Part shown: piece by piece, positions 1 through 64,000 of the stretch
Position numbering within the stretch: position 1 is the stretch's first letter
Layout of the letters: every line of letters starts with the position of its first letter
Assembly (NCBI GenBank): GCA_029204225.1
Contig: MU831576.1
Span: 1 to 64,000 of the forward strand
Direction of reading: 5' to 3'
Length of the DNA: 64,000 bases
DNA from: Diphasiastrum complanatum
Lineage: Eukaryota > Streptophyta > Lycopodiopsida > Lycopodiales > Lycopodiaceae
Translations under genes and position numbers: made by a program
Notes under the pieces: model-generated
Seen by the model: the letters and a program-made list of their open reading frames with translations, nothing else
What the model was told of the DNA's origin: nothing
Databases searched by the model: none

Positions 1-214
1 AAAGTAGTACGAACAATTTATATGCATTCTACAAATGAACAGATATGTTAGGGGTGTGATTAGAACTTGATTACTTTGGCATAGAACACCTACTTCATAA
101 GCAGTTACCTCAAAACCTTATGGTGATGAGGTATGTAAACCATTCCATATATGTTGTATCTTACGACTCGCAATTCTCCTAAAAAAGTTTGGAAACTCGT
201 ATACCTCCCAACGC

Positions 215-352
215 CATCAGTACAAGCAACCGAATTACCAGCGATGCCAAACATACATTTGCATAGCCCATAGTAAAGTCGTTGAGAGAATGGATTCGCA
301 TCAACTTTAGTGAAACTGCTCTCAAGTGTTATAAAGTATTGTGAAAGAAAGT
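215..352 (-). pseudogene. Tau-class GST exon-2 remnant
   Basis: Read on the minus strand this stretch gives LSQYFITLESSFTKVDANPF and then, after a frame slip, MGYANVCLASLVI. It matches the second exon of the intact GST gene at 44064-44435 (LYENFLTLEGGFTKLDAKPF and IGYADICLAPFVAWF). DNA similarity is also visible on the plus strand around 270-345. Neither the first exon nor a start or stop is present, so this is a fragment. It could come from a tandem GST locus or from a gene piece carried by a transposon. The family assignment is fairly safe because two separated blocks align in the right order. Confidence 0.7.
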
Positions 353-360
353 ATATTTGG

Positions 361-1030
361 GACCTAAACTGGATCCATTCAATCCCGAAGAGGGATTGGT
401 TACATTGCCATCATGATTTCCATCATCAAATGCGAGCTAGTATTGATGCAATCTGGATTAGTAAGCAAGAGCAATCTAAAACAAAGTGTAAATGATCAAA
501 GAGGCTTCAAATGTGTGAACAATAGCCTGATGTACAAATAGAGAGCTAAGATGAAAGTATTAACACTAATTAAAGCATTGAATCCATCAAAATGTATGTA
601 AAGAGATACATAGACTAGCATGATGCAAAATTTTCAAGATTTCAAAATTGTCATGAATGAAATTGCCATGAAATAAAATCAGGAGGAGGACAAAAACACT
701 CATGAACCATGATGGATTGTAGAGATTACAAATGGCACAATACATTTTTACATAAATAAGCTATGTAGAATGATAAGTGTTGTAAGATAAAGCCTATAAT
801 TTTTTGTAAATCTAAGACAATGGGTCGTAATAGCTCAAATTCGATTTTATTGATATAACCATAGAGTTGATATTATTCTATTTTGATTTTGTCCCAAGGT
901 CAATATAAACAAAGTAGTTATAACTATTTTTGGATAGTTGTGAGTCTATAAAGACACCATGTATCTCACCATTTTGGTAAGTTAAAACTCTACATGTCCG
1001 ATTTAGTAGTTCATTGGAACATGATTAATG
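361..1030. other. Unassigned DNA
   Basis: No coding signal, terminal repeat or RNA gene was recognised. Short open frames here look random and lack family motifs. Confidence 0.5.
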
Positions 1031-1033
1031 TAC

Positions 1034-1034
<1 letters not shown>

Positions 1035-1091
<57 letters not shown>

Positions 1092-1106
1092 ATATATATA
1101 TATACA
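1035..1106. repeat. (TA)n microsatellite
   Basis: A run of alternating TA of about 70 bases, interrupted near its right end by ATG triplets (tatgtatgtatg). It is a simple sequence repeat and a likely site of length variation. The tyrosine/isoleucine-rich open frame across it is a by-product. Confidence 0.95.
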
Positions 1107-2460
1107 TATATACAGCCGAGAATTTTTTGTGACACTATTGACATTTTTGGCCTTGCCTTGCAAAGGCAATACTGTGTGTTGAGGTCGGTCAATGGAGTTT
1201 GAAAAAAATCAATGTTAAAGGATACTTTATCATGGTGACTTAAATTTTTAAGGCCTGAACCTTAGGTTAAGGTTAGACTAACATGCATTTGTTCTCATTT
1301 AGAAATTCCTACGGAGGCATGCAAAAAATGCATGATTCATAAAAATTCCTGTTTGCATGATTTATAAAAATCCCTACAAAGGCATGCAAACAATCCCAAA
1401 CAAGCACAAGCGTGTTCATTCACAATATTCACGCTTATTAGGTTTTTCCTTAACCTTTGCTATCGTTTTTTAAATATTTGTTTAAAGCATCATCAAGTCC
1501 TTCGTCCTTTCGGTGTTTTCTGACACGATCTTAAAGACTTTTGTTTCGAGAAATTGGAAATGAAACTGACCTGGTCGTTTACTGAAGGCTCTTATCCGCA
1601 TGGCGGCTTCACTACGTAGCCATCTAAGCTAGCTTTACAGCTCCTTTTTTGGAACAAATGGGAGTCTCTCCTGGATGCACATTGCAGAGTGAGGCTTCAA
1701 CGAGCTCTAGGCGAATAGACTCAGACTCGTAAAGGTCAGAGTGATAATTCAGAAAAATTAACTATCAATCTATTGTATCATGACTTGTATACCATCTACA
1801 ACCTGGTAACACGATATACACTACAACGAATCTTGATGCTAAAGTTTAAAAATAAAAAATTTGAATTGAGCTTCTAGGTCTTGTATGTAGGATACGGCGA
1901 CGTCTGGAGGCGGTAGAAAGTTTTGTATTTTCTGAACATAAACAACCACGAGAAGATTCAGATCTTTATGAATGGTAGCACATTTTGCTCATTTTTAATG
2001 ATCTTTATAAGTTTTCATGCAGCAGCAGCCATGACAGAATGGGCAGTAGCTAAGCGATGGCTTGTTGGCAAGCATTCGCGATGGTAAAGGTGCCATATAA
2101 CTGATGTTTAATCTGCTAGCAATGTGTTGTGAGGGTGCCATAGCAGCTAACGGCTTGCTTCCTTTACTAATCGCGAGTTATTGCTAGATAGGAGGGTTGC
2201 CTTATGGCGGCTGCCTCCTTAAATGTTTCTTATCTCCTTGCGACTTTGCATGCTGCTTGACACAAGAAAAAGTTTCCAGGATAGAGATGTTCAAAGTACA
2301 TGACGTCACCAAGGACTCGCCAGGAGGTTGAGTTTTAGTAAGCAAGCTCTGCTGGTCATTGCAGGGTGACATAAATATAAGCTGTCACTACACATTGCTA
2401 TCTCCATTTCAAGAGGAAGAATAAGAGGTGAAGATCAACCCCTCTTCTCAAACCAATCCA
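1107..2460. other. Unassigned DNA, possibly old LTR sequence near 2270-2460
   Basis: No gene was recognised. Near 2365-2385 there is a TATA-like string (cataaatataagctg) upstream of a purine-rich stretch, and the following block (from 2461) is repeated at 12601. That would suit the edge of an old LTR element, but no paired LTR or target duplication was found. Confidence 0.3.
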
Positions 2461-2613
2461 TATTGCCATGCCTTTAGTCTTTAGTGATCATCCGTGAGTC
2501 CAACAATATTATCTCTCCATTTCCAAGCTAAACAACATGGATAGAATCGTATGAGATATCAAGTGGAGGCATATCTCTTAGAGCTAAAAGGAGAGGTAAG
2601 AGACATGGTCACA
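2461..2613. repeat. Dispersed repeat Y, copy 1 (direct repeat with 12601-12753)
   Basis: About 153 bases starting tattgccatgcctttagtct match 12601-12753 in the same orientation with only a handful of mismatches and no visible gaps (constant offset 10140). The second copy sits directly beside another repeat block (12463-12594). The element type is unknown; LTR-derived sequence is likely. Confidence 0.85.
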
Positions 2614-2889
2614 GATGTGGAATTGTGAAGAGCTTGAGAAGTTGAAAAACGGGATAGATCTTCGAGTTGCATTTAAAATGTTGGAGCGCTATTTGCAGGG
2701 TATGAATTTCACCATGACATTATTATTAAGTTAGAGCCGTATTAGCACCTGTTGAATGATCCTCACATTTATTTTTGTGGTTGTACATCATCATTGCAAA
2801 TAGCTTTTGTCCTTATTTTGACTTTTGATGTTCACAAAGAGGCAATGGACTGCCAACTGAAATTATTAAACTGAATCTTGTTAACTAAG

Positions 2890-3337
2890 TCAAAGTGGGT
2901 TTGCCCTCTGCCTCTTTGTCCTCCTCTGCCGCCGTAAAGCCCGTGCGTCAGCCTGTGCCTGTCTGTAGAGCTCTCTATGGATCTCATCATCCATCTCCTC
3001 CTGTGTGGGTGGTGCCCGAGGAGCAGCAGCTATCGAATCCACCAAGCAAGTGTCGGGGTCCACCTGCAACCAAAAACAATACATTGTTGTTAGGCAGGTA
3101 TTGTGCAACTCACTGCATATTTTGAAAGCAAATCAATTCATCAAAGCATACCAAGAAAAAAGGGGTGATGGTGTGACTCACCTCGAGCATCTGACCCTCT
3201 CCTCGTGTGCGCCTCAGCATACGGCCGTTGGTGTTCACAAACACCACTAGAGATGCAGCCACACGCATTCTTCGTTTCACCTCGCTCGAGAGTCGTTGAG
3301 ATGCTTTGCGGTGCAGAGCTAAGCTACGTGGTACCAC
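2890..3337 (-). pseudogene. Two-exon open fragment of unknown protein beside the LINE
   Basis: On the minus strand an open frame (…VVFVNTNGRMLRRTRGEG) ends at a strong donor (CTCGAG|GTGAGT, near 3182). A good acceptor (TTTGGTTGCAG|GTGG, near 3063) opens a second block beginning VDPDTCLVDSIAAAPRAPP, continuing acidic then Arg-rich, and stopping at 2890. Joining the two keeps the frame. The intron would be about 118 bases. The upstream part is cut off where LINE-homologous sequence begins on the other strand (around 3300), so this is probably the 3' end of a gene or DNA-transposon gene interrupted by the LINE. I do not recognise the protein. Confidence 0.4.
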
Positions 3338-3485
3338 TATCTACATGGACGACGACCTCACATATATCCAGGTAGAGGAGAGGCGTAAGGCCTTTCAGGC
3401 AGCCTGTGAGTCTGGCAGACGAGTCATTTACCGAGATAGACGAGTGCGTTTTCTTGACAGCGCACCTAGCAGCTCCCAGTGCTAG

Positions 3486-5498
3486 GGATTTGGGGTCCCC
3501 GGGTTTGGGAGTGCCCCGGGGCCCCACCCACACCATCTCCGGATTGGAGTATGGAACTGTGATGGTTTACACTCATCCTCCATTGCTGGCGACTTGATCG
3601 ATTTCATCACTAACAGAGATTTGCTGCTCTTTATGGAGACTCATGAGAGTCAGGAGAGAGGATTACCTATTTTTCCAGGATACAGATGGGATTCCGTGTA
3701 CAGACTTGAGACTAGATCAGCTAGCGGTCGTGGATCCGGAGGTGTTGCATGTTTATACAGAGAGTCTCTTCATCCGAGCATTGAGTTCATCAGACACGAC
3801 GAGCATGCACGGTATATATGGATTCATATTACTGGGCAGGATATTGGGTTGGACAGGGACCTCTTTGTGGCGGCCTGTTATTTTCCTCCAGAGTCTTCGT
3901 CCTTTGCTGAGGGCACAGGTTCACCCTACCTTGATTTATCGCCTGATATCATCAGATTCGCAGAGCGGGGGCATATTCTCCTCACTGGAGATTTTAATGC
4001 CCGAACCTCTTCACGACAGTCAGAGTTCTATGACATCACCGACCAGCTCCGCATTCATGCCCTTGACAGCGATGATATGGGAGTTACCAGGATTTCAGAG
4101 GACAGCTTGGGGCCTACTACCCCTTACGGTGAGCATTTATTGCAGTTTGGAGAGGCCCATGAGTTAGCCATTTACAATGGCCTAACTTGTTGGCCAAAAT
4201 CTGGCAGTTATACTTGTCACCCTCACAGTGGTGGACATAGTGTTGTGGATTATCTCATGGGATCACCATCTTCCATACCTCTCATATCTGATTTTCATGT
4301 ATCTCCCACCACTCTCTCTGATCATTCCTTTCTCTCCTTCGCTATCGGCCGCCTCCCACCTCCCCAACCATCCTCACACCCCCTGCTTACACGGGCACCC
4401 AAGTATACATTCAGTTCTCTCTTTACACCAGTTTACCAGGAGTTCCTAACCTCATTGCTCCATTCCTTCCCTCGCGATAGTACAGTTGAGACTCAAGCTG
4501 CCTTTCTTAGCACTTCTCTTGATACCGCTGCTTCCCTTGCTTTTCCATCTAAACCCCATAAAAGCAGAGGCACCCGCTCCTCATCGATACGACCCCCACA
4601 CCCCCCGTGGTATGATGTTGAATGTCGCTCTCTTCGTCAGCTTGTCACCCATGCCCGCACTCACGATCCTCATCTCCTCCACTCCGCCAGGCGCTCTTAC
4701 CGTCGCACACTCCGCCGAAAAAAGCGTATATATGATGACTCCGAAGGAACGCGTCTTGTTGATCTTCTCTTCAGTTCCTCTTCAGGCGCCTTTTGGCGTG
4801 AGTTTATCCCTCGTGCTCCACCACCCCTCCTGGATGACCTTCGCATATGGACCGAATACGCTACCAAACTATATACCATACCCACTGACGCACCCATCTC
4901 TATCTCCCCACGCCCCTCTGAGTTCACCTTCTTCACATCTGACATGGTACTTACGGCCATCAAGAGAATGAAGTCCCATAAAGCAAGAGATATCGAAGAC
5001 CTTGAATCTGAACTCCTAACCCATGCTTCCGACCTCCTTGCTCCCACACTAGCCACTCTCCTCAATTCCGCCGTTGTCTCTGGTTTCCCCTCATCCTGGT
5101 GCACCAACATCATCCACCCTATTCATAAAAATGGTGATCCCATGATCCCTGGTAATTATCGCACTATCATGATCGGACATGTTCTCACGAAGCTCTATGG
5201 TACCATACTCCAGTCTGCAGTGAGTTCAGAGGCGGAAGCTCGGAGATTACATGCATTGGGGCAGGCAGGTTTCCGATCTCATTATTCTACCACTGACCAT
5301 ATTTTTACACTTCGAGCCTTGATCGAGGAAGCTAAGTACAGGAAAGAGAGGGTTTACTGCTGTTTTGTAGATTTCAGGAAGGCCTTCGATTTTGTACCAC
5401 GCTCCCTGCTCATTCAGAGACTTCGTGACCTTGGTTTCTCCACAAATATTGTTTTAGCAGTGATGGCTCTTTATGAGAAGGTCTTGGGATGTTTCTGA
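3486..5498 (+). pseudogene. LINE ORF2 part 1: APE endonuclease and RT fingers/palm
   Basis: This open stretch lies between the TAG at 3483 and the TGA at 5496. It encodes the endonuclease and the first half of the reverse transcriptase. Expected endonuclease residues are visible in order: Asn in GVWNCDGL, Glu in METHESQE, Asp/Asn in LTGDFNAR, Asp in VVDYLMG and the terminal SDHSF. The RT part shows KNGDPMIPGNYRTIMIGHV and the first catalytic aspartate in FVDFRKAFD. There is no convincing ATG at the head of the domain, and ORF2 may have begun further upstream in the same frame, before the TAG at 3483. The frame continues after the TGA directly into the rest of the RT. Confidence 0.9.
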
Positions 5499-7025
5499 CA
5501 TAGCAGTGGCTTATCTGATCACATTTGGAGCACCATTGGGGTGAAACAGGGGTGCTCTCTTTCACCAGTTCTCTTTGGATTGTATATTGATGAGTTAGAG
5601 CGAGTCATCTCACAGTGTGGCGGGGGTGGCTGTAGACTTGGCACCATTCTGATTGCTATTCTCCTTTATGCAGATGATGTAGTACTAGTATCCCCGACCA
5701 GAGAGGGTTTGCAGAGGCAGCTGGATTGTTTACAGGGATTTTGTACCAGATGGGGGTTGGGGGTGAACACTGCGAAGACCAAGGTTATGGTCTTCAACAC
5801 TTCTCGAGCCTTCATGCAGCGCCAGGAGCTCATCTTAGATGGACAGGCCTTAGAGGTAGTTTCCTCCTATACCTATTTGGGGATACTCTTCTCTGGTCCT
5901 ACCTTCAGCATGCGGCAAGCTGCCACCACCCGACTTGGTAAGGGGCTCATCCGAGATGTTCGCAGTAAGTGTAGACTCTTTGATACTATTGTCACCCCCA
6001 CAGCCTTATATGCAGCAGAGACATGGTGCACCGGCCTCCCTTCATCACACTGGGCCAGCATTTCACGATTGCAGACCACCATGTTAGCCCGTATGATTCG
6101 GGCGAAGCCCTCGGTTCCACATGAGATCCTTCTTGCAGAGTTTGCCATTCCACCCATTCAGATATATGCCGCGTTCCAGCTTATCACATACATTCAGAGA
6201 ATCCAGGCTCTGCCCGATGAGGATATGAGATATACATAGACAGCACTGGTCTCCTCACACTTTCTTCATGACCAGGGCTATCGACTATCGTGGTTCTCTC
6301 AGGCATCCCATTTCCTCCTTGAGTCATTTGGTATCTCCATTACAGAGCTCCCCTCAGGTACTCATCAGTATATCAGGCGCATCTTATATCGGGCATATCT
6401 CGACCGCACTTGGGGGCGACAGCTTGGGGTGAAACCCGGCTACTACTGGACTCATTTTATTGAGCTTGACATAGCAGGGGTCCCGGTCTTACCGCATTAT
6501 TTGGACTCGAGACTATCACATTGCCTCAGATTTACATTGGGACAGCTCCGTGTATCATCACATCAGTTGGCTATTGAGACTGGTAGATTCCAGGGTACCC
6601 CGAGAGAGGAGCGGATTTGCCAGTTATGCTCTTTAGAGGAGGTGGAGTCAGAGGAGCACTTTATCTTTAGGTGCCCGGTATATTACGAGATCAGAGGGAG
6701 ATACCATTGTTTGTTCCGAGACACACCTGTCACCTTATGATCGCTCATAGCTTATGAGGATTCCCGATGCGCGGCACTCATGATACGAGAGATGTTTATA
6801 CTACGACAGGATTTGTATCAGATAGCCCAGCCGAGTCAGGTTTCTCAGCCTCAGATCACTTCTTTCTTCTCCAGGAGGAGAGGACATTTTGATGACGGTG
6901 ACGATGATGATGATGACCTACTTGCCCACATAGACCAAAGACAGCGTCCCACACATACCCATGTTGCAGCACGAGCTACTCGACCTATCACGAGGAGACC
7001 TCTTCATCCTCTCAGACGACGTTAG
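5499..7025 (+). pseudogene. LINE ORF2 part 2: RT palm (YADD), thumb and C-terminal Cys/His region
   Basis: In the same frame as the upstream segment: IGVKQGCSLSPVLFGLYIDEL, then LLYADDVVLVSP carrying the two catalytic aspartates, then GLGVNTAKTKVMVF. After TAG 6237 the frame continues through a thumb-like region to ERICQLCSLEEVESEEHFIF with RCPVYYEIRGRYH. This is a C-x2-C…H…C arrangement of the kind found at the end of many LINE ORF2 proteins. After TGA 6738 it ends in an Asp-rich and then Arg-rich tail and stops at 7023. All internal stops could have arisen from CGA or CAG by one C-to-T change. Confidence 0.88.
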
Positions 7026-7401
7026 AGACCACAAGTGGCCCTTCATGCCACAGGCCATATTACATCCTTCTATATCATCAGCACCAGCAGGACAGGACTA
7101 GATGATAACCTCATATCTCACTCATGACTGTTAGCAGTATACATGCTCCCACATGTTTCTAATAGCATCACATCTATTTCAGTTTATAGCTTTAGCTCTA
7201 GATTGCTACTTTGTTACTGTTTTGGAGACGTTTCATACGCTCCTATGGTTACCTTGGTCGTTAGTATTTTGATGTCTAGCTTTCACCATTTCTCGCTGTT
7301 GCTTCTCCTCCATCAAGATTACTATGAGCTCGTCAAAGATTCACAATATTTCTCTTGATGCTATTCCGCTCACGAACATCTGATAAGGTTCTGCAATTCC
7401 G
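7026..7401 (+). other. Probable LINE 3' untranslated region
   Basis: Non-coding sequence follows the last LINE stop and ends where the Copia LTR starts at 7402. No poly(A) tail or target duplication is visible, so the true 3' end of the LINE may have been lost to the Copia insertion. Confidence 0.4.
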
Positions 7402-8050
7402 TGTGAAAATTTTCAGATCATTATGATCGAATCTACTTGAAAGATCTCTGGTTAGAAAAGAAATACACTACCAATCTCACCAATGTAAAAAAATCAGCAT
7501 CTACACACAAAATGAGATGCAAACACCAATAGAATTTGATCAAACTTGAATGAAATGATCTTTTACGGTTGTTTTCCATACAAAACCAGCAAGCTACTAT
7601 CATTCACATGTGTGAAACCAAAAATAGCATTTATGAATCATTCTACGAATAAAACTGTATGCAATCACCAATATAGCGCACCAATGGATAGTAGAACCCA
7701 AGAGAACCATGTATAAGCATGAAATGAGATAGAGAAGAGAGAAGATCACTCTCTCCATGAGCTACATCCATTTATAACAAGTCCAAAGCCTATTTGTCTA
7801 CTTGGATTTCCATCCAAAATGCTAACCCTACTGTTTTTGGATCTAGATTCATTGTACCCAACTATTCAAATTTGAATCTACTCAAACTCGCCTCCAAACT
7901 TTCCCACACTTTCAAAAAGTGTTTATTCAAATGAAATTTAGACTAGTGAAATTTGAAATGTCAATCTCTAAATCTAAAACAAGCTTTGGCCTCAATATGT
8001 CAAATATGGAAATATTGACAAAATGATCAAAACTAGTTGAATCTTTCGTA
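7402..8050 (-). repeat. Copia 3' LTR (minus orientation)
   Basis: On the minus strand this block follows a purine-rich tract (gaagagggag, 8051-8060) and ends in TTTTCACA. Its sequence parallels the LTR at 39047-39487: both have the purine tract preceded by ATGCTAAAACTAG, then a shared run with AGTGTGGGAAA, a TATA region before GGACxTGTTATAAATxG, and a CATTGGTGC box. The expected TG at the LTR start reads TA, which fits decay. The 5' LTR of this element is not in the window. Confidence 0.75.
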
Positions 8051-8300
8051 CTCCCTCTTCAACTAGTTTTAGCATAGAATTTGATAGCACTCCAAGTGAA
8101 GTCCTATGCTTCATGAACAAGTCTTTTCCCAATGCTTTGGTGAAGATATCAGCTACACATTCCCTTGAAGACACATGTTGAAGCTCCACCTCCTTCGCAA
8201 TGACTTGCTCCCTCACAAAATGTTGCAATACCACTTCAATGAGCAATGAGGAATCACGTAGAATGTAAATGAAATGAGTCCACCATGCTTCCAACTCTAA
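8051..8300 (-). pseudogene. Copia RNase H C-terminal end
   Basis: The minus-strand frame reads LQHFVREQVIAKEVELQHVS then ADIFTKALGKDLFMKHRTSL. This is the standard end of Ty1/Copia pol (HHFVRE…HV.S…ADI.TK.L…F..HR..LG). It sits directly before the purine tract and LTR, as expected. Upstream the frame runs into sequence that is not RNase H, so the catalytic core is missing. Confidence 0.85.
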
Positions 8301-8960
8301 ACTCTCTGGAAAAATACAACAAATAGACAATAAATGTGAGTGATCAATATTTGCTTGCATGTCTCCTCCTTCTTTGTCCTTTGTTGCCATGTATCCACCA
8401 TGATACTCCATGAATGAGCTTCCATTTCCATCTTGTCATAAGATACCATCATACCTTGATGACTTGGCCATGAATGAGTGATATAATTAACCTCCAATAG
8501 CTTCATTTCCATCAGCAAAACCAGCCAAGAATGTTAGTACAAATCCAACATCAAAACAATGCTCACCAATGTAGCTAGTTTTACCATATCTTGAAAATTT
8601 GCACACATCCACATGAAAATGCCCAAACATGAGATAGAACAAGTAAAGTAAACTCGAACAAAACTTACTTGCTGCTCCTTTGACATTACTTGAGTCTTCA
8701 ATAAGCTGCAAAACCAGATCCATAACATCTTTTCCAATTATCTCTCCTTTGATGCTCTTGACTAGCTCCAAATTGCCAACTTCCCTTTTGACTAGTTGAA
8801 GTGCTTTGAGATCAACCTCTTGATCTTCAACTTGAACATCAAAGTCATTTAACAAAATTTTTTTTACAAATCCATTACTTGACTTTACAGCAAGATAACA
8901 TCCATCCACTTGCATAGTTCCATGTACACAAGAAGATCCTCCAATAGAAGTTCCACTCTT
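8301..8960 (-). pseudogene. Atypical segment inside the Copia frame
   Basis: This minus-strand open stretch should hold the RT palm and RNase H core, but no YVDD-type or DxD motif is visible. It contains repeat block X (8467-8600), which recurs at 12463-12594. The part near 8640-8900 reads VQVEDQEVDLKALQLVKREV with further Lys/Glu-rich sequence and matches nothing I know. It may be a foreign insertion or a captured gene piece. Confidence 0.35.
8467..8600. repeat. Dispersed repeat X, copy 1 (direct repeat with 12463-12594)
   Basis: Shares atagcttcatttccatcagc and the following aaaaccagccaagaatg…agctagttttaccatatcttg with 12463-12594 in the same orientation. Both copies lie within or beside Copia fragments, so the block probably belongs to one Copia-derived family. 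Confidence 0.85.
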
Positions 8961-9353
8961 CATAAGAGCCTAATACTCAAGATCCATTGCTTGGATCCAC
9001 TCCTCTTATTTCCTTGCTTGATCTAAACTTGTAGGCTCATCCAAAGAGGTTAGGAAAGCAACATAATTTTCAAAAACTACTTGCTTACCCTTTTGATCGT
9101 ATGTGAGCCTTGAAAGTACTTGTCTTCTCATTGATGTTCTCCTTGGGTTTTGACTTGATGAAGGTCCATCATCATCACCATCCAAAGTAGGATCATTTTC
9201 ATCGACATCAAGAATGTTAGATCCATCCACACTACCATCAATCATGCTTGAAGAAACTTTTGGAATGTTTCCCCCATCAAAAATGACATCTCTACCAATA
9301 GTCACTTTGTTAGTAGAAGGAATGTAAACCTTGTAGGCTTGCGCAATTAACAT
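8961..9353 (-). pseudogene. Copia integrase C-terminus to RT N-terminus fragment
   Basis: Minus-strand frame AYKVYIPSTNKVTIGRDVIF, then an acidic and Ser-rich linker, RRTSMRRQVLSRLTYDQKGK, DEPTSLDQARK*EEWIQAMD and another stop. This is the usual join between integrase and RT in plant Copia elements. Two in-frame stops (near 9006 and 8966) break it. It is in frame with the block below. Confidence 0.85.
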
Positions 9354-10115
9354 GCTTTGTTACCAACGAATCACAAAGCAACACATGATGCAATAATTAT
9401 AAATCAGAACATGCTTGTAACTTCTCTTGGTTACATAGGTGCTATTTCTAAGAACACTTCTTCTTTCGATTACATACTTGGTCCCCCCACCTGCGGGTTA
9501 GAACTACATGTGCAAGTTTTCCTGCATGTGGCTTGTCCATGATAATTTCTTAAGATTTACAGGAACTATCGGGCTTAAACCGTAGGTTGTGTTGTGAGAT
9601 TTGTAAATATTTCCAACCTTACAATGTTGTGTAGTAATTGAAATGTTTTTCCTCGCTTTGAGATTAAAATTTTCATGTTTTTGAATTCAACATTGACTTA
9701 TGTATGCAGATTTCGCATTCTAGATAGGGCAAAGGATTGAATCCCACAAAGGCATACTTTGCAATTCAAAGTTTACATTGAAGAAATTTCAAAAAGTTTA
9801 ACTTTTTGTTTCATGGATATTCCAGCAGCTTCAGTCTCATTAGCAAATAGTATAAAACATGCTCAAAGCTCATCTATATTGTGTCTTTTTTTGTTTATTT
9901 TCGTTTTTTCTTGAGCAAGACGATTGTACTTACTACGCTCAAGTTGTGTTTTTGCTAATAATATATGATCTTTATCCAATTATAATTGCAGGACTGTGTT
10001 TTCTTTTGCAACACATATAGAAAATGTCCTCCATATTAGATGAAGAGATGGTCAAATTTTTAGATATGTGTCATGAAAACTACAAGTTTATTGATAGTTT
10101 GTGAGATCTAAGATT
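9354..10115. other. Unassigned DNA
   Basis: No coding family, LTR pair or RNA gene seen. A T-rich stretch at 9880-9920 is the only compositional feature. Confidence 0.4.
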
Positions 10116-10380
10116 GCGAATATTGAGAAACGAAGATTCAGACATATTGATCGTGAATCCTGTGAATAGTGATCATGAATATTGTGAATATTGATCGTGA
10201 ATATTGTGAATATTGATCGTGAATACTGATGTGAAATTGCAAATACTGATAAACAAATTTATGATATACTGATCGTGAATATTGCGAATAAATGATCGTT
10301 AATATTGGGTTTAATTATATTGATTGTGAATTTTGTGAATACAAATATTAATCATGAATACTCTTGAATATTGAAACACT
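10116..10380. repeat. Degenerate minisatellite (GATCGTGAATATTGTGAATATT)
   Basis: Roughly 20-22-base units built on ttgatcgtgaatattgtgaa recur about ten times with drift, including gatcgtgaatactg and gatcgttaatattg variants. The array continues imperfectly to ctcttgaata near 10375 and 10420. It has no coding content. Confidence 0.8.
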
Positions 10381-11330
10381 TCAGAAACTAATCATGGTTA
10401 TTTATGGACACTCTTGAATACAGATGACTATAAAATGTGATTATTTCGATAATTTGGCAAGTGACCAGCAAAATTTCGAATACCACAATTAATAAGAACT
10501 TAAAAAGGTCGTCTTCCTCGACAAGTTCAAAGACAATGAATAAGTTTCCAAAAAGGTTGATGAAAGTAGCAAAATATCTTTGGTACAGTCTAAAGTCTCC
10601 TACCAAATGATTGACACTAGTCAAGAAATAAGAAAAGCAACTAGTCCAACGCATTCATTTCGAGATCAAACAATTCAAGTATATGACGTGCATATCAAAT
10701 CTACATCATATTAATCTTCTCATGTCACAAAGTCGATCACGAACTCAATGCAAAACAAAATCACCTACATACATCATGGATTATGTTGTCCAATACAACA
10801 AAATAATAGTCATTAACAAATCTTATAAATTTGTTGTAACTTTTGGAAGTCTATTCTAAACTTACAACAAATTAATTTTAACTTGCATAAATCAAAATTT
10901 AAACATAAATCCATTGCATAGAGTAAATTTTCACAAATGCTAGACTTTATTTTTAACTTATTATTCCCATATTATGTTGCAAATGCCTTTCCACAATCTT
11001 GTAGGATTCACATAAAGTAAAAATATGACATTATGAAATGGCAAGGCCTTTGTGGTATGAAGCCACGTCGTCCTTGTTTATGTTTCTAAAAAGTAAAAGT
11101 TAACCTCAAGAATACCTTGTGCTTCAAAGAATTTTCGGATGTACCAATTATTACAAAAGCTTTATTTGAAATTTTACAGTTTTAACTATGTCTTTTATTC
11201 ATGGGGATCATTCTAGCAGTTGGAAAAGCAATTATCATAGCTTAATCAATCACTTAGATACATCAACCTATAAGAACAGAGCACACACATACCCCAAGAA
11301 AGCTTATCTACAAGTGTATTCACGTAATGA
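10381..11330. other. Unassigned A+T-rich DNA
   Basis: No recognisable gene or repeat end. Open frames here are short and without motifs. Confidence 0.4.
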
Positions 11331-12260
11331 GATATATATATACGTTCTAGTTTTTTGTGGAGTACCACTGCATGGCAGTCCAGTCTCTGTTACAAGATGT
11401 GCCACTTACAGACATGTACTATAAAAATAAAAGTGACACATAACAACTACTATAGACAATAATACTAGTCAAGTGTTTAGATAATTTGGACTTACTTATT
11501 CTAACACTCTCCGTTAAGTCCTAGTTTATCTTACATACTCTAAAAGGCTCAAATTTGTCAACAGTTAATGGCTTAGTAAACACGTCTGCTAGCGGTCCTC
11601 TGTCCTGCAATGCACCACTTTGATTCATTAGGTAGCAATTTTTCTCTAATGAAATGATACTTGATTTCTATATGTTTTGTGCGTGCATGGAACACGAGAT
11701 TCTGTGCCATCTAAATGGAGCTTTGACTGTCTCATTTGATCATAGTAGGTTTTCGTGATGGGATGTCAATATCTTCTAGCATTCTTCTCAACCATATCAC
11801 CTCATGTGTGGTTGAGCATGGCACTTTATATTCGACTTCCATTGTGGATAAAGCTATTATTTCCTGCTTCTTGCTAGATTATAAACACCATTACCTAGAT
11901 GAAAGATAAAACTTCTGGAGGATTTCTTGGCATCAATACAACCCGCCTAGTTTGAATCGACATAGCCTTGTAAGATTGACAAGGCTTGTCCGTTCCATGA
12001 AAGAGTCCATAAGTTGTCATGCCTTTAATACAGCAAAATTTTTGTTTTGTTAACATATTTAGCTTGTGTGAGTGCGATTACATTCTTCTTTTGCCATATT
12101 TCCACTCCAAGGTAATAGTGCATTAAGACAAGATTAGTCATATCAAAATTCAAGGCTAAATCCTTTTTGATAGCACTTATTAGCTCTTTATCATTGCTAT
12201 AATAATGAGGTTGTGGCCACATAACGTACGATGATTGTGATACTAGACTTTTGTGCAAAG
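11331..12260 (-). mobile_element. Copia 3' fragment, copy A
   Basis: Minus strand. The RT C-terminal part is clear (FDMTNLVLMHYYLGVEIWQK then VIALTQAKYVNKTKILLY, 12260-12025). Decayed RNase H sequence follows, with LADVFTKPLTVDKFEPFR near 11560-11600. Then comes a purine tract (cggagag) and an LTR start TGTTAGAATAAG at 11506. The LTR piece continues to about 11331, where similarity with copy B stops. Many stops and frame slips are present. Confidence 0.85.
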
Positions 12261-12462
12261 TAATACAGATTTGAGTCTAAGGAAGTACATACCAGCCCTG
12301 TAGATAAAAGGTACTCATCATAGCTCCATATGACTCCATATAACTAGTTGGTGGCCATAGTCCTTCAAGAAGATCCACTTGACACAAGAAATGACCATAG
12401 ATTCACCAAAAATTGACAATCTCCAAGCATTGGCACCACATAGTTCAAACGTTGAGAACTTA

Positions 12463-12594
12463 GGCATGAATGAATGATATAATGAACTTCGAATAGCTTC
12501 ATTTTCATCAGCAAAACCAGCCAAGAATGCTAGTATAACTTCAACATCAAAATGAGGCAATACAATGTAACTAGTTTTACCATATCTTGACAAT
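12463..12594. repeat. Dispersed repeat X, copy 2
   Basis: Direct-repeat partner of 8467-8600. It ends six bases before repeat Y copy 2 starts, so two repeat families abut here. Confidence 0.85.
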
Positions 12595-12600
12595 TATGGA

Positions 12601-12753
12601 TATTGCCATGCCTTTAGTCTTTAGTGATCATCCATGAGTCCAACAATATTATCTCTCCATTTCCATGCTAAACAACATGGATAGCATCGTATGAGAAATC
12701 AAGTGGAGGCATATCTTTCATAGCTAAAAGGAGAGCTAAGAGACATGGTCACA
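12601..12753. repeat. Dispersed repeat Y, copy 2
   Basis: Direct-repeat partner of 2461-2613, gap-free over about 153 bases. Confidence 0.85.
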
Positions 12754-13013
12754 CGCATAGGAGGCGTTCGCCAATGAGAGCAATTTTCTGTGCCTAAAAG
12801 GCTTCTACATAATAGAACAGATGTGTCACCTACGTTGCTATTGTAGGAAAATCAAACACAACTGGAAATCCTTGTGGTTATCAAGACATAACTCGAAGGG
12901 TTCCTTCATCTTGACATTGGCGTGGCGTAGTTTGTGTTGAATGGAATATGTTTCCATGCCAAATGCCGCATCATGGCATGCTAGAGTCAGCTGCCTGTGA
13001 ATGGGTTTAGTTG

Positions 13014-13980
13014 TGAGATACATATATACATTCTAGTTTTTGTGGGGTAGCATTACATGGCAGTTCGGTCCCTATTATAGGACGCGTGTCTCGACTTACT
13101 AGCCACTTACAGACATGTACTATAAAAATAAAAGTGACGCATAACAACTACTATAGATAGTAATACTGGTCAAGTGTTTAGATAATCTGGACTTACTTAT
13201 TCTCACAGCCTCCATTAAGTCCTAGTTTATCTTACATACTCTAAAGAGCTCAAATTTGTTAGCAGTTAATGGCTTAGTAAACACATCTGCTAGCTGGTCC
13301 TCTGTCCTACAATGCACCACTTTGATTCATTAGGTAACAACTTTTCTCTAATGAAGTGATACTTGATTTCTATTTGTTTTGTGCATGAATGCAACATTAG
13401 AATCTATACCAACTAAATGGAGCTTTGAGTCTCACATTTGATCATAGTAGGTTTTCCTTGTGGGATGCCAATATCTTCTTGCATTCTTCACAACCATATC
13501 ACCTCATGTGTGGTTGAGATGGCACGTTATATTCAGCTTCCATTGTAGATAAAGCTATTGTTTCCTGCTTCTTGCTAGATCATGAAAATGCACCATTACC
13601 TAGATGAAAGAAATAACTTGTGGAGGATTTTATGACATCAATATAACCCACCCAATTTGAATCGACATAGCCTTGTAAGATTGGTAAGTCTTGTCCTTTC
13701 TCATGAAAGAGTCCATAAGTTGTCGTGCCTTTAATATAGCAAAGTATTCATTTTGCTGCATTCCTATGCACTTCCCTAGGTGTTGCCATAAATTGGCTTA
13801 CCCGACTAACTGCATAACTTATGTCAGGACATGTTGTGGTGAGATAAACTAAACAACCACTCACAATCATGCATCATGAACCACTTCAAGACTTCATTGA
13901 CATGTTTAGCTTGTGTAATTGCAATTCCATTTTTTTTTGCCATATTTCCACTCCAAGATAATAGTGCATCAAGACAAGAT
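13014..13980 (-). mobile_element. Copia 3' fragment, copy B (tandem with copy A)
   Basis: Same family and orientation as 11331-12130. The LTR starts at 13207 (TGTGAGAATAAG) after a purine tract, and RNase H-end homology (LADVFTKPL-type) lies near 13280-13300. The match then continues to 13980, which corresponds to about 12134 in copy A. It breaks off abruptly at gcatcaagacaagat, where unrelated sequence begins. It contains a block of about 100 bases (13755-13865) absent from copy A, so copy A has an internal deletion there or copy B an insertion. Confidence 0.82.
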
Positions 13981-14172
13981 CATCACAAGCAATGGAGAAA
14001 TCGCATTGGCAAGCTAGAGCAACATTTCATTGAAATACACAACATGGTGGAACATCTCAAAAAAATAGTTACATCATCCAGCTATTTCAATGGTTCTACA
14101 ATTGTGTTCAAATCGGATACAAAACTAGATCAACAAATTATCAAAAATTCAGAAAGGCGTGCAAATTCATAG
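13981..14172 (+). pseudogene. C-terminal end of a coiled-coil-like protein, unknown
   Basis: A plus-strand open stretch begins exactly at the break with the Copia fragment. It reads HHKQWRNRIGKLEQHFIEIH, NMVEHLKKIV and then a Lys/Ser-rich tail to a stop at 14170. The heptad-like spacing suggests a coiled coil. It faces the minus-strand gene end at 14281, the same convergent arrangement seen at 26622/27113 and 17343/17539. No family was recognised. Confidence 0.35.
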
Positions 14173-14280
14173 ACAAAAATAATATTGATGCAAGACTCAA
14201 CTCATAGTAAATTTCATGATATCGGACAAAAAGAGTATATGTATTATATGTCATCATTTCAAGTACAATGTGCAACAAAA

Positions 14281-14675
14281 TCATTGTTCCTCTTTATCTT
14301 TAATGATCAGCTTTGTTGTGTGGTCATGAAGAAATTTTTTTCTATCATATGGATCTAAAAAATCAATAGGTCTTCTTTTGCTCAAGTATATGTATCTGGA
14401 TAAAATAGCCAAGGAGGATGACCTTTTAGGAACTTCCTCAGCTACATAGCCAAATACTTTTATGATAATGTCACTCTTCGCAGAAATAATTTTATATGTA
14501 TTCTGAGGGTATTTATGCCCATTCGAGAAATATGATAACGCTTTAATTGCCATTATTATTGTCGCAGCATATGAAGAAATTTCGCTATAATGAATGCAAA
14601 TCTCTTTATTTACAAAGCACTTCAAATAATGGGACAGGGATGAATTCCTTGTGAAGAATTGCCAAAAATTGGCAA
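14281..14675 (-). pseudogene. Unknown transposon-associated protein A, copy 1 (C-terminal part)
   Basis: The minus-strand frame contains LSHYLKCFVNKEICIHYSE, IMAIKALSYFSNGHKY, VFGYVAEEVPKRSSS and LDPYDRKKFLHDHTTK before the stop. It aligns along its length with the second exon of the plus-strand gene at 26188-26622 (LGHYLRHFLKSEICSSFQ, IMAVKALSFYLGGHKF, ILGFTDGNVPLRSSH, LDAYASREFFHDNTT). Two diverged copies that keep the same pattern imply a real protein family. The function is unknown, and no catalytic motif is visible. The sequence upstream of about 14690 does not match. Confidence 0.6.
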
Positions 14676-14759
14676 ATCTAGCTTGATCAAAAACCATGTA
14701 GTACAATGTAAATTTTGTACATAAGTGGATTCCACACATGTGAGGCCAAGATGCCATGT

Positions 14760-14870
14760 GGCAATCTACTCCTAATGTAGGTTAGGTCAAGTCCATAGGG
14801 CTGGTCATGTCTATTTGGTGGTCATCCCTACTTTATAGGACCTACACCTAACATTAGAGAAAATTTGAAC
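14760..14870. repeat. Imperfect inverted repeat / hairpin
   Basis: ctcctaatgtaggttaggtc (about 14768-14787) and a roughly complementary segment ending ctacacctaacattag (about 14840-14857) flank about 50 bases. Pairing is imperfect. It could be a small MITE relic or a hairpin. Confidence 0.35.
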
Positions 14871-15440
14871 AAAAAAGGGGCCTTTCAAAAAGATACTTTT
14901 TATTTTTTTCAAAAGTTTCTTTCACATGGTCCAATCTTTAAATCTACGTAACGTAGCTCCTTCAAATTGATTTTCTTTTCTTTTTAAAAGAACTATAATT
15001 TTGCGTCGAGGGCAGCCCGTAAATAAGCCATTTTATTTGTAGTATAATATGCAACTTAGCAAAAAAAAAAAAAAAACAGTGTAATTTACTAACAACAATT
15101 TGGATCGAGACGATTATGGTGCCATTGGAAAGCCCTCGATGAGAGATTTTCAATGACACCCAACATGACCCAGTTTTGAGCTATAGTGAAGAAGGTATGG
15201 CCAGTCAAAGTCATTAGAGGAGTTCTCAATATCAAAAAGACCCTTTGTAAAGAAACTTTTATTTTTTTTCTATAGTCACTGGTACAAGCCTATGGTAGTC
15301 CTACGTGGCTTTCCTTTCTTGTTGTGCAAGCTTTCTCCATAGTGCATACCTAAACTTGTATGGCCAAGAGTCATCTCGAGAAAGCACTTCACTGCTTGGA
15401 GTTCATCATGTGTATCGAGGACACCTTGCACTCGAATGTT
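14871..15440. other. Unassigned DNA
   Basis: Contains an A-run near 15060-15077 and repeated ctacgtaacgtag strings (14944 and again at 15612). No gene recognised. Confidence 0.4.
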
Positions 15441-15444
15441 AATA

Positions 15445-15575
15445 GATTCACTCTTCCTAAACTTTTTGTCCAGAAGGCTCGACCCGACATAGCTTATGCC
15501 GTGTTCAGAATGAGCCAATTCAGCACGAATCCAGGCTTAGCACACTGGAAGATCGCGAAGTGAATTTTATAGGAC
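15445..15575 (+). pseudogene. Copia pol fragment (RT/RNase H junction)
   Basis: The plus-strand frame reads KARPDIAYAVFRMSQFSTNP then GLAHWKIAK and a stop. This is the TRPDI.YAV…SQF..NP…HW..AK block that lies between RT and RNase H in Copia elements. Only this short piece is present. Confidence 0.75.
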
Positions 15576-15959
15576 CATCACCAGGCCCAATCAAAATGCA
15601 CAGATTTGAAATCTACGTAACGTAGTTCAAATTAACTAAAAAATAAAAATGCAATATAGAAAACTTTGAAATTTGTTTCCGGGCAGCATGGACGTATCCC
15701 ACTGGTTTCTTCTTCCTGCCCGACACGTGCTAATCTGCCCGACGTCAATATCTCAAGTTAAAATTACTTTACTATGTTGGTTAGTATAATGAAATTTTCT
15801 AACTATACTAGTTACAGTTATAGAAATATAGTATGTAAAATTACATAAAATTTGGTATACTCAGTAACTGTGACTATGTTGGCATTCACATTAGATTAAA
15901 TGTGATATGAAAAATTAAAATTAAGTAACATATCAGAGAGATTTTTGGCGCCCAAGCTT

Positions 15960-17343
15960 TGAAAATAGCAACGGCGAGGAGACCCAGATCTACAATCGAT
16001 TCTGTGATTCTTTACAATGAGAAAGATGAAGCTGATAACTGGAAGCCAACAAAATATACGAAGAACTCATGGGTATTGCTACATCCATCATCAAAGGGCA
16101 ATTTTTGACAAAAGAAAAGAGCAAAAATGACTTACAAATCTTATTGGAAAGCAAAAATTTTGGAGTTTAAGACTATCCCGGGAGGTCAATCGATATCAGA
16201 AGTCTTAGTGCAATATGTATATATGCATTTAGAAATCAAAGTACACCATATCAATCCTCATGATCATCAAAAATGTAATCGTAAGTATATCAAAACATAT
16301 GCACTCTACAGCAATCATAGGTGATTTCCTTTATTGATGCTCTTCAGATTATGATTTAAATGCTTCAACATTGTTTTTTTCCTTCAGATTTATATCCATC
16401 ATGCATAAGTGAATGGGAGCCCGCACAATCACTTGCAGGAATATTAGACGTGATTCACTCTGATGTTGGAAAGCTACAATACAGAGGAAGAAGTCCAAAG
16501 GAACTTGCAGATTGTAGTATCTATTTTTATGAATCTTTATATACGCCACAAACAGATGGAGATTTTGACAAGCTCGAAGCAATTCCATTGCCTAGTTTTC
16601 AAAGTGATGAGTGGCCTACTCCTGACAGCATTGCTTCTGAATCCTTGAGATGCAAGCTACTCATTGATATTTAAAATGCTATGAAGATAAGCACAGGCTC
16701 GAAAATTGTTCACCTAAGTTGGTTTATCTCATTGCATACATTTGCTGATTTTTTCTCGAGTGCTAGTGTTCGTAGGACACCAACTTTATTTGTTTGCAAG
16801 GATTTATCAGATGAGACTTTGTCAGATCTCATGGATCAAGGCTGGGATAGTAAAACAAATAATGACATAGAATGCAGCATTAAAAAGTCCTCAATGATCT
16901 TTCATTATCATATCGAAAAACAAATGCTCGGTCTCACATTTAGCTACCAGAGATACAAGAAAATTGAAGGTACATGGCTACCACTGGATCAAGACTTTGA
17001 ACTAAATGGTCACACAAACCGAATGGAGATAAGCATTATCTACAATGAGGAATATTTGACTATGGTTGAGGTGGAAGAGCACTGGAAGCTTGATTTTATC
17101 AAAACAGAGCTCATTCTATCACAAACCAATCTACCAACATATTTCAGATTTATCATCAACGGAAGACTCGTAAGTACTTTATGTTTATTGCCATTTCAGA
17201 ATAGAACAAAATAATAGAAAATATCATCATTTACAATTGCACATTCACTAATATTTGCCATGTCACAGATGCGAAAAAGACAGGAGCTGATAACGTGCTG
17301 CAAAGATCTACCTACAACAATCACCATTGTGGGAGAACAATAG
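15960..17343 (+). pseudogene. BAH-like domain protein gene, three exons, two stop codons
   Basis: Exon 1 (about 15960-16280) reads DSVILYNEKDEADNWKPTKY, KNSWVLLHPSSKGN, a TGA near 16108, then YWKAKILEFKTIPGG and VLVQYVYMH. Donor GTAAGT and acceptor TTCCTTCAG join it in phase to exon 2 (16388-17169) with HLYPSCISEWEPAQSLAGIL. The order (W-V-L entry strand, YW.A.IL…VLV.Y.Y, then L.PS…PA…G…V) resembles a bromo-adjacent homology domain, a chromatin-reading fold. A TAA lies at 16672. The rest of exon 2 (LFVCKDLSDETL, WLPLDQDFELNG, FRFIINGRL) is unfamiliar. Exon 3 (17269-17343) ends VGEQ* in phase. The 3' end faces the protease gene at 17539. BAH is my best reading but needs a profile search. Confidence 0.5.
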
Positions 17344-17389
17344 TTTCAAATAAACTTTAGTAAAAATCTGTGTATACACCCTTTCATTC

Positions 17390-17395
17390 AATAAA
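17390..17395 (+). terminator. AATAAA polyadenylation signal
   Basis: A perfect AATAAA lies 47 bases after the stop of the BAH-like gene, in the short gap before the convergent protease gene ends. This fits a separate transcription unit. Confidence 0.5.
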
Positions 17396-18695
17396 TGAAA
17401 GCCCAAGTTGGGCATCTATACATGTATTTTGTGCTCCCAAATTCATAAACTGGAGCAGCATTTGATATATCAATGTATATTTTTCTATGAAGTCTATACA
17501 TGTGTTTTTGTTCTATGCTATCTATATTTTTTCTGATCTTAATTTAGTACAACTACATCATCCTTTGCACCATCATCAATAATGGGAGGGTGAAGCCTTG
17601 CCCTAGCCAGTATACTCAGGATAATTTCTTGTCTAAATCTGTACACCTGGCTTGATGTGTACTCAGGAAGTGTAAACTGCAAAATAGAACATTCATGTAT
17701 TAGTAATGGCCAATAACATCACCAGAATAGAAAACTAATCATGATTCCAAAATAAGAATAAGCATAATTTATTACCTTAGAAATATCAACATCTTGTTGA
17801 AGGATGAACCACTCAAAAAATAGCTTGGCATTGTACAATGTGTACCACCCACAATTGAATGAATCATTTTGCTGGGTGACTGCAAAATAATTTAGCACAC
17901 AAGAAATTAATTATGATACAGAATGAATTATATTGAAAATATTTCATTAGAATACTGATTTCAAAATGCTATTAAGAAAGACAAAGTTTACCTCCAAGAT
18001 GACGATCTGCCAGTCCATGGAATGGGGAATGTCTGTAGGAATATATTTACTTAGATATGGAATGAATATATCTACATCCTTATGTGTATTTCTCGCCGAA
18101 TTCATCTTCACACAAGAACATTTAATAATATAGATCTCTTAATAGAGATCATGTTTAAACTCCAGTGGTCACTGCAAAATAAGATTGAAAGTACTTTAGC
18201 GGCAATTCTGAGAACTATTTAAATTGAAAATGTCAATGTTAATGCATAAAACAGGAAGAAGCACTTAAATATCTTACTTGGTATGATATGAAATGACCAG
18301 ATACTTTGTTGCTGGTGTGAATCTACTTGTCAGACACTGTGACAATGTGTCATTATTCTCCTTGAAGGCCTGGAACTGAAAGTTACTCAGCACCAGCAAC
18401 TCGTTTGATGAATCTCTTGCAATGTCAAATTGCAAGAGTGTCAACCCGGACTCTATCACAGGATCACTGATAGAAGCCCGTCTGTCTTTGAGATCCAAGT
18501 GATCTAGAACTCTAAAATTAATACTAAAATGAAGTTCTTCTAGTCTAAAACAAAAAGGAGTACCAATTGTATCCATAGCATCCGATATGTGTTTCTCAAA
18601 TTTAAGATAATCATCCGAATCTATATATGTACAGAAATTGGGAGGAGGAGGAGGAGGTGGATGTGTGGTATCTACAGCAATTATAGAAGTATCCA

Positions 18696-18700
18696 AAACA
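18696..18700. other. Target-site duplication AAACA, left
   Basis: Five bases directly before the left LTR, identical to 23723-23727 directly after the right LTR. Confidence 0.95.
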
Positions 18701-19520
18701 TGTTGAATTTCACACGTGTGGATTGTCCACTACATGTACTTGTGATCTCCTAAGGTGTATAGATGCACCAAGATCAAGACTAGATTGAGATTCAAGATCA
18801 ATCTTGAATCCTATGGCAATAACACACTACTACATGCATTCAATCACTTCCAACTCTCACTCACACATGTGGGAAGTGTTCCAAAAGTATTCTAATTAAA
18901 AACAAGCTGCTCTCCTCAGGTAGAGAGAGAAAAACTATCATGAGCTCTCGGGTAGAGAGAGAAAGCTAGAAATTCAATGACACTTAAAATCCACTCAATC
19001 TCAAAATCAATTAGATCCAAAAGGAGGAGTACAATGATATTAGTAGATTCATGAGCAACCACTATGCTTAACTATGATTGGATCACACTTTTCGACCTCT
19101 TAATCCTATTGGACCATTGATCCATGCACCTCTAAATTCTATTGGACTATATTCAAGCACACCTCAAATTCCTATTGGACCACACATGGTTCCACCTCTA
19201 AATCCTATTGGACCTCTTAAGCTTCATCAAACAAAAGCATGACACTTGTCTACACTCTAATTGGCACAAGTTTGGCTCTATTTTGGCTCAATATTGGCAT
19301 TACAAGTGGAAATGGATAATTTGCCATTGATGCCAAATTTGACCCTATCAACATCCTACACCTAAATGCTTGACTATGAAATTCTATGAGACCCCTATAT
19401 CAAACATTTTGATTTACTTTACAATTCTCCACACGTGGGAACATCCTCCACACATGTGAGATTCACTTACAAACTTCTATCATAAAAAATACCAAGCTAG
19501 ATTTTTGCCAATTTCTCACA
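18701..19520 (-). repeat. Copia 3' LTR
   Basis: The 3' LTR of the minus-strand element. On the minus strand it is preceded by a T-rich and then purine tract (tttttttgaggag, about 19521-19533), the likely polypurine tract. Confidence 0.95.
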
Positions 19521-20017
19521 CTCCTCAAAAAAATAGCTTGGAAAGGTACTAGATCACTTGAGAAGTTTATAAATCTTTTTGAGTGGATCCTTTGGTATGC
19601 ATAAGAAGTGAAGGTCAGCCAAGGGATCCATCATAGCCGCACCCTCACCATATCCATGATAATATCTCTTTGGTAGAGATCTCTTGCCAATGCCTTTGAA
19701 GAGTGCTCCACCAATATGCCACTATTATCATGGGCTTCCTCCATGCTTGATGATGATCTTTGCCTTGAAAGTTCCACTTGCATGATGGATGCACCATAAA
19801 TAGAGAAATCTGAGGCTTCCAAGCCTCATAAGGATCATGGAGATCAAGATCATAAGATGTGAAACAATGATGATTATCAAGATTATGCTTTCTAGCTTGA
19901 CTAGTCCACATACAATGAACTATATCCATGATGGATCTAATCTTGATATCAAAGACTATATTGATCTTTTTTAGTCTAGTTACTCTCTCAAGGATGTAAG
20001 TGTCCACTTTGGATGCT

Positions 20018-21451
20018 TCACTTTTTACAATTTGCCTCAAAACATGTGAAAACATGATTTTCAAAAAAGTGAGTACTAAGCTCAATCTTGTTCTTACTAG
20101 AACCAAGAGCATACTTTTGACAATACAATATCTTGCTTTCAAAAAGTATTGGAAACACATCTAAGTCAATAATGACAAGAAACATGTCCATACTATAAGC
20201 ATCATACAAAACTAGTATAGCTTTTCTTGAACTTTGAGATCCAAAAAATTCAATGAAGCAAGATAGCATTTCAAGCAAAGGAAGAGAAGCATATATGAAT
20301 GTGTTGTAGTAGATACAACATGAAAGATGCCCCTCTTTGCCATGTAAGGTGAGCCATAAAGACTCGGCCATGCATCTTGAAGATCTTCTTGAAATCATAT
20401 GAAGAAGAAACTCCTCCTCATACATTGGCCCCATCATAACTTGAATACCTTCAAAAAGGATAACTTGTGATGCTTCTTGAGAAGCCTTGATCTCGGCCGC
20501 TTCCAAGATTGAATCTTCATGCAATATGACATCTCTATTCACGATCACATTTGAAATAGAGAGTGTAAAGACACTAAAGGCCTCCTTGATGGATGAGTAT
20601 CCAATCATGATCCATGCGCTTGGATCATCCTTCCTTCTTGTTTCCAAAGGAATATGTGCAAAGCAAGCACTACCAAGTTCACTAAGGTGATCAACCTTAG
20701 GCTTCATCTTGAATAAAACTTCATATGGTGCTATTCCTTCAAGAGCTCCAATACTCCTCAAAGCTTTGATCTTCAATGAGAATTTCTTCTCAACATATGC
20801 TTTGAATAATAAGGAATAATCATACACCAAAATACTTGAAGAGAGAAGATATGTGTATCTTGTGTAATCCTCCTCCTTTGAAATATTGGAAATATAAGAA
20901 ACATCAAGAGAGTTTGCACTCTCACTTGGATCCAATTTGTAGATGCCTTCAAATCTTGATCCAGATGCAAGGATCTCACCATCCTTCTTAATCACACAAT
21001 TGTCAATATTGAAATTGACATCAAAGCTACTATCAAGAAGTTGGCCAACACTTAAGATGTTCTTTGTAAGCTTTGGGACAAAAAGAACATTGTTGAGAAA
21101 GAGATCTTTAGAAGATGCAAGCTTCAAGGGAATAATCCCTACTCCTTCAATATTGCACTCATGCTTACTTGCAAAGTATATGGTCTTCTTGACTCCATCA
21201 TAAGGCATAATGGATGAAAAAAAGTGCTTGGAGCCACACATATGCGAAGATGCTCCACTATCAATATACCATGAGTCATCCTTGTTGAAGGTGGAAGAGG
21301 AGAAGCTTGATGCCATAAGAGAGCCTTCTCCATCACTTGCAATATAGTCTTCTTTCTCATTGGTGATGTTGGCTTGATTGAGTTGATTCTTCTTCTTGAA
21401 GCAATTGGTGGCATAATGTCCTTTTTTGCCACAATAAAAGCACTTGATCAT
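20018..21451 (-). CDS. Copia nucleocapsid-protease-truncated integrase frame
   Basis: It begins MIKCFYCGKKGHYATNC (CCHC zinc knuckle). The aspartic protease follows (DSWYIDSGASSHMCG), then FVPKLTKNILSVGQL. The integrase is cut down: the HHCC domain and most of the core are missing, with YVEKKFSLKIKALRS joined to GIAPYEVLFKMKP and then HIPLETRRKDDPSAWIMIGY and VIVNRDVIL. The remaining frame to the stop does not look like RT. Internal deletion has produced a long but non-functional pol. Confidence 0.88.
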   Translation of the reverse strand: MIKCFYCGKKGHYATNCFKKKNQLNQANITNEKEDYIASDGEGSLMASSFSSSTFNKDDSWYIDSGASSHMCGSKHFFSSIMPYDGVKKTIYFASKHECNIEGVGIIPLKLASSKDLFLNNVLFVPKLTKNILSVGQLLDSSFDVNFNIDNCVIKKDGEILASGSRFEGIYKLDPSESANSLDVSYISNISKEEDYTRYTYLLSSSILVYDYSLLFKAYVEKKFSLKIKALRSIGALEGIAPYEVLFKMKPKVDHLSELGSACFAHIPLETRRKDDPSAWIMIGYSSIKEAFSVFTLSISNVIVNRDVILHEDSILEAAEIKASQEASQVILFEGIQVMMGPMYEEEFLLHMISRRSSRCMAESLWLTLHGKEGHLSCCIYYNTFIYASLPLLEMLSCFIEFFGSQSSRKAILVLYDAYSMDMFLVIIDLDVFPILFESKILYCQKYALGSSKNKIELSTHFFENHVFTCFEANCKK

Positions 21452-21645
21452 CTTCTTCTTGAGATTTGAATTAGAAGCATGAGAGGTATCCTCCTCCTCT
21501 CCATCTTGGTCTTTAGCTTTGTCATTAGAGAAGTGATGTGTTGCTTCTTACTCCTCTCTTTGTGCTTGGCAAATAGAACTTTGCCATCATCATGATTGAG
21601 TGATAGCTTGTCCATCCTCAAGAGTTTGTACTCTTGTCTTGATTC

Positions 21646-22203
21646 TTAAGAAATAAGCACACTTTGAAGGGCCTCCAAACTTGGTAGCTCCTCCTTAATA
21701 GCATAGGATTGGACAAGGTTGTCATATTCATCTCTCAAGCCATTGAGAATGACTTGGACTAGCTCACTTTGATTGATTGAGTCACCAATACATGCAAGCT
21801 CCCTATGAATATCCTTGACTCTCAAAACATAACTAGATGCACTCTCATCACTCTTTTGACTACTTTGGAATATTTGATTTCTAAGAGTGAGGAGCCTAGA
21901 GGTGTTCTTAGCCTCATAGATGGACTTGAGACAATCCCAAGCTTCCTTGGATGTAGAACAATCACCAATCTCCCTCAATATCTCATTAGAGACATTCATC
22001 TTAATGTAGTGGAGAGCCATCCTAGCTCTCTTCTTGTAGTTTTGTACTTCTTGAAGGACTTGAGGCTCCTCCTCAATCCCAAGTACAATGTCCATCACAT
22101 CTTGGAGTATCAAGATGGACTCCATCCTCAACTTCCATATTGAATAATTGGAAGTAGACAATCTCTCACTTGGTTGCAACAAGTATGATCTCATTGAAGT
22201 CAT
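21646..22203 (-). CDS. Copia gag (capsid) open frame
   Basis: About 185 residues: MTSMRSYLLQPSERLSTSNY, YSIWKLRMESIL, AWDCLKSIYEAKNTSRLL, YVLRVKDIHRELACIGDSI and ILNGLRDEYDNLVQSYA. This is the UBN2-type gag pattern of plant Copia elements. The start is a plausible ATG. The frame ends at 21646, and the zinc-knuckle part lies downstream in another frame, so a frameshift or short deletion separates gag from pol. Confidence 0.9.
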   Translation of the reverse strand: MTSMRSYLLQPSERLSTSNYSIWKLRMESILILQDVMDIVLGIEEEPQVLQEVQNYKKRARMALHYIKMNVSNEILREIGDCSTSKEAWDCLKSIYEAKNTSRLLTLRNQIFQSSQKSDESASSYVLRVKDIHRELACIGDSINQSELVQVILNGLRDEYDNLVQSYAIKEELPSLEALQSVLIS

Positions 22204-22892
22204 GTAAAGTGGAGATAGATAAAAGTGATGAACAAAAAATGTTGCTTCTCTCTCACTATAGGATCCAATAATGGTGTGCTACCATCTCCTATGCAAGATC
22301 TTGCAACAAACTGTGAGATGATTCTCACTAGCTATCTCAATCTCTCCAAAACTAGATCTACTTACACATCAAATGATGGAGTATGGGAAAAGTTAGGATC
22401 AAACACTCTTATCACGTGTGAAATACACTAAGAAACCAAATTTGACTCAAATACAATGATATTGCATGAAACAAAATAGCTAAGATTTCAAAACAGTGCC
22501 TAGATCACATATAGATGAGATTGGTAAGCATTCAACTATGATTTTGGATCAAACAAGCAATCTTTTGACCAAACCAAATGTGTCCACACAGGTCTAGGTG
22601 CCCTACCTAACCCTCTTCAAAAGCTTATAACTAGCTTCAAAACAAGCTATCTAGCAAGATTTTTGGATCAAACATGAAAGGGATCTACCAAACTGAAATT
22701 GGATGTTCCTCACACGTGTCTGAGCACCTGATTCCGTACAGTACCAGGTCAGACCCAATCAATGTCCTTTTTATCTCTTTTGATCCAAAATTGAACAAGA
22801 TAGCTAGGAAAATGGGCCTTGACAATTTCTAGCTCAAGATTGAAGAATAGTTTTCACTCAAATGGATCAAAATGCATGGTAACCTTAGGTAG

Positions 22893-22904
22893 GCTCTGAT
22901 ACCA
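22893..22904 (-). promoter_or_regulatory. Primer-binding site, initiator tRNA-Met type
   Basis: TGGTATCAGAGC on the minus strand directly abuts the 5' LTR. This is the classic plant Copia primer site complementary to the 3' end of initiator tRNA-Met. Confidence 0.95.
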
Positions 22905-23722
22905 TGTTGAATTTCACACGTGTGGACTGTCCACTACATGTACTTGTGATCTCCTAAGGTGTGTAGATGCACCAAGATCAAGACTAGATTGAGATTCAAG
23001 ATCAATCTTGAATCCTATGGCAAAAACACACTACTACATGCATTCAATCACTTCCAACTCTCACTCACACGTGTGGGAAGTGTTCCAAAAGTATTCTAAG
23101 TAAAAACAAGCTGCTCTCCTCGGGTAGAGAGAGAAAAACCATCATGAGCTCTCGGGTAGAGAGAGAAAGCTAGAAATTCAATGACACTCAAAATCCACTC
23201 AATCTCAAAATCAATTAGATCCAAAAGGAGGAGTACAATGATATTAGTAGATTCATGCTACCACTATGCTTAACTATGATTGGATCACACTTTTCCACCT
23301 CTTAATCCTATTGGACCATTGATCCATGCACCTCTAAATTCTATCGGACTATATTCAAGCACACCTCAAATTCCTATTGGACCACACATGGTTCCACCTC
23401 TAAATCCTATTGGACCTCTTAAGCTTCATCAAACAAAAGCATGACACTTGTCTACACTCTAATTGGCACAAGTTTGGCTCTATTTTGGCTCAATATTGGC
23501 ATTACAAGTGGAAATGGATAATTTGCCATCGATGCCAAATTTGACCCTATCAACATCCTACACCTAAATGCTTGACTATGAGATTCTATGAGACCCCTAT
23601 ATCAAACATTTTGATTTACTTTACAATTCTCCACACGTGGAAACATCCTCCACACATGTGAGATTCACTTACAAACTTCTATCATAAAAAATACCAAGCT
23701 AGATTTTTGCCAATTTCTCACA
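22905..23722 (-). repeat. Copia 5' LTR
   Basis: Partner of 18701-19520. Its inner end is directly followed (minus strand) by the primer-binding site at 22893-22904. Confidence 0.95.
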
Positions 23723-23727
23723 AAACA
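23723..23727. other. Target-site duplication AAACA, right
   Basis: Five bases directly after the right LTR. Excising the element with one duplication copy restores the interrupted reading frame (…ATSVLDTS…). Confidence 0.95.
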
Positions 23728-23906
23728 GAGGTAGCTGTATTTACAGCATTATCAACAGCAGCATTATCTACAATAGATTATGGGATAGGCTTCACTTTCT
23801 TAGGAGCACGCTTGGGGGCTGTCTGCTTCCTAGGATGCTTCGTAGGAAGATGAGTCCTATCTACAGGAGTTGGTCTAGAAGCAGCAGGCTGAGATACATG
23901 TAACCT

Positions 23907-24176
23907 ACAGTACCTATCTCTCATTCTCATCAGAAGGTGAAAATCCTTGGGCATTATGGTAACCCTCTTGGTATGGATGGCAAGCAAAAAAAAATCCTCA
24001 AAAGAAAGGCTAATATAATCTTCAACAGCCTCCTGAAGGCACTGAAGAGCACTCGGTGTGAATCTAATGTGCTGTCCGAGATCATTTCTTGTTATGTTCC
24101 GGACAGCATGGTAGAATGGAACTCTTGGGATCAACAGAGCTGTTGACCTCTGATACTTGCGTATCTCAGAGAGCCA
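23907..24176 (-). pseudogene. Histone H3-fold domain with CENH3-like residues
   Basis: About 90 residues match the H3 fold end to end: WLSEIRKYQRSTALLI (alpha-N), PFYHAVRNIT, RFTPSALQCLQEAVEDYI (alpha-2), FEDFFLLAIHTKRVTIMPKD (L2) and FHLLMRMRDRY (alpha-3). H3 hallmarks kept are EIRKYQ.ST.LLI, LQEA, AIH.KRVTIMPKD. LLIP, AVEDY and KDF resemble CENH3 more than canonical H3 (LLIRK, EAY, KDI), and loop 1 is one residue longer than in H3. The canonical tail is absent; a Pro/Lys-rich tail follows the fold instead. It sits inside a transposon-like cluster, not in a histone locus. Confidence 0.88.
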
Positions 24177-24286
24177 CCTGCTGCGGTTGCACGTTCTAGG
24201 TCTAGCAGGTGGTGTGTGGCAACCGCAAGAGATTAGGATGAGCCAGGAGAGAAGAAGTCTCTCCTTGTCTGCTTTCTCCTATCCAT

Positions 24287-25117
24287 GGGCGTGAACTATG
24301 TGATAGCGGACTTGTGCATGAAGGTTAGGATGAGAAGGAAGGGATGATAAAGAACTCGCAGAGGACCGCTATCTATGGACAGAATGTACGGTATATCGGA
24401 CCTATGCGAGCCACATATCGAAGAGAACAATTAGATTTGAGGAAAGACGCACAAGTGCGATATGGGGTGACACGTAGGCAGACGTATCGAACCTGTGTGC
24501 ATGGAAGATAGTAGGAGGAATTTTGATTGTGAAGGGCGCCCACAAATGCGATATGCGGAGCAAAAAGAAAAGTGAAAAAAATTCATCAAAATTTGTGATT
24601 TTATATCGGGGTTCGCACGTGCGAAAGAACGTCTTGTCACACGTGTGGGAGTTGTACAGACAAATGCGAGAGCGACATGTGTCACCCTGTCACACTACAT
24701 GTGTGGGATTTGTACGATCGAATGCGAGAGCGACACGTGTTTATGAGCAATCGAATGAACACGCGACACATGTCTAGGTGTCATTTCACACGTGTGCAGG
24801 TGTCATCTCACACATGCCTGTGCCTATTGTCAAATTGAAAGTAGACACGTGTCATAAGTCCGTTGACACACGTGCAAAAATTTAGTATAAATGGCACGAA
24901 AACCGAATAATTTTTTACCTTTTGCATTCTCGAAATTTGTGACATATCGCTTTTGTGCCCGCTCATTGCTGTCCGTTTGCTTGCAAGTATACCTATTCGC
25001 GCACAAGTGCGATATTCAATATCTGTCTGCCATACATATCCATCTTCTGCGTCATTTTGATAGTTAGTTTTGGTTCAGTTCTCCCACACGTACAAGTGCG
25101 ATATTCATGCTACTGCC
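24287..25117. promoter_or_regulatory. Divergent intergenic region with CACGTG array and 13-bp repeat
   Basis: The region between the minus-strand H3/protease gene and the plus-strand gene at 25118. Six perfect CACGTG palindromes lie at 24616, 24640, 24734, 24789, 24846 and 24869, with several ACATGTGT variants between them. ACAAGTGCGATAT occurs at 24451, 25013 and 25092, with ACAAATGCGATAT at 24542. Such density is far above background for A+T-rich DNA. It could be a bidirectional promoter bound by bHLH/bZIP factors, or subterminal transposase-binding sites. Several matches lie just upstream of the start at 25118. Confidence 0.6.
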
Positions 25118-26622
25118 ATGGCCTCTTCCTCATCATCCTCACAAGAATCAAACTTGAGTTCATTTCTGAGTGAATTTGGGATTACTGAAAATCTAGACTA
25201 CTTCCACAGCCTATTCAGGCCATATCTACATGTTTTCAGGACTGCACAACCAAATTCTGACGTATTTTATGAACATTATGTCAGATTCAAAGGTATACTT
25301 AGCAAGCATGTTTTCTCCATAGGTCAACTCCAGTTCATGCATTATATTGATCTTCTTCATTTCTTCCCAGCTTTTAGACATAGACTGGATAGAATGTTCA
25401 TCAAATTGTTTGATCTTTTCAAAAGTAGTTCTATGTGTCCGTATTGCAACAAGAAATGTCGATTGGTTGAATATCATAGTGGTTTCGTACTTTTTCTTTT
25501 AGTTCAGATCCCAGATGATGATGAAGTTCTTGTTGTTGACCCTCCTTTTGCACCCTCCTCAACCATTAAGGATATCAGTCACTTTTTTATCGACACTCCT
25601 GATAAAAAAAGTAACTTCATTGATTTAAATACTGATGTTCTCGAGATTCTTTCATTGGCCAAAATACATCTGATGATGAATCCAAATCTATGGAGGATTC
25701 GAAATGTCTTTTCAATTTGTCTGTATATTATATTAATGACGATGTATATTTTACTACTGCTGATTTATGTAAATTTTTTGACTATCGTGAGGACGAGGTT
25801 CTATGTTTATTATCCGGCACAATTTCTGAATTCTCTAACTTTGTAGATTTTGAGACAGATGACCTTGTTGTTGGTATTGATTTTGATGATGAGGAGGGTC
25901 TTATGACCTGTGAAGAATGCCTGAATAAGACTTTATCAAATATAGCTGAGGATGGGCGAGGCAGACCATTCGATGAAGAATTCACGGCATTTCAATCCTA
26001 GATGGGCTTCCCTCGTCTATCATTAATGCATTTCACTGATGATTCCACTTAAGTACGTGGTCATTATATTGATCATCCTGATCTGGTTGCTATAGATGAT
26101 GAAGAATGTGTAAGTGTTTAATCTTCCTTGCATTTGAATGTTTTCAATCACTGAATGAGTCTTTTCTAACATATTTCCTATTGCAGGATGCTCTCATAAT
26201 AGATGATTTTGCTGCGAGATGAGGTGGTTTCAGACAACACACATTCTCGTTCCAGGGGGACAGTGGACTGGGCCACTATCTTAGGCATTTCTTGAAGAGT
26301 GAGATTTGTAGCTCATTCCAAGCTGAGCCCAGTCGGGGAGAGTCTTATAATGGCAGTTAAAGCTTTATCATTTTATCTAGGAGGACATAAATTTGTTCAG
26401 ACAAATAAGATCATTTTTGTCAAAAGATCTTATGTTTTGAACATTTTAGGCTTTACTGATGGGAATGTTCCTTTAAGGAGCTCCCATTATTCATTGTATT
26501 CCACTTATATTGAGCTTAGTGAAAATAAGGATAATGCACATCTATTAGATGCATACGCTAGCAGAGAATTTTTTCATGACAATACTACCATAGAATCTGA
26601 TACAAGATCTGATGATGAATAG
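25118..26622 (+). pseudogene. Unknown transposon-associated protein A, copy 2 (two exons)
   Basis: The start ATG (MASSSSSSQESNLSSFLSEF) lies just after a copy of the 13-bp repeat. Exon 1 (25118-26109) has SSSMCPYCNKKCRLVEYHSG, a possible zinc site. A frame slip near 25665 leads into SDDESKSMEDSKCLFNLSVY and the acidic GIDFDDEEGLMTCEECL. In-frame stops follow FTAFQS (near 26000) and near 26050. GTAAGT at 26110 and TTGCAG before 26188 join DEEC to DALIIDDFAAR in phase. Exon 2 has a TGA, then LGHYLRHFLKSEICSSFQ and, after a slip, IMAVKALSFYLGGHKF to the end. The last part matches 14281-14675. The function is unknown. The 3' end faces the transposase-like gene at 27113. Confidence 0.6.
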
Positions 26623-26719
26623 TTGACATTTTGTATAATACAATCAATACATTTACATTGGGTATTGCTCCTCTTTTGTTCAATGAATTTGCAAAGCAAT
26701 TTTGAACATGTCATGATGA

Positions 26720-26758
26720 TCTTCTACTCAGCAATGATGATCTTCTACTCAACAATCA
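26720..26758. repeat. Short tandem duplication
   Basis: gatgatcttctactcagcaa is followed by gatgatcttctactcaacaa, two units of about 20 bases in the spacer between convergent genes. Confidence 0.85.
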
Positions 26759-27112
26759 TCTAGTTTTCTCTTCATGTATGAACTTGCATGCTTTTCTAAA
26801 CTTGTTGTATTGTGTGGACTTTGTTATATGTCGAATCTGAACTCTGCGGTAGAACCACTGAAACAATTGACAAATGTAGTTTTGTTTTTCATTAGTTCCT
26901 CCATGTTGTGTATTTCAATGAGATGTTGCTCGTGCTTGCCAGTGTGACTTCTCCATCCCTTGTGATGACCATACACTCAAGCTTCCATATGTATTTGCAA
27001 AAAATGCTGTATGATCTCTTAGTATGTGCTGCATATGTCAAAATCATAATGTTAGTCTTATGTTTAGATCTAAATATAAATGAAAATTTGAAAGCATTTT
27101 GAAAATTTTATA

Positions 27113-29140
27113 CTAACCATGTAATGAGTGATGTTTAACAAACTCGACACAAGTCCTTTGGACAGCTTTCTTATCAATAACAGAGTATTTTTCTTTTCTT
27201 AAAATAGCAATCATACTATCAAGCTTTTTCCATACATCAACTTTTAGTACTCTGGTTTTGCCGTCTTTCTCAAAGTCCTGAGTGGCAGCAATAATATCTA
27301 TCCAGACTGAGTGTTGAATATTAGAAGCCTTACCAGTATGATTTGATAGAAAACGTCGTGCTTTTGCTCCTCCTATGCTTGGCTTAGTTGGCATGTTCCC
27401 ATTCTTTCCTGAAAGCTTTTCATCTTTTTGAATTTTGACATGTCCTTTATGGAGTCCTGCTTTTGATAAAACATCTTCTAATCGAGAGATAACTTCCTTT
27501 GCTAATGATGTTGGCTTAGTATTCCAAGCAAAAACTATATGAAGATAAATAATCTTTTCTATTAATCTAACTGCTGCATGAAGAGTGCAAACATGCACAT
27601 TTTTTAAGGGGATAGGCAGCACAGGCTTCCAGTTTGGATATGCATATTCTCTAGTAATTCTTGTACTCCTAGTTACATCTTTTGCCATTTTCATGCAGTA
27701 CAAACAAGGGTGTTTTGATGTAGCACCGTGAGAGACATTATACATACATTTCAATGTTTTCAAATCACCTGCTAAGTGCCATTCAAAATTGAAGTCACCA
27801 ACTCCTGGAACATTGAGAAATCCTCCATCCATATGGTCCTTGATGATCCTAGGATAAGATGTCCTTGAGAATATCCATGATAATATATCATGATCCTCTT
27901 TCAGCACCTGTCCAAAGAATTAATCATACTTAGTTTACAATGTATTAATACTATTCAATGAATGTAATGTAATGATGAGGCTAGTTACTTGGAACGCTGC
28001 CAACCATCATATATCATTTTCTGACTGGACACTGAATTTGAAATCTTCTTGGTTCTCTGTTTGGGATAGAGCACCATTCATGAGAGTTATACTAACCCTT
28101 TCCATCTTCTGCCCTTTCACAATTTCTGACTCATCTAACTTAAGTACTATGATTATTTTGCCATTCACCTTTTCATAGGTTATATCATAGAATGTGACGA
28201 TGTATCTCAGTAAGTAATTTAGATCAGCAAATAAATTGTTTGATAAATTATAGAATATCGATCTTCCACCAGTTTCATACACCTTCTCAATGTGAAATGG
28301 AGTTCCAGTGATCTTATGCATACCTATGTTAAATGTATCCCTCTCTTTCTTCAAGTGATATGTCCTAGGGATTGGGACTTTTCTAATTTGAACTTGCTTA
28401 AAAGCTTCTCTAATTAGTTTAAATATTGTTGCATATGCTTCCCTAATAATACCTGCAAAATTACAAACACCCTGAACTATAGTCTTATCTAAAATATTTT
28501 GAATGTCCACCATCAAAGACTCTGCTATATTACACTTTACATTTGAAATCCTATTGTTCATCATGATACGCTCTGTGGATTTTCAAGTCAATATTGTGCC
28601 CAATGACATTCCTAGTGAAGCATTGTCTTTAATATTCCAAGGAGCTACTAATGCAGATCTGCAAAAAAAACAGATAGATAATAGAATATCACCATAGCTG
28701 AAATTTAATCCAAATGTCATTGAAAAACTTACAAAATTTAGAATATGCTTACTTGAATGCACGGATCCTTCTATTTCAATAACCTCCTTTTGAAAGCGTT
28801 TGAATATCCTTGCAACTTTGTCACTTTCGCTTCTTACTTTCAGCCTTCTTCTTTACCAAATCCACATCCTTCAGTAATTGTAAGTTTTCAATACGAATAG
28901 ACTGTAAGACTGATTGCATTTGCTCTAGTTTTGATTCTATATTGATTGCTATCTTCTATAATGATTCATTATTTTTTTTAAGTTGTTCATTTTCTTCTAA
29001 CGTCTTTTGGAGATGACAATCTCTATTCTGACAATAAGAGGATATTCGAATTAACTCACCTTCTAAAAAGTCAACTTTATTCATATAAAGTTGTTTTCCA
29101 TGGTTTTCCAATCTTTCACAATATCCTAGTAATCAACTAT
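27113..29140 (-). pseudogene. DDE (RNase H-fold) transposase-like gene, three exons
   Basis: Minus strand. Exon a (about 29140-28753) is a coiled coil (YCQNRDCHLQKTLEENEQLK, IENLQLLKDVDLVKKK) with stops. Exon b (28658-27989) opens after TTTTTTTTGCAG with SALVAPWNIKDNASLG. It includes GKIIIVLKLDESEIVKGQKM, in which Asp is the likely first catalytic residue, and ends WLAAFQ|GTAACT after a TGA. Exon c (27907-27113) continues in phase: VLKEDHDILSWIF, then EWHLAGDLKTLKCMY with a second Asp, HGATSKHPCLYCMK (C-x2-C) and a Lys-rich C-terminus. The Asp…GDxxxL…PCxxC layout resembles CACTA/Plavaka-type and related uncharacterised transposases. The third acidic residue was not placed. The superfamily is unassigned. 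Confidence 0.6.
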
Positions 29141-29399
29141 GCCCATTGCATATCCATATAACTAAATGAGTTATTGAAGAGAATGTGGGATGTGTCAAAG
29201 TGCTTGGATCTTGTGGATATAATGTTCCATCTATCAACCTCCTCGCCAACAGTTTGTTTCACAGAACCAACACCAGCATTACCCACCATGAAACAAACAA
29301 GTCCATATACAAGAGTTTCCCAGACAATCTAGACATGAACCTCAACCACAACTGGTGCACTTAGGACCATTTTGAAGGGGACAACAAGATCTAGGAGCT
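29141..29399. other. Boundary between the DNA-transposon-like cluster and a Gypsy fragment
   Basis: Coiled-coil homology on the minus strand ends near 29140. Gag-like plus-strand coding begins near 29400. No terminal inverted repeat was recognised at this edge. Confidence 0.35.
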
Positions 29400-30600
29400 C
29401 AAAAACATACACCTTCGAGAATCTACACAAACACATCTTGTAGAAAACTCCTACGATCATTCATATCATCATGATACAACACCTCCATCTATTAGTTCTC
29501 AACAATATCAAACCGACAACTCATGCTCGTACAAATGGGATGAGTATTCTACACCACCAGAAAATCCGGCACAGCTATCCATCCAAGGTGGGTATGCTAT
29601 TTTCTCAGGCCAAATGAGTAACCGCTATTTTATTTGTGGCGAAACTGGCCACTTCATGGTTGACTGTAAAGTTAAGAACCATTACCATGTAGAGAGCCCA
29701 GACTGTGTTCGCAAACACAGTTTCAAATATTGTCCTAAACAACCTAACAGGATCCTTCCAGCATGTCATATATCATCAAAACCTGTTAGAGTTCTAACTA
29801 GAGCACAATGCCAACAACAAGAACAGCAGCAAAACAATACAAAATCAGCTGACCCAAATGGAAGCCACTTGATAGCTTCCACATTACTCAAAGACTACCC
29901 AGACCCAAACGTGGAACAACGGCAATACAGTGAATTTTGAGAGGAGTTTTTGCGAGAGGAAGGACATACGGAAAGTCTATTATCTGCTCAGATCCCTAAC
30001 AAAGAGCAATCTCTACAGGGACTTGAAATATTTTCTGACCTCCTGCAAGCTCAACTCACTATGTCATTCCATAGTGCGCTAAAATCTTTCACCGGGCTTC
30101 AACGATATATCCATCGTAGTTTTCAGCTGCCTACTACTCGTAATGAATAGCGAAAAACAAAAGAGATTCTTGAAATTCTCCAGATTCCTATGAATCTGCT
30201 GGATATAGGTGTTGCTAAGGGGACTAGCATCACCTTGCCTTTGTCCTATAAAGACTATCCCATAGTATCCACTATTCTTGATAGCGGATCAGGCGTTAAT
30301 GTAATGGCTTTGTCATTGGCAAAGTCATGGGGCCTCCATACCCTGGTCATTTATCAAATATTAAGGTTCGAATAGCAAGTGTCAAATTTGCAATCGATTG
30401 TGTCATCTTAGACTTACCAGAAGATGCAAATACTTATAAACTCCTTCTTGGTACACCCTGGCTCCAGATGGAAGGTGTTGTCCAAGATTGGAAGCATAGC
30501 AAAATCACCTTTGGCAATCACAACAAATGAGTCATTGTTGACTCAACTGGCCATGTCAAGCCTGCTAAGGTATATGATTATAAGGGAAGCTCCTTAGATC
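29400..30600 (+). mobile_element. Gypsy-like gag-protease fragment
   Basis: One plus-strand frame runs from about 29400 through a zinc-knuckle-like CGETGHFMVDC (the first Cys of the knuckle is Tyr), a second Cys cluster, then VSTILDSGSGVNVMALSLA, an aspartic protease with DSG. It is broken by stops at 29938 and 30148, and a frame slip near 30340 leads into LLLGTPWLQMEGVVQDW. The piece ends beside the chromovirus LTR at 30637, which probably inserted into it. Confidence 0.8.
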
Positions 30601-30636
30601 TTGCTTACAAATCCTAAACACAATAGGATAACACAT

Positions 30637-31090
30637 TGTGGAGAAACCAAGTAGAAGCATCCAATCAATCTTTAGAAGCCTCACCCCCAAGCCAAGGAAC
30701 AAGAAGCATGAATGTAGAGTGAGAGCCTAGAAATGAATCAAGAACCACGATGAGGAGTAGGGCGAGTTTGGTCCTCTTATATAGAGCCTAATACATCCTG
30801 GGCACGTAGCCATGCATAGCCCTATGATCCCCATACATAGATTCACCTAGAATAGAGTTCTATGCATGGACCAACTATTTATAGAATTGCTATTGATAAC
30901 TCTACACATGCATACACTGTCTCACCTTGTCTAAACTCCACTTAGTGTGTTCTGGGCCTCACAAGGATATTAGTTACTTTCGGGTCACGTCCAGTATGAC
31001 GTGGCATAACTAACAGCTTGTTTCACTGGAGTACCGTGTATCCAAGACTAGGAGTATACTGTATCCTATGTACTGGTCATGGACATAACA
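30637..31090 (-). repeat. Chromovirus 3' LTR (minus)
   Basis: On the minus strand a purine tract (aaggaggaaagaa, 31091-31103) is followed by TGTTATGTCC… A TATA-like tataaatag lies near 30880, and the block ends …TTTCTCCACA at 30637. The length is about 454 bases. It follows the integrase/chromodomain frame directly, as expected for the 3' LTR. The 5' LTR is not in the window. Confidence 0.8.
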
Positions 31091-31118
31091 TTCTTTCCTC
31101 CTTAAACTGTTTCTATCC

Positions 31119-32006
31119 TTAAAAGCTAAAATTTGGGAAATTCTTATTTATGCTATCAACTCTCTCCCATGAATCATCATCCTCAATACGACCCTTCCAC
31201 CAAATTAAGCACTCAGAGATAGAACGATTTCTCAATTGTTTATCTCTAGTTCTGAGTACTTTCTCAGGTTCCAAAGGTACACTAAGCGACAAATCTTTGA
31301 AAGGGGATAAATCCTCATCCAATCCAATTGTATCACCATCATGTAAACTTAGTTTCAAACGGCTTACATGAAACACTGAGTGTGCAGTCGATTTTCCTTG
31401 AAGATCGAGTTCATACGCCAAAGAACCAATTCTACGTACTATCCTTAAAGATCCACAATAATGGGTAGATAGCTTATAATGCTTCCCTGTACGTAACGTC
31501 TTCGAATTTTTTGGAATCCTAAGATATAACCAGTCATCAACTTTAAAATCTCTTGGAGACCTCTTAATATTGGTATAGTGGTTAGCTCTATCCTGAGCAC
31601 TACGGATACTATCCTTAGCCACTTGCAACATTTCTTGCATATCATGCAAAAAATCAGCAACCTTCTGGATCTTAACAGACTTCATCTCAACATTTACTGG
31701 AGATCTAGGTTGAAGACCGTACATAAGCATAAAAGTACTGTAACCTCTAGCAGAATGTTTTCTACTATTATATGCAAACTCAACCAGTGGGAGATAATCT
31801 TTCCAATGAGATTGCCCGTGAGAAACATACGTCCTCAAAATATCTTCCATAGTTTGATTAGTCCTTTCTATCTTGCCATCTGATTCAGGATGATCAGAAG
31901 AACTCAAACTCAAAGAAATTTCCAATTTATGGAATACTGCTGACCAAAAGTGACCTGTGAACTTAGGATCTCTATCACTAACAATGTCACTTGGTAGACC
32001 ATACAA
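31119..32006 (-). pseudogene. Chromovirus integrase C-terminal half with chromodomain
   Basis: About 295 residues: SDIVSDRDPKFTGHFWSAVF (second catalytic Asp), SDHPESDGKIERTNQTMEDI (catalytic Glu), LPLVEFAYNSRKHSA, the GPY/F-like KHYKLSTHYCGSLRIVRRIG, HSVFHVSRLKLS, then a chromodomain EPEKVLRTRDKQLRNRSISE with CLIWWKGRIEDDDSWERVD. The chromodomain identifies a Ty3/Gypsy chromovirus; such domains steer integration toward modified chromatin. The frame is open, but the element lacks its 5' half. Confidence 0.95.
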
Positions 32007-32173
32007 CCGAAATAATCTTTCAACAAAGATCTGGGCTAATCAGAAGCCTTTATAGTTGACTTGACTAGTATGAATGCAACTAACTTAGTTAACCGATCCA
32101 CTACAACCCAAATAGAATCATTTTGTCATTGGGTCTTTGGAAGTCCAACTACAAAATCCATAGATATGCTTTC

Positions 32174-32527
32174 TCATTTCTTATCTGGGATATCTAGTGG
32201 ATGCAACAAACCACCAGCCTTATGGCGTTCAGCCTTTGCTAGTTGACAGGGCTTGCATTTAACAACATATGACTCGACATATGGCTTGAGCTTTGGCCAA
32301 TGAAATTCTCTCTTAACCAAGTCCAGAGTCATGTGTATACCGGGATGTCCTGCATAGGGTATGTCATGACATTCAAACAAAATCTTTTGTTTGAGCTCAT
32401 CATCACCAGGTACGCAAACTTTTTTATTCCGAAATAGTAAGCCATCTCGAATGGTGAACTGTTCCACAATCTTCTTATCTTTCTTAGTTAGTTGAGTCCC
32501 CTGTGTTACTAACTCAACACTATCCAC
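32174..32527 (-). pseudogene. Chromovirus integrase zinc-binding (HHCC) domain
   Basis: FECHDIPYAGHPGIHMTLDL with VKCKPCQLAKAERH gives the H-H-C-C zinc site that precedes the integrase core. RDGLLFRNKKVCVP is the usual lead-in. A break between 32007 and 32173 with stops separates it from the core. Confidence 0.92.
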
Positions 32528-32872
32528 ATTTCTTCCGGTCTGAACAATGTTCTAAATGTGACCAAAATGGGAATCTGATTCATATTTTCCTCTCAACTAA
32601 AGATATAGATTCGTAGAAATATGGGTGAATGACAACTCGTTCAGTTCACCGATCTGACTAAGAGAATCTGCAACTTGATTAGAGCTGTCTTTTATGTATC
32701 AGATTTCAGGATTGAATTCTTGCATAAATTCAGCCCGTCAAGCTTTTCTCCTCCGAAGATCATGTTGATTACAAAAATACTTAAGAGGCTGGTGATCCGT
32801 ATACACTACACACTTACCACCATACAAGTAGTGTCTCCAGGTTTTAAGTGCATGGATTACAACAAACGATTC

Positions 32873-33060
32873 CTATTCCTGTGTAGTATAACGCAATTGA
32901 GGACCAGTGAATTTTTTGCTTTCAAATGCTAGTGGCCTATCCATTTGTAATAGAACTGCTCCAACTACAACATCACTTGCATCTGTTCTCATGACGTAAG
33001 GTAAATCTGGATTTGCAATTTGTAACACAAGAGTTGAAACAATCATTGTTTTAAGTTGCA
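32873..33060 (-). pseudogene. Chromovirus RT tail and RNase H start
   Basis: MIVSTLVLQIANPDLPYVMR, TDASDVVVGAVLLQ and FESKKFTGPQLRYTTQE mark the RT-RNase H junction with the first RNase H Asp. Homology stops near 33060, where the rest of the RT is missing. The intervening 32528-32872 is decayed RNase H and linker. Confidence 0.88.
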
Positions 33061-33180
33061 TGCATGACAATTTCCTATTTTGATGTACTGTGCTTGCATG
33101 GAATGTCTGCATGTGATTTCTCTGAGTGATTCTGACATGCATGGGTTGATTAGATCTGTTTTGAGTGGTCATACGCATGT

Positions 33181-33552
33181 ACTCTGACAGGTAGATACAA
33201 AACTGGATTTTATAGTTGACAATTTCCGTAACACTGAATTTTACGTAAAATTCTGTAAAGTAAAAAATTAGTTTAATGTCGCATGTCTTGCATGCCTAAT
33301 GGACATTAATGAAGAATCGAACAGTGAATCGAATTTTCGATTTTGATTGCTTAATAACTGATTGTGATTTTTTTATGAATTTTTAGAAAACGTAAAATTT
33401 CAATAAAAAATTAAAAGTGCGAAAATTGAAAATTTTTAGTTTTTTCCAATTTCTTGTAATATCTATGAAATTGACTAAAAATAGTGATTTGACTATACTG
33501 GAGTCAATTTCAGTCAATTTTTTTGGTCAACAGTACTTCACTATGAGTTAAT
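33181..33552. other. A+T-rich leader of the next Gypsy element
   Basis: Non-coding A+T-rich sequence just before a gag frame, containing repeated ttgactaaaa/gtcaattt strings. It could be LTR or leader. No LTR ends were recognised. Confidence 0.35.
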
Positions 33553-33600
33553 TTGATATTAACTAAATTTAGTAATTTTCGGGATAGATATATTGAGATG

Positions 33601-34490
33601 GCCGGAGAAACTTCAAATCAGGCTGCAAATCCAGGTGCACCATCTTATATTGTGATTTGTCAGCAATTGAGTACGGCACTAAATGACATGAATAATCGTA
33701 ATCAGATGAGAGACCAACAAATGGACGTTCTTTTAAATCAAGTCAAATTGATGTCTTCACCCAATCTCGATTTTCAATCGAAGGTTTATTCGGACGAGAA
33801 GAAGGAGAAGAAACCTGAGGTCGTCGAGGACTGGCTGGCCAAGTGGAGTAGTTACTTCTGCACGGTGTTTCTGATGAGAAGAAAATTGAAAGTGCCGTGC
33901 TGTTCTTATGTGGCAAAGCATCATCATGGTGGCGAGATTTACCAGTGAAGCCAACTACTTGGGATGCGTTTGTGGAAGTTTTCAAGAAAGCTTTTGTAGT
34001 TGCTGATGACATGGACTACTACCTAAAGTTCGTGAACTGCAAGATGGGTACAAAAAGTTTAGACTCTTATATCTAGGAATTCATGGACCTACGGAATAGG
34101 GTTTCATCATTTGATGCAAAGTTGGCATTATGACAGTTTGTCCTAGGTTTGCCAGCCAACTATCAGAATGTATGCAGGCGAAATGTGCTTCAAAGCCTCG
34201 AGGATGCGTTTCGGATTGCGAAAGCATATGATTCCACAGTGGTGGCATCCAGGAAGCAATTTGAGCAAATTCCAACCACTTTGAAAACCAAGAAGGGTAA
34301 GAAGTGCGGTCTAGACCAAGCAAAATATTTTGACAAATTAGATCAAGCAGCATCGGAACCCAGGAAGCCGAAGAGAAGAGATTCAAGAAATCTATGTCCT
34401 GGGAAAAGGCTAACAAAGAGAGCTTATGTTTTGTCTGTGATAAGCCTAGACATATGATGAAATTTTGTCCAGAAAATTATCCTTCGAGCA
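33601..34490 (+). pseudogene. Gypsy gag with zinc knuckle
   Basis: It starts MAGETSNQAANPGAPSYIVI. A frame slip near 33870 leads into VLFLCGKASSWWRDLPVKPT, TWDAFVEVFKKAFV, stops near 34075 and 34131, then FVLGLPANYQNVCRRNVL. It ends with a CCHC knuckle, CFVCDKPRHMMKFC. This is a typical retrotransposon gag. It joins abruptly at about 34485 to integrase sequence, so protease, RT and RNase H are deleted. Confidence 0.88.
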
Positions 34491-35516
34491 GGATTGTGGT
34501 GGCCATCCTTATTTAAAGACACATTTGTTGTCATTAAAACGTGTGATGTTTGTCAAGGAGTCAAGAAAAATACAAAAGCAGACTTCACACCACTGACTCC
34601 CATTATAGAAGACTAAGCCTTCCATAAGTGGGGAATTGACTTTGTTGGACCAATCAGTCCAGCGGTGAAACATACCCAAGCTCGTTACATCCTCATAGCC
34701 ACAGATTACGCCACTAAGTGGGTTGAGGCTCGAGCAACAAAGGATGCCAACGCAAAAATTGTCGCACGTTTTCTTTCTGAAAACATTATTACATGTTTTG
34801 GCTGTCCCATAGAGCTAGTTAGTGATCGCAGCACGCATTTTTTTAATGTTGTCATTGATAATTTACTACACCATTACCTTGTTGTTCACCGAAAGAGTAC
34901 ACCATACTATCCTAGATGTAATGGCTAGGCCGAATCAACTAACAAGACGATATGTAAAATTTTGACAAAGATAGTTGAAACCAGTCGTTCTGATTGGGAA
35001 ACAAAACTTTTTTCAGCTATCTAAGGCACCACCCCAAAAAAAGTCACTGGGTGGGTTACCCCTTTCCACTTAGTGTATGGTCAAGAGGCGGTAATGCTTG
35101 TAGAATTCTTAGTCCCTTGGCTAAGAGTCATGGAAGCTTTTTCTATAGATCTCTATGAAAAAGCTACAATCGAACAACAAGTAAAGACCGAGCTATTTAC
35201 GTTAGCCCAGTTATGCGAGACACGACTCATATCTTATCACGCACAACTGGTTAACAAACGACGTCGAAAGGCTTGGCATGAACGTCACTTACGCAATAAA
35301 GATCTACACTTAGGTGACCAGATGCTTCTTTATACATCAAAGAAGCACCCCGGCAAATTGAAATTCAGAAGTGAGGGACCATATGTTATTAATAAAATCT
35401 TTCCTAATGGTGCAATCCAGCTGCAAACACTGGACGGAATACTCCTAGGCATTGTCGTCAACGGTGGTCGTCTACGACGGTATTACGAGGAGTTGTTTTT
35501 TGTTGACCCCATTTAA
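34491..35516 (+). pseudogene. Gypsy integrase (Athila/Tat-like), joined directly to gag
   Basis: GLWWPSLFKD with KTCDVCQGVKK is the end of the zinc domain. WGIDFVGPISPAVKH and LIATDYATKWVEARAT give the first catalytic Asp, and PIELVSDRSTHFFNVVIDN the second. The region of the Glu is GxAESTNKTICK after a stop. FHLVYGQEAVMLVEF and GPYVINKIFPNGAIQLQTLD follow. Stops lie near 34612, 34926 and 35020. There is no chromodomain, unlike the element at 31119. Confidence 0.92.
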
Positions 35517-35720
35517 CATTTTTTACTATTATATATTTTCCATTTTTTATTTTCTTTTCTTATTACCTTGCTTGCTATTCTCTTTTTGCATGCCTAATTT
35601 TGTACTCTTTTCTTGTTTATAATTCATACCTATACTTATTTACTTCTTGTACATTTTTTTTTTCTATAAATACCCATTTCTCATGAATGTTCTAGGTCGA
35701 CAAATGATAGGCTTCACCAT
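35517..35720 (+). promoter_or_regulatory. Spacer with TATA-like box before the extra ORF region
   Basis: T-rich spacer between integrase stop and the next frame, with ctataaatacc near 35665. It could serve a separate transcript for the downstream ORFs. Confidence 0.35.
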
Positions 35721-36350
35721 ATGGAAAAGATTCTGACACTGTTGGCCCATCTCATTTTTGTATGTCTGGTATCTCAATATTTCCAATTAAGCATTAAATC
35801 ATTCATTGAGATACTTCCTTCCCATAAGAACTTCTACTTTGAGTTCACCAGACAAGGTCGCCACCCACCCATATTGATTACCACGCCAACACCGCCAACT
35901 TCACCAAACACACCATTTTTTTTTGGGGGAGGGAGGAGTGGGGAGTTCCAGTCTCCAGGACACAAAAGTAGCCAACAACCACAAGGTCAACAGCCACAGG
36001 CCCAACAAGTCCACACCTTGGACACTTCTCAATATTTTGATGTTGCGGACCTGCTGGAAATAAGTGATGATGAACCAGAGAAGGTAAATCATTCAGGAAT
36101 AAGTCTGACCTCTCCAATAACCACCACCACCACCATCACCACCACAACCGCCATTGCTACTAACATTATTCCTCCACTCCCTCCACCTCCATCTTCATCT
36201 CCTACACAATGCCTATTTTTTGGATTAGCTTCACCAATTCACACCCCTGATCAGTATCCAACTCTCACTAACCCTGAGAACCTCTCTGAAGCAACCAAAT
36301 GCTCAATGATCGGCCTATCCGAAGCAAACTATCACATGCATGTGTTGGTA
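35721..36350 (+). pseudogene. Extra ORF after Gypsy pol, part 1
   Basis: The open frame starts with a hydrophobic stretch (LTLLAHLIFVCLVSQYF), then Pro/Gln/Thr-rich low-complexity sequence and a TTTTTITTTTAIAT run. It occupies the position between integrase and 3' LTR where Athila/Tat-type Gypsy elements often carry additional ORFs. There is no recognisable envelope domain. A frame slip near 36340 leads into the coiled coil. Confidence 0.45.
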
Positions 36351-36865
36351 AGCCAGCATCAAATGTTGCACAACAACAGAAGCTGGCCAAAGAAAAAGAA
36401 AAAGAGACAGAGGAAATCAGATCCGTGATGGTCGGGCAAAAGACCACTTTGGAAGAGGTCCAACAACAACTGAAGCACCAGATGGTCCAGATTGATCAAG
36501 TACGAGACAGATCGTCGGGTGCAATGACAGTTGATTCCCCTCCAGTTAAGTCCGAGGACATACAGTTCTAGGCCCCACACATCTCAGCCCTCCGGATGGA
36601 AAAGTCTGTGCGGCTGATTCAGGAACGGGAAGCCAAGAAAAGAAATTTCGAGAATATTGTGGCCAAGCAGGAAAAGATCATCCTGGAGTCCCAGAAGCAG
36701 CTAGAAGATACAATGAAGACCCTGCAGCAAGTCTTGGACAAGGTGAACCAGTTGTGGGACACGACCTGCAAGGCCCAAGTAGGCGCTCATTCGCAGAAAC
36801 CACCGGACGATGATGGAGATGATGGAGCAGGAAATAAGGGTGACCTAACCTTATTCTGCTTTTAG
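36299..36865 (+). pseudogene. Extra ORF part 2: coiled-coil segment
   Basis: QQKLAKEKEKETEEIRSVM, TLEEVQQQLKHQMVQIDQV, a TAG at 36569, then SVRLIQEREAKKRNFENIVA and LEDTMKTLQQVLDKVNQLW. Strong heptad character. It ends with an acidic DDDGDDGAG patch and stop. The role is unknown. Confidence 0.5.
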
Positions 36866-36938
36866 TTTTTTTGAGACATTTATTCTCACTTACCCTATTT
36901 TTTCATCTTCTCTCTCTCCACCACCTCCTAGCAGAATA

Positions 36939-37812
36939 ATGGGCCCATCAAAAGGCCTAGCCGACACATACAAAGCCCGACGGGATGAGTTTCTTCAACA
37001 ACTCCTCTCCCCCAGTGCGACGTTAAACCCACCTCCTCCTAAACATGTCATCCCTGCACCTCTCTCTCCAGATCACTCCATCTCTGACCTCCTAGAAGTT
37101 AACACCGACATTGGGGATGATGATGACTTCCTGGCAGATCCACCGGAGTCAAGACGATTCTCGCCAAGACAAGACACGGGTGCAACTGAGCCATCAATGA
37201 GCGAACGACAAGGAAAAAGATACGGGCACAAAGGCCTTGGATGATTACCTGACAAGGCCGCCCCAACCACGTAGGGCAACTTCTCCTGCCAGGCCCAGAG
37301 GCAAGATGGCTGATACAAAAGAATCAGAGAAATTCAAAAGGAAATACCCTCCCAACATGAGGGGAGACAAAGAGGAGATAGATCAAAGCCAATACTCCAC
37401 CAAGGCTGAGATCATTGCAGCATTACAATCACAACCTGAATGGCGGAGCAAGATCCTAAAGGATAGCAGGCGGCTCCAAGAGTACCTGAAGGCACCGGCA
37501 TGGAAGCGAATAGATCCATTCTACATGCCACTCAAATATAGAAATCCATGGCCGACAGAAAAGTCACGGGTCGAGTCGGTGAACTTGCCACTGATTCCGA
37601 GAATTTCAGAGAGAATCTCCCCGGATGACCTGAGGCTACAGTTACTAGATTTCGGGCACAAATACAAGACAAGTGCCGATCTATGCGCAAGAAAGTGTCG
37701 AATATTGCCGATCCATGGCCTTTCTAATGTAGCAAGAATATTTCTGGGATTTTGGTTTGGATCCAATCAAGATCAATCCCAACGTAGCCCTCCAATTAGA
37801 AAAAGACCATGA
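36939..37812 (+). pseudogene. Extra ORF part 3: acidic/basic region
   Basis: MGPSKGLADTYKARRDEFLQ, HVIPAPLSPDHSISDLLEV, GDDDDFLADPPESRRF, then in another frame MADTKESEKFKRKYPPNMRG, AALQSQPEWRSKILKDSRRL and FYMPLKYRNPWPTEKSRVE. Further homology-like sequence in a third frame (CRSMAFLM… then VTFMSSQYVTMVEDWQEMGF) reaches about 37910. Unrecognised, and broken by frame slips. Confidence 0.4.
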
Positions 37813-37919
37813 GATGATGGCCTAGTTATACTATAGAGTGACCTTCATGTCATCACAATACGTCACCATGGTGGAAGACTGGCAGGAAATGGGCTTCATC
37901 AAAAAGATAAAATTGATGG

Positions 37920-38990
37920 TTTGGAGTCAATTCAAGTGGAGGAGCAAGCTCAAGACCCGAGGACTCCAGATGTTGATCAACTGATAAAGAGTTGCACATT
38001 AGACTCTCCAATGATCCAAAGGACACGTTCTCATGATTTTGACATGTATATAGTCAAAAATATAGACGATCTCGGAGGAGAATTTATGTTTTGTATTGAT
38101 GATATTAATTTTTACAATGCATATCAAAGACCACATTGTAAGGAGCTAAAGGAGAAGACCTTTCATATCTTAGACACAATCATTGAATTTGGGTGTGTAT
38201 ACTATGTACATAAATACACATATACATTCACGAAGGAGATTTTTGTTGTATCTCCATTTTTTGGGCATTTGTTTCATAAAGAGAGGCAAGCCAAAAGGCT
38301 CTTCAGATACACAAGCAAGGAGGCATCAATATTCATCATCCCATACTGTGCAAAGTAAGATAATTTTTTTTTGTAAGATTTGTCTTTTGGAAACTCTTAT
38401 AGATTCTAGTAATTCATTGCTTGTTGTCATTTGCTGGTTGCAAACATTGGAGCGTGCATATGATATCTTTGAAAGTGGATTCTACTAGAAGCTGCACACC
38501 TATGTGCATGACAATGAATTCCTTGAATGCCACCCATGTCATTGTTAACTCCATGTACAAGAGGATGGTGGAGCTATTGTCCATGCCAGATCGGCTGATT
38601 ATAATTACTAACATAGAGATTGTTGATGCAAATGTAAAAGGATCTTTTCATGTTTTTATCTACATGATGGCATAGAGTTTAAAATTATATTGAATTATAA
38701 TCTGACAAATTTTCGTTGTAATCTCTCAGTCTTCGCAACAAGACGATGCTTTCAGCTACGGATGGTTTTCCATCTAGAATGTTAAATCATTCTTGGATTG
38801 GTATATGATGCGAATTCCAAATGCTAATATACGTGAGGTAAATTTCTCAACTTACAATATCCTGATGATATTATGTTAACTTTGTGTAATTATATATTTT
38901 TAGACATTGGCTAATACATACATACACTCGATGTTTTAACTACTTTAGAACCTTAAAAAGAAGGTCTATACTTAATTTGCATATCATTCT
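37920..38990 (+). pseudogene. ULP1-type protease gene, second copy, catalytic Cys replaced by Tyr
   Basis: A plus-strand paralogue of 17539-18700. Exon 1 ends FRYTSKEASIFIIPYCAK at CAAA|GTAAGAT, the same place and donor as the first copy. Exon 2 (from about 38439) has HWSVHMISLKVDST and CMTMNSLNATH, but its acceptor reads TTGCAA instead of TTGCAG. Exon 3 (about 38731-38834) follows CTCTCAG: SSQQDDAFSYGWFSI*NVKS, where the catalytic Cys of the first copy (SFNCGWYTL) is Tyr (TAC). A last exon may start near 38908. No H3 fold precedes it; Gypsy sequence does. It is inactive by several lesions. Confidence 0.75.
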
Positions 38991-39046
38991 TAAGTTGGAT
39001 CAAAGTAGTATGGTCAAAACTATGCTAAAACTAGTTTAAGAGGGAG
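38991..39046 (+). pseudogene. Copia pol end and polypurine tract
   Basis: MVKTMLKLV*EGV-type reading followed by the purine tract aagagggag, matching the end of the Copia element at 8051-8110 on the other strand. Confidence 0.65.
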
Positions 39047-39487
39047 TGTGAAAAATATCAATCAGTTTAGTCATGTTTAGTTCATTTGGCAATTTAGGCC
39101 AATATGCATCTTACACTTAGAGATAAACATTATGAAGCTATTTTAGTCTAAGTTCATTTGAATTACCACTCTTGAAAAGTGTGGGAAAAGGAAGTAGGTC
39201 AATTTTGGGAAGATTCAAATTTGAATTTTTGGTAATGTAGTCTATTTTTGTGTAGGGTTTGGAATAGATCTAGAAGTTTCCTATTGTTGATAAGATTGGA
39301 AAAGGACATCGAAATAGGACATGGACCTGTTATAAATAGTATACAAGCATGGAAAGAGATACATTCTCTCTCTCTACTCTCGTTTATGCTTATACATGAG
39401 ATCTCTTTGGGCATTGGTGCACTATAGTGTTAATATCTTGATTTTTTGTGTGTAGAATGTAATTGTTATATGTTTGTTGGATTCACA
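39047..39487 (+). repeat. Copia 3' LTR (plus)
   Basis: Begins TGTGAAAAATATC after the purine tract and ends GGATTCACA, so the ends form a short inverted repeat (TGTGAA/TTCACA). It shares a family with 7402-8050. A TATA-like ttataaatag lies near 39330. There is no 5' partner in the window. Confidence 0.8.
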
Positions 39488-39539
39488 CGTGTGAAATACA
39501 GTAACTTACTGCTATTGTACGAACACCAACTTCTTTTTA

Positions 39540-40320
39540 TCATATATTTTGCTACAGGAGCAAATGTTTCTTCATAATTTATGCCTTTAGTTTGAAGAAA
39601 CCCCTTAGCAACGAATCTAGCTTTGTACTTACTTATAGATCCACTTACATGCAAGTGGCTTCTTCTCATATGGAAGTTGTACAAGATTCCAAGTTTGATT
39701 ATCTATCAAAGCATCAAACTCTACTTGCATTGCATCTCTCCAAACTTGTGATCTACTTGCATCTTCATAACATGATGGCTCTTCAAGCATTGTGGTTAGA
39801 AAAGAGTAAGAGGTAGAAGGAGATGTGTCTTCCCTTTGCTTTCCTTTCTCAAAGTATGTGAGCCTTGAAGGCTCGGCCTTGATCCTTGTGGATCTTCTCG
39901 GCTCCTTTGGCACTTGATTTTGATCTTCCAAAAGATCATTTTCAAGAGGCTCCTCCTCGGGTGTTGCGAGATCTTCATCACCTAAGAGATTAGATGAATT
40001 TGGAGACAACTTGTAACTTTGAGATTCATCAAACAAGACATAACTTTTACTTTCTTTGAAATAGGATCAAATATCCTATATCCTTTGTTATTTTCACTAT
40101 AGCCTACAAATATTCCTTTGAAGGAAGTTGCATCTTCTTTCCTTCTTGTTTCCAAAGGAATGTGGACATAAAATATATATCCAACCACTTTGAAATCTTT
40201 TACATTGGGCTTATTCCAAACAAAGCCTGAAATGGTGAGATCCCACCAATAGCACTACTAGGAAGCCTATTACATAAGTAATTAGCACAAGTTATGGCCT
40301 CCCCCAAAAAAGTGATGGGG
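39540..40320 (-). pseudogene. Copia integrase end to RT start, opposite orientation
   Basis: Minus strand. YVHIPLETRRKEDATSFKGI and FVGYSENNKGYRIFDP (integrase C-terminal), then PRRSTRIKAEPSRLTYFEKG, WRDAMQVEFDALIDNQTW, and RT start KYKARFVAKGFLQTKGINYE with ETFAPVA. It stops abruptly near 39545 beside a plus-oriented LTR, so the two are not one intact element. Confidence 0.9.
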
Positions 40321-40587
40321 AGACCACCCCATATTGCTGGGGGGTGTAAGGACAAGTGAGTTCTCTCTTTATGCCATTGATATCACAAAAGTCTCACATC
40401 TTGTTGGAGATATACTCTCCTCCATTATCACATCTTAAAACTTTATTGCAAGAACTAAGTTGCTTTTCCATTACATATGTGGAGTTGATGTTAGATTTCT
40501 ACATTGTCAATGGTGCTAGATGTGTTGTCATTCATAACCAAAGATCAAAGGGGCATATTGGATCTTGGTGATCTGATATTTCTTCAC

Positions 40588-40735
40588 ATAGGACATAGTG
40601 TAGTCGATTACCTCATGGGCTCTTTGGCTCTCATCCATTACATCTTTGACTTGTCCATCTCCCCCACTACACTATATGTTCAAGCTTCTCTCACATTCCA
40701 TGTAGGCTATGTTATAGATCACTCACCATCACATG
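40588..40735 (+). pseudogene. LINE endonuclease fragment
   Basis: HSVVDYLMGSLALIHYIFDL and SISPTTLYVQASLTFHVG match residues around 4231-4345 of the large LINE (HSVVDYLMGSPSSIPLISDF, SPTTLSDHSFLSF). The catalytic SDHS is changed to YVQA. It is an isolated relic. Confidence 0.85.
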
Positions 40736-40760
40736 TCATAGATTCCTCCCTACCATGACC

Positions 40761-41164
40761 CACCATTATTGCTACTTACCTATATGTCTCAAATGTTCCT
40801 GTAAGCACACAAGCTAGTTTCCTTTCGAATCTCCGCATAAATACATCGCTCTCCTTCCCTTTCAAAGACGATCGACCAAAAGAAAAACACATTCCCCAGC
40901 TATGAGTACATACAACTTTTAATTGCCAAAACCCATGGAAAAATGAGGAAATAAGACAAACTTAAGAAAGTGTCTTTTTATTAGTTTTTTTCTGTAACTT
41001 CTGCTAGGTTCTCTGATAATGAGAAATTCTCTAACATAAAGTTCAAAGTTTCTTCATGCGTGTTAAGTGGCCTACAACAACTATCTTCCAATCCTCACAA
41101 CATCCAGAACGGTGTATGGACGATGAAATTATCACCAATTTTGTGAAAAACCCATGATCCTCAC
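40761..41164. other. Unassigned DNA
   Basis: No gene or repeat end recognised between the LINE relic and the exon-like block. Confidence 0.4.
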
Positions 41165-41373
41165 CCAATGTTTTCAAGAACTAATTGCAAAATTCTCAAA
41201 TTTTGGCCATTTTTGACATTGTATGTTGCTGTGCATAGGCTAAGAACCTCAATAAGGACTTGGCAAGCCTCTGTATGCCCAAAATAGTGCACAAGTGCTT
41301 TAGCCTTTTGCTCTCTAACCACCAGAAACTTTGAACTCTCGGAAATGGTTTCTCTCAAAGCTCTCTTCAACAA
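41165..41373 (-). CDS. Exon-like open block of unidentified gene
   Basis: The minus-strand block is bounded by AG (41374-41375) and GTGAGG (41164-41159) and is open throughout: LKRALRETISESSKFLVVRE, QKAKALVHYFGHTEACQVLI, EVLSLCTATYNVKNGQNLRI. Amino-acid usage looks like a normal cytosolic protein, not a retroelement. I cannot name the family. It may be one exon of a host gene whose other exons are decayed or outside recognition. Confidence 0.35.
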
Positions 41374-41739
41374 CTACTTTGTATTGTGTACAATCCCTAT
41401 GAAGCTTTGAGATCGAGTTAAAATTTGTTTAAAACATGATCACATATCATAATACATAGTAACACACATAGATAGCACTCTCCCACACCAAGCTCACATA
41501 GCAACTATATTTCTCAAAACCAAAAACACTATACATATAGTCTTTACTTTGGTAACCGATGCTTGGCCTAGGTTTCTCTTAATCAAACACATGTCGACTT
41601 GCCTTGTGGCAAGGCCAACTTGTCTTAATCCACTGACCGAACCATAGTACAATAACTCAATAATCCTCTTTTCATTCTAACTCTCAGTGCCCAATAGCCA
41701 TCCCATCTTTCGACAACCATGTAGGTTCAGTCAAAGAGC

Positions 41740-42870
41740 TAGAGGTGGCTAAGCAAATTGAGGAGTTCTCTAAAATGGGACATATTAGGCTGCGCAAATC
41801 ACCTTGGGGAGCATCCATTCTTATGAAAAATAAGAAAGATGGATTATGTGCAGACTACAAGGCTTAAATATGGTCTTAAAACTAAATATTCACTTCCAAA
41901 GATGGATGAAGCATGTTTTAGGAGATGATTTGGCCGTTATGAGGTTTTGGTCTTACTTTTTGGTTTGATAAATACTCTGCCTACTTTCCAAAAAATGATG
42001 AACAACCTATTTTGTCCCTTTTTGGGAAGATTTTTGATAGTTTCTTTACGATGACATTTTGATCTATAGTGAAACACTAAAGAAGCATAATGTAAAACAT
42101 CTTCGTACTATCTTAAAAATTTTAAGACAAGAGAAGCGATTTGCTCAAGAATCTAAATGTGAAATTTCTAGGAAAGAATTACTTTATCTTGGATGATAAG
42201 ATGAGTAGTGACGGCATCAAAATTGATGAGGCAAACGTAAAAACAATAGTTGAAATGGCCTATTCTTCAAACCATATGTGAAATTCATGAGAAAAGAGTA
42301 AACATAAAGTTTGGCCTACTCTTGAGACAATATGTGAAATTTAGCCATTATTGGAATTTATGGTGTTCTTGCCAAATTTTATTGAGAATCATTATGGACT
42401 ATAATATTGTAGCACTACCCTTAACGAATGTTCGTAAGGAAATGAATAAATGGTGTAGTCGTAGAAAAAGTCCACCTGCAATTTGGATTGATGAAATGAA
42501 TGAGAGTCTTCAAAATCTCAAGCACTATATTTCTATTTCTACTGCTCCAATTTCATGCATAGTTGATCCTAAGAGACCATTTTTGCTGGAAACGGATGTT
42601 AATAGTTGGATTTAAAAAAAAAACTAGATTTTGCTTCGTGTAGATATTCTACTTGTGAGAAAAAAAACTTCTTGGAGTCATTCATGTGTTAAAAATCTAG
42701 ACATATTCATAAGGCCATGTGGTTAGAACTTATTAAAGAGTTTAAATTTGACAATAAGTATCATAAAGGTACGTCAAACAATGTGGCCAATTTCTTGAGT
42801 CGGATTGGAAAGGTAAAGCAGTTATGCTTTTGAGAGATCCCGATTGTCTACATCTCCTTCCCAGCTTGCA
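41740..42870 (+). pseudogene. Decayed Gypsy RT-RNase H
   Basis: Three frames are needed. GHIRLRKSPWGASILMKNKK (RT fingers), then FGLINTLPTFQKMMNNLFCP, then YDDILIYSETLKKHNVKHLR with both catalytic aspartates, then PISCIVDPKRPFLLETDVNS (RNase H start) and FDNKYHKGTSNNVANFLSRI (RNase H end). Numerous stops and slips; an old copy. Confidence 0.85.
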
Positions 42871-44063
42871 TCATAATATCTATTGAGCTGATGAAGATTG
42901 AGTCATATCACATAAGTTGTGCTAATCTAAAGTGAAAATCTACAAATGATCAATAACAAACATTGTAATAAAAATCCTTATCCAATATGATCTTCCTAGG
43001 TTAGAAATGTGCAATGGAGGCTTGCCAAGAAATCAATGTATATATTGAGTTTATCTTTCATGGAGGAAGAGAACTAACATAGAAAGACCATTAGATGCAT
43101 TTAGACTTACACATTACTTATGGGGTAATGAGGACCCAAAAGAGAAAAAGATTTAAATTTTAATAGTGACAATATTTGATGAGATTTATCAACAATTATT
43201 TCGATAACCATTCAATATCCATAGCGTTGGTAGGCAAAATGTATCAAATAGGTACGTTGTTAAAGAGAAACTTAGTCTAAGTGACACTACATATAAGATC
43301 ATTTAATTTCAGAATTAGAGGAAGGACACGTGCCCTAATTGTGAAATGAAGTTGAAAGCACGCTTTATGCGTGATTCATGGAGTGTTATTCTTTATCAAA
43401 AGCTTAGATAATGGATGGTGAAAAACTATACATTGTATAATTTTTTTTTGCTTTGATGGCAAGGGTACTACATTGAAAGCAAAGGACATTGGAGTGCATA
43501 ATTATATGTTTTTGTTTTTAATTTGCTTCATAACAAAATGGCTGACTCCTAGGATCATTAAAAGTAGAGGCTATCATATATATATGATACAAAAAATATT
43601 AAGTTCTAGCTATGATCAAAGATTCACAATTTCACCATGTGGCTTATGTAAGATGTGGGGGACTTGTGCACATTTGGGGACCATTGAATGGTGTAGGGTG
43701 TTATTTGCTATGCTGCTAGCAAAGAAAGAGACGAAGCACTTGTTTGCCATGCTCTCAAAGGCCTCACAATAAACTGACTATTCTTCCATGGTCGTGTGTG
43801 GACTTATATGTTCTAACAAAAATAATATTGGGAGACAAATATGTAGAACCAGATCATCTTCCTGAAAAGAGAAATCACATTTCACCAGACGCAAGCAATA
43901 TCATGTACTTCCAAAATTGCACATCTATTATGTAAGAAAGGAATACTAGTAGAAAGCTTTGTTATCTCCAATCGAAACGGAGGACTCTCACTCAGAGTCA
44001 TTCTGCGCTCATCTATACTGCATCCTTCTTCCATCTATGCTGTATTACTGCATCCTTCTTCAC
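42871..44063. other. Unassigned A+T-rich DNA
   Basis: Open frames at 43473-43772 and 43744-43935 do not show family motifs I can defend. The stretch may hold more Gypsy remains. Confidence 0.4.
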
Positions 44064-44847
44064 TCATGACTGCTTGCTTTTAAGTGCAGCCTGGCGCCAT
44101 CGCTTAACGTAAGCGAGCAATTTTTCTGGATCCGGGAAGATCACTTCGGCAGCTGGGTGTTCACGAATGGCTTCGAAAAACTTGTGCAAGTTTGGAGCTT
44201 CTTCCGCTGTGGGAAGGCCTGCACCTGCCTGCTCCTCAAATATAGGCAGAAACCAAGCCACGAATGGCGCCAGACATATATCTGCATAGCCGATGCTAGA
44301 TCCGTTGAAGAATGGCTTCGCGTCAAGTTTAGTGAATCCGCCCTCAAGCGTTAGAAAGTTTTCATAGAGTTCGCTCAAGGCGGCTTCTTGTTTGTCTCCT
44401 TCGGCCTTCAAAGCGAAGAAAGCTACTTCAAATATCTGCAGTGACCAAAACACGCGTACGTAATCAGATACGATCGTTCCAGCATCAACGTCAGAATTGA
44501 ACAGTATAGTAACTTGAAACTTGCGCTACCTTTTTATCGATAAAATCGCTCCAGAAATGTGTCATAGCTCGTCCATATGGATCCTTGGGAAAGAAACTGG
44601 CATGTTCTGGCCATGCCTCATCCACATACAGAATGATGAGGAGAGATTCTGGGATCGCTTTTCCCCTATGAAGAAGCACTGGGATCATTTTAAACACAGG
44701 GTTAGATTCCAGCAACAGTTGGCTTTTCGCACTAAGGTCCTCCTCAATTGCTGTGTACTTCACTCCTTTCGCCTCCAGAGCCAGGAGTGCACGCATCGCA
44801 TAGGGACTGGCCCAGAATGAAAGTAGTTTCACGCCCTCCGTCGCCAT
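44064..44847 (-). CDS. Tau-class glutathione S-transferase, two exons, intact
   Basis: Exon 1 (44847-44530, 106 codons) starts MATEGVKLLSFWASPYAMRA; the Ser of WASPY is the expected catalytic residue of tau GSTs. KMIPVLLHRGKAIPESLLI contains the cis-Pro and the Glu-Ser pair that binds glutathione. Intron 44529-44436 (94 bases, GT…AG) lies where tau GST genes usually have theirs. Exon 2 (44435-44064) carries the all-helical domain: LYENFLTLEGGFTKLDAKPF, GYADICLAPFVAWFLPIFEE, and ends LKSKQS*. The product is 229 residues, normal for the family. It would be a cytosolic enzyme conjugating glutathione to xenobiotics or oxidised metabolites. An upstream in-frame GTG extension exists, but ATG 44847 fits the family. 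Confidence 0.96.
44436..44529 (-). other. GST intron
   Basis: 94 bases, donor GTAGCG and acceptor CACTGCAG on the minus strand. Phase 0 between GAT-AAA-AAG and ATA-TTT. Confidence 0.93.
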
Positions 44848-45106
44848 TGAAGCAAACAGCTTGTTGTTTCGAAGCTTGAATAGGGTCTGTCCTGTGATAC
44901 CGTTATATGATCTTAAATATCCAAGTCTGCAAAATTTGGACAAAGTGAAGCTCGTCACAAAAGTAGCTTATGGATTATGCAACAGCAAAGAAGACGATTG
45001 ATAATATTCCCACAATTGCAGATAAAATGAAAGCATTCAGCATACAAACAAATTAACAACACAACGAAAGTTGAGCTACTAAGTGCAGAACGACAGGCCT
45101 GAGTGC

Positions 45107-45222
45107 TGATACATGAGATATGCTTCTTGGTTTCCAAGGGGAGGCTCGAACCTGGGACCAAAGAAACTTTGGATGCCAAGCTAACCAATTGAGCCAACCC
45201 GTTGGATGATACATGAGATATG
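45107..45222 (-). mobile_element. tRNA-derived SINE, copy 1, with 16-bp target duplications
   Basis: The core 45123-45206 (84 bases) is flanked by perfect TGATACATGAGATATG at 45107-45122 and 45207-45222. On the minus strand it has an A box (TGGCTCAATTGG), a small perfect hairpin (CCAAAG-TTT-CTTTGG) and a B box (GGTTCGAGCC). Beyond the tRNA-like part there is only a short tail (CTTGGAAACCAAGAAG). It is exceptionally short for a SINE. Confidence 0.9.
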
Positions 45223-45394
45223 GAAGAAGAGGAGAAGCAATGACATTCAAATGCCAAATTGGTACAGGTTGCACCTTCTTTGACTTGAGAAATGAAATAC
45301 AATGTACCATTGTTTATAGTGGATTTTGGCCATTTGGTATTAATGTTTATTGGTTAATTTCTACCTCCTTTATTATTTGCAATTGAAAATTGGT
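45223..45394. other. Unassigned DNA
   Basis: No feature recognised. Confidence 0.3.
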
Positions 45395-45570
45395 GGGAAT
45401 TTATTTTATTATTCACTAACTTGATTTTGAGGCCTCTAAACCATGTAATTCTCACAAATGGCTTAAAAGTTTCATTTACTATTGTCTAGTAATGAAATAA
45501 CAATGTGATCAGTGGATTGAACTTATTGAACTTACACACGTTGGGTGCCATATCTCTCACACTTAATTCC
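45395..45570 (-). repeat. Diverged Gypsy LTR relic
   Basis: The plus-strand text ttattcactaacttgatttt…aggcct, acaatgtgatcagtgg, acttacacacgttgggtgcc and atctctcacactta parallels 63440-63595 of the Gypsy LTR at 62988-63635 in the same order, with many changes. Confidence 0.65.
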
Positions 45571-46700
45571 GTATTTTAGATCAATTTGATTTGTATATGG
45601 ATGATGTCACCGCATGCCCCAACACTCTCTAGACTTTGTAAGTCAAAACTTTTAGTATTTCTCTCATATTAGTCTAATTATACTCATGTATCAATTATGC
45701 ATACTAGTCATCAATATGACAGGAGGTAAAAGAACCACACATGATTAATAACGAACACAAATATAATCATCGTCTCATAAAACCAATGTTTGAAAATCCT
45801 ACAATCCATACACCTGGCAATAAAGGTCTGACATCACCTCTCTGGATTAACTACCAATTCTTGATCAAAATCAAATTTGATCACGATTTATCGTAATGAG
45901 AGACTGATCATAATGAATGAAAGATCATTCAACTATTGAGATACTAGCATTTCAATATAACATTTTCTTTAATATTCAAGCAGCTTAAAGTGTACTCTCA
46001 TGATACAAAATGTTCCTACTTCTGTTATTGCCTCCATATATGTGGCTAGCTAGGATGGTGCTGCTAAAGGGTGACATGGTACAATTTGCAATATGCATTG
46101 GCCGTATGACCAACTCAATGTCCTCTCGAAGTATGACTCTCATTTACCTCATGATGATGGGGATTCCAATGAATTTTCTCGTAGTAAGCGCAACTATTGA
46201 GAAAGGATTTTCCATGGGGAATAATGAGACAAGAAATAGCAAAATAAATCACCCAAAAAATATTCTGTAGATTTCTAATATTTGTGCTAAAAAAATAAGA
46301 ATAATCTAAGAATCGAACTAAAAACTTGGTTCCCCAATTACTGTGAAAAATGTTGATTTTCAAATAACCACTACCTTGTTTTTAAAAAATTTATGCTCGT
46401 AAAAACATTGTCGTATATTGCCAAGGCATTGCCAAAAATTTCTGGAAAAAAAAATGTGATGGTCTAAGATTGAATGGAAGATGCTTGGCAGCTATTTTCA
46501 AATCCTAGTTGTGCCTTTGGAACTATGGCATAATGCTTAAGATTTCATTTTATTATCTCAAGGATTGAACTCTTATTCAAAGCGTGTGCACAATATGACA
46601 CCAATATAAAAAAATACATGAAACAATTTTGTGAATGCAAACAAATAATTTTTATGTGATTATTCTTACAGTTGATGTAGATGTTGGTGCATCATGCAAG
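45571..46700. other. Unassigned DNA
   Basis: No defensible gene. The open frame at 46010-46270 is Met/Leu-rich without a motif. Confidence 0.35.
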
Positions 46701-46714
46701 GCCAAGAGCCTAGT

Positions 46715-46868
46715 GAAGCATGCAAAAAAAAGAAGAGGGATACAAACTGTTTTGCTATTTATGACTTGTATATGAAGGTGCATTTAAAGCTTCATGCATG
46801 CAAGGAAAAGAAAGGGACATGAATTTTTGAGTGTATGTGACTTGCATATGGAGGTGCATCCAAAGGAC
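46715..46868. repeat. Two tandem units of about 75-80 bp
   Basis: gcatgcaaaaaaaagaagag…tatgacttgtatatgaaggtgcatttaaag is followed by gcatgcaaggaaaagaaagg…tatgtgacttgcatatggaggtgcatccaaag. Two diverged copies of one unit. Confidence 0.8.
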
Positions 46869-47131
46869 TAAGTTTTTGTAATAAAATATTTAGCAATGTG
46901 GCATAGTCTGTGTGCGCACAAATTTCTTATCATTTAAGACGTTGACTTTAATCTTGACTTTTGCAAAAATTCCATTGACCAACTTGAATGCATAGTATTA
47001 CTGTTATGGCCATATTCAGCTTAGGACATGGAATAGTATCAATATGGTAGACCGGCCCTTGAGTATTCAATATCATTGGTTATGCCTCGATTTAATTCCT
47101 TGTCAAGGCCAGTTTATGACCAATGACCTTG

Positions 47132-47315
47132 ACTTGACATTTAGGCCCTACGACATTAAAAGTCCCGCAAAAAGGCCTAAAGTCCTTTTATTGACTTTCT
47201 GATTAATCAAATAACTATGTGATCATCGGGTTGGACTTACACAAGCAAGGTGCCAAATCCCTCTCACTTATTAACTAGGGTTAGGGTTGTCTTGATATCC
47301 ACAAACCCTCCAACA
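47132..47315 (-). repeat. Gypsy LTR fragment, same family as 62988-63635
   Basis: The plus-strand text from gacatttaggcc through actatgtgatcatcgggttg to cctccaaca closely matches 63459-63635. The LTR start TGTTGGAGG lies at 47315 (minus). The rest of the LTR below 47132 is missing, so this is a truncated LTR. Confidence 0.88.
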
Positions 47316-47735
47316 ATTCCTAAAAGCACTCTCTGGTCAGACAATTGCAATAGTTCATTACAGACGCTTGTAGTAAGTTGTTCTAAAGATCCATCTTTAA
47401 ACTATCTTATTTGTTTGCTCGAATACTTTATATTTGGCACCCGAATAACGTAACTCTTTGGTACAGTCTTCCACATTCATTGACAGAACAATATGTATAC
47501 ATTTGAAATGGTAATCCCTGTTTGAGGAATTGAGTCATAGATCTGTATTATGGTTTGTAATGAAGATATAAGTTTCTAACATATTCATAGGCTATTTGAG
47601 TTCTTTAACAATTAATGGACTTTAGTTATTGAGGACTACTATCTAGAACACAACAGTTCAAGAATAAGATTAACTATTTGTCTATTCGTACTTGAATGCA
47701 TTGAACATCTCTCGAATCCTTGCTGACAATTTAAT
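47316..47735. other. Unassigned DNA before Gypsy pol
   Basis: No coding motif. Probably retroelement leader or gag remains beyond recognition. Confidence 0.3.
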
Positions 47736-47743
47736 CAGCCAGA

Positions 47744-48271
47744 GTGTATCATAAACAGTTAAAAGGTCTTTCTGTCTCTAAGAAGAAGAAAACAATTTCC
47801 CTACCAGATGTTGACATACTATGTATCGATTTGGAAGACCTCGGCGCACTAGAAATCGAAATCACAATTGCTAGATGTTTAATCAAAAATGTGTCGATTG
47901 ATTCAGGTTCGAGTGTTAATATAACAACAGAAGACACTACTCATGCCTTAAGTTTGACTGATATTCAACCAACTCAACGAAATATTAAGTTGGCGGATTC
48001 GACTCGAAGAAAGCTTGTTGGCGAATTAAAGGACGTCATTGTATGTATACAAGCCAAGCCTTTTACGGTGAATTTTATTGTTATCAAACTACTCGGTTTT
48101 TTCTCTCATTCTGTGCGGATTGGACGGACATGGCTTTATCAGTCCAATGCAAGTGTGCAATGGAAGTCTAGAGAATTAAGATTCCAAGAAACTAACAACC
48201 ATGGAAAGCCAGTAGAACAAATTATAACATGGAGTCAAGACAGATATGAAGGAGAAACTCCAATGTCCTAA
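47744..48271 (+). pseudogene. Gypsy aspartic protease region
   Basis: IARCLIKNVSIDSGSSVNIT carries the DSGSS active-site motif, followed by IGRTWLYQSNASVQWKSREL, the usual end of a retroviral-type protease (ILG.PWL…). The frame is open, with no clear start. Confidence 0.85.
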
Positions 48272-49409
48272 GACAAGGTTTACCTCTGAAGATTCTTCCT
48301 ATGCACTCAATATATTCTCTACTGATTCAAATATCGAAGTTAAATATTTTGAATGCTACGAGAATAATGATTTATTGGATGAAAAAGAAGGATTTTTTGA
48401 CGTCTACAATATTGAAGCAGATATTTCTATTAAAGAACCAAAAGTTGCAGACAAAAATTCTAAAGATTGTGATTGAGATGCTGATGATGAATCAGACGAA
48501 TCTAAAGAATCCAAAAATAAATTTGAAAATAAGGACCAACTTGATGACAAGAATAAATTTGTGGAGACAACCATGCATGAAATTCATGGCCATACCAAGG
48601 CCAGTATGACGGAAGATATTATTTTACCAGATTCAATTGAGCTAATTGAACTTGCAAATGGTAAATTCGTGCATGTTAAATTTACTAAATTGTTAAAAGA
48701 GTACCAAGATGTATCTGCATGGTCGCTCGAAGACTTGAAAGGAATTCTTGCTAAATTTGGCAAACACCGAATCATTCTTAAAGAAGTTGTTATTCATGTC
48801 CGCCGACAGAGACAATATCGTCTCAATCTGAAGTACGTTCTTATGGTGAAAGATGCACTCAACAAGCACCTTAAGACAGGAATCATTTATCCCGTCTTAA
48901 GCAACAAATGGATATCTCCCATTGTTGTTGTTCCAAAGAAGAAGACTGACAAGATTCGAATTTGCCAGGATTTCAGGGAGCTTAATGTTGCTACTAGGAA
49001 AGATCACCATCCATTACCCTTCACTTATGCCTATAATAAAATGCCCTTTGGTCTTTGCAATGTGCCAGTGACTTTTCAAAGAATTATGATGTTAATTTTT
49101 GCTGCATTCCTAAGAACATTTCTCGAAATTTTCATTGATGATTTTTGTGTATACAGTGATATAAAGTCTCATATTCAGAAGTTGAAACTTACATTACAAA
49201 GGTGTCGAGACACTTGTCTCTCACTTTACCAAGAAAAATATTTTTTTGGTATGAGAGAAGGTATTCTTTTGGGACACAAAATATCCAAACGAGGAATAGA
49301 AGTCGTCAAAGATAAAGTCGAGGTTATAAAGAATCTACTGATACCAACGAATCTACGTGAACTAAGAGATTTCTTAGGACATGTTGGTTATTACCGAAGA
49401 TTTATCTAG
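48246..49409 (+). pseudogene. Gypsy reverse transcriptase with internal deletion
   Basis: An acidic linker, then a stop at 48474. FTKLLKEYQDVSAWSLEDLK, SNKWISPIVVVPKKKTDKIR and CQDFRELNVATRKDHHPLPF give the first half of the RT. This jumps straight to YAYNKMPFGLCNVPVTFQRI, so the LDGFSGYNQI block with the first catalytic Asp is missing. EIFIDDFCVYS has the other two aspartates. The tail NLLIPTNLRELRDFLGHVGY is normal. The deletion keeps the frame. Confidence 0.92.
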
Positions 49410-49552
49410 AATCATGCCTCAATAGTTGTTGCACTTACACAGGTACTTAAGAAGAAGTCGTGTATCTGTGGACATGAGCAGAACAACAGAAAGTATTCAA
49501 AGAACTCAAGCAGAAGCTGAGTAATACTCCAATTATAAGACCGCCTAACTGG

Positions 49553-50002
49553 ATGATACTATTGCATAGTTATGTTGATGTGTCAGCATTTGCTATTGGT
49601 GTCTATCAAAGCCAGAAGGACGAACAGAAGAAAGACCATCCAATATACTATGCTAGTCGTCAACTTAGTTCCTCGGAGAAAAATTATTCTGCAACAGAAA
49701 GGGAAGCCCTTGGAATGATATTTACTATAAAGAAATTTCGGCATTATTTGCTAGGTTATGTTTTCATATTCCATGTTGATCATTATGCTTTGAGGTATCT
49801 TGTGAACAAATTTGATTTATCTGGTCGAATGGCTCGTTGGGTTCTGTTGCTACAAGAATTTACATATCAAGTTGAACTTCATCAAGGAAAATATCATACG
49901 AATGTTGATTATCTCTCACAACTCAACACGAGAAAGATTGAAGATCCAATTAATGATGATTTTTTTTATGAAAATTTATTCGAGATATCATCTTCGAATT
50001 AA
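49553..50002 (+). pseudogene. Gypsy RNase H
   Basis: SYVDVSAFAIGVYQSQKDEQ, ASRQLSSSEKNYSATEREAL, FHVDHYALRYLVNK, ARWVLLLQEFTYQVELHQGK, NVDYLSQL. All RNase H landmarks (D, E, D, late D) are recognisable. Separated from RT by stops near 49408-49530. Confidence 0.92.
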
Positions 50003-50115
50003 TTATATTCTGATATTACTATTTATCTCAAAGATCAGATATATCCGTAAGGATATGATTTGGAGGAGAAGACAATATTTCAATACAAAGTCGCACCTTA
50101 TACCATTATTAACAA

Positions 50116-50890
50116 ATGTTCTATACAAGCTTGGTGCACATAATAAGAAGGTGTCTTGAAGCTAAAGATATTCTAAAGATTATTCGTGCCTTACATTCGA
50201 AAGATGCCGGAGGACATTTTTCTATGAAGAACACTGTTAATAAGATATTGACCGCCAAATATTGGTGGCCTACAATGTTTAAGGATGTTTCAAATTTTTT
50301 TACGATTGTGTGATCTATGCCAGAGATTCAGTAAACCAACGAAAGCTATGAAATGGCCATTGACGACAATCATACCACTTGCACCATTTAAAAAGTGGGG
50401 GATTGACTTTGTTGGTCCAATCAAGCCAGTGACCCAACACACTAAGCATCGATACATTTTGGTCGTGACGGATTATGCAACGAAGAATGTGGAAGCTGAA
50501 GCGATGAAACAAAGTGATGCAAAAACTATCATAGCTTTCTTATTCAAATCTATAATCACGGTTATGGTTGTCCTCTCAAGCTAGTTAGTGATCGTGGTAC
50601 TCATTTTCTAAATGATACAATTTGACTGTTGACAACCTATTTCTTGATCAGACACATAAAGACAAAGTTTAACCCCTATAATCTGAAAGCCAATGGGTTA
50701 ACTGAGAGAGCGAACAGAATATTATGCAAGATCCTTAATAAGATTATTGTTGCACATTCTACAGATTGGGATCAAAAGTTACCCTCAGTCCTCTAGGCTT
50801 ATCGAAACATGGAGAAGATAACGATGAAGCAAATGCCTTACTTTCTTACATATGCTCCTCATCCTATTCTGCCGATTGAGTTTTCTCCCT
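50116..50890 (+). pseudogene. Gypsy integrase
   Basis: ALHSKDAGGHFSMKNTVNKI with WWPTMFKDVSNFF, then after a slip LCDLCQRFSKPTKAMKWPL give the HHCC zinc site. KKWGIDFVGPIKPVTQHTKH and LVVTDYATKNVEAEA carry the first Asp. LVSDRGTHFLND (another frame) carries the second, and NGLTERANRILCKIL the Glu. It is cut near 50880 by an inverted RT fragment. Confidence 0.9.
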
Positions 50891-51630
50891 ATTCTTCTCA
50901 GCAATCTGGATTTGATTATATCCACTAAAACCATCCAGAAAACTATATAATTCATGGCCCGCGACCTCGTCCAAGATCCGTTTTGTCAAAGGTAGAGGAA
51001 AATGGTCTTTGACCATAAATGATTGAGTTTACGGTAATCCACGCACTTAAGCACAATCACAATGGGACTTAGCCATGGTATATAATCAATGGTGTATATG
51101 AACCCAAGTTTCACCAGCTTCTCTATTTCAACTCGAACTTGTTCTGCATGCTTAGGATTCATCTTGTAGCGTTGTTGTCGTACAGGCCATGCATTAATGG
51201 TAACAGCAATGGTGTGCTAATAAATTTCCTTCGGTACACCACGGAGTTCATCATAGGACCATGCAAATACAGCCTTGTACTTTTTAAATAACTCTATGGC
51301 TCACTGGATAAATCCTAAATCGTTATTACTACCAATTGAAATAATCCTTGGGTTATCCTTTGTCTCCAAATTGATCTTGGTCAATTCTTCCCCTCCATTA
51401 TCGCTTGCTCGTCTTTCTGCAGCAATTCTTCGGAATCCATTTTTATTCCTTCTGCAACAAATAAATTGATAATCGTGGATAGATGAGCCTCCCCTACTGG
51501 CATGCAATCCGGGTATAAACTTGTTAAATACAAATCTTCTTCGGACTCTTCCGTTACTAGTTTGAGCAGTAATTCATGTACTGTTTCTACTCCCACTGGT
51601 CGAACCGCAGAATCCAACCTTCCCATCGAT
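50872..51630 (-). pseudogene. Gypsy pol fragment (protease-RT linker and first half of RT)
   Basis: Minus strand. MPVGEAHLSTIINLFVAEGI, ELFKKYKAVFAWSYDELRGV, KHAEQVRVEIEKLVKLGFIY, WLSPIVIVLKCVDYRKLNH, then in another frame ILDEVAGHELYSFLDGFSGY with NQIQIAEKNREKTQ. It includes the RT block that the neighbouring plus-strand element lacks, but it is a different, inverted copy. Confidence 0.9.
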
Positions 51631-51726
51631 TCCTTGATACAATTGGTGTTTTAAAATGAGGTTAGTAGTCATGAGTCATGTTTTTATGAATCCTATTAAT
51701 ATTCTTTTATCTAGCATACACTGATT

Positions 51727-51732
51727 CTTTCT

Positions 51733-51776
<44 letters not shown>
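51727..51776. repeat. (CT)n microsatellite
   Basis: An uninterrupted CT run of about 40 bases preceded by cttcttctt. Simple repeat. Confidence 0.95.
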
Positions 51777-51778
<2 letters not shown>

Positions 51779-51909
51779 CTTTCAAAGGATGCAGCTGATA
51801 GGAGTTCATAATGTAATGCGGTCGGTCATAAGATCTAAGATGTCTTTAATTAAATTAAGTGCTATGCATACCATGGATGATGATTTCATTACTGAACGAA
51901 GTTTAAATC

Positions 51910-52412
51910 CCAAGTCATGAGTGCTTGCCAGTAACGACACACGAGAAAAACCGGCAAAATCAACTCGCAACAAACGGTCGGAAGTTATCGGACAAGGTCA
52001 AGGAAACTGTAGCAAAAATATAGGCAAGTTTGGTGCAAGTCGAAGCGGCACACTGATAGACAAATCAGCTCGACAGCTTAAGCCATGGGTCATGGACACG
52101 CAAATGGGAAATGCAAGTGGAGGCCAAAAATGCATAACAAAAATATCCTACCTAAAAGTGGTAGGGCGTTGACCACAAGTAGCAATGAGTACTACCCAAT
52201 TAAGAAGAGTAATGAAGTAAGGTAGTTACCACTTACACCACCAACAAGTGCAAAAGAAGAAAGTGGCTTACACATGTGGTACCCGTGTACCCATGACTCC
52301 AATCCATCTTTTTCAAAAGGGGAAAGGTATCACTTATGGTCAAATCACAATTAAGAGCCATGTACCAGAGAGGACACAGAGAACACTTTTCGTGAAAGGC
52401 TAGAAGAATGAA
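51910..52412 (+). repeat. Repeat R-A, plus copy (LTR-like)
   Basis: Matches 59622-60148 in inverted orientation: gtagcaaaaatataggcaag, gacacgcaaatgggaaatgc, ccacaagtagcaatgagtac and agagccatgtaccagagagg all recur. Downstream (52440-52460) lies a TATA-like cttataaaggg, so the block may be the promoter side of a long LTR. Confidence 0.85.
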
Positions 52413-53362
52413 GATATGGCATTTTGAAGGGGAAGGTGTGAGAGATGCTTATAAAGGGAAATGCCTTTTTTTGCATTCACGTGAAAGGATGAGAGAGTGA
52501 GAAGAAAAGGGTTAAAAGTTTTGTATGTTGAGTGAGAGAATGAGGCTAAGGAGATCCAGAATTCGAGAGGATCTTGATTACTATGTTGAATAAATGGAGT
52601 GTTTTGAGAGAGTGATAGGATGCTATTGTTTCGTTGAGAGTGAATTATCTATGAAGTGAGTGGATTTTTGGGGTCATTTCTGTCCTGCGAGAACATTTTT
52701 ATTCATGAGGCAGTTTGGGATATGTACTCCACCGACTCGATCCAATCCTCTTTATTGGAAGTTGTACTATGTAATATAGCTCTACAAATTTTAAGCAACA
52801 CGATGAACATTCTCTCGATGGTAGGCAGGAGTAAAACTACACCAAGCTGCACCATATCTTGCTGCAGGGCCGAGTCGGGATGGAGCCGAACGAATGCATC
52901 CACATGAAACAATCTACCAATGATATAGCCCCTCCATGCACCTGCTCTACGGACTCCTGTGACCTGAGCGATAGTGCTTGCGCTGGTAAGGAATGATTAT
53001 GCCCAAGGGATGAGCCTGGGAATTTGCTGTTATTCATCCGATTCCCTATTCCCGCTGGGCTGGTAGTAGCAGCACTGACATTCATGAGTGTGTCACTGCG
53101 ATTCCATACAGTACCTTTTTATTTCTCTATCTGTTTAGTAGAATTGAGCAGATCTTCAGTTCAAAGACAATCCATTCGTTATGGGAAGACTCTACACACG
53201 CCTGTGGCTATCCATATGGATCTACTGTCCATGATCCAACATACCAGATGAGTAAACACACAGAGCATGTATCTACCTGACAAGGAGAAGAGTGCCCTCT
53301 GATTGCAGACCTGAAATGCGCCTACCCAATCTGTGCAGCCTACACCAATCTGCTCCTCGCAG
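52413..53362. other. Unique interior between R-A and the RidA exon
   Basis: Contains a TATA-like box near 52448 and purine-rich sequence to 52650, then sequence with no recognised coding family. The minus-strand frame at 52703-52912 and plus frame at 53024-53251 lack motifs. Confidence 0.35.
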
Positions 53363-53506
53363 TTCTGTTCTGGAGACTAGACAATTTGTTTCAGAGACTG
53401 TGGGAGAACAGACTGAGCAGATTTTAAAGAACATTGGTGAAATCCTGAAAGCTGGTGGTGCAAGCTATAGCTCAGTCGTGAAAACAACCATCATCCTAGT
53501 TCGGTT
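53363..53506 (+). pseudogene. RidA (YjgF/YER057c/UK114) exon fragment
   Basis: The block after CTCCTCGCAG reads [20 protein letters not shown] then [20 protein letters not shown] and TTII. It matches the middle of RidA proteins (…PETG.FVS..V.EQTEQ.L.N…ILKAAG….VVKTT…), enzymes that hydrolyse reactive enamine/imine intermediates, plastid or mitochondrial in plants. It stops abruptly at 53506, where repeat R-B begins, so the next exon and the C-terminal half are absent. It was captured by, or cut off by, the surrounding retroelement. Confidence 0.85.
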
Positions 53507-54112
53507 GACAAGGAGTTAGATCTTCCATCCACACGAACGAACGACACATAAGCCTAATGACTGTGGTTCTCTGAAAGTAAACGGTTCCCTTTTCGCATTT
53601 TTGAGCACGGTTTGAATAGCCCGTTCATTTGTGATCCTTGGATTATGAGACTCTATTCTCGATTTTTATGCTTTGAATATTGCTAGTATCATTAACATAA
53701 CGTACCTAACCAACGGGGTTGTCTTAGTTGGTTAGCTTGACATCCAAAGTTTCTTTGGTCTCAGGTTCGAGCCTCCCCTTGGAAACCAAGAAGCATTAAC
53801 ATAGCATAACTTTGATTGAGTTTGGGTAGTGTAGTATAAGATTTCGGTTGTTTAGCATTGTTGTGTTGATATAGTTCTACCTACTGGTGAGTAAGCCGTC
53901 GAGTATGCTAATTACATTTTATTATCTTAGACTCATGATTATTAAAGATCGAGAGTTTTGAGTATATGGTGTCACTTTGCAAAGTTAGTCTTGATATTAG
54001 CGGTTTCTTCGTATGAGTAAGTCAGTGACCCGATCTCTTTGAAACACAAGAGCGGGCCGTCACTGTTCGTGATTGAAATACATCACCTCGGTTAGAGGTC
54101 AATCTAGTCACA
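53507..54112 (+). repeat. Repeat R-B, plus copy, carrying a SINE
   Basis: 53507-53930 matches 63636-63970 inverted, and 53917-54112 matches 59418-59612 inverted. It includes gaaatacatcacctcggtta, which in the inverted copy leads straight into a Gypsy gag frame, so R-B is retroelement leader/LTR. The SINE at 53700-53793 is absent from the 63-kb copy. Confidence 0.88.
53690..53803 (+). mobile_element. tRNA-derived SINE, copy 2, with 10-bp target duplications
   Basis: The core 53700-53793 is flanked by CATTAACATA at 53690-53699 and 53794-53803. The A-box region (TTGTCTTAGTTGG), hairpin CCAAAG-TTT-CTTTGG and B box GGTTCGAGCC match copy 1. The corresponding position at about 63755-63764 (minus) has a single CATTAACATA and no insert, which is the empty site. 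Confidence 0.95.
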
Positions 54113-55357
54113 ACCGTCATTGGAATTGCCTAGCGAAATACCTAGGCCTGACGCTCGGCGAAATACCACCGCCTAACAAACAAGGCGGCACATATAACTG
54201 GCACTCCCACATAGCACGAAGATGACTAAAAGACGATGCTTTACTGTCATTTCATGCACACTGATCTTATTTACTATTGTTGTTGATTGAGCACTCATGG
54301 ACATCTTAAGAAAATGATAAACACCACCCTCTTTACCAAAGTGCAGCCGTATGATCGATCAAAGACCAGAGACCCTATACTTTGAAGGCTTAAGGCTAGA
54401 GCCATAATGCCATGAGGCGACCTTGGACCCGTAGGTTACAAGACTTTAGTGTAATGAGGATATTGATTAAGTATCTATTAAGCAAGATGAGTGTTCATTA
54501 CACATGGAGGCATGGAATGAGAAGAGCATATTTGAAGTTTGATAAGCATTTTTTTACAATCAAGAGGAGAAAGTCACTTATAATTCTTTTTTGGAAGAGG
54601 AAGAGAGAAGAGGATCTTCAAGATAGAAATTTAATATGTAGATAATGCATGATGGGATTGGTCATGACATTGTAGATATGAATAGTGTTGTTGCTTGGTG
54701 GTAGGGAGAAAATTTAATTCCATAGTGTGCGTGCTTGATGCAAGAAATGATTGTCATAAAGGAGTAGATTAACAACAAAGATTTTTTTTGTGAATAGCTA
54801 GTTGTCTTGAGAAATTTGGTGAAGTGGCGATGGTGGTGTGATTGATTGTTGATAGTATGCTTTGGACAATTTTTGACATATTTGCAAAGGAAAATGTATT
54901 TGCTTCTTATTTCATGGAGAAAATGTTGTTAGTGGAAGTTATTCAAGTACATTACTATATAATTGGAAAACCAATGTTGTGCCTAAACTCCAAGAAAAAA
55001 ATATTTTTTGCTCTTGTGCTTGATTGAAGTGGTCATGAGTATGTGGATCTTTAGACCATATTTCTTTAGGAATGAAATTGTGCACATTTTGCCATATTCA
55101 AACAAATCTGATGTCGATTCAAGTGACATGAAGATGTCAACATGAATAGACTTCTTGTTTTTTGTTCCAATGTTTCAAGCTTGGAGTGTTTGGAAGTTTT
55201 AAATTAGTCCCTATATTGTTGGTTCACAATTTTTTCATAATGTGAATTTGTAGATTTTCAGATCTTCGACTAAATAATTATTGTCCAACATATGATAGAA
55301 TTCATTTCATAATTGATTTGTCTGTTCAACATCCGCAGGTAGTTTTTGCACACAACC
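54113..55357. other. Unassigned DNA
   Basis: Starts with short gcgaaatacc duplications near 54130-54170. No gene family recognised. The frame at 54412-54645 is Arg/Lys-rich without motifs. Confidence 0.35.
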
Positions 55358-56380
55358 ATGAGTGGAAGTGGAAGTGGTAGTGGTAGTGGCAGTGGCAGCG
55401 AACGTCATCTGTATATGAAGATTACACCACCAGCTTGCTACCATGTCGCCCAAACAAAGGATAGTTGTTAGGCAAATTCTTTTAACAGAGAAGACGGCGC
55501 CGTAGAAGGCCCTTCATCTCCACCCGCTGCTACAGATGAATCGCCCTCCAACCCTCACTACAATTTAAATGTCGATGGGGATGTAGTGAGAGATGAAAAA
55601 GAGACAATTTTTATTAATAAATTGCCTTTGTTATGTTCCCGTTATTTTGGAACAAGACTTTTTAAAAAATGGTGTGATCAACTTGGAGAATCAAAATCTA
55701 GGATTATGCGGGAGCTGCGGAAAGAGTTCCCGCAAGAAAATGAGATCGATCCAGGAGCCATATCAAAAGATATGAGCAAATGGATTCGACATAAGAGGGA
55801 TGTCGTCATGTCGGACACACTTTGGGCAGGCGGTCAAACTTGCCTGGTGTTCCAAGCCAGATTAGAAGGCCTGCAAGGATGAGGCCAAAGATCCAGATGA
55901 ATATCGCTTGTAGAAGGAGGCTGCGGTGAGTAGGATGACCCATGACCTAGGGAATCCTAAGTTAGGATCTAATGGAAAGGTGGGCCTACAGGCCCAAATG
56001 GTATGTAGTTCATTTATATTCTACAATGCATCCTTTTTAGTCATCGCATATGAATTAATTCGTGGTAAAAATTTTAACTTGTCATTCATTTTTGTTTTTT
56101 TTATAGCATCTAAAATTGCATTTTGCGATTCATACACCGGATTGGTGGTAGAGCTAGCTCATTAGGGCATCCACCCAATAGTGAGTTATATTTATCATTG
56201 TGTCCATCAAATTTATTTATATGAATATATCATCAATAGATTGATCTATGATCGAAAACTTACCATTGTCATATTTGTTGTTTGTGTTGATGCAGGCACA
56301 TGCAGAGCCAGCTCCAGATGTAGAGCATGTGGCATCTACGGGTCATGGTGATGACGACATTGTCTCTGACGAGGAGTAGT
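55358..56380 (+). pseudogene. Decayed gene resembling plant transposon (PTTA/En-Spm-type) accessory gene
   Basis: ATG 55358 opens a Gly-Ser repeat (MSGSGSGSGSGSGSERH). A TAG at 55469 follows, then in frame NPHYNLNVDGDVVRDEKETI, TRLFKKWCDQLGESKSRIMR and ELRKEFPQENEIDPGAISKD. After a one-base slip near 55870 come KDEAKDPDEYRL and GNPKLGSNGKVGLQAQM|GTATGT. A short exon (about 56107-56180) ends at GTGAGT. A last exon after GATGCAG (56296) reads AHAEPAPDVEHVASTGHGDD and stops at about 56380. The layout resembles the DNA-binding/accessory proteins of plant En/Spm-like elements. The assignment is tentative. Confidence 0.4.
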
Positions 56381-56687
56381 AGTGTATAATATAGTGTAGT
56401 TATTATTTTTTTTGTTTTCGGATATATGTATATCATCGCGATGTATTGTACATGAGACGGAAAGTCTCACAAGATTATGTAATGTAACATTCGAATTTTG
56501 GTATAACGTTCGAATTTCAATGACTTTGATTTGTGAATATTGAATGGATTGTAATTTTCATACGTTAGTTATGAAGTTGTGAATTGCTATCCACTTAGTT
56601 AATTTGCAAGTGAAGTTGTGAATGAACCCTAAAATGAAAAAGAAACGTTTCAAACTTGTTCAAGGAAAACGTTTCAAAGTTGTTAGG
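56381..56687. other. Unassigned DNA
   Basis: A+T-rich sequence after the decayed gene with near-repeats of aacgtttcaaa. No gene seen. Confidence 0.35.
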
Positions 56688-57121
56688 GGGACCCCTATCT
56701 ATAGGCAGCTGTGTGCCGATTTTACCAGTAATAGCCAACTTTTACATGCCGGTTTTTGTACAAAATTGTGAAAATCTCTTTAAACAGAGCTCGATTTTTT
56801 GTGCGAAAATATCAGCTAACATTGGCGACTTCACTGGGGAGTCTGATCCCCACATGAACGAACTCAGAATGCTCTCGGTGGTGAATCCAGTATGGTGGGC
56901 TCAACACCCTTGTTGGGTGATGCTAACCACAAGGAAAGTGCTCTCTTCCCAAAGGCCATTGGTTGAGCCCTGAGGATCCATCTGCAACTAGTTGGTCTAT
57001 ACTGCAACATCTTCAAGTAATCTGGTGCCTTCATACCTGTATCAAACTCACCCATGACCTATGTGGCAAATGCTCCCAACCCATCAAATTCAAGGACATG
57101 CCCATCTCAGACCCATGCATG
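56688..57121. repeat. Repeat R-C, copy 1 (direct repeat with 60335-60771)
   Basis: About 434 bases from gggacccctatctatagg to catgcatggag, highly similar to 60335-60771 in the same orientation. There are no obvious TG…CA ends or terminal inverted repeats, so the class is unknown. The open frame across it (56656-56973) is shared by both copies but lacks motifs. Confidence 0.9.
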
Positions 57122-57776
57122 GAGATCTAGCTCTATTTGAGCTTGCCTACTAATCAGATCCAATCAAGTATAGGGAGGAAAGATGTTGGACCTCACAAAT
57201 GGTTATAGATCCGATCTGGAGTAAGCATCATCAAATCTTTTTTTTTTTCTTTTAGTGCTTTATCCATTGGGCAATGGAGTCACTCTCCTCCCCATTGCAA
57301 TGTTTCATTCCCAAATTTTTCCTCTCTAACCCCCATATACTTCTATATCAATCAATCATATGCCCGCTACAACAATGCACAATGCCCTATACAGGTCAGA
57401 GTATATGCGGAGTGCATGGATATGGATGCAACAAATGTTTCAAACATATTGTGTCTAATGTGATGCGGGTGCAGTGATGGTGGGTGCAAATGATTTTGAC
57501 TTTTGGATATCTGATTCCTGCACTTCAACAAGTGTTACTGCATACAACAACAATAACTTTTTGTTTTCCTTTTTATTTATAACATACAGAATGGAAAAGA
57601 AATTCACCAAACAACAAGATTAGTAAAGCAAAAAAATGAACAAATGAAAATAAAACATAAAACTACCTATTTTCCTTATCCCATAGGTAAAATCAAGGAT
57701 AAGGGTGGATTTCCATCACGTTGCCTACCCAACATCAATCTTGTTGTTGGGGTATTCATCTTCTGTTATAGGTCTA
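57122..57776. other. Unassigned DNA
   Basis: Contains a T-run near 57238-57250. No defensible gene. Confidence 0.35.
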
Positions 57777-58462
57777 TCATGATATATGGAATAGGTTCAG
57801 ATCTCTCAACTGATATGGGTGATTTTGGTGTATGTTTTGGTTCCATGGTACAAATGGAATGTCTGTATTTGTAGCCTGAAATATCCTTCCTGTATCATAG
57901 GGTTCATTCCCATTATTTATACCCATGGTTGGAGGTACAGTATTCCTCATCTCTTCTCTGATTTCTGGTTCATGCCCTTCGTTCTTGATATCAACTTCGA
58001 ACACATAGCCTGGCATGTCCTCTTCCCAATGGAGTATATCTTGGGTTTTTTGGGTATAGTTTTGGTACCCATCCTCGTTAGTGTGTATCGAGATAGTCTT
58101 GCTAGTCACATTCTTATGTTTTTTGAATAGGTTCTGTATACCATATGACTCCTCCTGATTAATGTCATCAGGGATAGGTGATTTAATACCTTCACTCTCC
58201 GGAATTGCTGGAGTTGGATCTATGGTCTTGGATCTAGGGGGGTAGTCTATTGGGGTTGTCCATGTGGATTTGTCTATTTATGCCCATTCTGAATTGCTAT
58301 CATTGTCCTCGTTTGGAAGCACAACTTGATCAAGTTGGTCGCAAAACATTGATGGTGCTGCCTCCTCAGACTTAGTGGCCTTCCCAAGACTCACCTGCCT
58401 ATCACTCTCTTGCATCCACTTTTTTCTAGGGGGGTCTGCTCATAACTCACTTCGGGTTATCG
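57777..58462 (-). pseudogene. Downstream part of Gypsy gag/pol leader
   Basis: The minus-strand frame TNEDGYQNYTQKTQDILHWE with EVDIKNEGHEPEIREEMRNT follows the gag frame at 58463 after stops and a frame shift. It is acidic, without protease motif. Likely a decayed continuation of the same element. Confidence 0.4.
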
Positions 58463-59446
58463 TCAGTATGCTTGCCCTAGCCTCTCTGGGTATGCGTGGT
58501 TTTCCAAAATGTGTATGGGGCATGTTGTCACTAGTCTCAGCTCGTCTATCCTGAGGGGTGTCATCATGATGCTTAGTCCTCCTTGAGACATCTCAAGATC
58601 GATCGACATTCTATCCTTATCACATTCTGATTTGGATAATTCTAAGGGTATAACATTTACATCTGTTTCATATCTTGTATTATAGGCATTTCTATTTCCA
58701 TAGTGCCACTCTTGTGTACTAGATGGACTGATATAACTTTCAGCCCCTTGGTTCCGAGTGTGACAATTCGGCATCACACTATCTCTCTCAAGTGCAAAGT
58801 GTGGTCTTGATCCTAGGGGTTCGAAGGTATGATATAGCTCTCTCATAACATTCAAATCACCCCCTACTATTTGTTGACTACTATCTCGGATTGGATTTCT
58901 CCTTGCCTGACAGTTAGATGTAGTGACATAAGCAGTTTCAATAATCATGGCTCTAGATACCGCCTCTTCAAAATAGGAGACTCCAGATTGGCGTACCACT
59001 AATTGTATATCTGGTTGTGAGCCCCTTAGGAAAAAGGTGAGCACCAATTGAGACGATACCTCAGTTGTTAGCCCTATGTTCAATTTGTGAATGAGCTCCT
59101 TGAGTTGCCTGACATATAGGCGTACTGATTCTCCTAATTCTTGTTGTATTGTGGTCAGAGCAAACATTAGCCTATCAACATTGTATCTGGGTCCAAAATC
59201 TTCTAAAAACAGTCGAAACAATTCCTCCCATGTGGTGATGGAACCTTTGGGTAGATTATAGTACCATCTCCTAGCTTCTCCTATAAGAGTTCTGGAAAAT
59301 AGCATCATACTATGCGCAGGATTCACAACTGCGTTAACAACCATTAGTGTCTCAAAATCTGCAAGATGCTCATGGGCATCTTCATCATTGTTTCCATGGC
59401 CATGGGTGTGACTAGATTGACCCCTAACCGAGGTGATGTATTTCAA
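58463..59446 (-). pseudogene. Gypsy gag
   Basis: About 325 residues: HLADFETLMVVNAVVNPAHS, LFSRTLIGEARRWYYNLPKG, TTWEELFRLFLEDFGPRYNV, LGESVRLYVRQLKELIHKLN and FFLRGSQPDIQLVVRQSGVS. This is the retrotransposon gag capsid pattern. The frame is open at both ends. No zinc knuckle is visible before the stop. Repeat R-B lies directly upstream, as expected for LTR/leader. Confidence 0.9.
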
Positions 59447-59612
59447 TCATGAACGGTGACGGCTCTTGTGTTTCAAAGAGATCGGATCACTGACTTACTC
59501 ATACGAAGAAACCGCTAATATCAAGACTACCTTTGCAAACTGAACACCATATACTCAGAACTCTCGATCTTCGATAATCATGAGTCTAAGATAATAAAAT
59601 GTAATTAGCATT
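59418..59612 (-). repeat. Repeat R-B, partial minus copy
   Basis: Inverted match to 53917-54112. Joins directly to R-A (59622-60148), so this copy lacks what lies between them at 52413-53916. Confidence 0.85.
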
Positions 59613-59621
59613 CAAGCCTTT

Positions 59622-60148
59622 CATGAAAAGTGTCCTCTCTTGTACATGGCTCTTAGTTGTGATTTGACCACAAGTGATACCCTTCCCCTTTTGAAAAAGA
59701 TGGATCGGGGTCATGGGTATAGGGGTACCACATGTGTGAGTCACTTTCTTCTTTTGCACTTGTTGGTACCACATGTGTGAGTCAATTTCTTCTTTTGCAC
59801 TTGTTGGTGGTGTAAGTGGTAAGTACCTTACTTCATTACTCTTCTTAATTGGGTAGTTCTCATTGCTACTTGTGGTCAACGCCCTACCACTTTTAGGTAG
59901 GATATTTTTGCTATGCACTTTTGGCCTCCACTTGCATTTCCCATTTGCGTGTCCATAGCCGGGGGCTTAAGCTGTCGAGGTGATTTGTTTGTCAGTGCGC
60001 CGCTTCGACTTGCACCGAGACTTGCCTATATTTTTGCTACAGTTTCCTTGACCCTGTCCCATAATTTTCGACCATTTGTTGCGAGTTGATTTTGCCGGTT
60101 TTTCCCGTGTGTCGTTGGTGGCGAGCACTCATGACTTGGGGTTTTCTT
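59622..60148 (-). repeat. Repeat R-A, minus copy
   Basis: Inverted match to 51910-52412. It contains an additional near-duplicate of ggtaccacatgtgtgagtca (59727 and 59764) not seen in the plus copy. Confidence 0.85.
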
Positions 60149-60334
60149 CAAGGCAACCGGTTCCCTGAAAAACACAATAGGCAATTTTTGTGGTAATAAA
60201 AAGTAACGGAGTACATTGGAAAATTCCCTCGGCCATGCCGACTAGCATAATTGGGCCAATTCTAAGGCCGTAAACTATTATATGGGCCATTTCTAAGGCC
60301 TCAAAATTTGCTCTAGCCACATTTTGGGCAGATT

Positions 60335-60771
60335 GGGACCCCCATCTATAGGCAACTATGTGCCGATTTTACCATTAATAGCCGGGTTTTACATACTGGT
60401 TTTTGTACAAAATTGTGAAAACCGCTTTAAACAGAGCCTGATTTCTCGTGCGAAAATATCGGCTAACATTGGCGACTTCATTGGGGAGTGTGGTCCCCAC
60501 ACGAACGAACTCACAATGCTCTTGGTGGTGAATCTAGTATGGCAGGCTCAACACCCTTGCTGGGTGATGTTAACCACAAGGAAAGTGCTCTCTTCCCAAA
60601 GGCCATTGGTTGAGCCCTTAGGATCCATGTGCAACTAGTTGGTCTGTACTGCAACATCTTCAAGTAATCTGGTGCCTTCATGCCTGTATCAAACCCACCC
60701 GTGACCTATGTGGCAAATGCTCCCAACCCATCACATTCAAGGACATCCCATCTCAGACCCATGCATGGAGG
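60335..60771. repeat. Repeat R-C, copy 2
   Basis: Direct-repeat partner of 56688-57121. Confidence 0.9.
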
Positions 60772-61079
60772 GATATGCAAATTTAATTCTCAGCATTATT
60801 GGTGGGATGACATGGATGCAGGTCACCAGTACTGTGTCTAATATTGTGTGATTCATGTGTGTACATGCATTACAGATATATCAATTTCAATGAGATGATG
60901 ATTGACCAGATCTAGACTTATGAAGATTTTAACATTTAATCTCTATTTCTGATCTGAATCACTAGGAGATCTATGAAGAATAGATTGTACACTGCTCATC
61001 AAAAATTTCACACATATTGAAGACTAGAGTTGCACTTGTAATACCATTGTGTCTCTCAAATAACACACTTCCTCTGGTT
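60772..61079. other. Unassigned DNA
   Basis: No feature recognised between R-C and the Gypsy gag region. Confidence 0.3.
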
Positions 61080-62159
61080 CCATCAAATTGGCAGGAGGAG
61101 GGAGTGCTTTGGTGGGGCAGGTAAAGCTAAACGTTTCGGGTATCCAAGAGCAGATTGTCGAGGTCTTGCTGCTGGATTTCCTCCATATCGTGGTTCTCTA
61201 TAACCCATTTGGGCATACCGTTAATGAATTATCTGAGGATTGAAGTTGCAAAAAGTAATCTCATGATCAGGCGAATTACACAAATTGGAAACATTGATTT
61301 TCATTCATTTTTTCAATTGATGACACTCAATCATTATGTGATTTTCCGTACAAACAGAACACCAGACATTTTCCCTAGTAGGAAAAGTCTTTGCAAACTT
61401 CTCAGGTTCCTTGTTCGCTTTTCCGTGGAAATCTTCCAATGCTTTAATCTTCTCATCAAATTGTGACTGCAACTTTTCCATCTGTTTCTGTTGGTTCTTC
61501 CCAAGTTTCTCGAACTTGTTGGGCATCATTTTTGCAGTAACATTGGCATTCATTGATGTAATAGTGGTGGATGTTGTAGTAGTCTGCCTTGTTGTATAAG
61601 GCAACATACTGATATTCGGCTTATCATCTGAATATTCATCCTTCTCCTGAATTACATCGTCCATAGCATTTTGCAAGAGTGCATACTCATTATGGCTTTT
61701 CAGCTCACGTCTGATCCGTTTAGGTAGACCTGACAAAAACCACATAATCATGGTATTTTCGTTAATCAGCTCAGGTTCGCACTCAAATCTAAAATGTTTC
61801 ACCCATTCAATGAAATCTCGAACTATTTCCCGCTTTCCCATTTTTATTTTAATTAAAAGTAGAAAAGGGTCTTCCATAAACTTCCGCGGTTTGAACCGTG
61901 TGATAAGGGCTCGTTTAACAACCTCCCAATCTGTACGCTCAGTCTCATCTCGATTATAGTACCAATCTTGTGTTGCGCCTGTTAAGGCCATAGGAAACAA
62001 CTTAAGTTTATCTTGAGGATAATTCTAGACATAAACTTCACATGATTCTGGATCTATTAATCCATTATATTTGGGTAGATCCAAACGGGGTGCTCTTCTA
62101 ACAATAATAGGATTGACTTCCTGTGGAGCACCTCCAGCAACAGCTCCAGAGGCAGCCAT
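61080..62159 (-). pseudogene. Gypsy gag with CCHC-like knuckle
   Basis: ATG 62159 starts MAASGAVAGGAPQEVNPIIV, APRLDLPKYNGLIDPESCEV, then a TAG at 62025-62027. The frame continues FPMALTGATQDWYYNRDETE, WEVVKRALITRFKPRKFMED, RDFIEWVKHFRFECEPELIN and WFLSGLPKRIRRELKSHNEY, a coiled coil (KNQQKQMEKLQSQFDEKIKA) and CSVCTENHIMIEC. A stop is at 61305; further Cys/His sequence (LCNSPDHEITFC) follows in frame. The PBS and 5' LTR lie directly upstream. Confidence 0.92.
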
Positions 62160-62965
62160 CTTTACAAATTTAGATCAAGCAGACAATGAGATTGGATCTA
62201 GATTTTTCAATCAAGCACTATCTCAGATCAGATCTGCTAGATCTATTTCACTTTCCAAAAATCTGATTGCTATATCGTGAAAAGATTTCAAAATTCAATT
62301 AATCGATACTTTCAAAAAAGGAAAATTTATCAGAATCCAATTCAAAATATATTAGATTTGACCCAAATTTTGACAAAGATTTGATCTGGAAAATCAGAAC
62401 CTAAAAATCGAACTAGTGAAGGTTCACTGGGCGAAGATTAGCTCGGCGAAGGTTCAACAGTGCTATTTTGGGAAAAAACTCTCTGATCAACTTTTTTGAC
62501 AATTTCTTGGAAAATAACCTTCACCGACCACTCAGATGAAAGATCTGACACAAATAAAACTAAGGAAAACTGGAGAAGGTTTTTAACAAAAGAAAATACA
62601 GTTTCTGTTGTTTGGCGAGGGTAAAAATCAAGATTTTCTATGATCTGAACAAGAAGAATCTTTACCAAACTCAAAAATAGTATTTTACTATAAGTAGAAT
62701 GTTTTGAAAACTCAGCGAAGGTTCTGGCAAAGGATCAAGAGTAATACTGGTATTTTTGCAAAAAAGTGACCTTTTTGGCAAAAATATGGCAATATGACAA
62801 CTGATCATCTGTAAACCTTTCTATTTTTGGTATTATTTTTCGCCGACCTGGCAGTAGATAGATCTAAATCACACCTATGCACAGTGAATTAGGTGAAGGT
62901 TCTTTTGTATTTTTAGGATTTTGGTGATCCAACAAAGATGCTGCAAACTGAAAAATTGGCATAGC
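62160..62965. other. Gypsy 5' leader
   Basis: Non-coding sequence between the primer-binding site and gag start. Several ctcggcgaaggttc-like strings recur (62418, 62437, 62711, 62890). Confidence 0.6.
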
Positions 62966-62983
62966 TCCCCGGCATCGGTGCCA
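62966..62983 (-). promoter_or_regulatory. Gypsy primer-binding site, tRNA-Asp-like
   Basis: On the minus strand TGGCACCGATGCCGGGGA lies four bases after the LTR end. It resembles the TGGCGCCGTTGCCGGGGA site of plant Athila/Tat-type Gypsy elements (complementary to tRNA-Asp) with two changes. Confidence 0.75.
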
Positions 62984-62987
62984 AATT

Positions 62988-63635
62988 TGTAGTGGGTTTC
63001 TTTCCTTGCCTAATCTGAACCAAGATCTAGTCAATCTAGCATCAAAGAGACGGAGTTAGTTGTCACGCGTAGGTTCGTTCCCATGAGAGCGATAGTATAG
63101 TTCAGATTTAAGCATGAATGGAAGATCCACATCTAACTCTAACATCCATTAACCCTACGATCCATTGAAAATATGAGAGATGGAGAAAAAGTGATAGAGA
63201 GCAAGGACATTTATCAATCCATTCCCGAAGGGAACCAATCTGCTTTATTGAAATGAGGAAATGAACATGAAGAGCAACTCGAGTTGGTCCCTTTTTATAG
63301 TAGAGAGGAGGACCCTGGCCTCTGAATCCTATTGGTCCATTTCTGCCTCCCTAATTTAAAAAAGAGCGAGAACCATCCAAAATTGGAGGGAAACAATTTG
63401 AATCTGAATTTGAACCAATTTTGGTTGGAGTTCCAACTTTATTCACTAACTGGACATTTAGGCCTATGACATTAAAAGTCCCGCAAAAAAAGCCTAAATT
63501 CCTTTTATTGACTTGTAACTAATCAATCAAATAACTATGTGATCATCGGGTTGGACTTACACATGCAGGGTGCCAGATCCCTCTCAGTTATTAACTAGGG
63601 TTAGGGTTGCCTTGGGATCCGCAAATCCTCCAACA
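62988..63635 (-). repeat. Gypsy 5' LTR (minus)
   Basis: 648 bases. On the minus strand it runs from TGTTGGAGGATTTGC to CCCACTACA, followed by the primer-binding site. It lies directly against repeat R-B (63636 on), into which it evidently inserted. Related fragments are at 47132-47315 and 45395-45570. The matching 3' LTR is not in the window. Confidence 0.88.
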
Positions 63636-63970
63636 AAATGTAATTAGCATACTTGATGGCTTACTCACCAGTAGGTAGAACTATATCAACACAACAATGC
63701 TAAACAACTGAAATCGTATACTACCCTGCCCAAACTCAATCAAAGTTATGCTATGTTAATGATACTAGCAATATTCAAAGCATAAAAATCGAGTCTCATA
63801 ATCCAAGGATCACAAATGAACGGGCTATTCAGACCATGCTTAAAAATTTGAGAAATATACCTTATGTTGGAAAAGGGAACCAGTTTGCCTTCAAGAGAAC
63901 CACAGTCATGAGACTTATGTGTCGTTCATTCGTGTGGATGGAATATCTAACTTCTTGTCAACCGAACTAG
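63636..63970 (-). repeat. Repeat R-B, partial minus copy with empty SINE site
   Basis: Inverted match to 53507-53930. At the SINE position it has one copy of CATTAACATA and no insert. The right edge (about 63970) marks the end of R-B homology. Confidence 0.9.
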
Positions 63971-64000
63971 GCTTGTGACTTGTGTATGACTGCGAGATTG
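63971..64000. other. Window end, unassigned
   Basis: Thirty bases beyond R-B homology; too short to judge. Confidence 0.3.

Follow-up and report, generated by a model that had tools for sequence, protein, structure and literature searches.

A DNA transposon family of Diphasiastrum complanatum predicted to encode a histone H3 fold fused to an Ulp1-type protease

Enzymes acting on chromatin marks (SET, TET) and anti-silencing proteins (VANC) are known products of transposons. The locus described here, found in a window of 64,000 nucleotides (the whole stretch of DNA that was analysed), raises the question of whether a transposon may also carry a core histone. An earlier note on this DNA had placed an H3 fold at 23907-24176, followed by a basic tail, one TAA and an open linker, in frame with an ULP1-type protease, and had proposed a mobile element with its own H3-like component and a SUMO-protease-like enzyme. 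The features of the window copy are listed below; the splice edges of the H3-Ulp1 gene were inferred from AG/GT signals and from comparison with other copies.

15212..29238, minus strand: window copy of the H3-Ulp1 transposon (homology to other copies at both limits)
15212..15246, plus strand: terminal inverted repeat CATTAGAGGAGTTCTCAATATCAAAAAGACCCTTT (same end in other copies)
15277..15572, no strand: small insertion in the terminal region (missing from relative L022)
16109..17344, plus strand: gene Y, convergent with H3-Ulp1, approximate edges (relatives adjoin H3-Ulp1 in other copies)
17539..17676, minus strand: H3-Ulp1 exon 4 with the stop codon (AG/GT signals, comparison with other copies)
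17776..17879, minus strand: H3-Ulp1 exon 3, QQNDSFNCGW with the catalytic Cys (splice signals, C48 match, other copies)
17992..18171, minus strand: H3-Ulp1 exon 2, NDHWSL with the catalytic His, frame-shifted here (AG/GT signals, other copies)
18278..18700, minus strand: H3-Ulp1 exon 1, part 3' of the Copia insertion (proline-rich linker and first protease part)
18701..23722, minus strand: Copia-type LTR retrotransposon in exon 1 (LTRs, Pol_BBD and SH3_retrovirus domains, edges)
23723..24286, minus strand: H3-Ulp1 exon 1, part 5' of the Copia insertion (ORF, Pfam and PDB matches; open in relatives)
24287..25117, no strand: spacer between the divergent X and H3-Ulp1 genes (position; matching spacer in copies)
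25118..26622, plus strand: gene X, decayed in the window (relatives adjoin H3-Ulp1 in other copies)
26759..29238, minus strand: transposase-like gene, start missing (database relatives, D/D/C-x2-C/H-x4-H motifs)

The H3 fold lies at 24167-23916 on the minus strand, inside a 166-codon ORF (24278-23781). It matched the Pfam Histone family with an E-value of 3e-24 (86.1 bits, cut-off 26.4), and its top PDB matches were H3 (2e-20), which bears out the fold assignment of the earlier note. Likewise found where they had been described were the basic tail RKQTAPKRAPKKVKPIP and, at 23780-23778, the TAA. The motifs NDHWSL and QQNDSFNCGWYTL lie within 18171-17776 (minus strand), and the protease exons, concatenated with an X marking each break, matched Peptidase_C48 at 2e-7. 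Chance resemblance was excluded because of these E-values and the other copies. The 5' part of exon 1 comprises an ATG at 24286, an H3-like tail (MDRRKQTRRD), the H3 fold, the basic tail and the TAA; the gene is then split by a Copia element of about 5 kb sitting in the linker, with LTRs (approximately 18701-19520 and 22903-23722) that are 98% identical and AAACA at both edges (18696-18700 and 23723-23727). When the flanks of this insertion are joined, the H3 frame continues to the exon-1 donor with the TAA as its sole stop; thus the earlier reading, in frame apart from a single TAA, describes the gene as it was until the Copia element inserted. Further lesions of the window copy are the H3-like start at ATG 24286, which lies in a different frame and runs into a stop, and a frame shift in exon 2 relative to other copies.

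Copies were sought in the same 1.74-Gb genome, where 150 of 7704 candidates were scored and stops inside the H3 match were present in 106 of the 150. In 13 of 18 loci (L009-L026), all selected for having no listed stop inside the H3 match, a single ORF extended from the H3-like start across fold and linker as far as the exon-1 donor. The position of the window TAA was occupied by Glu, Lys or Asp at 16 of these 18 loci, so copies lacking it, which the earlier note had proposed to look for, do exist; by this comparison the TAA is a lesion of the window copy. In a simulation of neutral decay, the open frame was kept in 11% of 2000 runs. A pair of separate genes, the first truly ending at the TAA, was rejected, as relatives are open through the linker and the TAA is replaced in them, and no arrangement with H3 and protease as separate genes was encountered in the other copies.

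In the less damaged copies, one predicted protein joins the H3-like tail (MDRRKQTRR…), the H3 fold, the basic tail, a proline linker and the Ulp1/C48 protease. The L010 protein, spliced at inferred sites to 470 amino acids, matched both Pfam Histone (1e-27, 97.3 bits, cut-off 26.4) and Peptidase_C48 (1e-10, 42.2 bits, cut-off 20.7). These copies establish that one gene of the element encodes, after inferred splicing, a single predicted protein with an H3 fold and an Ulp1-type cysteine protease. In a search of the protein database, seven H3-containing proteins but no whole H3-Ulp1 relative were retrieved, and the closest match to the H3 part had only 56% identity.

The same four genes, in identical order and orientation, were found in 10 of the 18 loci (two of these 10 being mutually identical). 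The genes sit within repeated DNA that is sharply bounded and bears inverted repeats at its termini. The order is transposase→, ←X, H3-Ulp1→, ←Y, within terminal inverted repeats of 35 bp, and the full-length element measures about 9.3 kb. The end CTCTAATG is shared by 8 of 10 copies compared; copy e10 shows 35 of 35 bases inverted between its two ends, and the window copy has an intact 3' terminus and breaks off at 29238 on the transposase side. Gene X gave no Pfam match, and gene Y none above the Pfam cut-off. The spacer at 24287..25117, whose counterparts in 15 copies have a mean identity of 91% to L010, probably holds the promoters of X and H3-Ulp1, judging by its position. Taken together, the copies demonstrate a DNA transposon family with four predicted genes (transposase, X, H3-Ulp1 and Y) between inverted terminal repeats, and it is next to certain that the H3-Ulp1 fusion exists in this transposon. 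The mobile element proposed in the earlier note is thereby upheld.

The transposase has 58 relatives in the protein database and carries the motifs D, D, C-x2-C and H-x4-H. In an alignment of 27 rows, C-x2-C (CIYC type) was present in 23 and H-x-C-T-x-H in 25; two rows do not cover the motif region, and the last E has no assigned position in the alignment. The window copy has one in-frame TGA, seen by eye, where relative P0127 has Trp. The CMCT clade (EnSpm/CACTA, Plavaka, ESTA, Lanisha and others) is characterized by the motifs C(2)C and H(3-4)H, placed between the second D and the last E, and by 5'-CA...TG-3' termini (PMC12730594). The present element shares D, D, C-x2-C and H-x4-H as well as such termini (CATTAG...CTAATG), and its transposase has CACTA/EnSpm-like (CMCT) motifs; the element differs from that clade by having no Pfam transposase match, four genes and the H3-Ulp1 fusion. 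No target-site duplication (2-5 bp in CMCT) was seen in three two-ended copies, which are possibly rearranged, and when PDB was searched with a profile of the transposase, no convincing match emerged. KDZ and Mutator (Vandal/KIU) transposases were rejected, as no transposase model was among the 20 Pfam families listed for 27 members. An endogenous virus was rejected as well: viral contigs were scanned using the H3 piece, a transposase relative, P0123 and alignment A2, and none of these scans confirmed a relative.

With histone H3 the element protein shares a complete H3 fold and the start of the N-tail, and it differs from H3 and CENH3 by its long C-terminal extension with the protease. The fold is 54% identical to canonical H3 (45 of 83 positions), and loop 1 of the window fold is just one residue longer than in H3. 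Of the residues invariant between H3 and CENH3, 31 of 40 are kept in the window copy, against 14 of 43 variable ones, counted on four references other than the database matches, which share words with the query. In a small tree, the subfamilies H3a, H3b and H3c split together from H3 and CENH3 with support of 93/93, just below the strong mark of the tool. dN/dS values for the fold of 0.43 (22 H3a loci) and 0.29 (15 H3b loci), which like the intactness of the frames are biased because the copies were chosen largely for open frames, establish that the fold has evolved under constraint, diverged subfamilies included. The basic tail gave 0.99, indicating no constraint, and the linker 0.63, indicating little.

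Lys56 and Lys79 are replaced in the element H3, as is Lys9. In the N-tail, Lys4 is kept in all 26 H3a loci and in 14 of 16 H3b loci, and the start MARTKQT is present in 5 of the 16 H3b loci. Position 9 is Lys in none of the 42 H3a and H3b loci, nor in the single H3c copy; it is Asp in 23 of 26 H3a loci and Ile (7), Val (2) or Gly (7) in the 16 of H3b. K4 is thus mostly kept and K9 lost in three lineages, the third represented by one decayed copy.

The protease part was examined in 17 loci by means of exact anchors, which fail to pick up diverged exons. Exons 2-4 were stop-free in six of them, and four of these six keep the Cys; Tyr occupies this position in L012 and Arg in L018. His, Gln and Cys are all present in L010, L015, L021 and L022. 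The Asp of the triad is absent from the alignments, in which Asn (Ulp2 match) or Lys (Ulp1 match) stands in its place, so that classical SUMO-protease activity is not assured. For the H3b and H3c elements, whose gene content was seen in part, Ulp1 motifs follow H3 at a distance of about 1 kb in L042-L044 (H3b), and the next exon after H3c is related to the Ulp1 gene at 37.8-38.8 kb of the window (34% over 73 residues, 5e-9).

An element with its own H3 and a SUMO-protease-like enzyme suggests a transposon that may bring its own chromatin-shaping tool. The H3-Ulp1 protein would work in trans on the chromatin of its element: the histone fold would dock it on nucleosomes or histone chaperones, pairing with H4 or replacing H3, and the docked protease would strip SUMO from silencing proteins. 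As the tail has the K4 end but not K9, chromatin with this protein could bear K4 methylation while escaping the silencing mark at K9. Silencing would be countered as a result, or chromatin opened for transposition; precedent is found in the anti-silencing proteins of Vandal elements, some of them bearing an Ulp1 domain (PMC13317346), and in the SET and TET enzymes that transposons encode (PMC12730594). For action on element chromatin in this manner, we consider the chances evenly balanced; as a whole, a fusion within a transposon together with a chromatin function is the explanation that we moderately favour. A more tentative scenario, which we hold as possible although somewhat doubtful, is that a DNA transposon lineage captured H3 once, in keeping with the joint split in the small tree, joined it to its Ulp1 and long kept it as a silencing-resistant histone, whose K4-readable, K9-unmethylatable tail, together with deSUMOylation, would place the element DNA in chromatin that the host cannot silence.

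To our knowledge, a histone made by a transposon would be without precedent. No report of a transposon with a core histone was found among the open-access matches listed, and a 2026 review on how plant transposons capture genes has 0 occurrences of the word "histone" in its main text. The nearest parallels are partial. Vandal/KIU Mutator-like elements are likewise DNA transposons with an Ulp1-domain accessory gene, Vandal encoding anti-silencing proteins of which some bear this domain (PMC13317346); in the H3-Ulp1 element the Ulp1 domain is instead fused to an H3 fold. Ginger1 proteins likewise bear a C-terminal Ulp1 domain, but fused to an integrase-type transposase, and "histone" appears 0 times in the main text of the paper on them (PMC2836005). 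Core histone folds are also encoded outside the host genome proper in Marseilleviridae (PMC5704553); these are viral histone doublets, neither fused to a protease nor carried by a transposon. A multicopy, K4-keeping and K9-less histone fused to a SUMO-protease-like enzyme would offer a handle on both escape from silencing and the origin of histone variants.

Other functions have to be weighed against action on silencing. The fold could tether the transposition complex to particular chromatin, such as centromeric or H3-replacement sites, with the protease only maturing or releasing the complex and silencing not being the point. The window copy does have the CENH3 residue at some positions that differ between H3 and CENH3 (for example LLIP, IT, RFT), and an Arabidopsis retrotransposon reportedly integrates through CENH3 chromatin. 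However, the trees do not group the fold with CENH3 (one gave no clear branching, and in the small tree it falls outside two plant CENH3), and the scored copies lie on contigs C1 to C24 and many small contigs; such targeting seems unlikely. Less probable still is a decoy that competes for histone chaperones or K9 methyltransferases. Replacement of a histone lysine by Ile or Met is known to block methyltransferases, which would fit the Ile or Val at position 9 in nine of the 16 H3b loci, but inhibition is not expected from the Gly of the other seven or the Asp prevailing in H3a, and the term H3K9I was not found among the literature matches listed.

That the histone is mere cargo, a host H3 that was captured, became fused by chance to the Ulp1 of the element and has since been copied passively, could account for the lesions in many copies, and gene pieces are often captured by transposons (PMC13317346). 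The dN/dS of 0.29-0.43 in the fold argues against it, as do the Ulp1-type exons that still adjoin H3 in subfamilies with an H3 identity of only about 35-46%, and we regard this reading as very improbable. Since core histones are as a rule encoded by the host, a host histone gene or pseudogene next to unrelated transposons has also to be considered. Its likelihood is negligible given the 150 scored copies and the same neighbours and ends in the fetched loci, and a single host pseudogene, which would have told against the earlier note, is ruled out by copy number. Thirteen near-complete canonical H3 matches, at 97-99%, were found separately, and counts of H3 genes in such genomes may include transposon copies.

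The H3-Ulp1 gene, which joins an H3-like tail, an H3 fold, a basic tail, a proline-rich linker and the exons of an Ulp1/C48 protease, belongs to a transposon, and the copy in the window is placed as follows:

24167-23916, minus strand: H3 histone fold, inside an ORF of 166 codons
ATG at 24286, minus strand: H3-like start MDRRKQTRRD, upstream of the fold and in a different frame
15212: intact element end
29238: limit of homology on the transposase side

The earlier note had claimed an H3-fold domain read in frame with an ULP1-type protease, and both domains were recognised: the fold matched Pfam Histone (3e-24) and PDB H3 chains (2e-20), and the Ulp1 exons, joined with X at the breaks, matched Peptidase_C48 (2e-7). 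The start is similar to that of H3, MARTKQTARK, and in the fold K56 and K79 are aligned with Arg and Gly. The fold is followed by the basic tail, a TAA, the proline-rich linker and the exons carrying the Ulp1 motifs, with a Copia retrotransposon separating the H3 half from the Ulp1 half. By joining the Copia flanks, it was found that the H3 frame continues through the linker to a splice donor, interrupted by no stop except the TAA, which bears out the proposed in-frame reading. Lesions of the window copy thus comprise a stop together with a change of frame in the N-terminal tail, the TAA, the inserted Copia element and a frame-shifted exon 2. Locus L027, identical to the window in H3 and with the same gap of ~5 kb between H3 and linker, is thus a duplicate that includes the insertion.

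The search of the genome of the window, the one genome covered (1.745 Gb, 5176 contigs), establishes the fusion, its repetition, its place within the element and its constraint. From 7704 first-look candidates, 150 H3 ORF copies were scored (identity 74-100%); by a count from the table, 44 have no stop within the match, and for 20 of these the surrounding open frame measures 326-343 codons. Loci were retrieved as 20 stretches of up to 10 kb: 18 (L009-L026) picked as stop-free H3 and 2 as equal to the window. In 13 of the 18, the H3 fold, basic tail and linker share a single frame that opens at MDRRK and extends to the exon-1 donor. Copies lacking the TAA, as the earlier note had proposed to seek, were recovered in 16 of the 18 loci, with Glu (12), Lys (3) or Asp (1) at that position; the remaining 2 were not read. 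Exons 2-4 lie downstream with GT-AG introns (8 loci printed) and are stop-free in 6 of the 17 loci inspected using exact anchors. The catalytic Cys is retained in four of those six (L010, L015, L021 and L022), all of which also have an open exon 1. The predicted spliced L010 protein, of 470 aa, exceeds the curated cut-offs for both Histone (97 bits, residues 27-123) and Peptidase_C48 (42 bits, residues 316-442).

In the orientation of H3, the element carries the transposase on the same strand, gene X on the opposite strand, H3-Ulp1, and gene Y on the opposite strand, and this four-gene order is complete in 10 of the 18 loci, L013 and L017 among these being identical. Eight of ten printed right ends terminate in CTCTAATG and one in CTCCAATG, while one (L026) falls short; their flanks are unrelated between copies, apart from the pair L013/L017. 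The opposite end starts CATTAGAGGAG, and the inverted repeat matches at 35 of 35 bases in copy e10, being less perfect in e22, where the full element measures 9305 bp. The three copies with both ends showed no target-site duplication. A fragment of a diverged element also lies in the window (13979-14781), with a transposase C-terminus (plus strand) and gene X (minus strand) arranged tail to tail, matching the layout of the main copy.

Among the 20 Pfam families listed for 27 members, none was a transposase model. The transposase has 58 database relatives, among which the fern Adiantum nelumboides is the only organism named, and an alignment of 25 of them with two window pieces contains a D, D, C-x2-C, H-x4-H pattern. 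This pattern is shared with the CMCT clade, which is described as having the same residues, CA...TG termini and 2-5 bp target-site duplications (PMC12730594).

Pooled dN/dS values, which are lowered somewhat by the partial choice of open-frame copies and raised by decayed ones, were 0.43 for the fold and 0.99 for the basic tail of H3a, the type found in the window (22 loci), 0.63 for its linker (21 loci), and 0.29 for the fold of the diverged subfamily H3b (15 loci). H3b is 33-37% identical to H3a and matches Pfam Histone at 2.9e-11, with 150 copies scored from 6046 candidates. A MARTKQT start was found in 5 of 16 H3b loci, a single ORF of 395 codons leads from H3b into a linker in L040, and in L042-L044 (L043 and L044 resembling each other) the strand of H3b also carries Ulp1 motifs, ~1 kb downstream. 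A further subfamily, H3c, was located in a decayed second-subfamily element upstream of L013, with the tail MARTKSIARAI and 46% identity over 114 residues of fold and basic tail, interrupted by a stop and a frame change. An X-like ORF lies on the opposite strand of that element (30% over 101 residues), and the exon after H3c, in a stretch that ends before the catalytic exons, is related to the Ulp1 gene copy at 37.8-38.8 kb of the window (34% over 73 residues, 5e-9). This diverged second Ulp1 copy (~36937-38860, plus strand) has no recognisable H3 part, and Tyr replaces its catalytic Cys (QQDDAFSYGW).

With tail residues numbered as in H3 (residue 1 the first after Met) and duplicates included in the counts (e.g., L001/L003/L027, L004/L005, L013/L017 and L040/L041), position 4 is Lys in all 26 H3a loci and in 14 of 16 H3b loci, the other two having Arg; the search pattern presupposed a K or K/R codon, yet recovered all loci tried. 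Position 9 is Asp (23), Tyr (1), Asn (1) or Glu (1) in H3a and Ile (7), Gly (7) or Val (2) in H3b, and the single H3c copy has Lys at 4 and Ala at 9. Three lineages have thus lost K9 while mostly retaining K4.

In a fold tree with a small reference set, H3a, H3b and H3c form one side of a split (support 93/93, short of the tool's threshold of 95 for strong support), with canonical H3, CENH3 and H3d on the other. Separately from these types, the genome contains canonical H3, in 13 near-complete matches at 97-99%. H3d (KWLQDIRSYQKSVKFLIPRAPFVRLVKEI; L055-L064, short loci) is a fourth multi-copy H3-like type, in which a polyproline N-terminal part replaces the H3 tail; the same small tree places it with canonical H3 and CENH3, its fold has a dN/dS of 0.56 (10 loci), and no Ulp1 match was found within the 0.6-1.4 kb examined per locus.

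Regarding the mode of action, the fusion protein may act in the nucleus, where it would bind chromatin, remove SUMO and counter silencing. The closest precedent comes from the Vandal/KIU system, whose elements encode proteins that lift the silencing of their own kind, some with an Ulp1 domain (PMC13317346). The triad Asp is missing from the Ulp1 part, being Asn by the Ulp2 alignment and Lys by the Ulp1 alignment, which counts against an ordinary SUMO protease.

Elsewhere in the window, ORFs at 44064-44967 (minus strand) resemble, by eye, plant glutathione S-transferase and are the only host-like gene noticed. The protein P0123 (jgi, 23.5-kb contig) is a strongly diverged H3/H4-like protein of 267 aa with long charged flanks, for which no relatives in viral contigs were confirmed. 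A loose pattern is fitted by 70 of the 123 H3 relatives among database proteins (P0005-P0119), many of which have in common a non-canonical tail of ~70 residues (YPPIDRKLPVLYISRPKERTELGHRVLDWTDEQKRKIHEARMQGRLVKPHRYRAGT) and lie on ENA contigs; this group may represent an H3 family that was amplified in some other genome, perhaps as part of a repeat.
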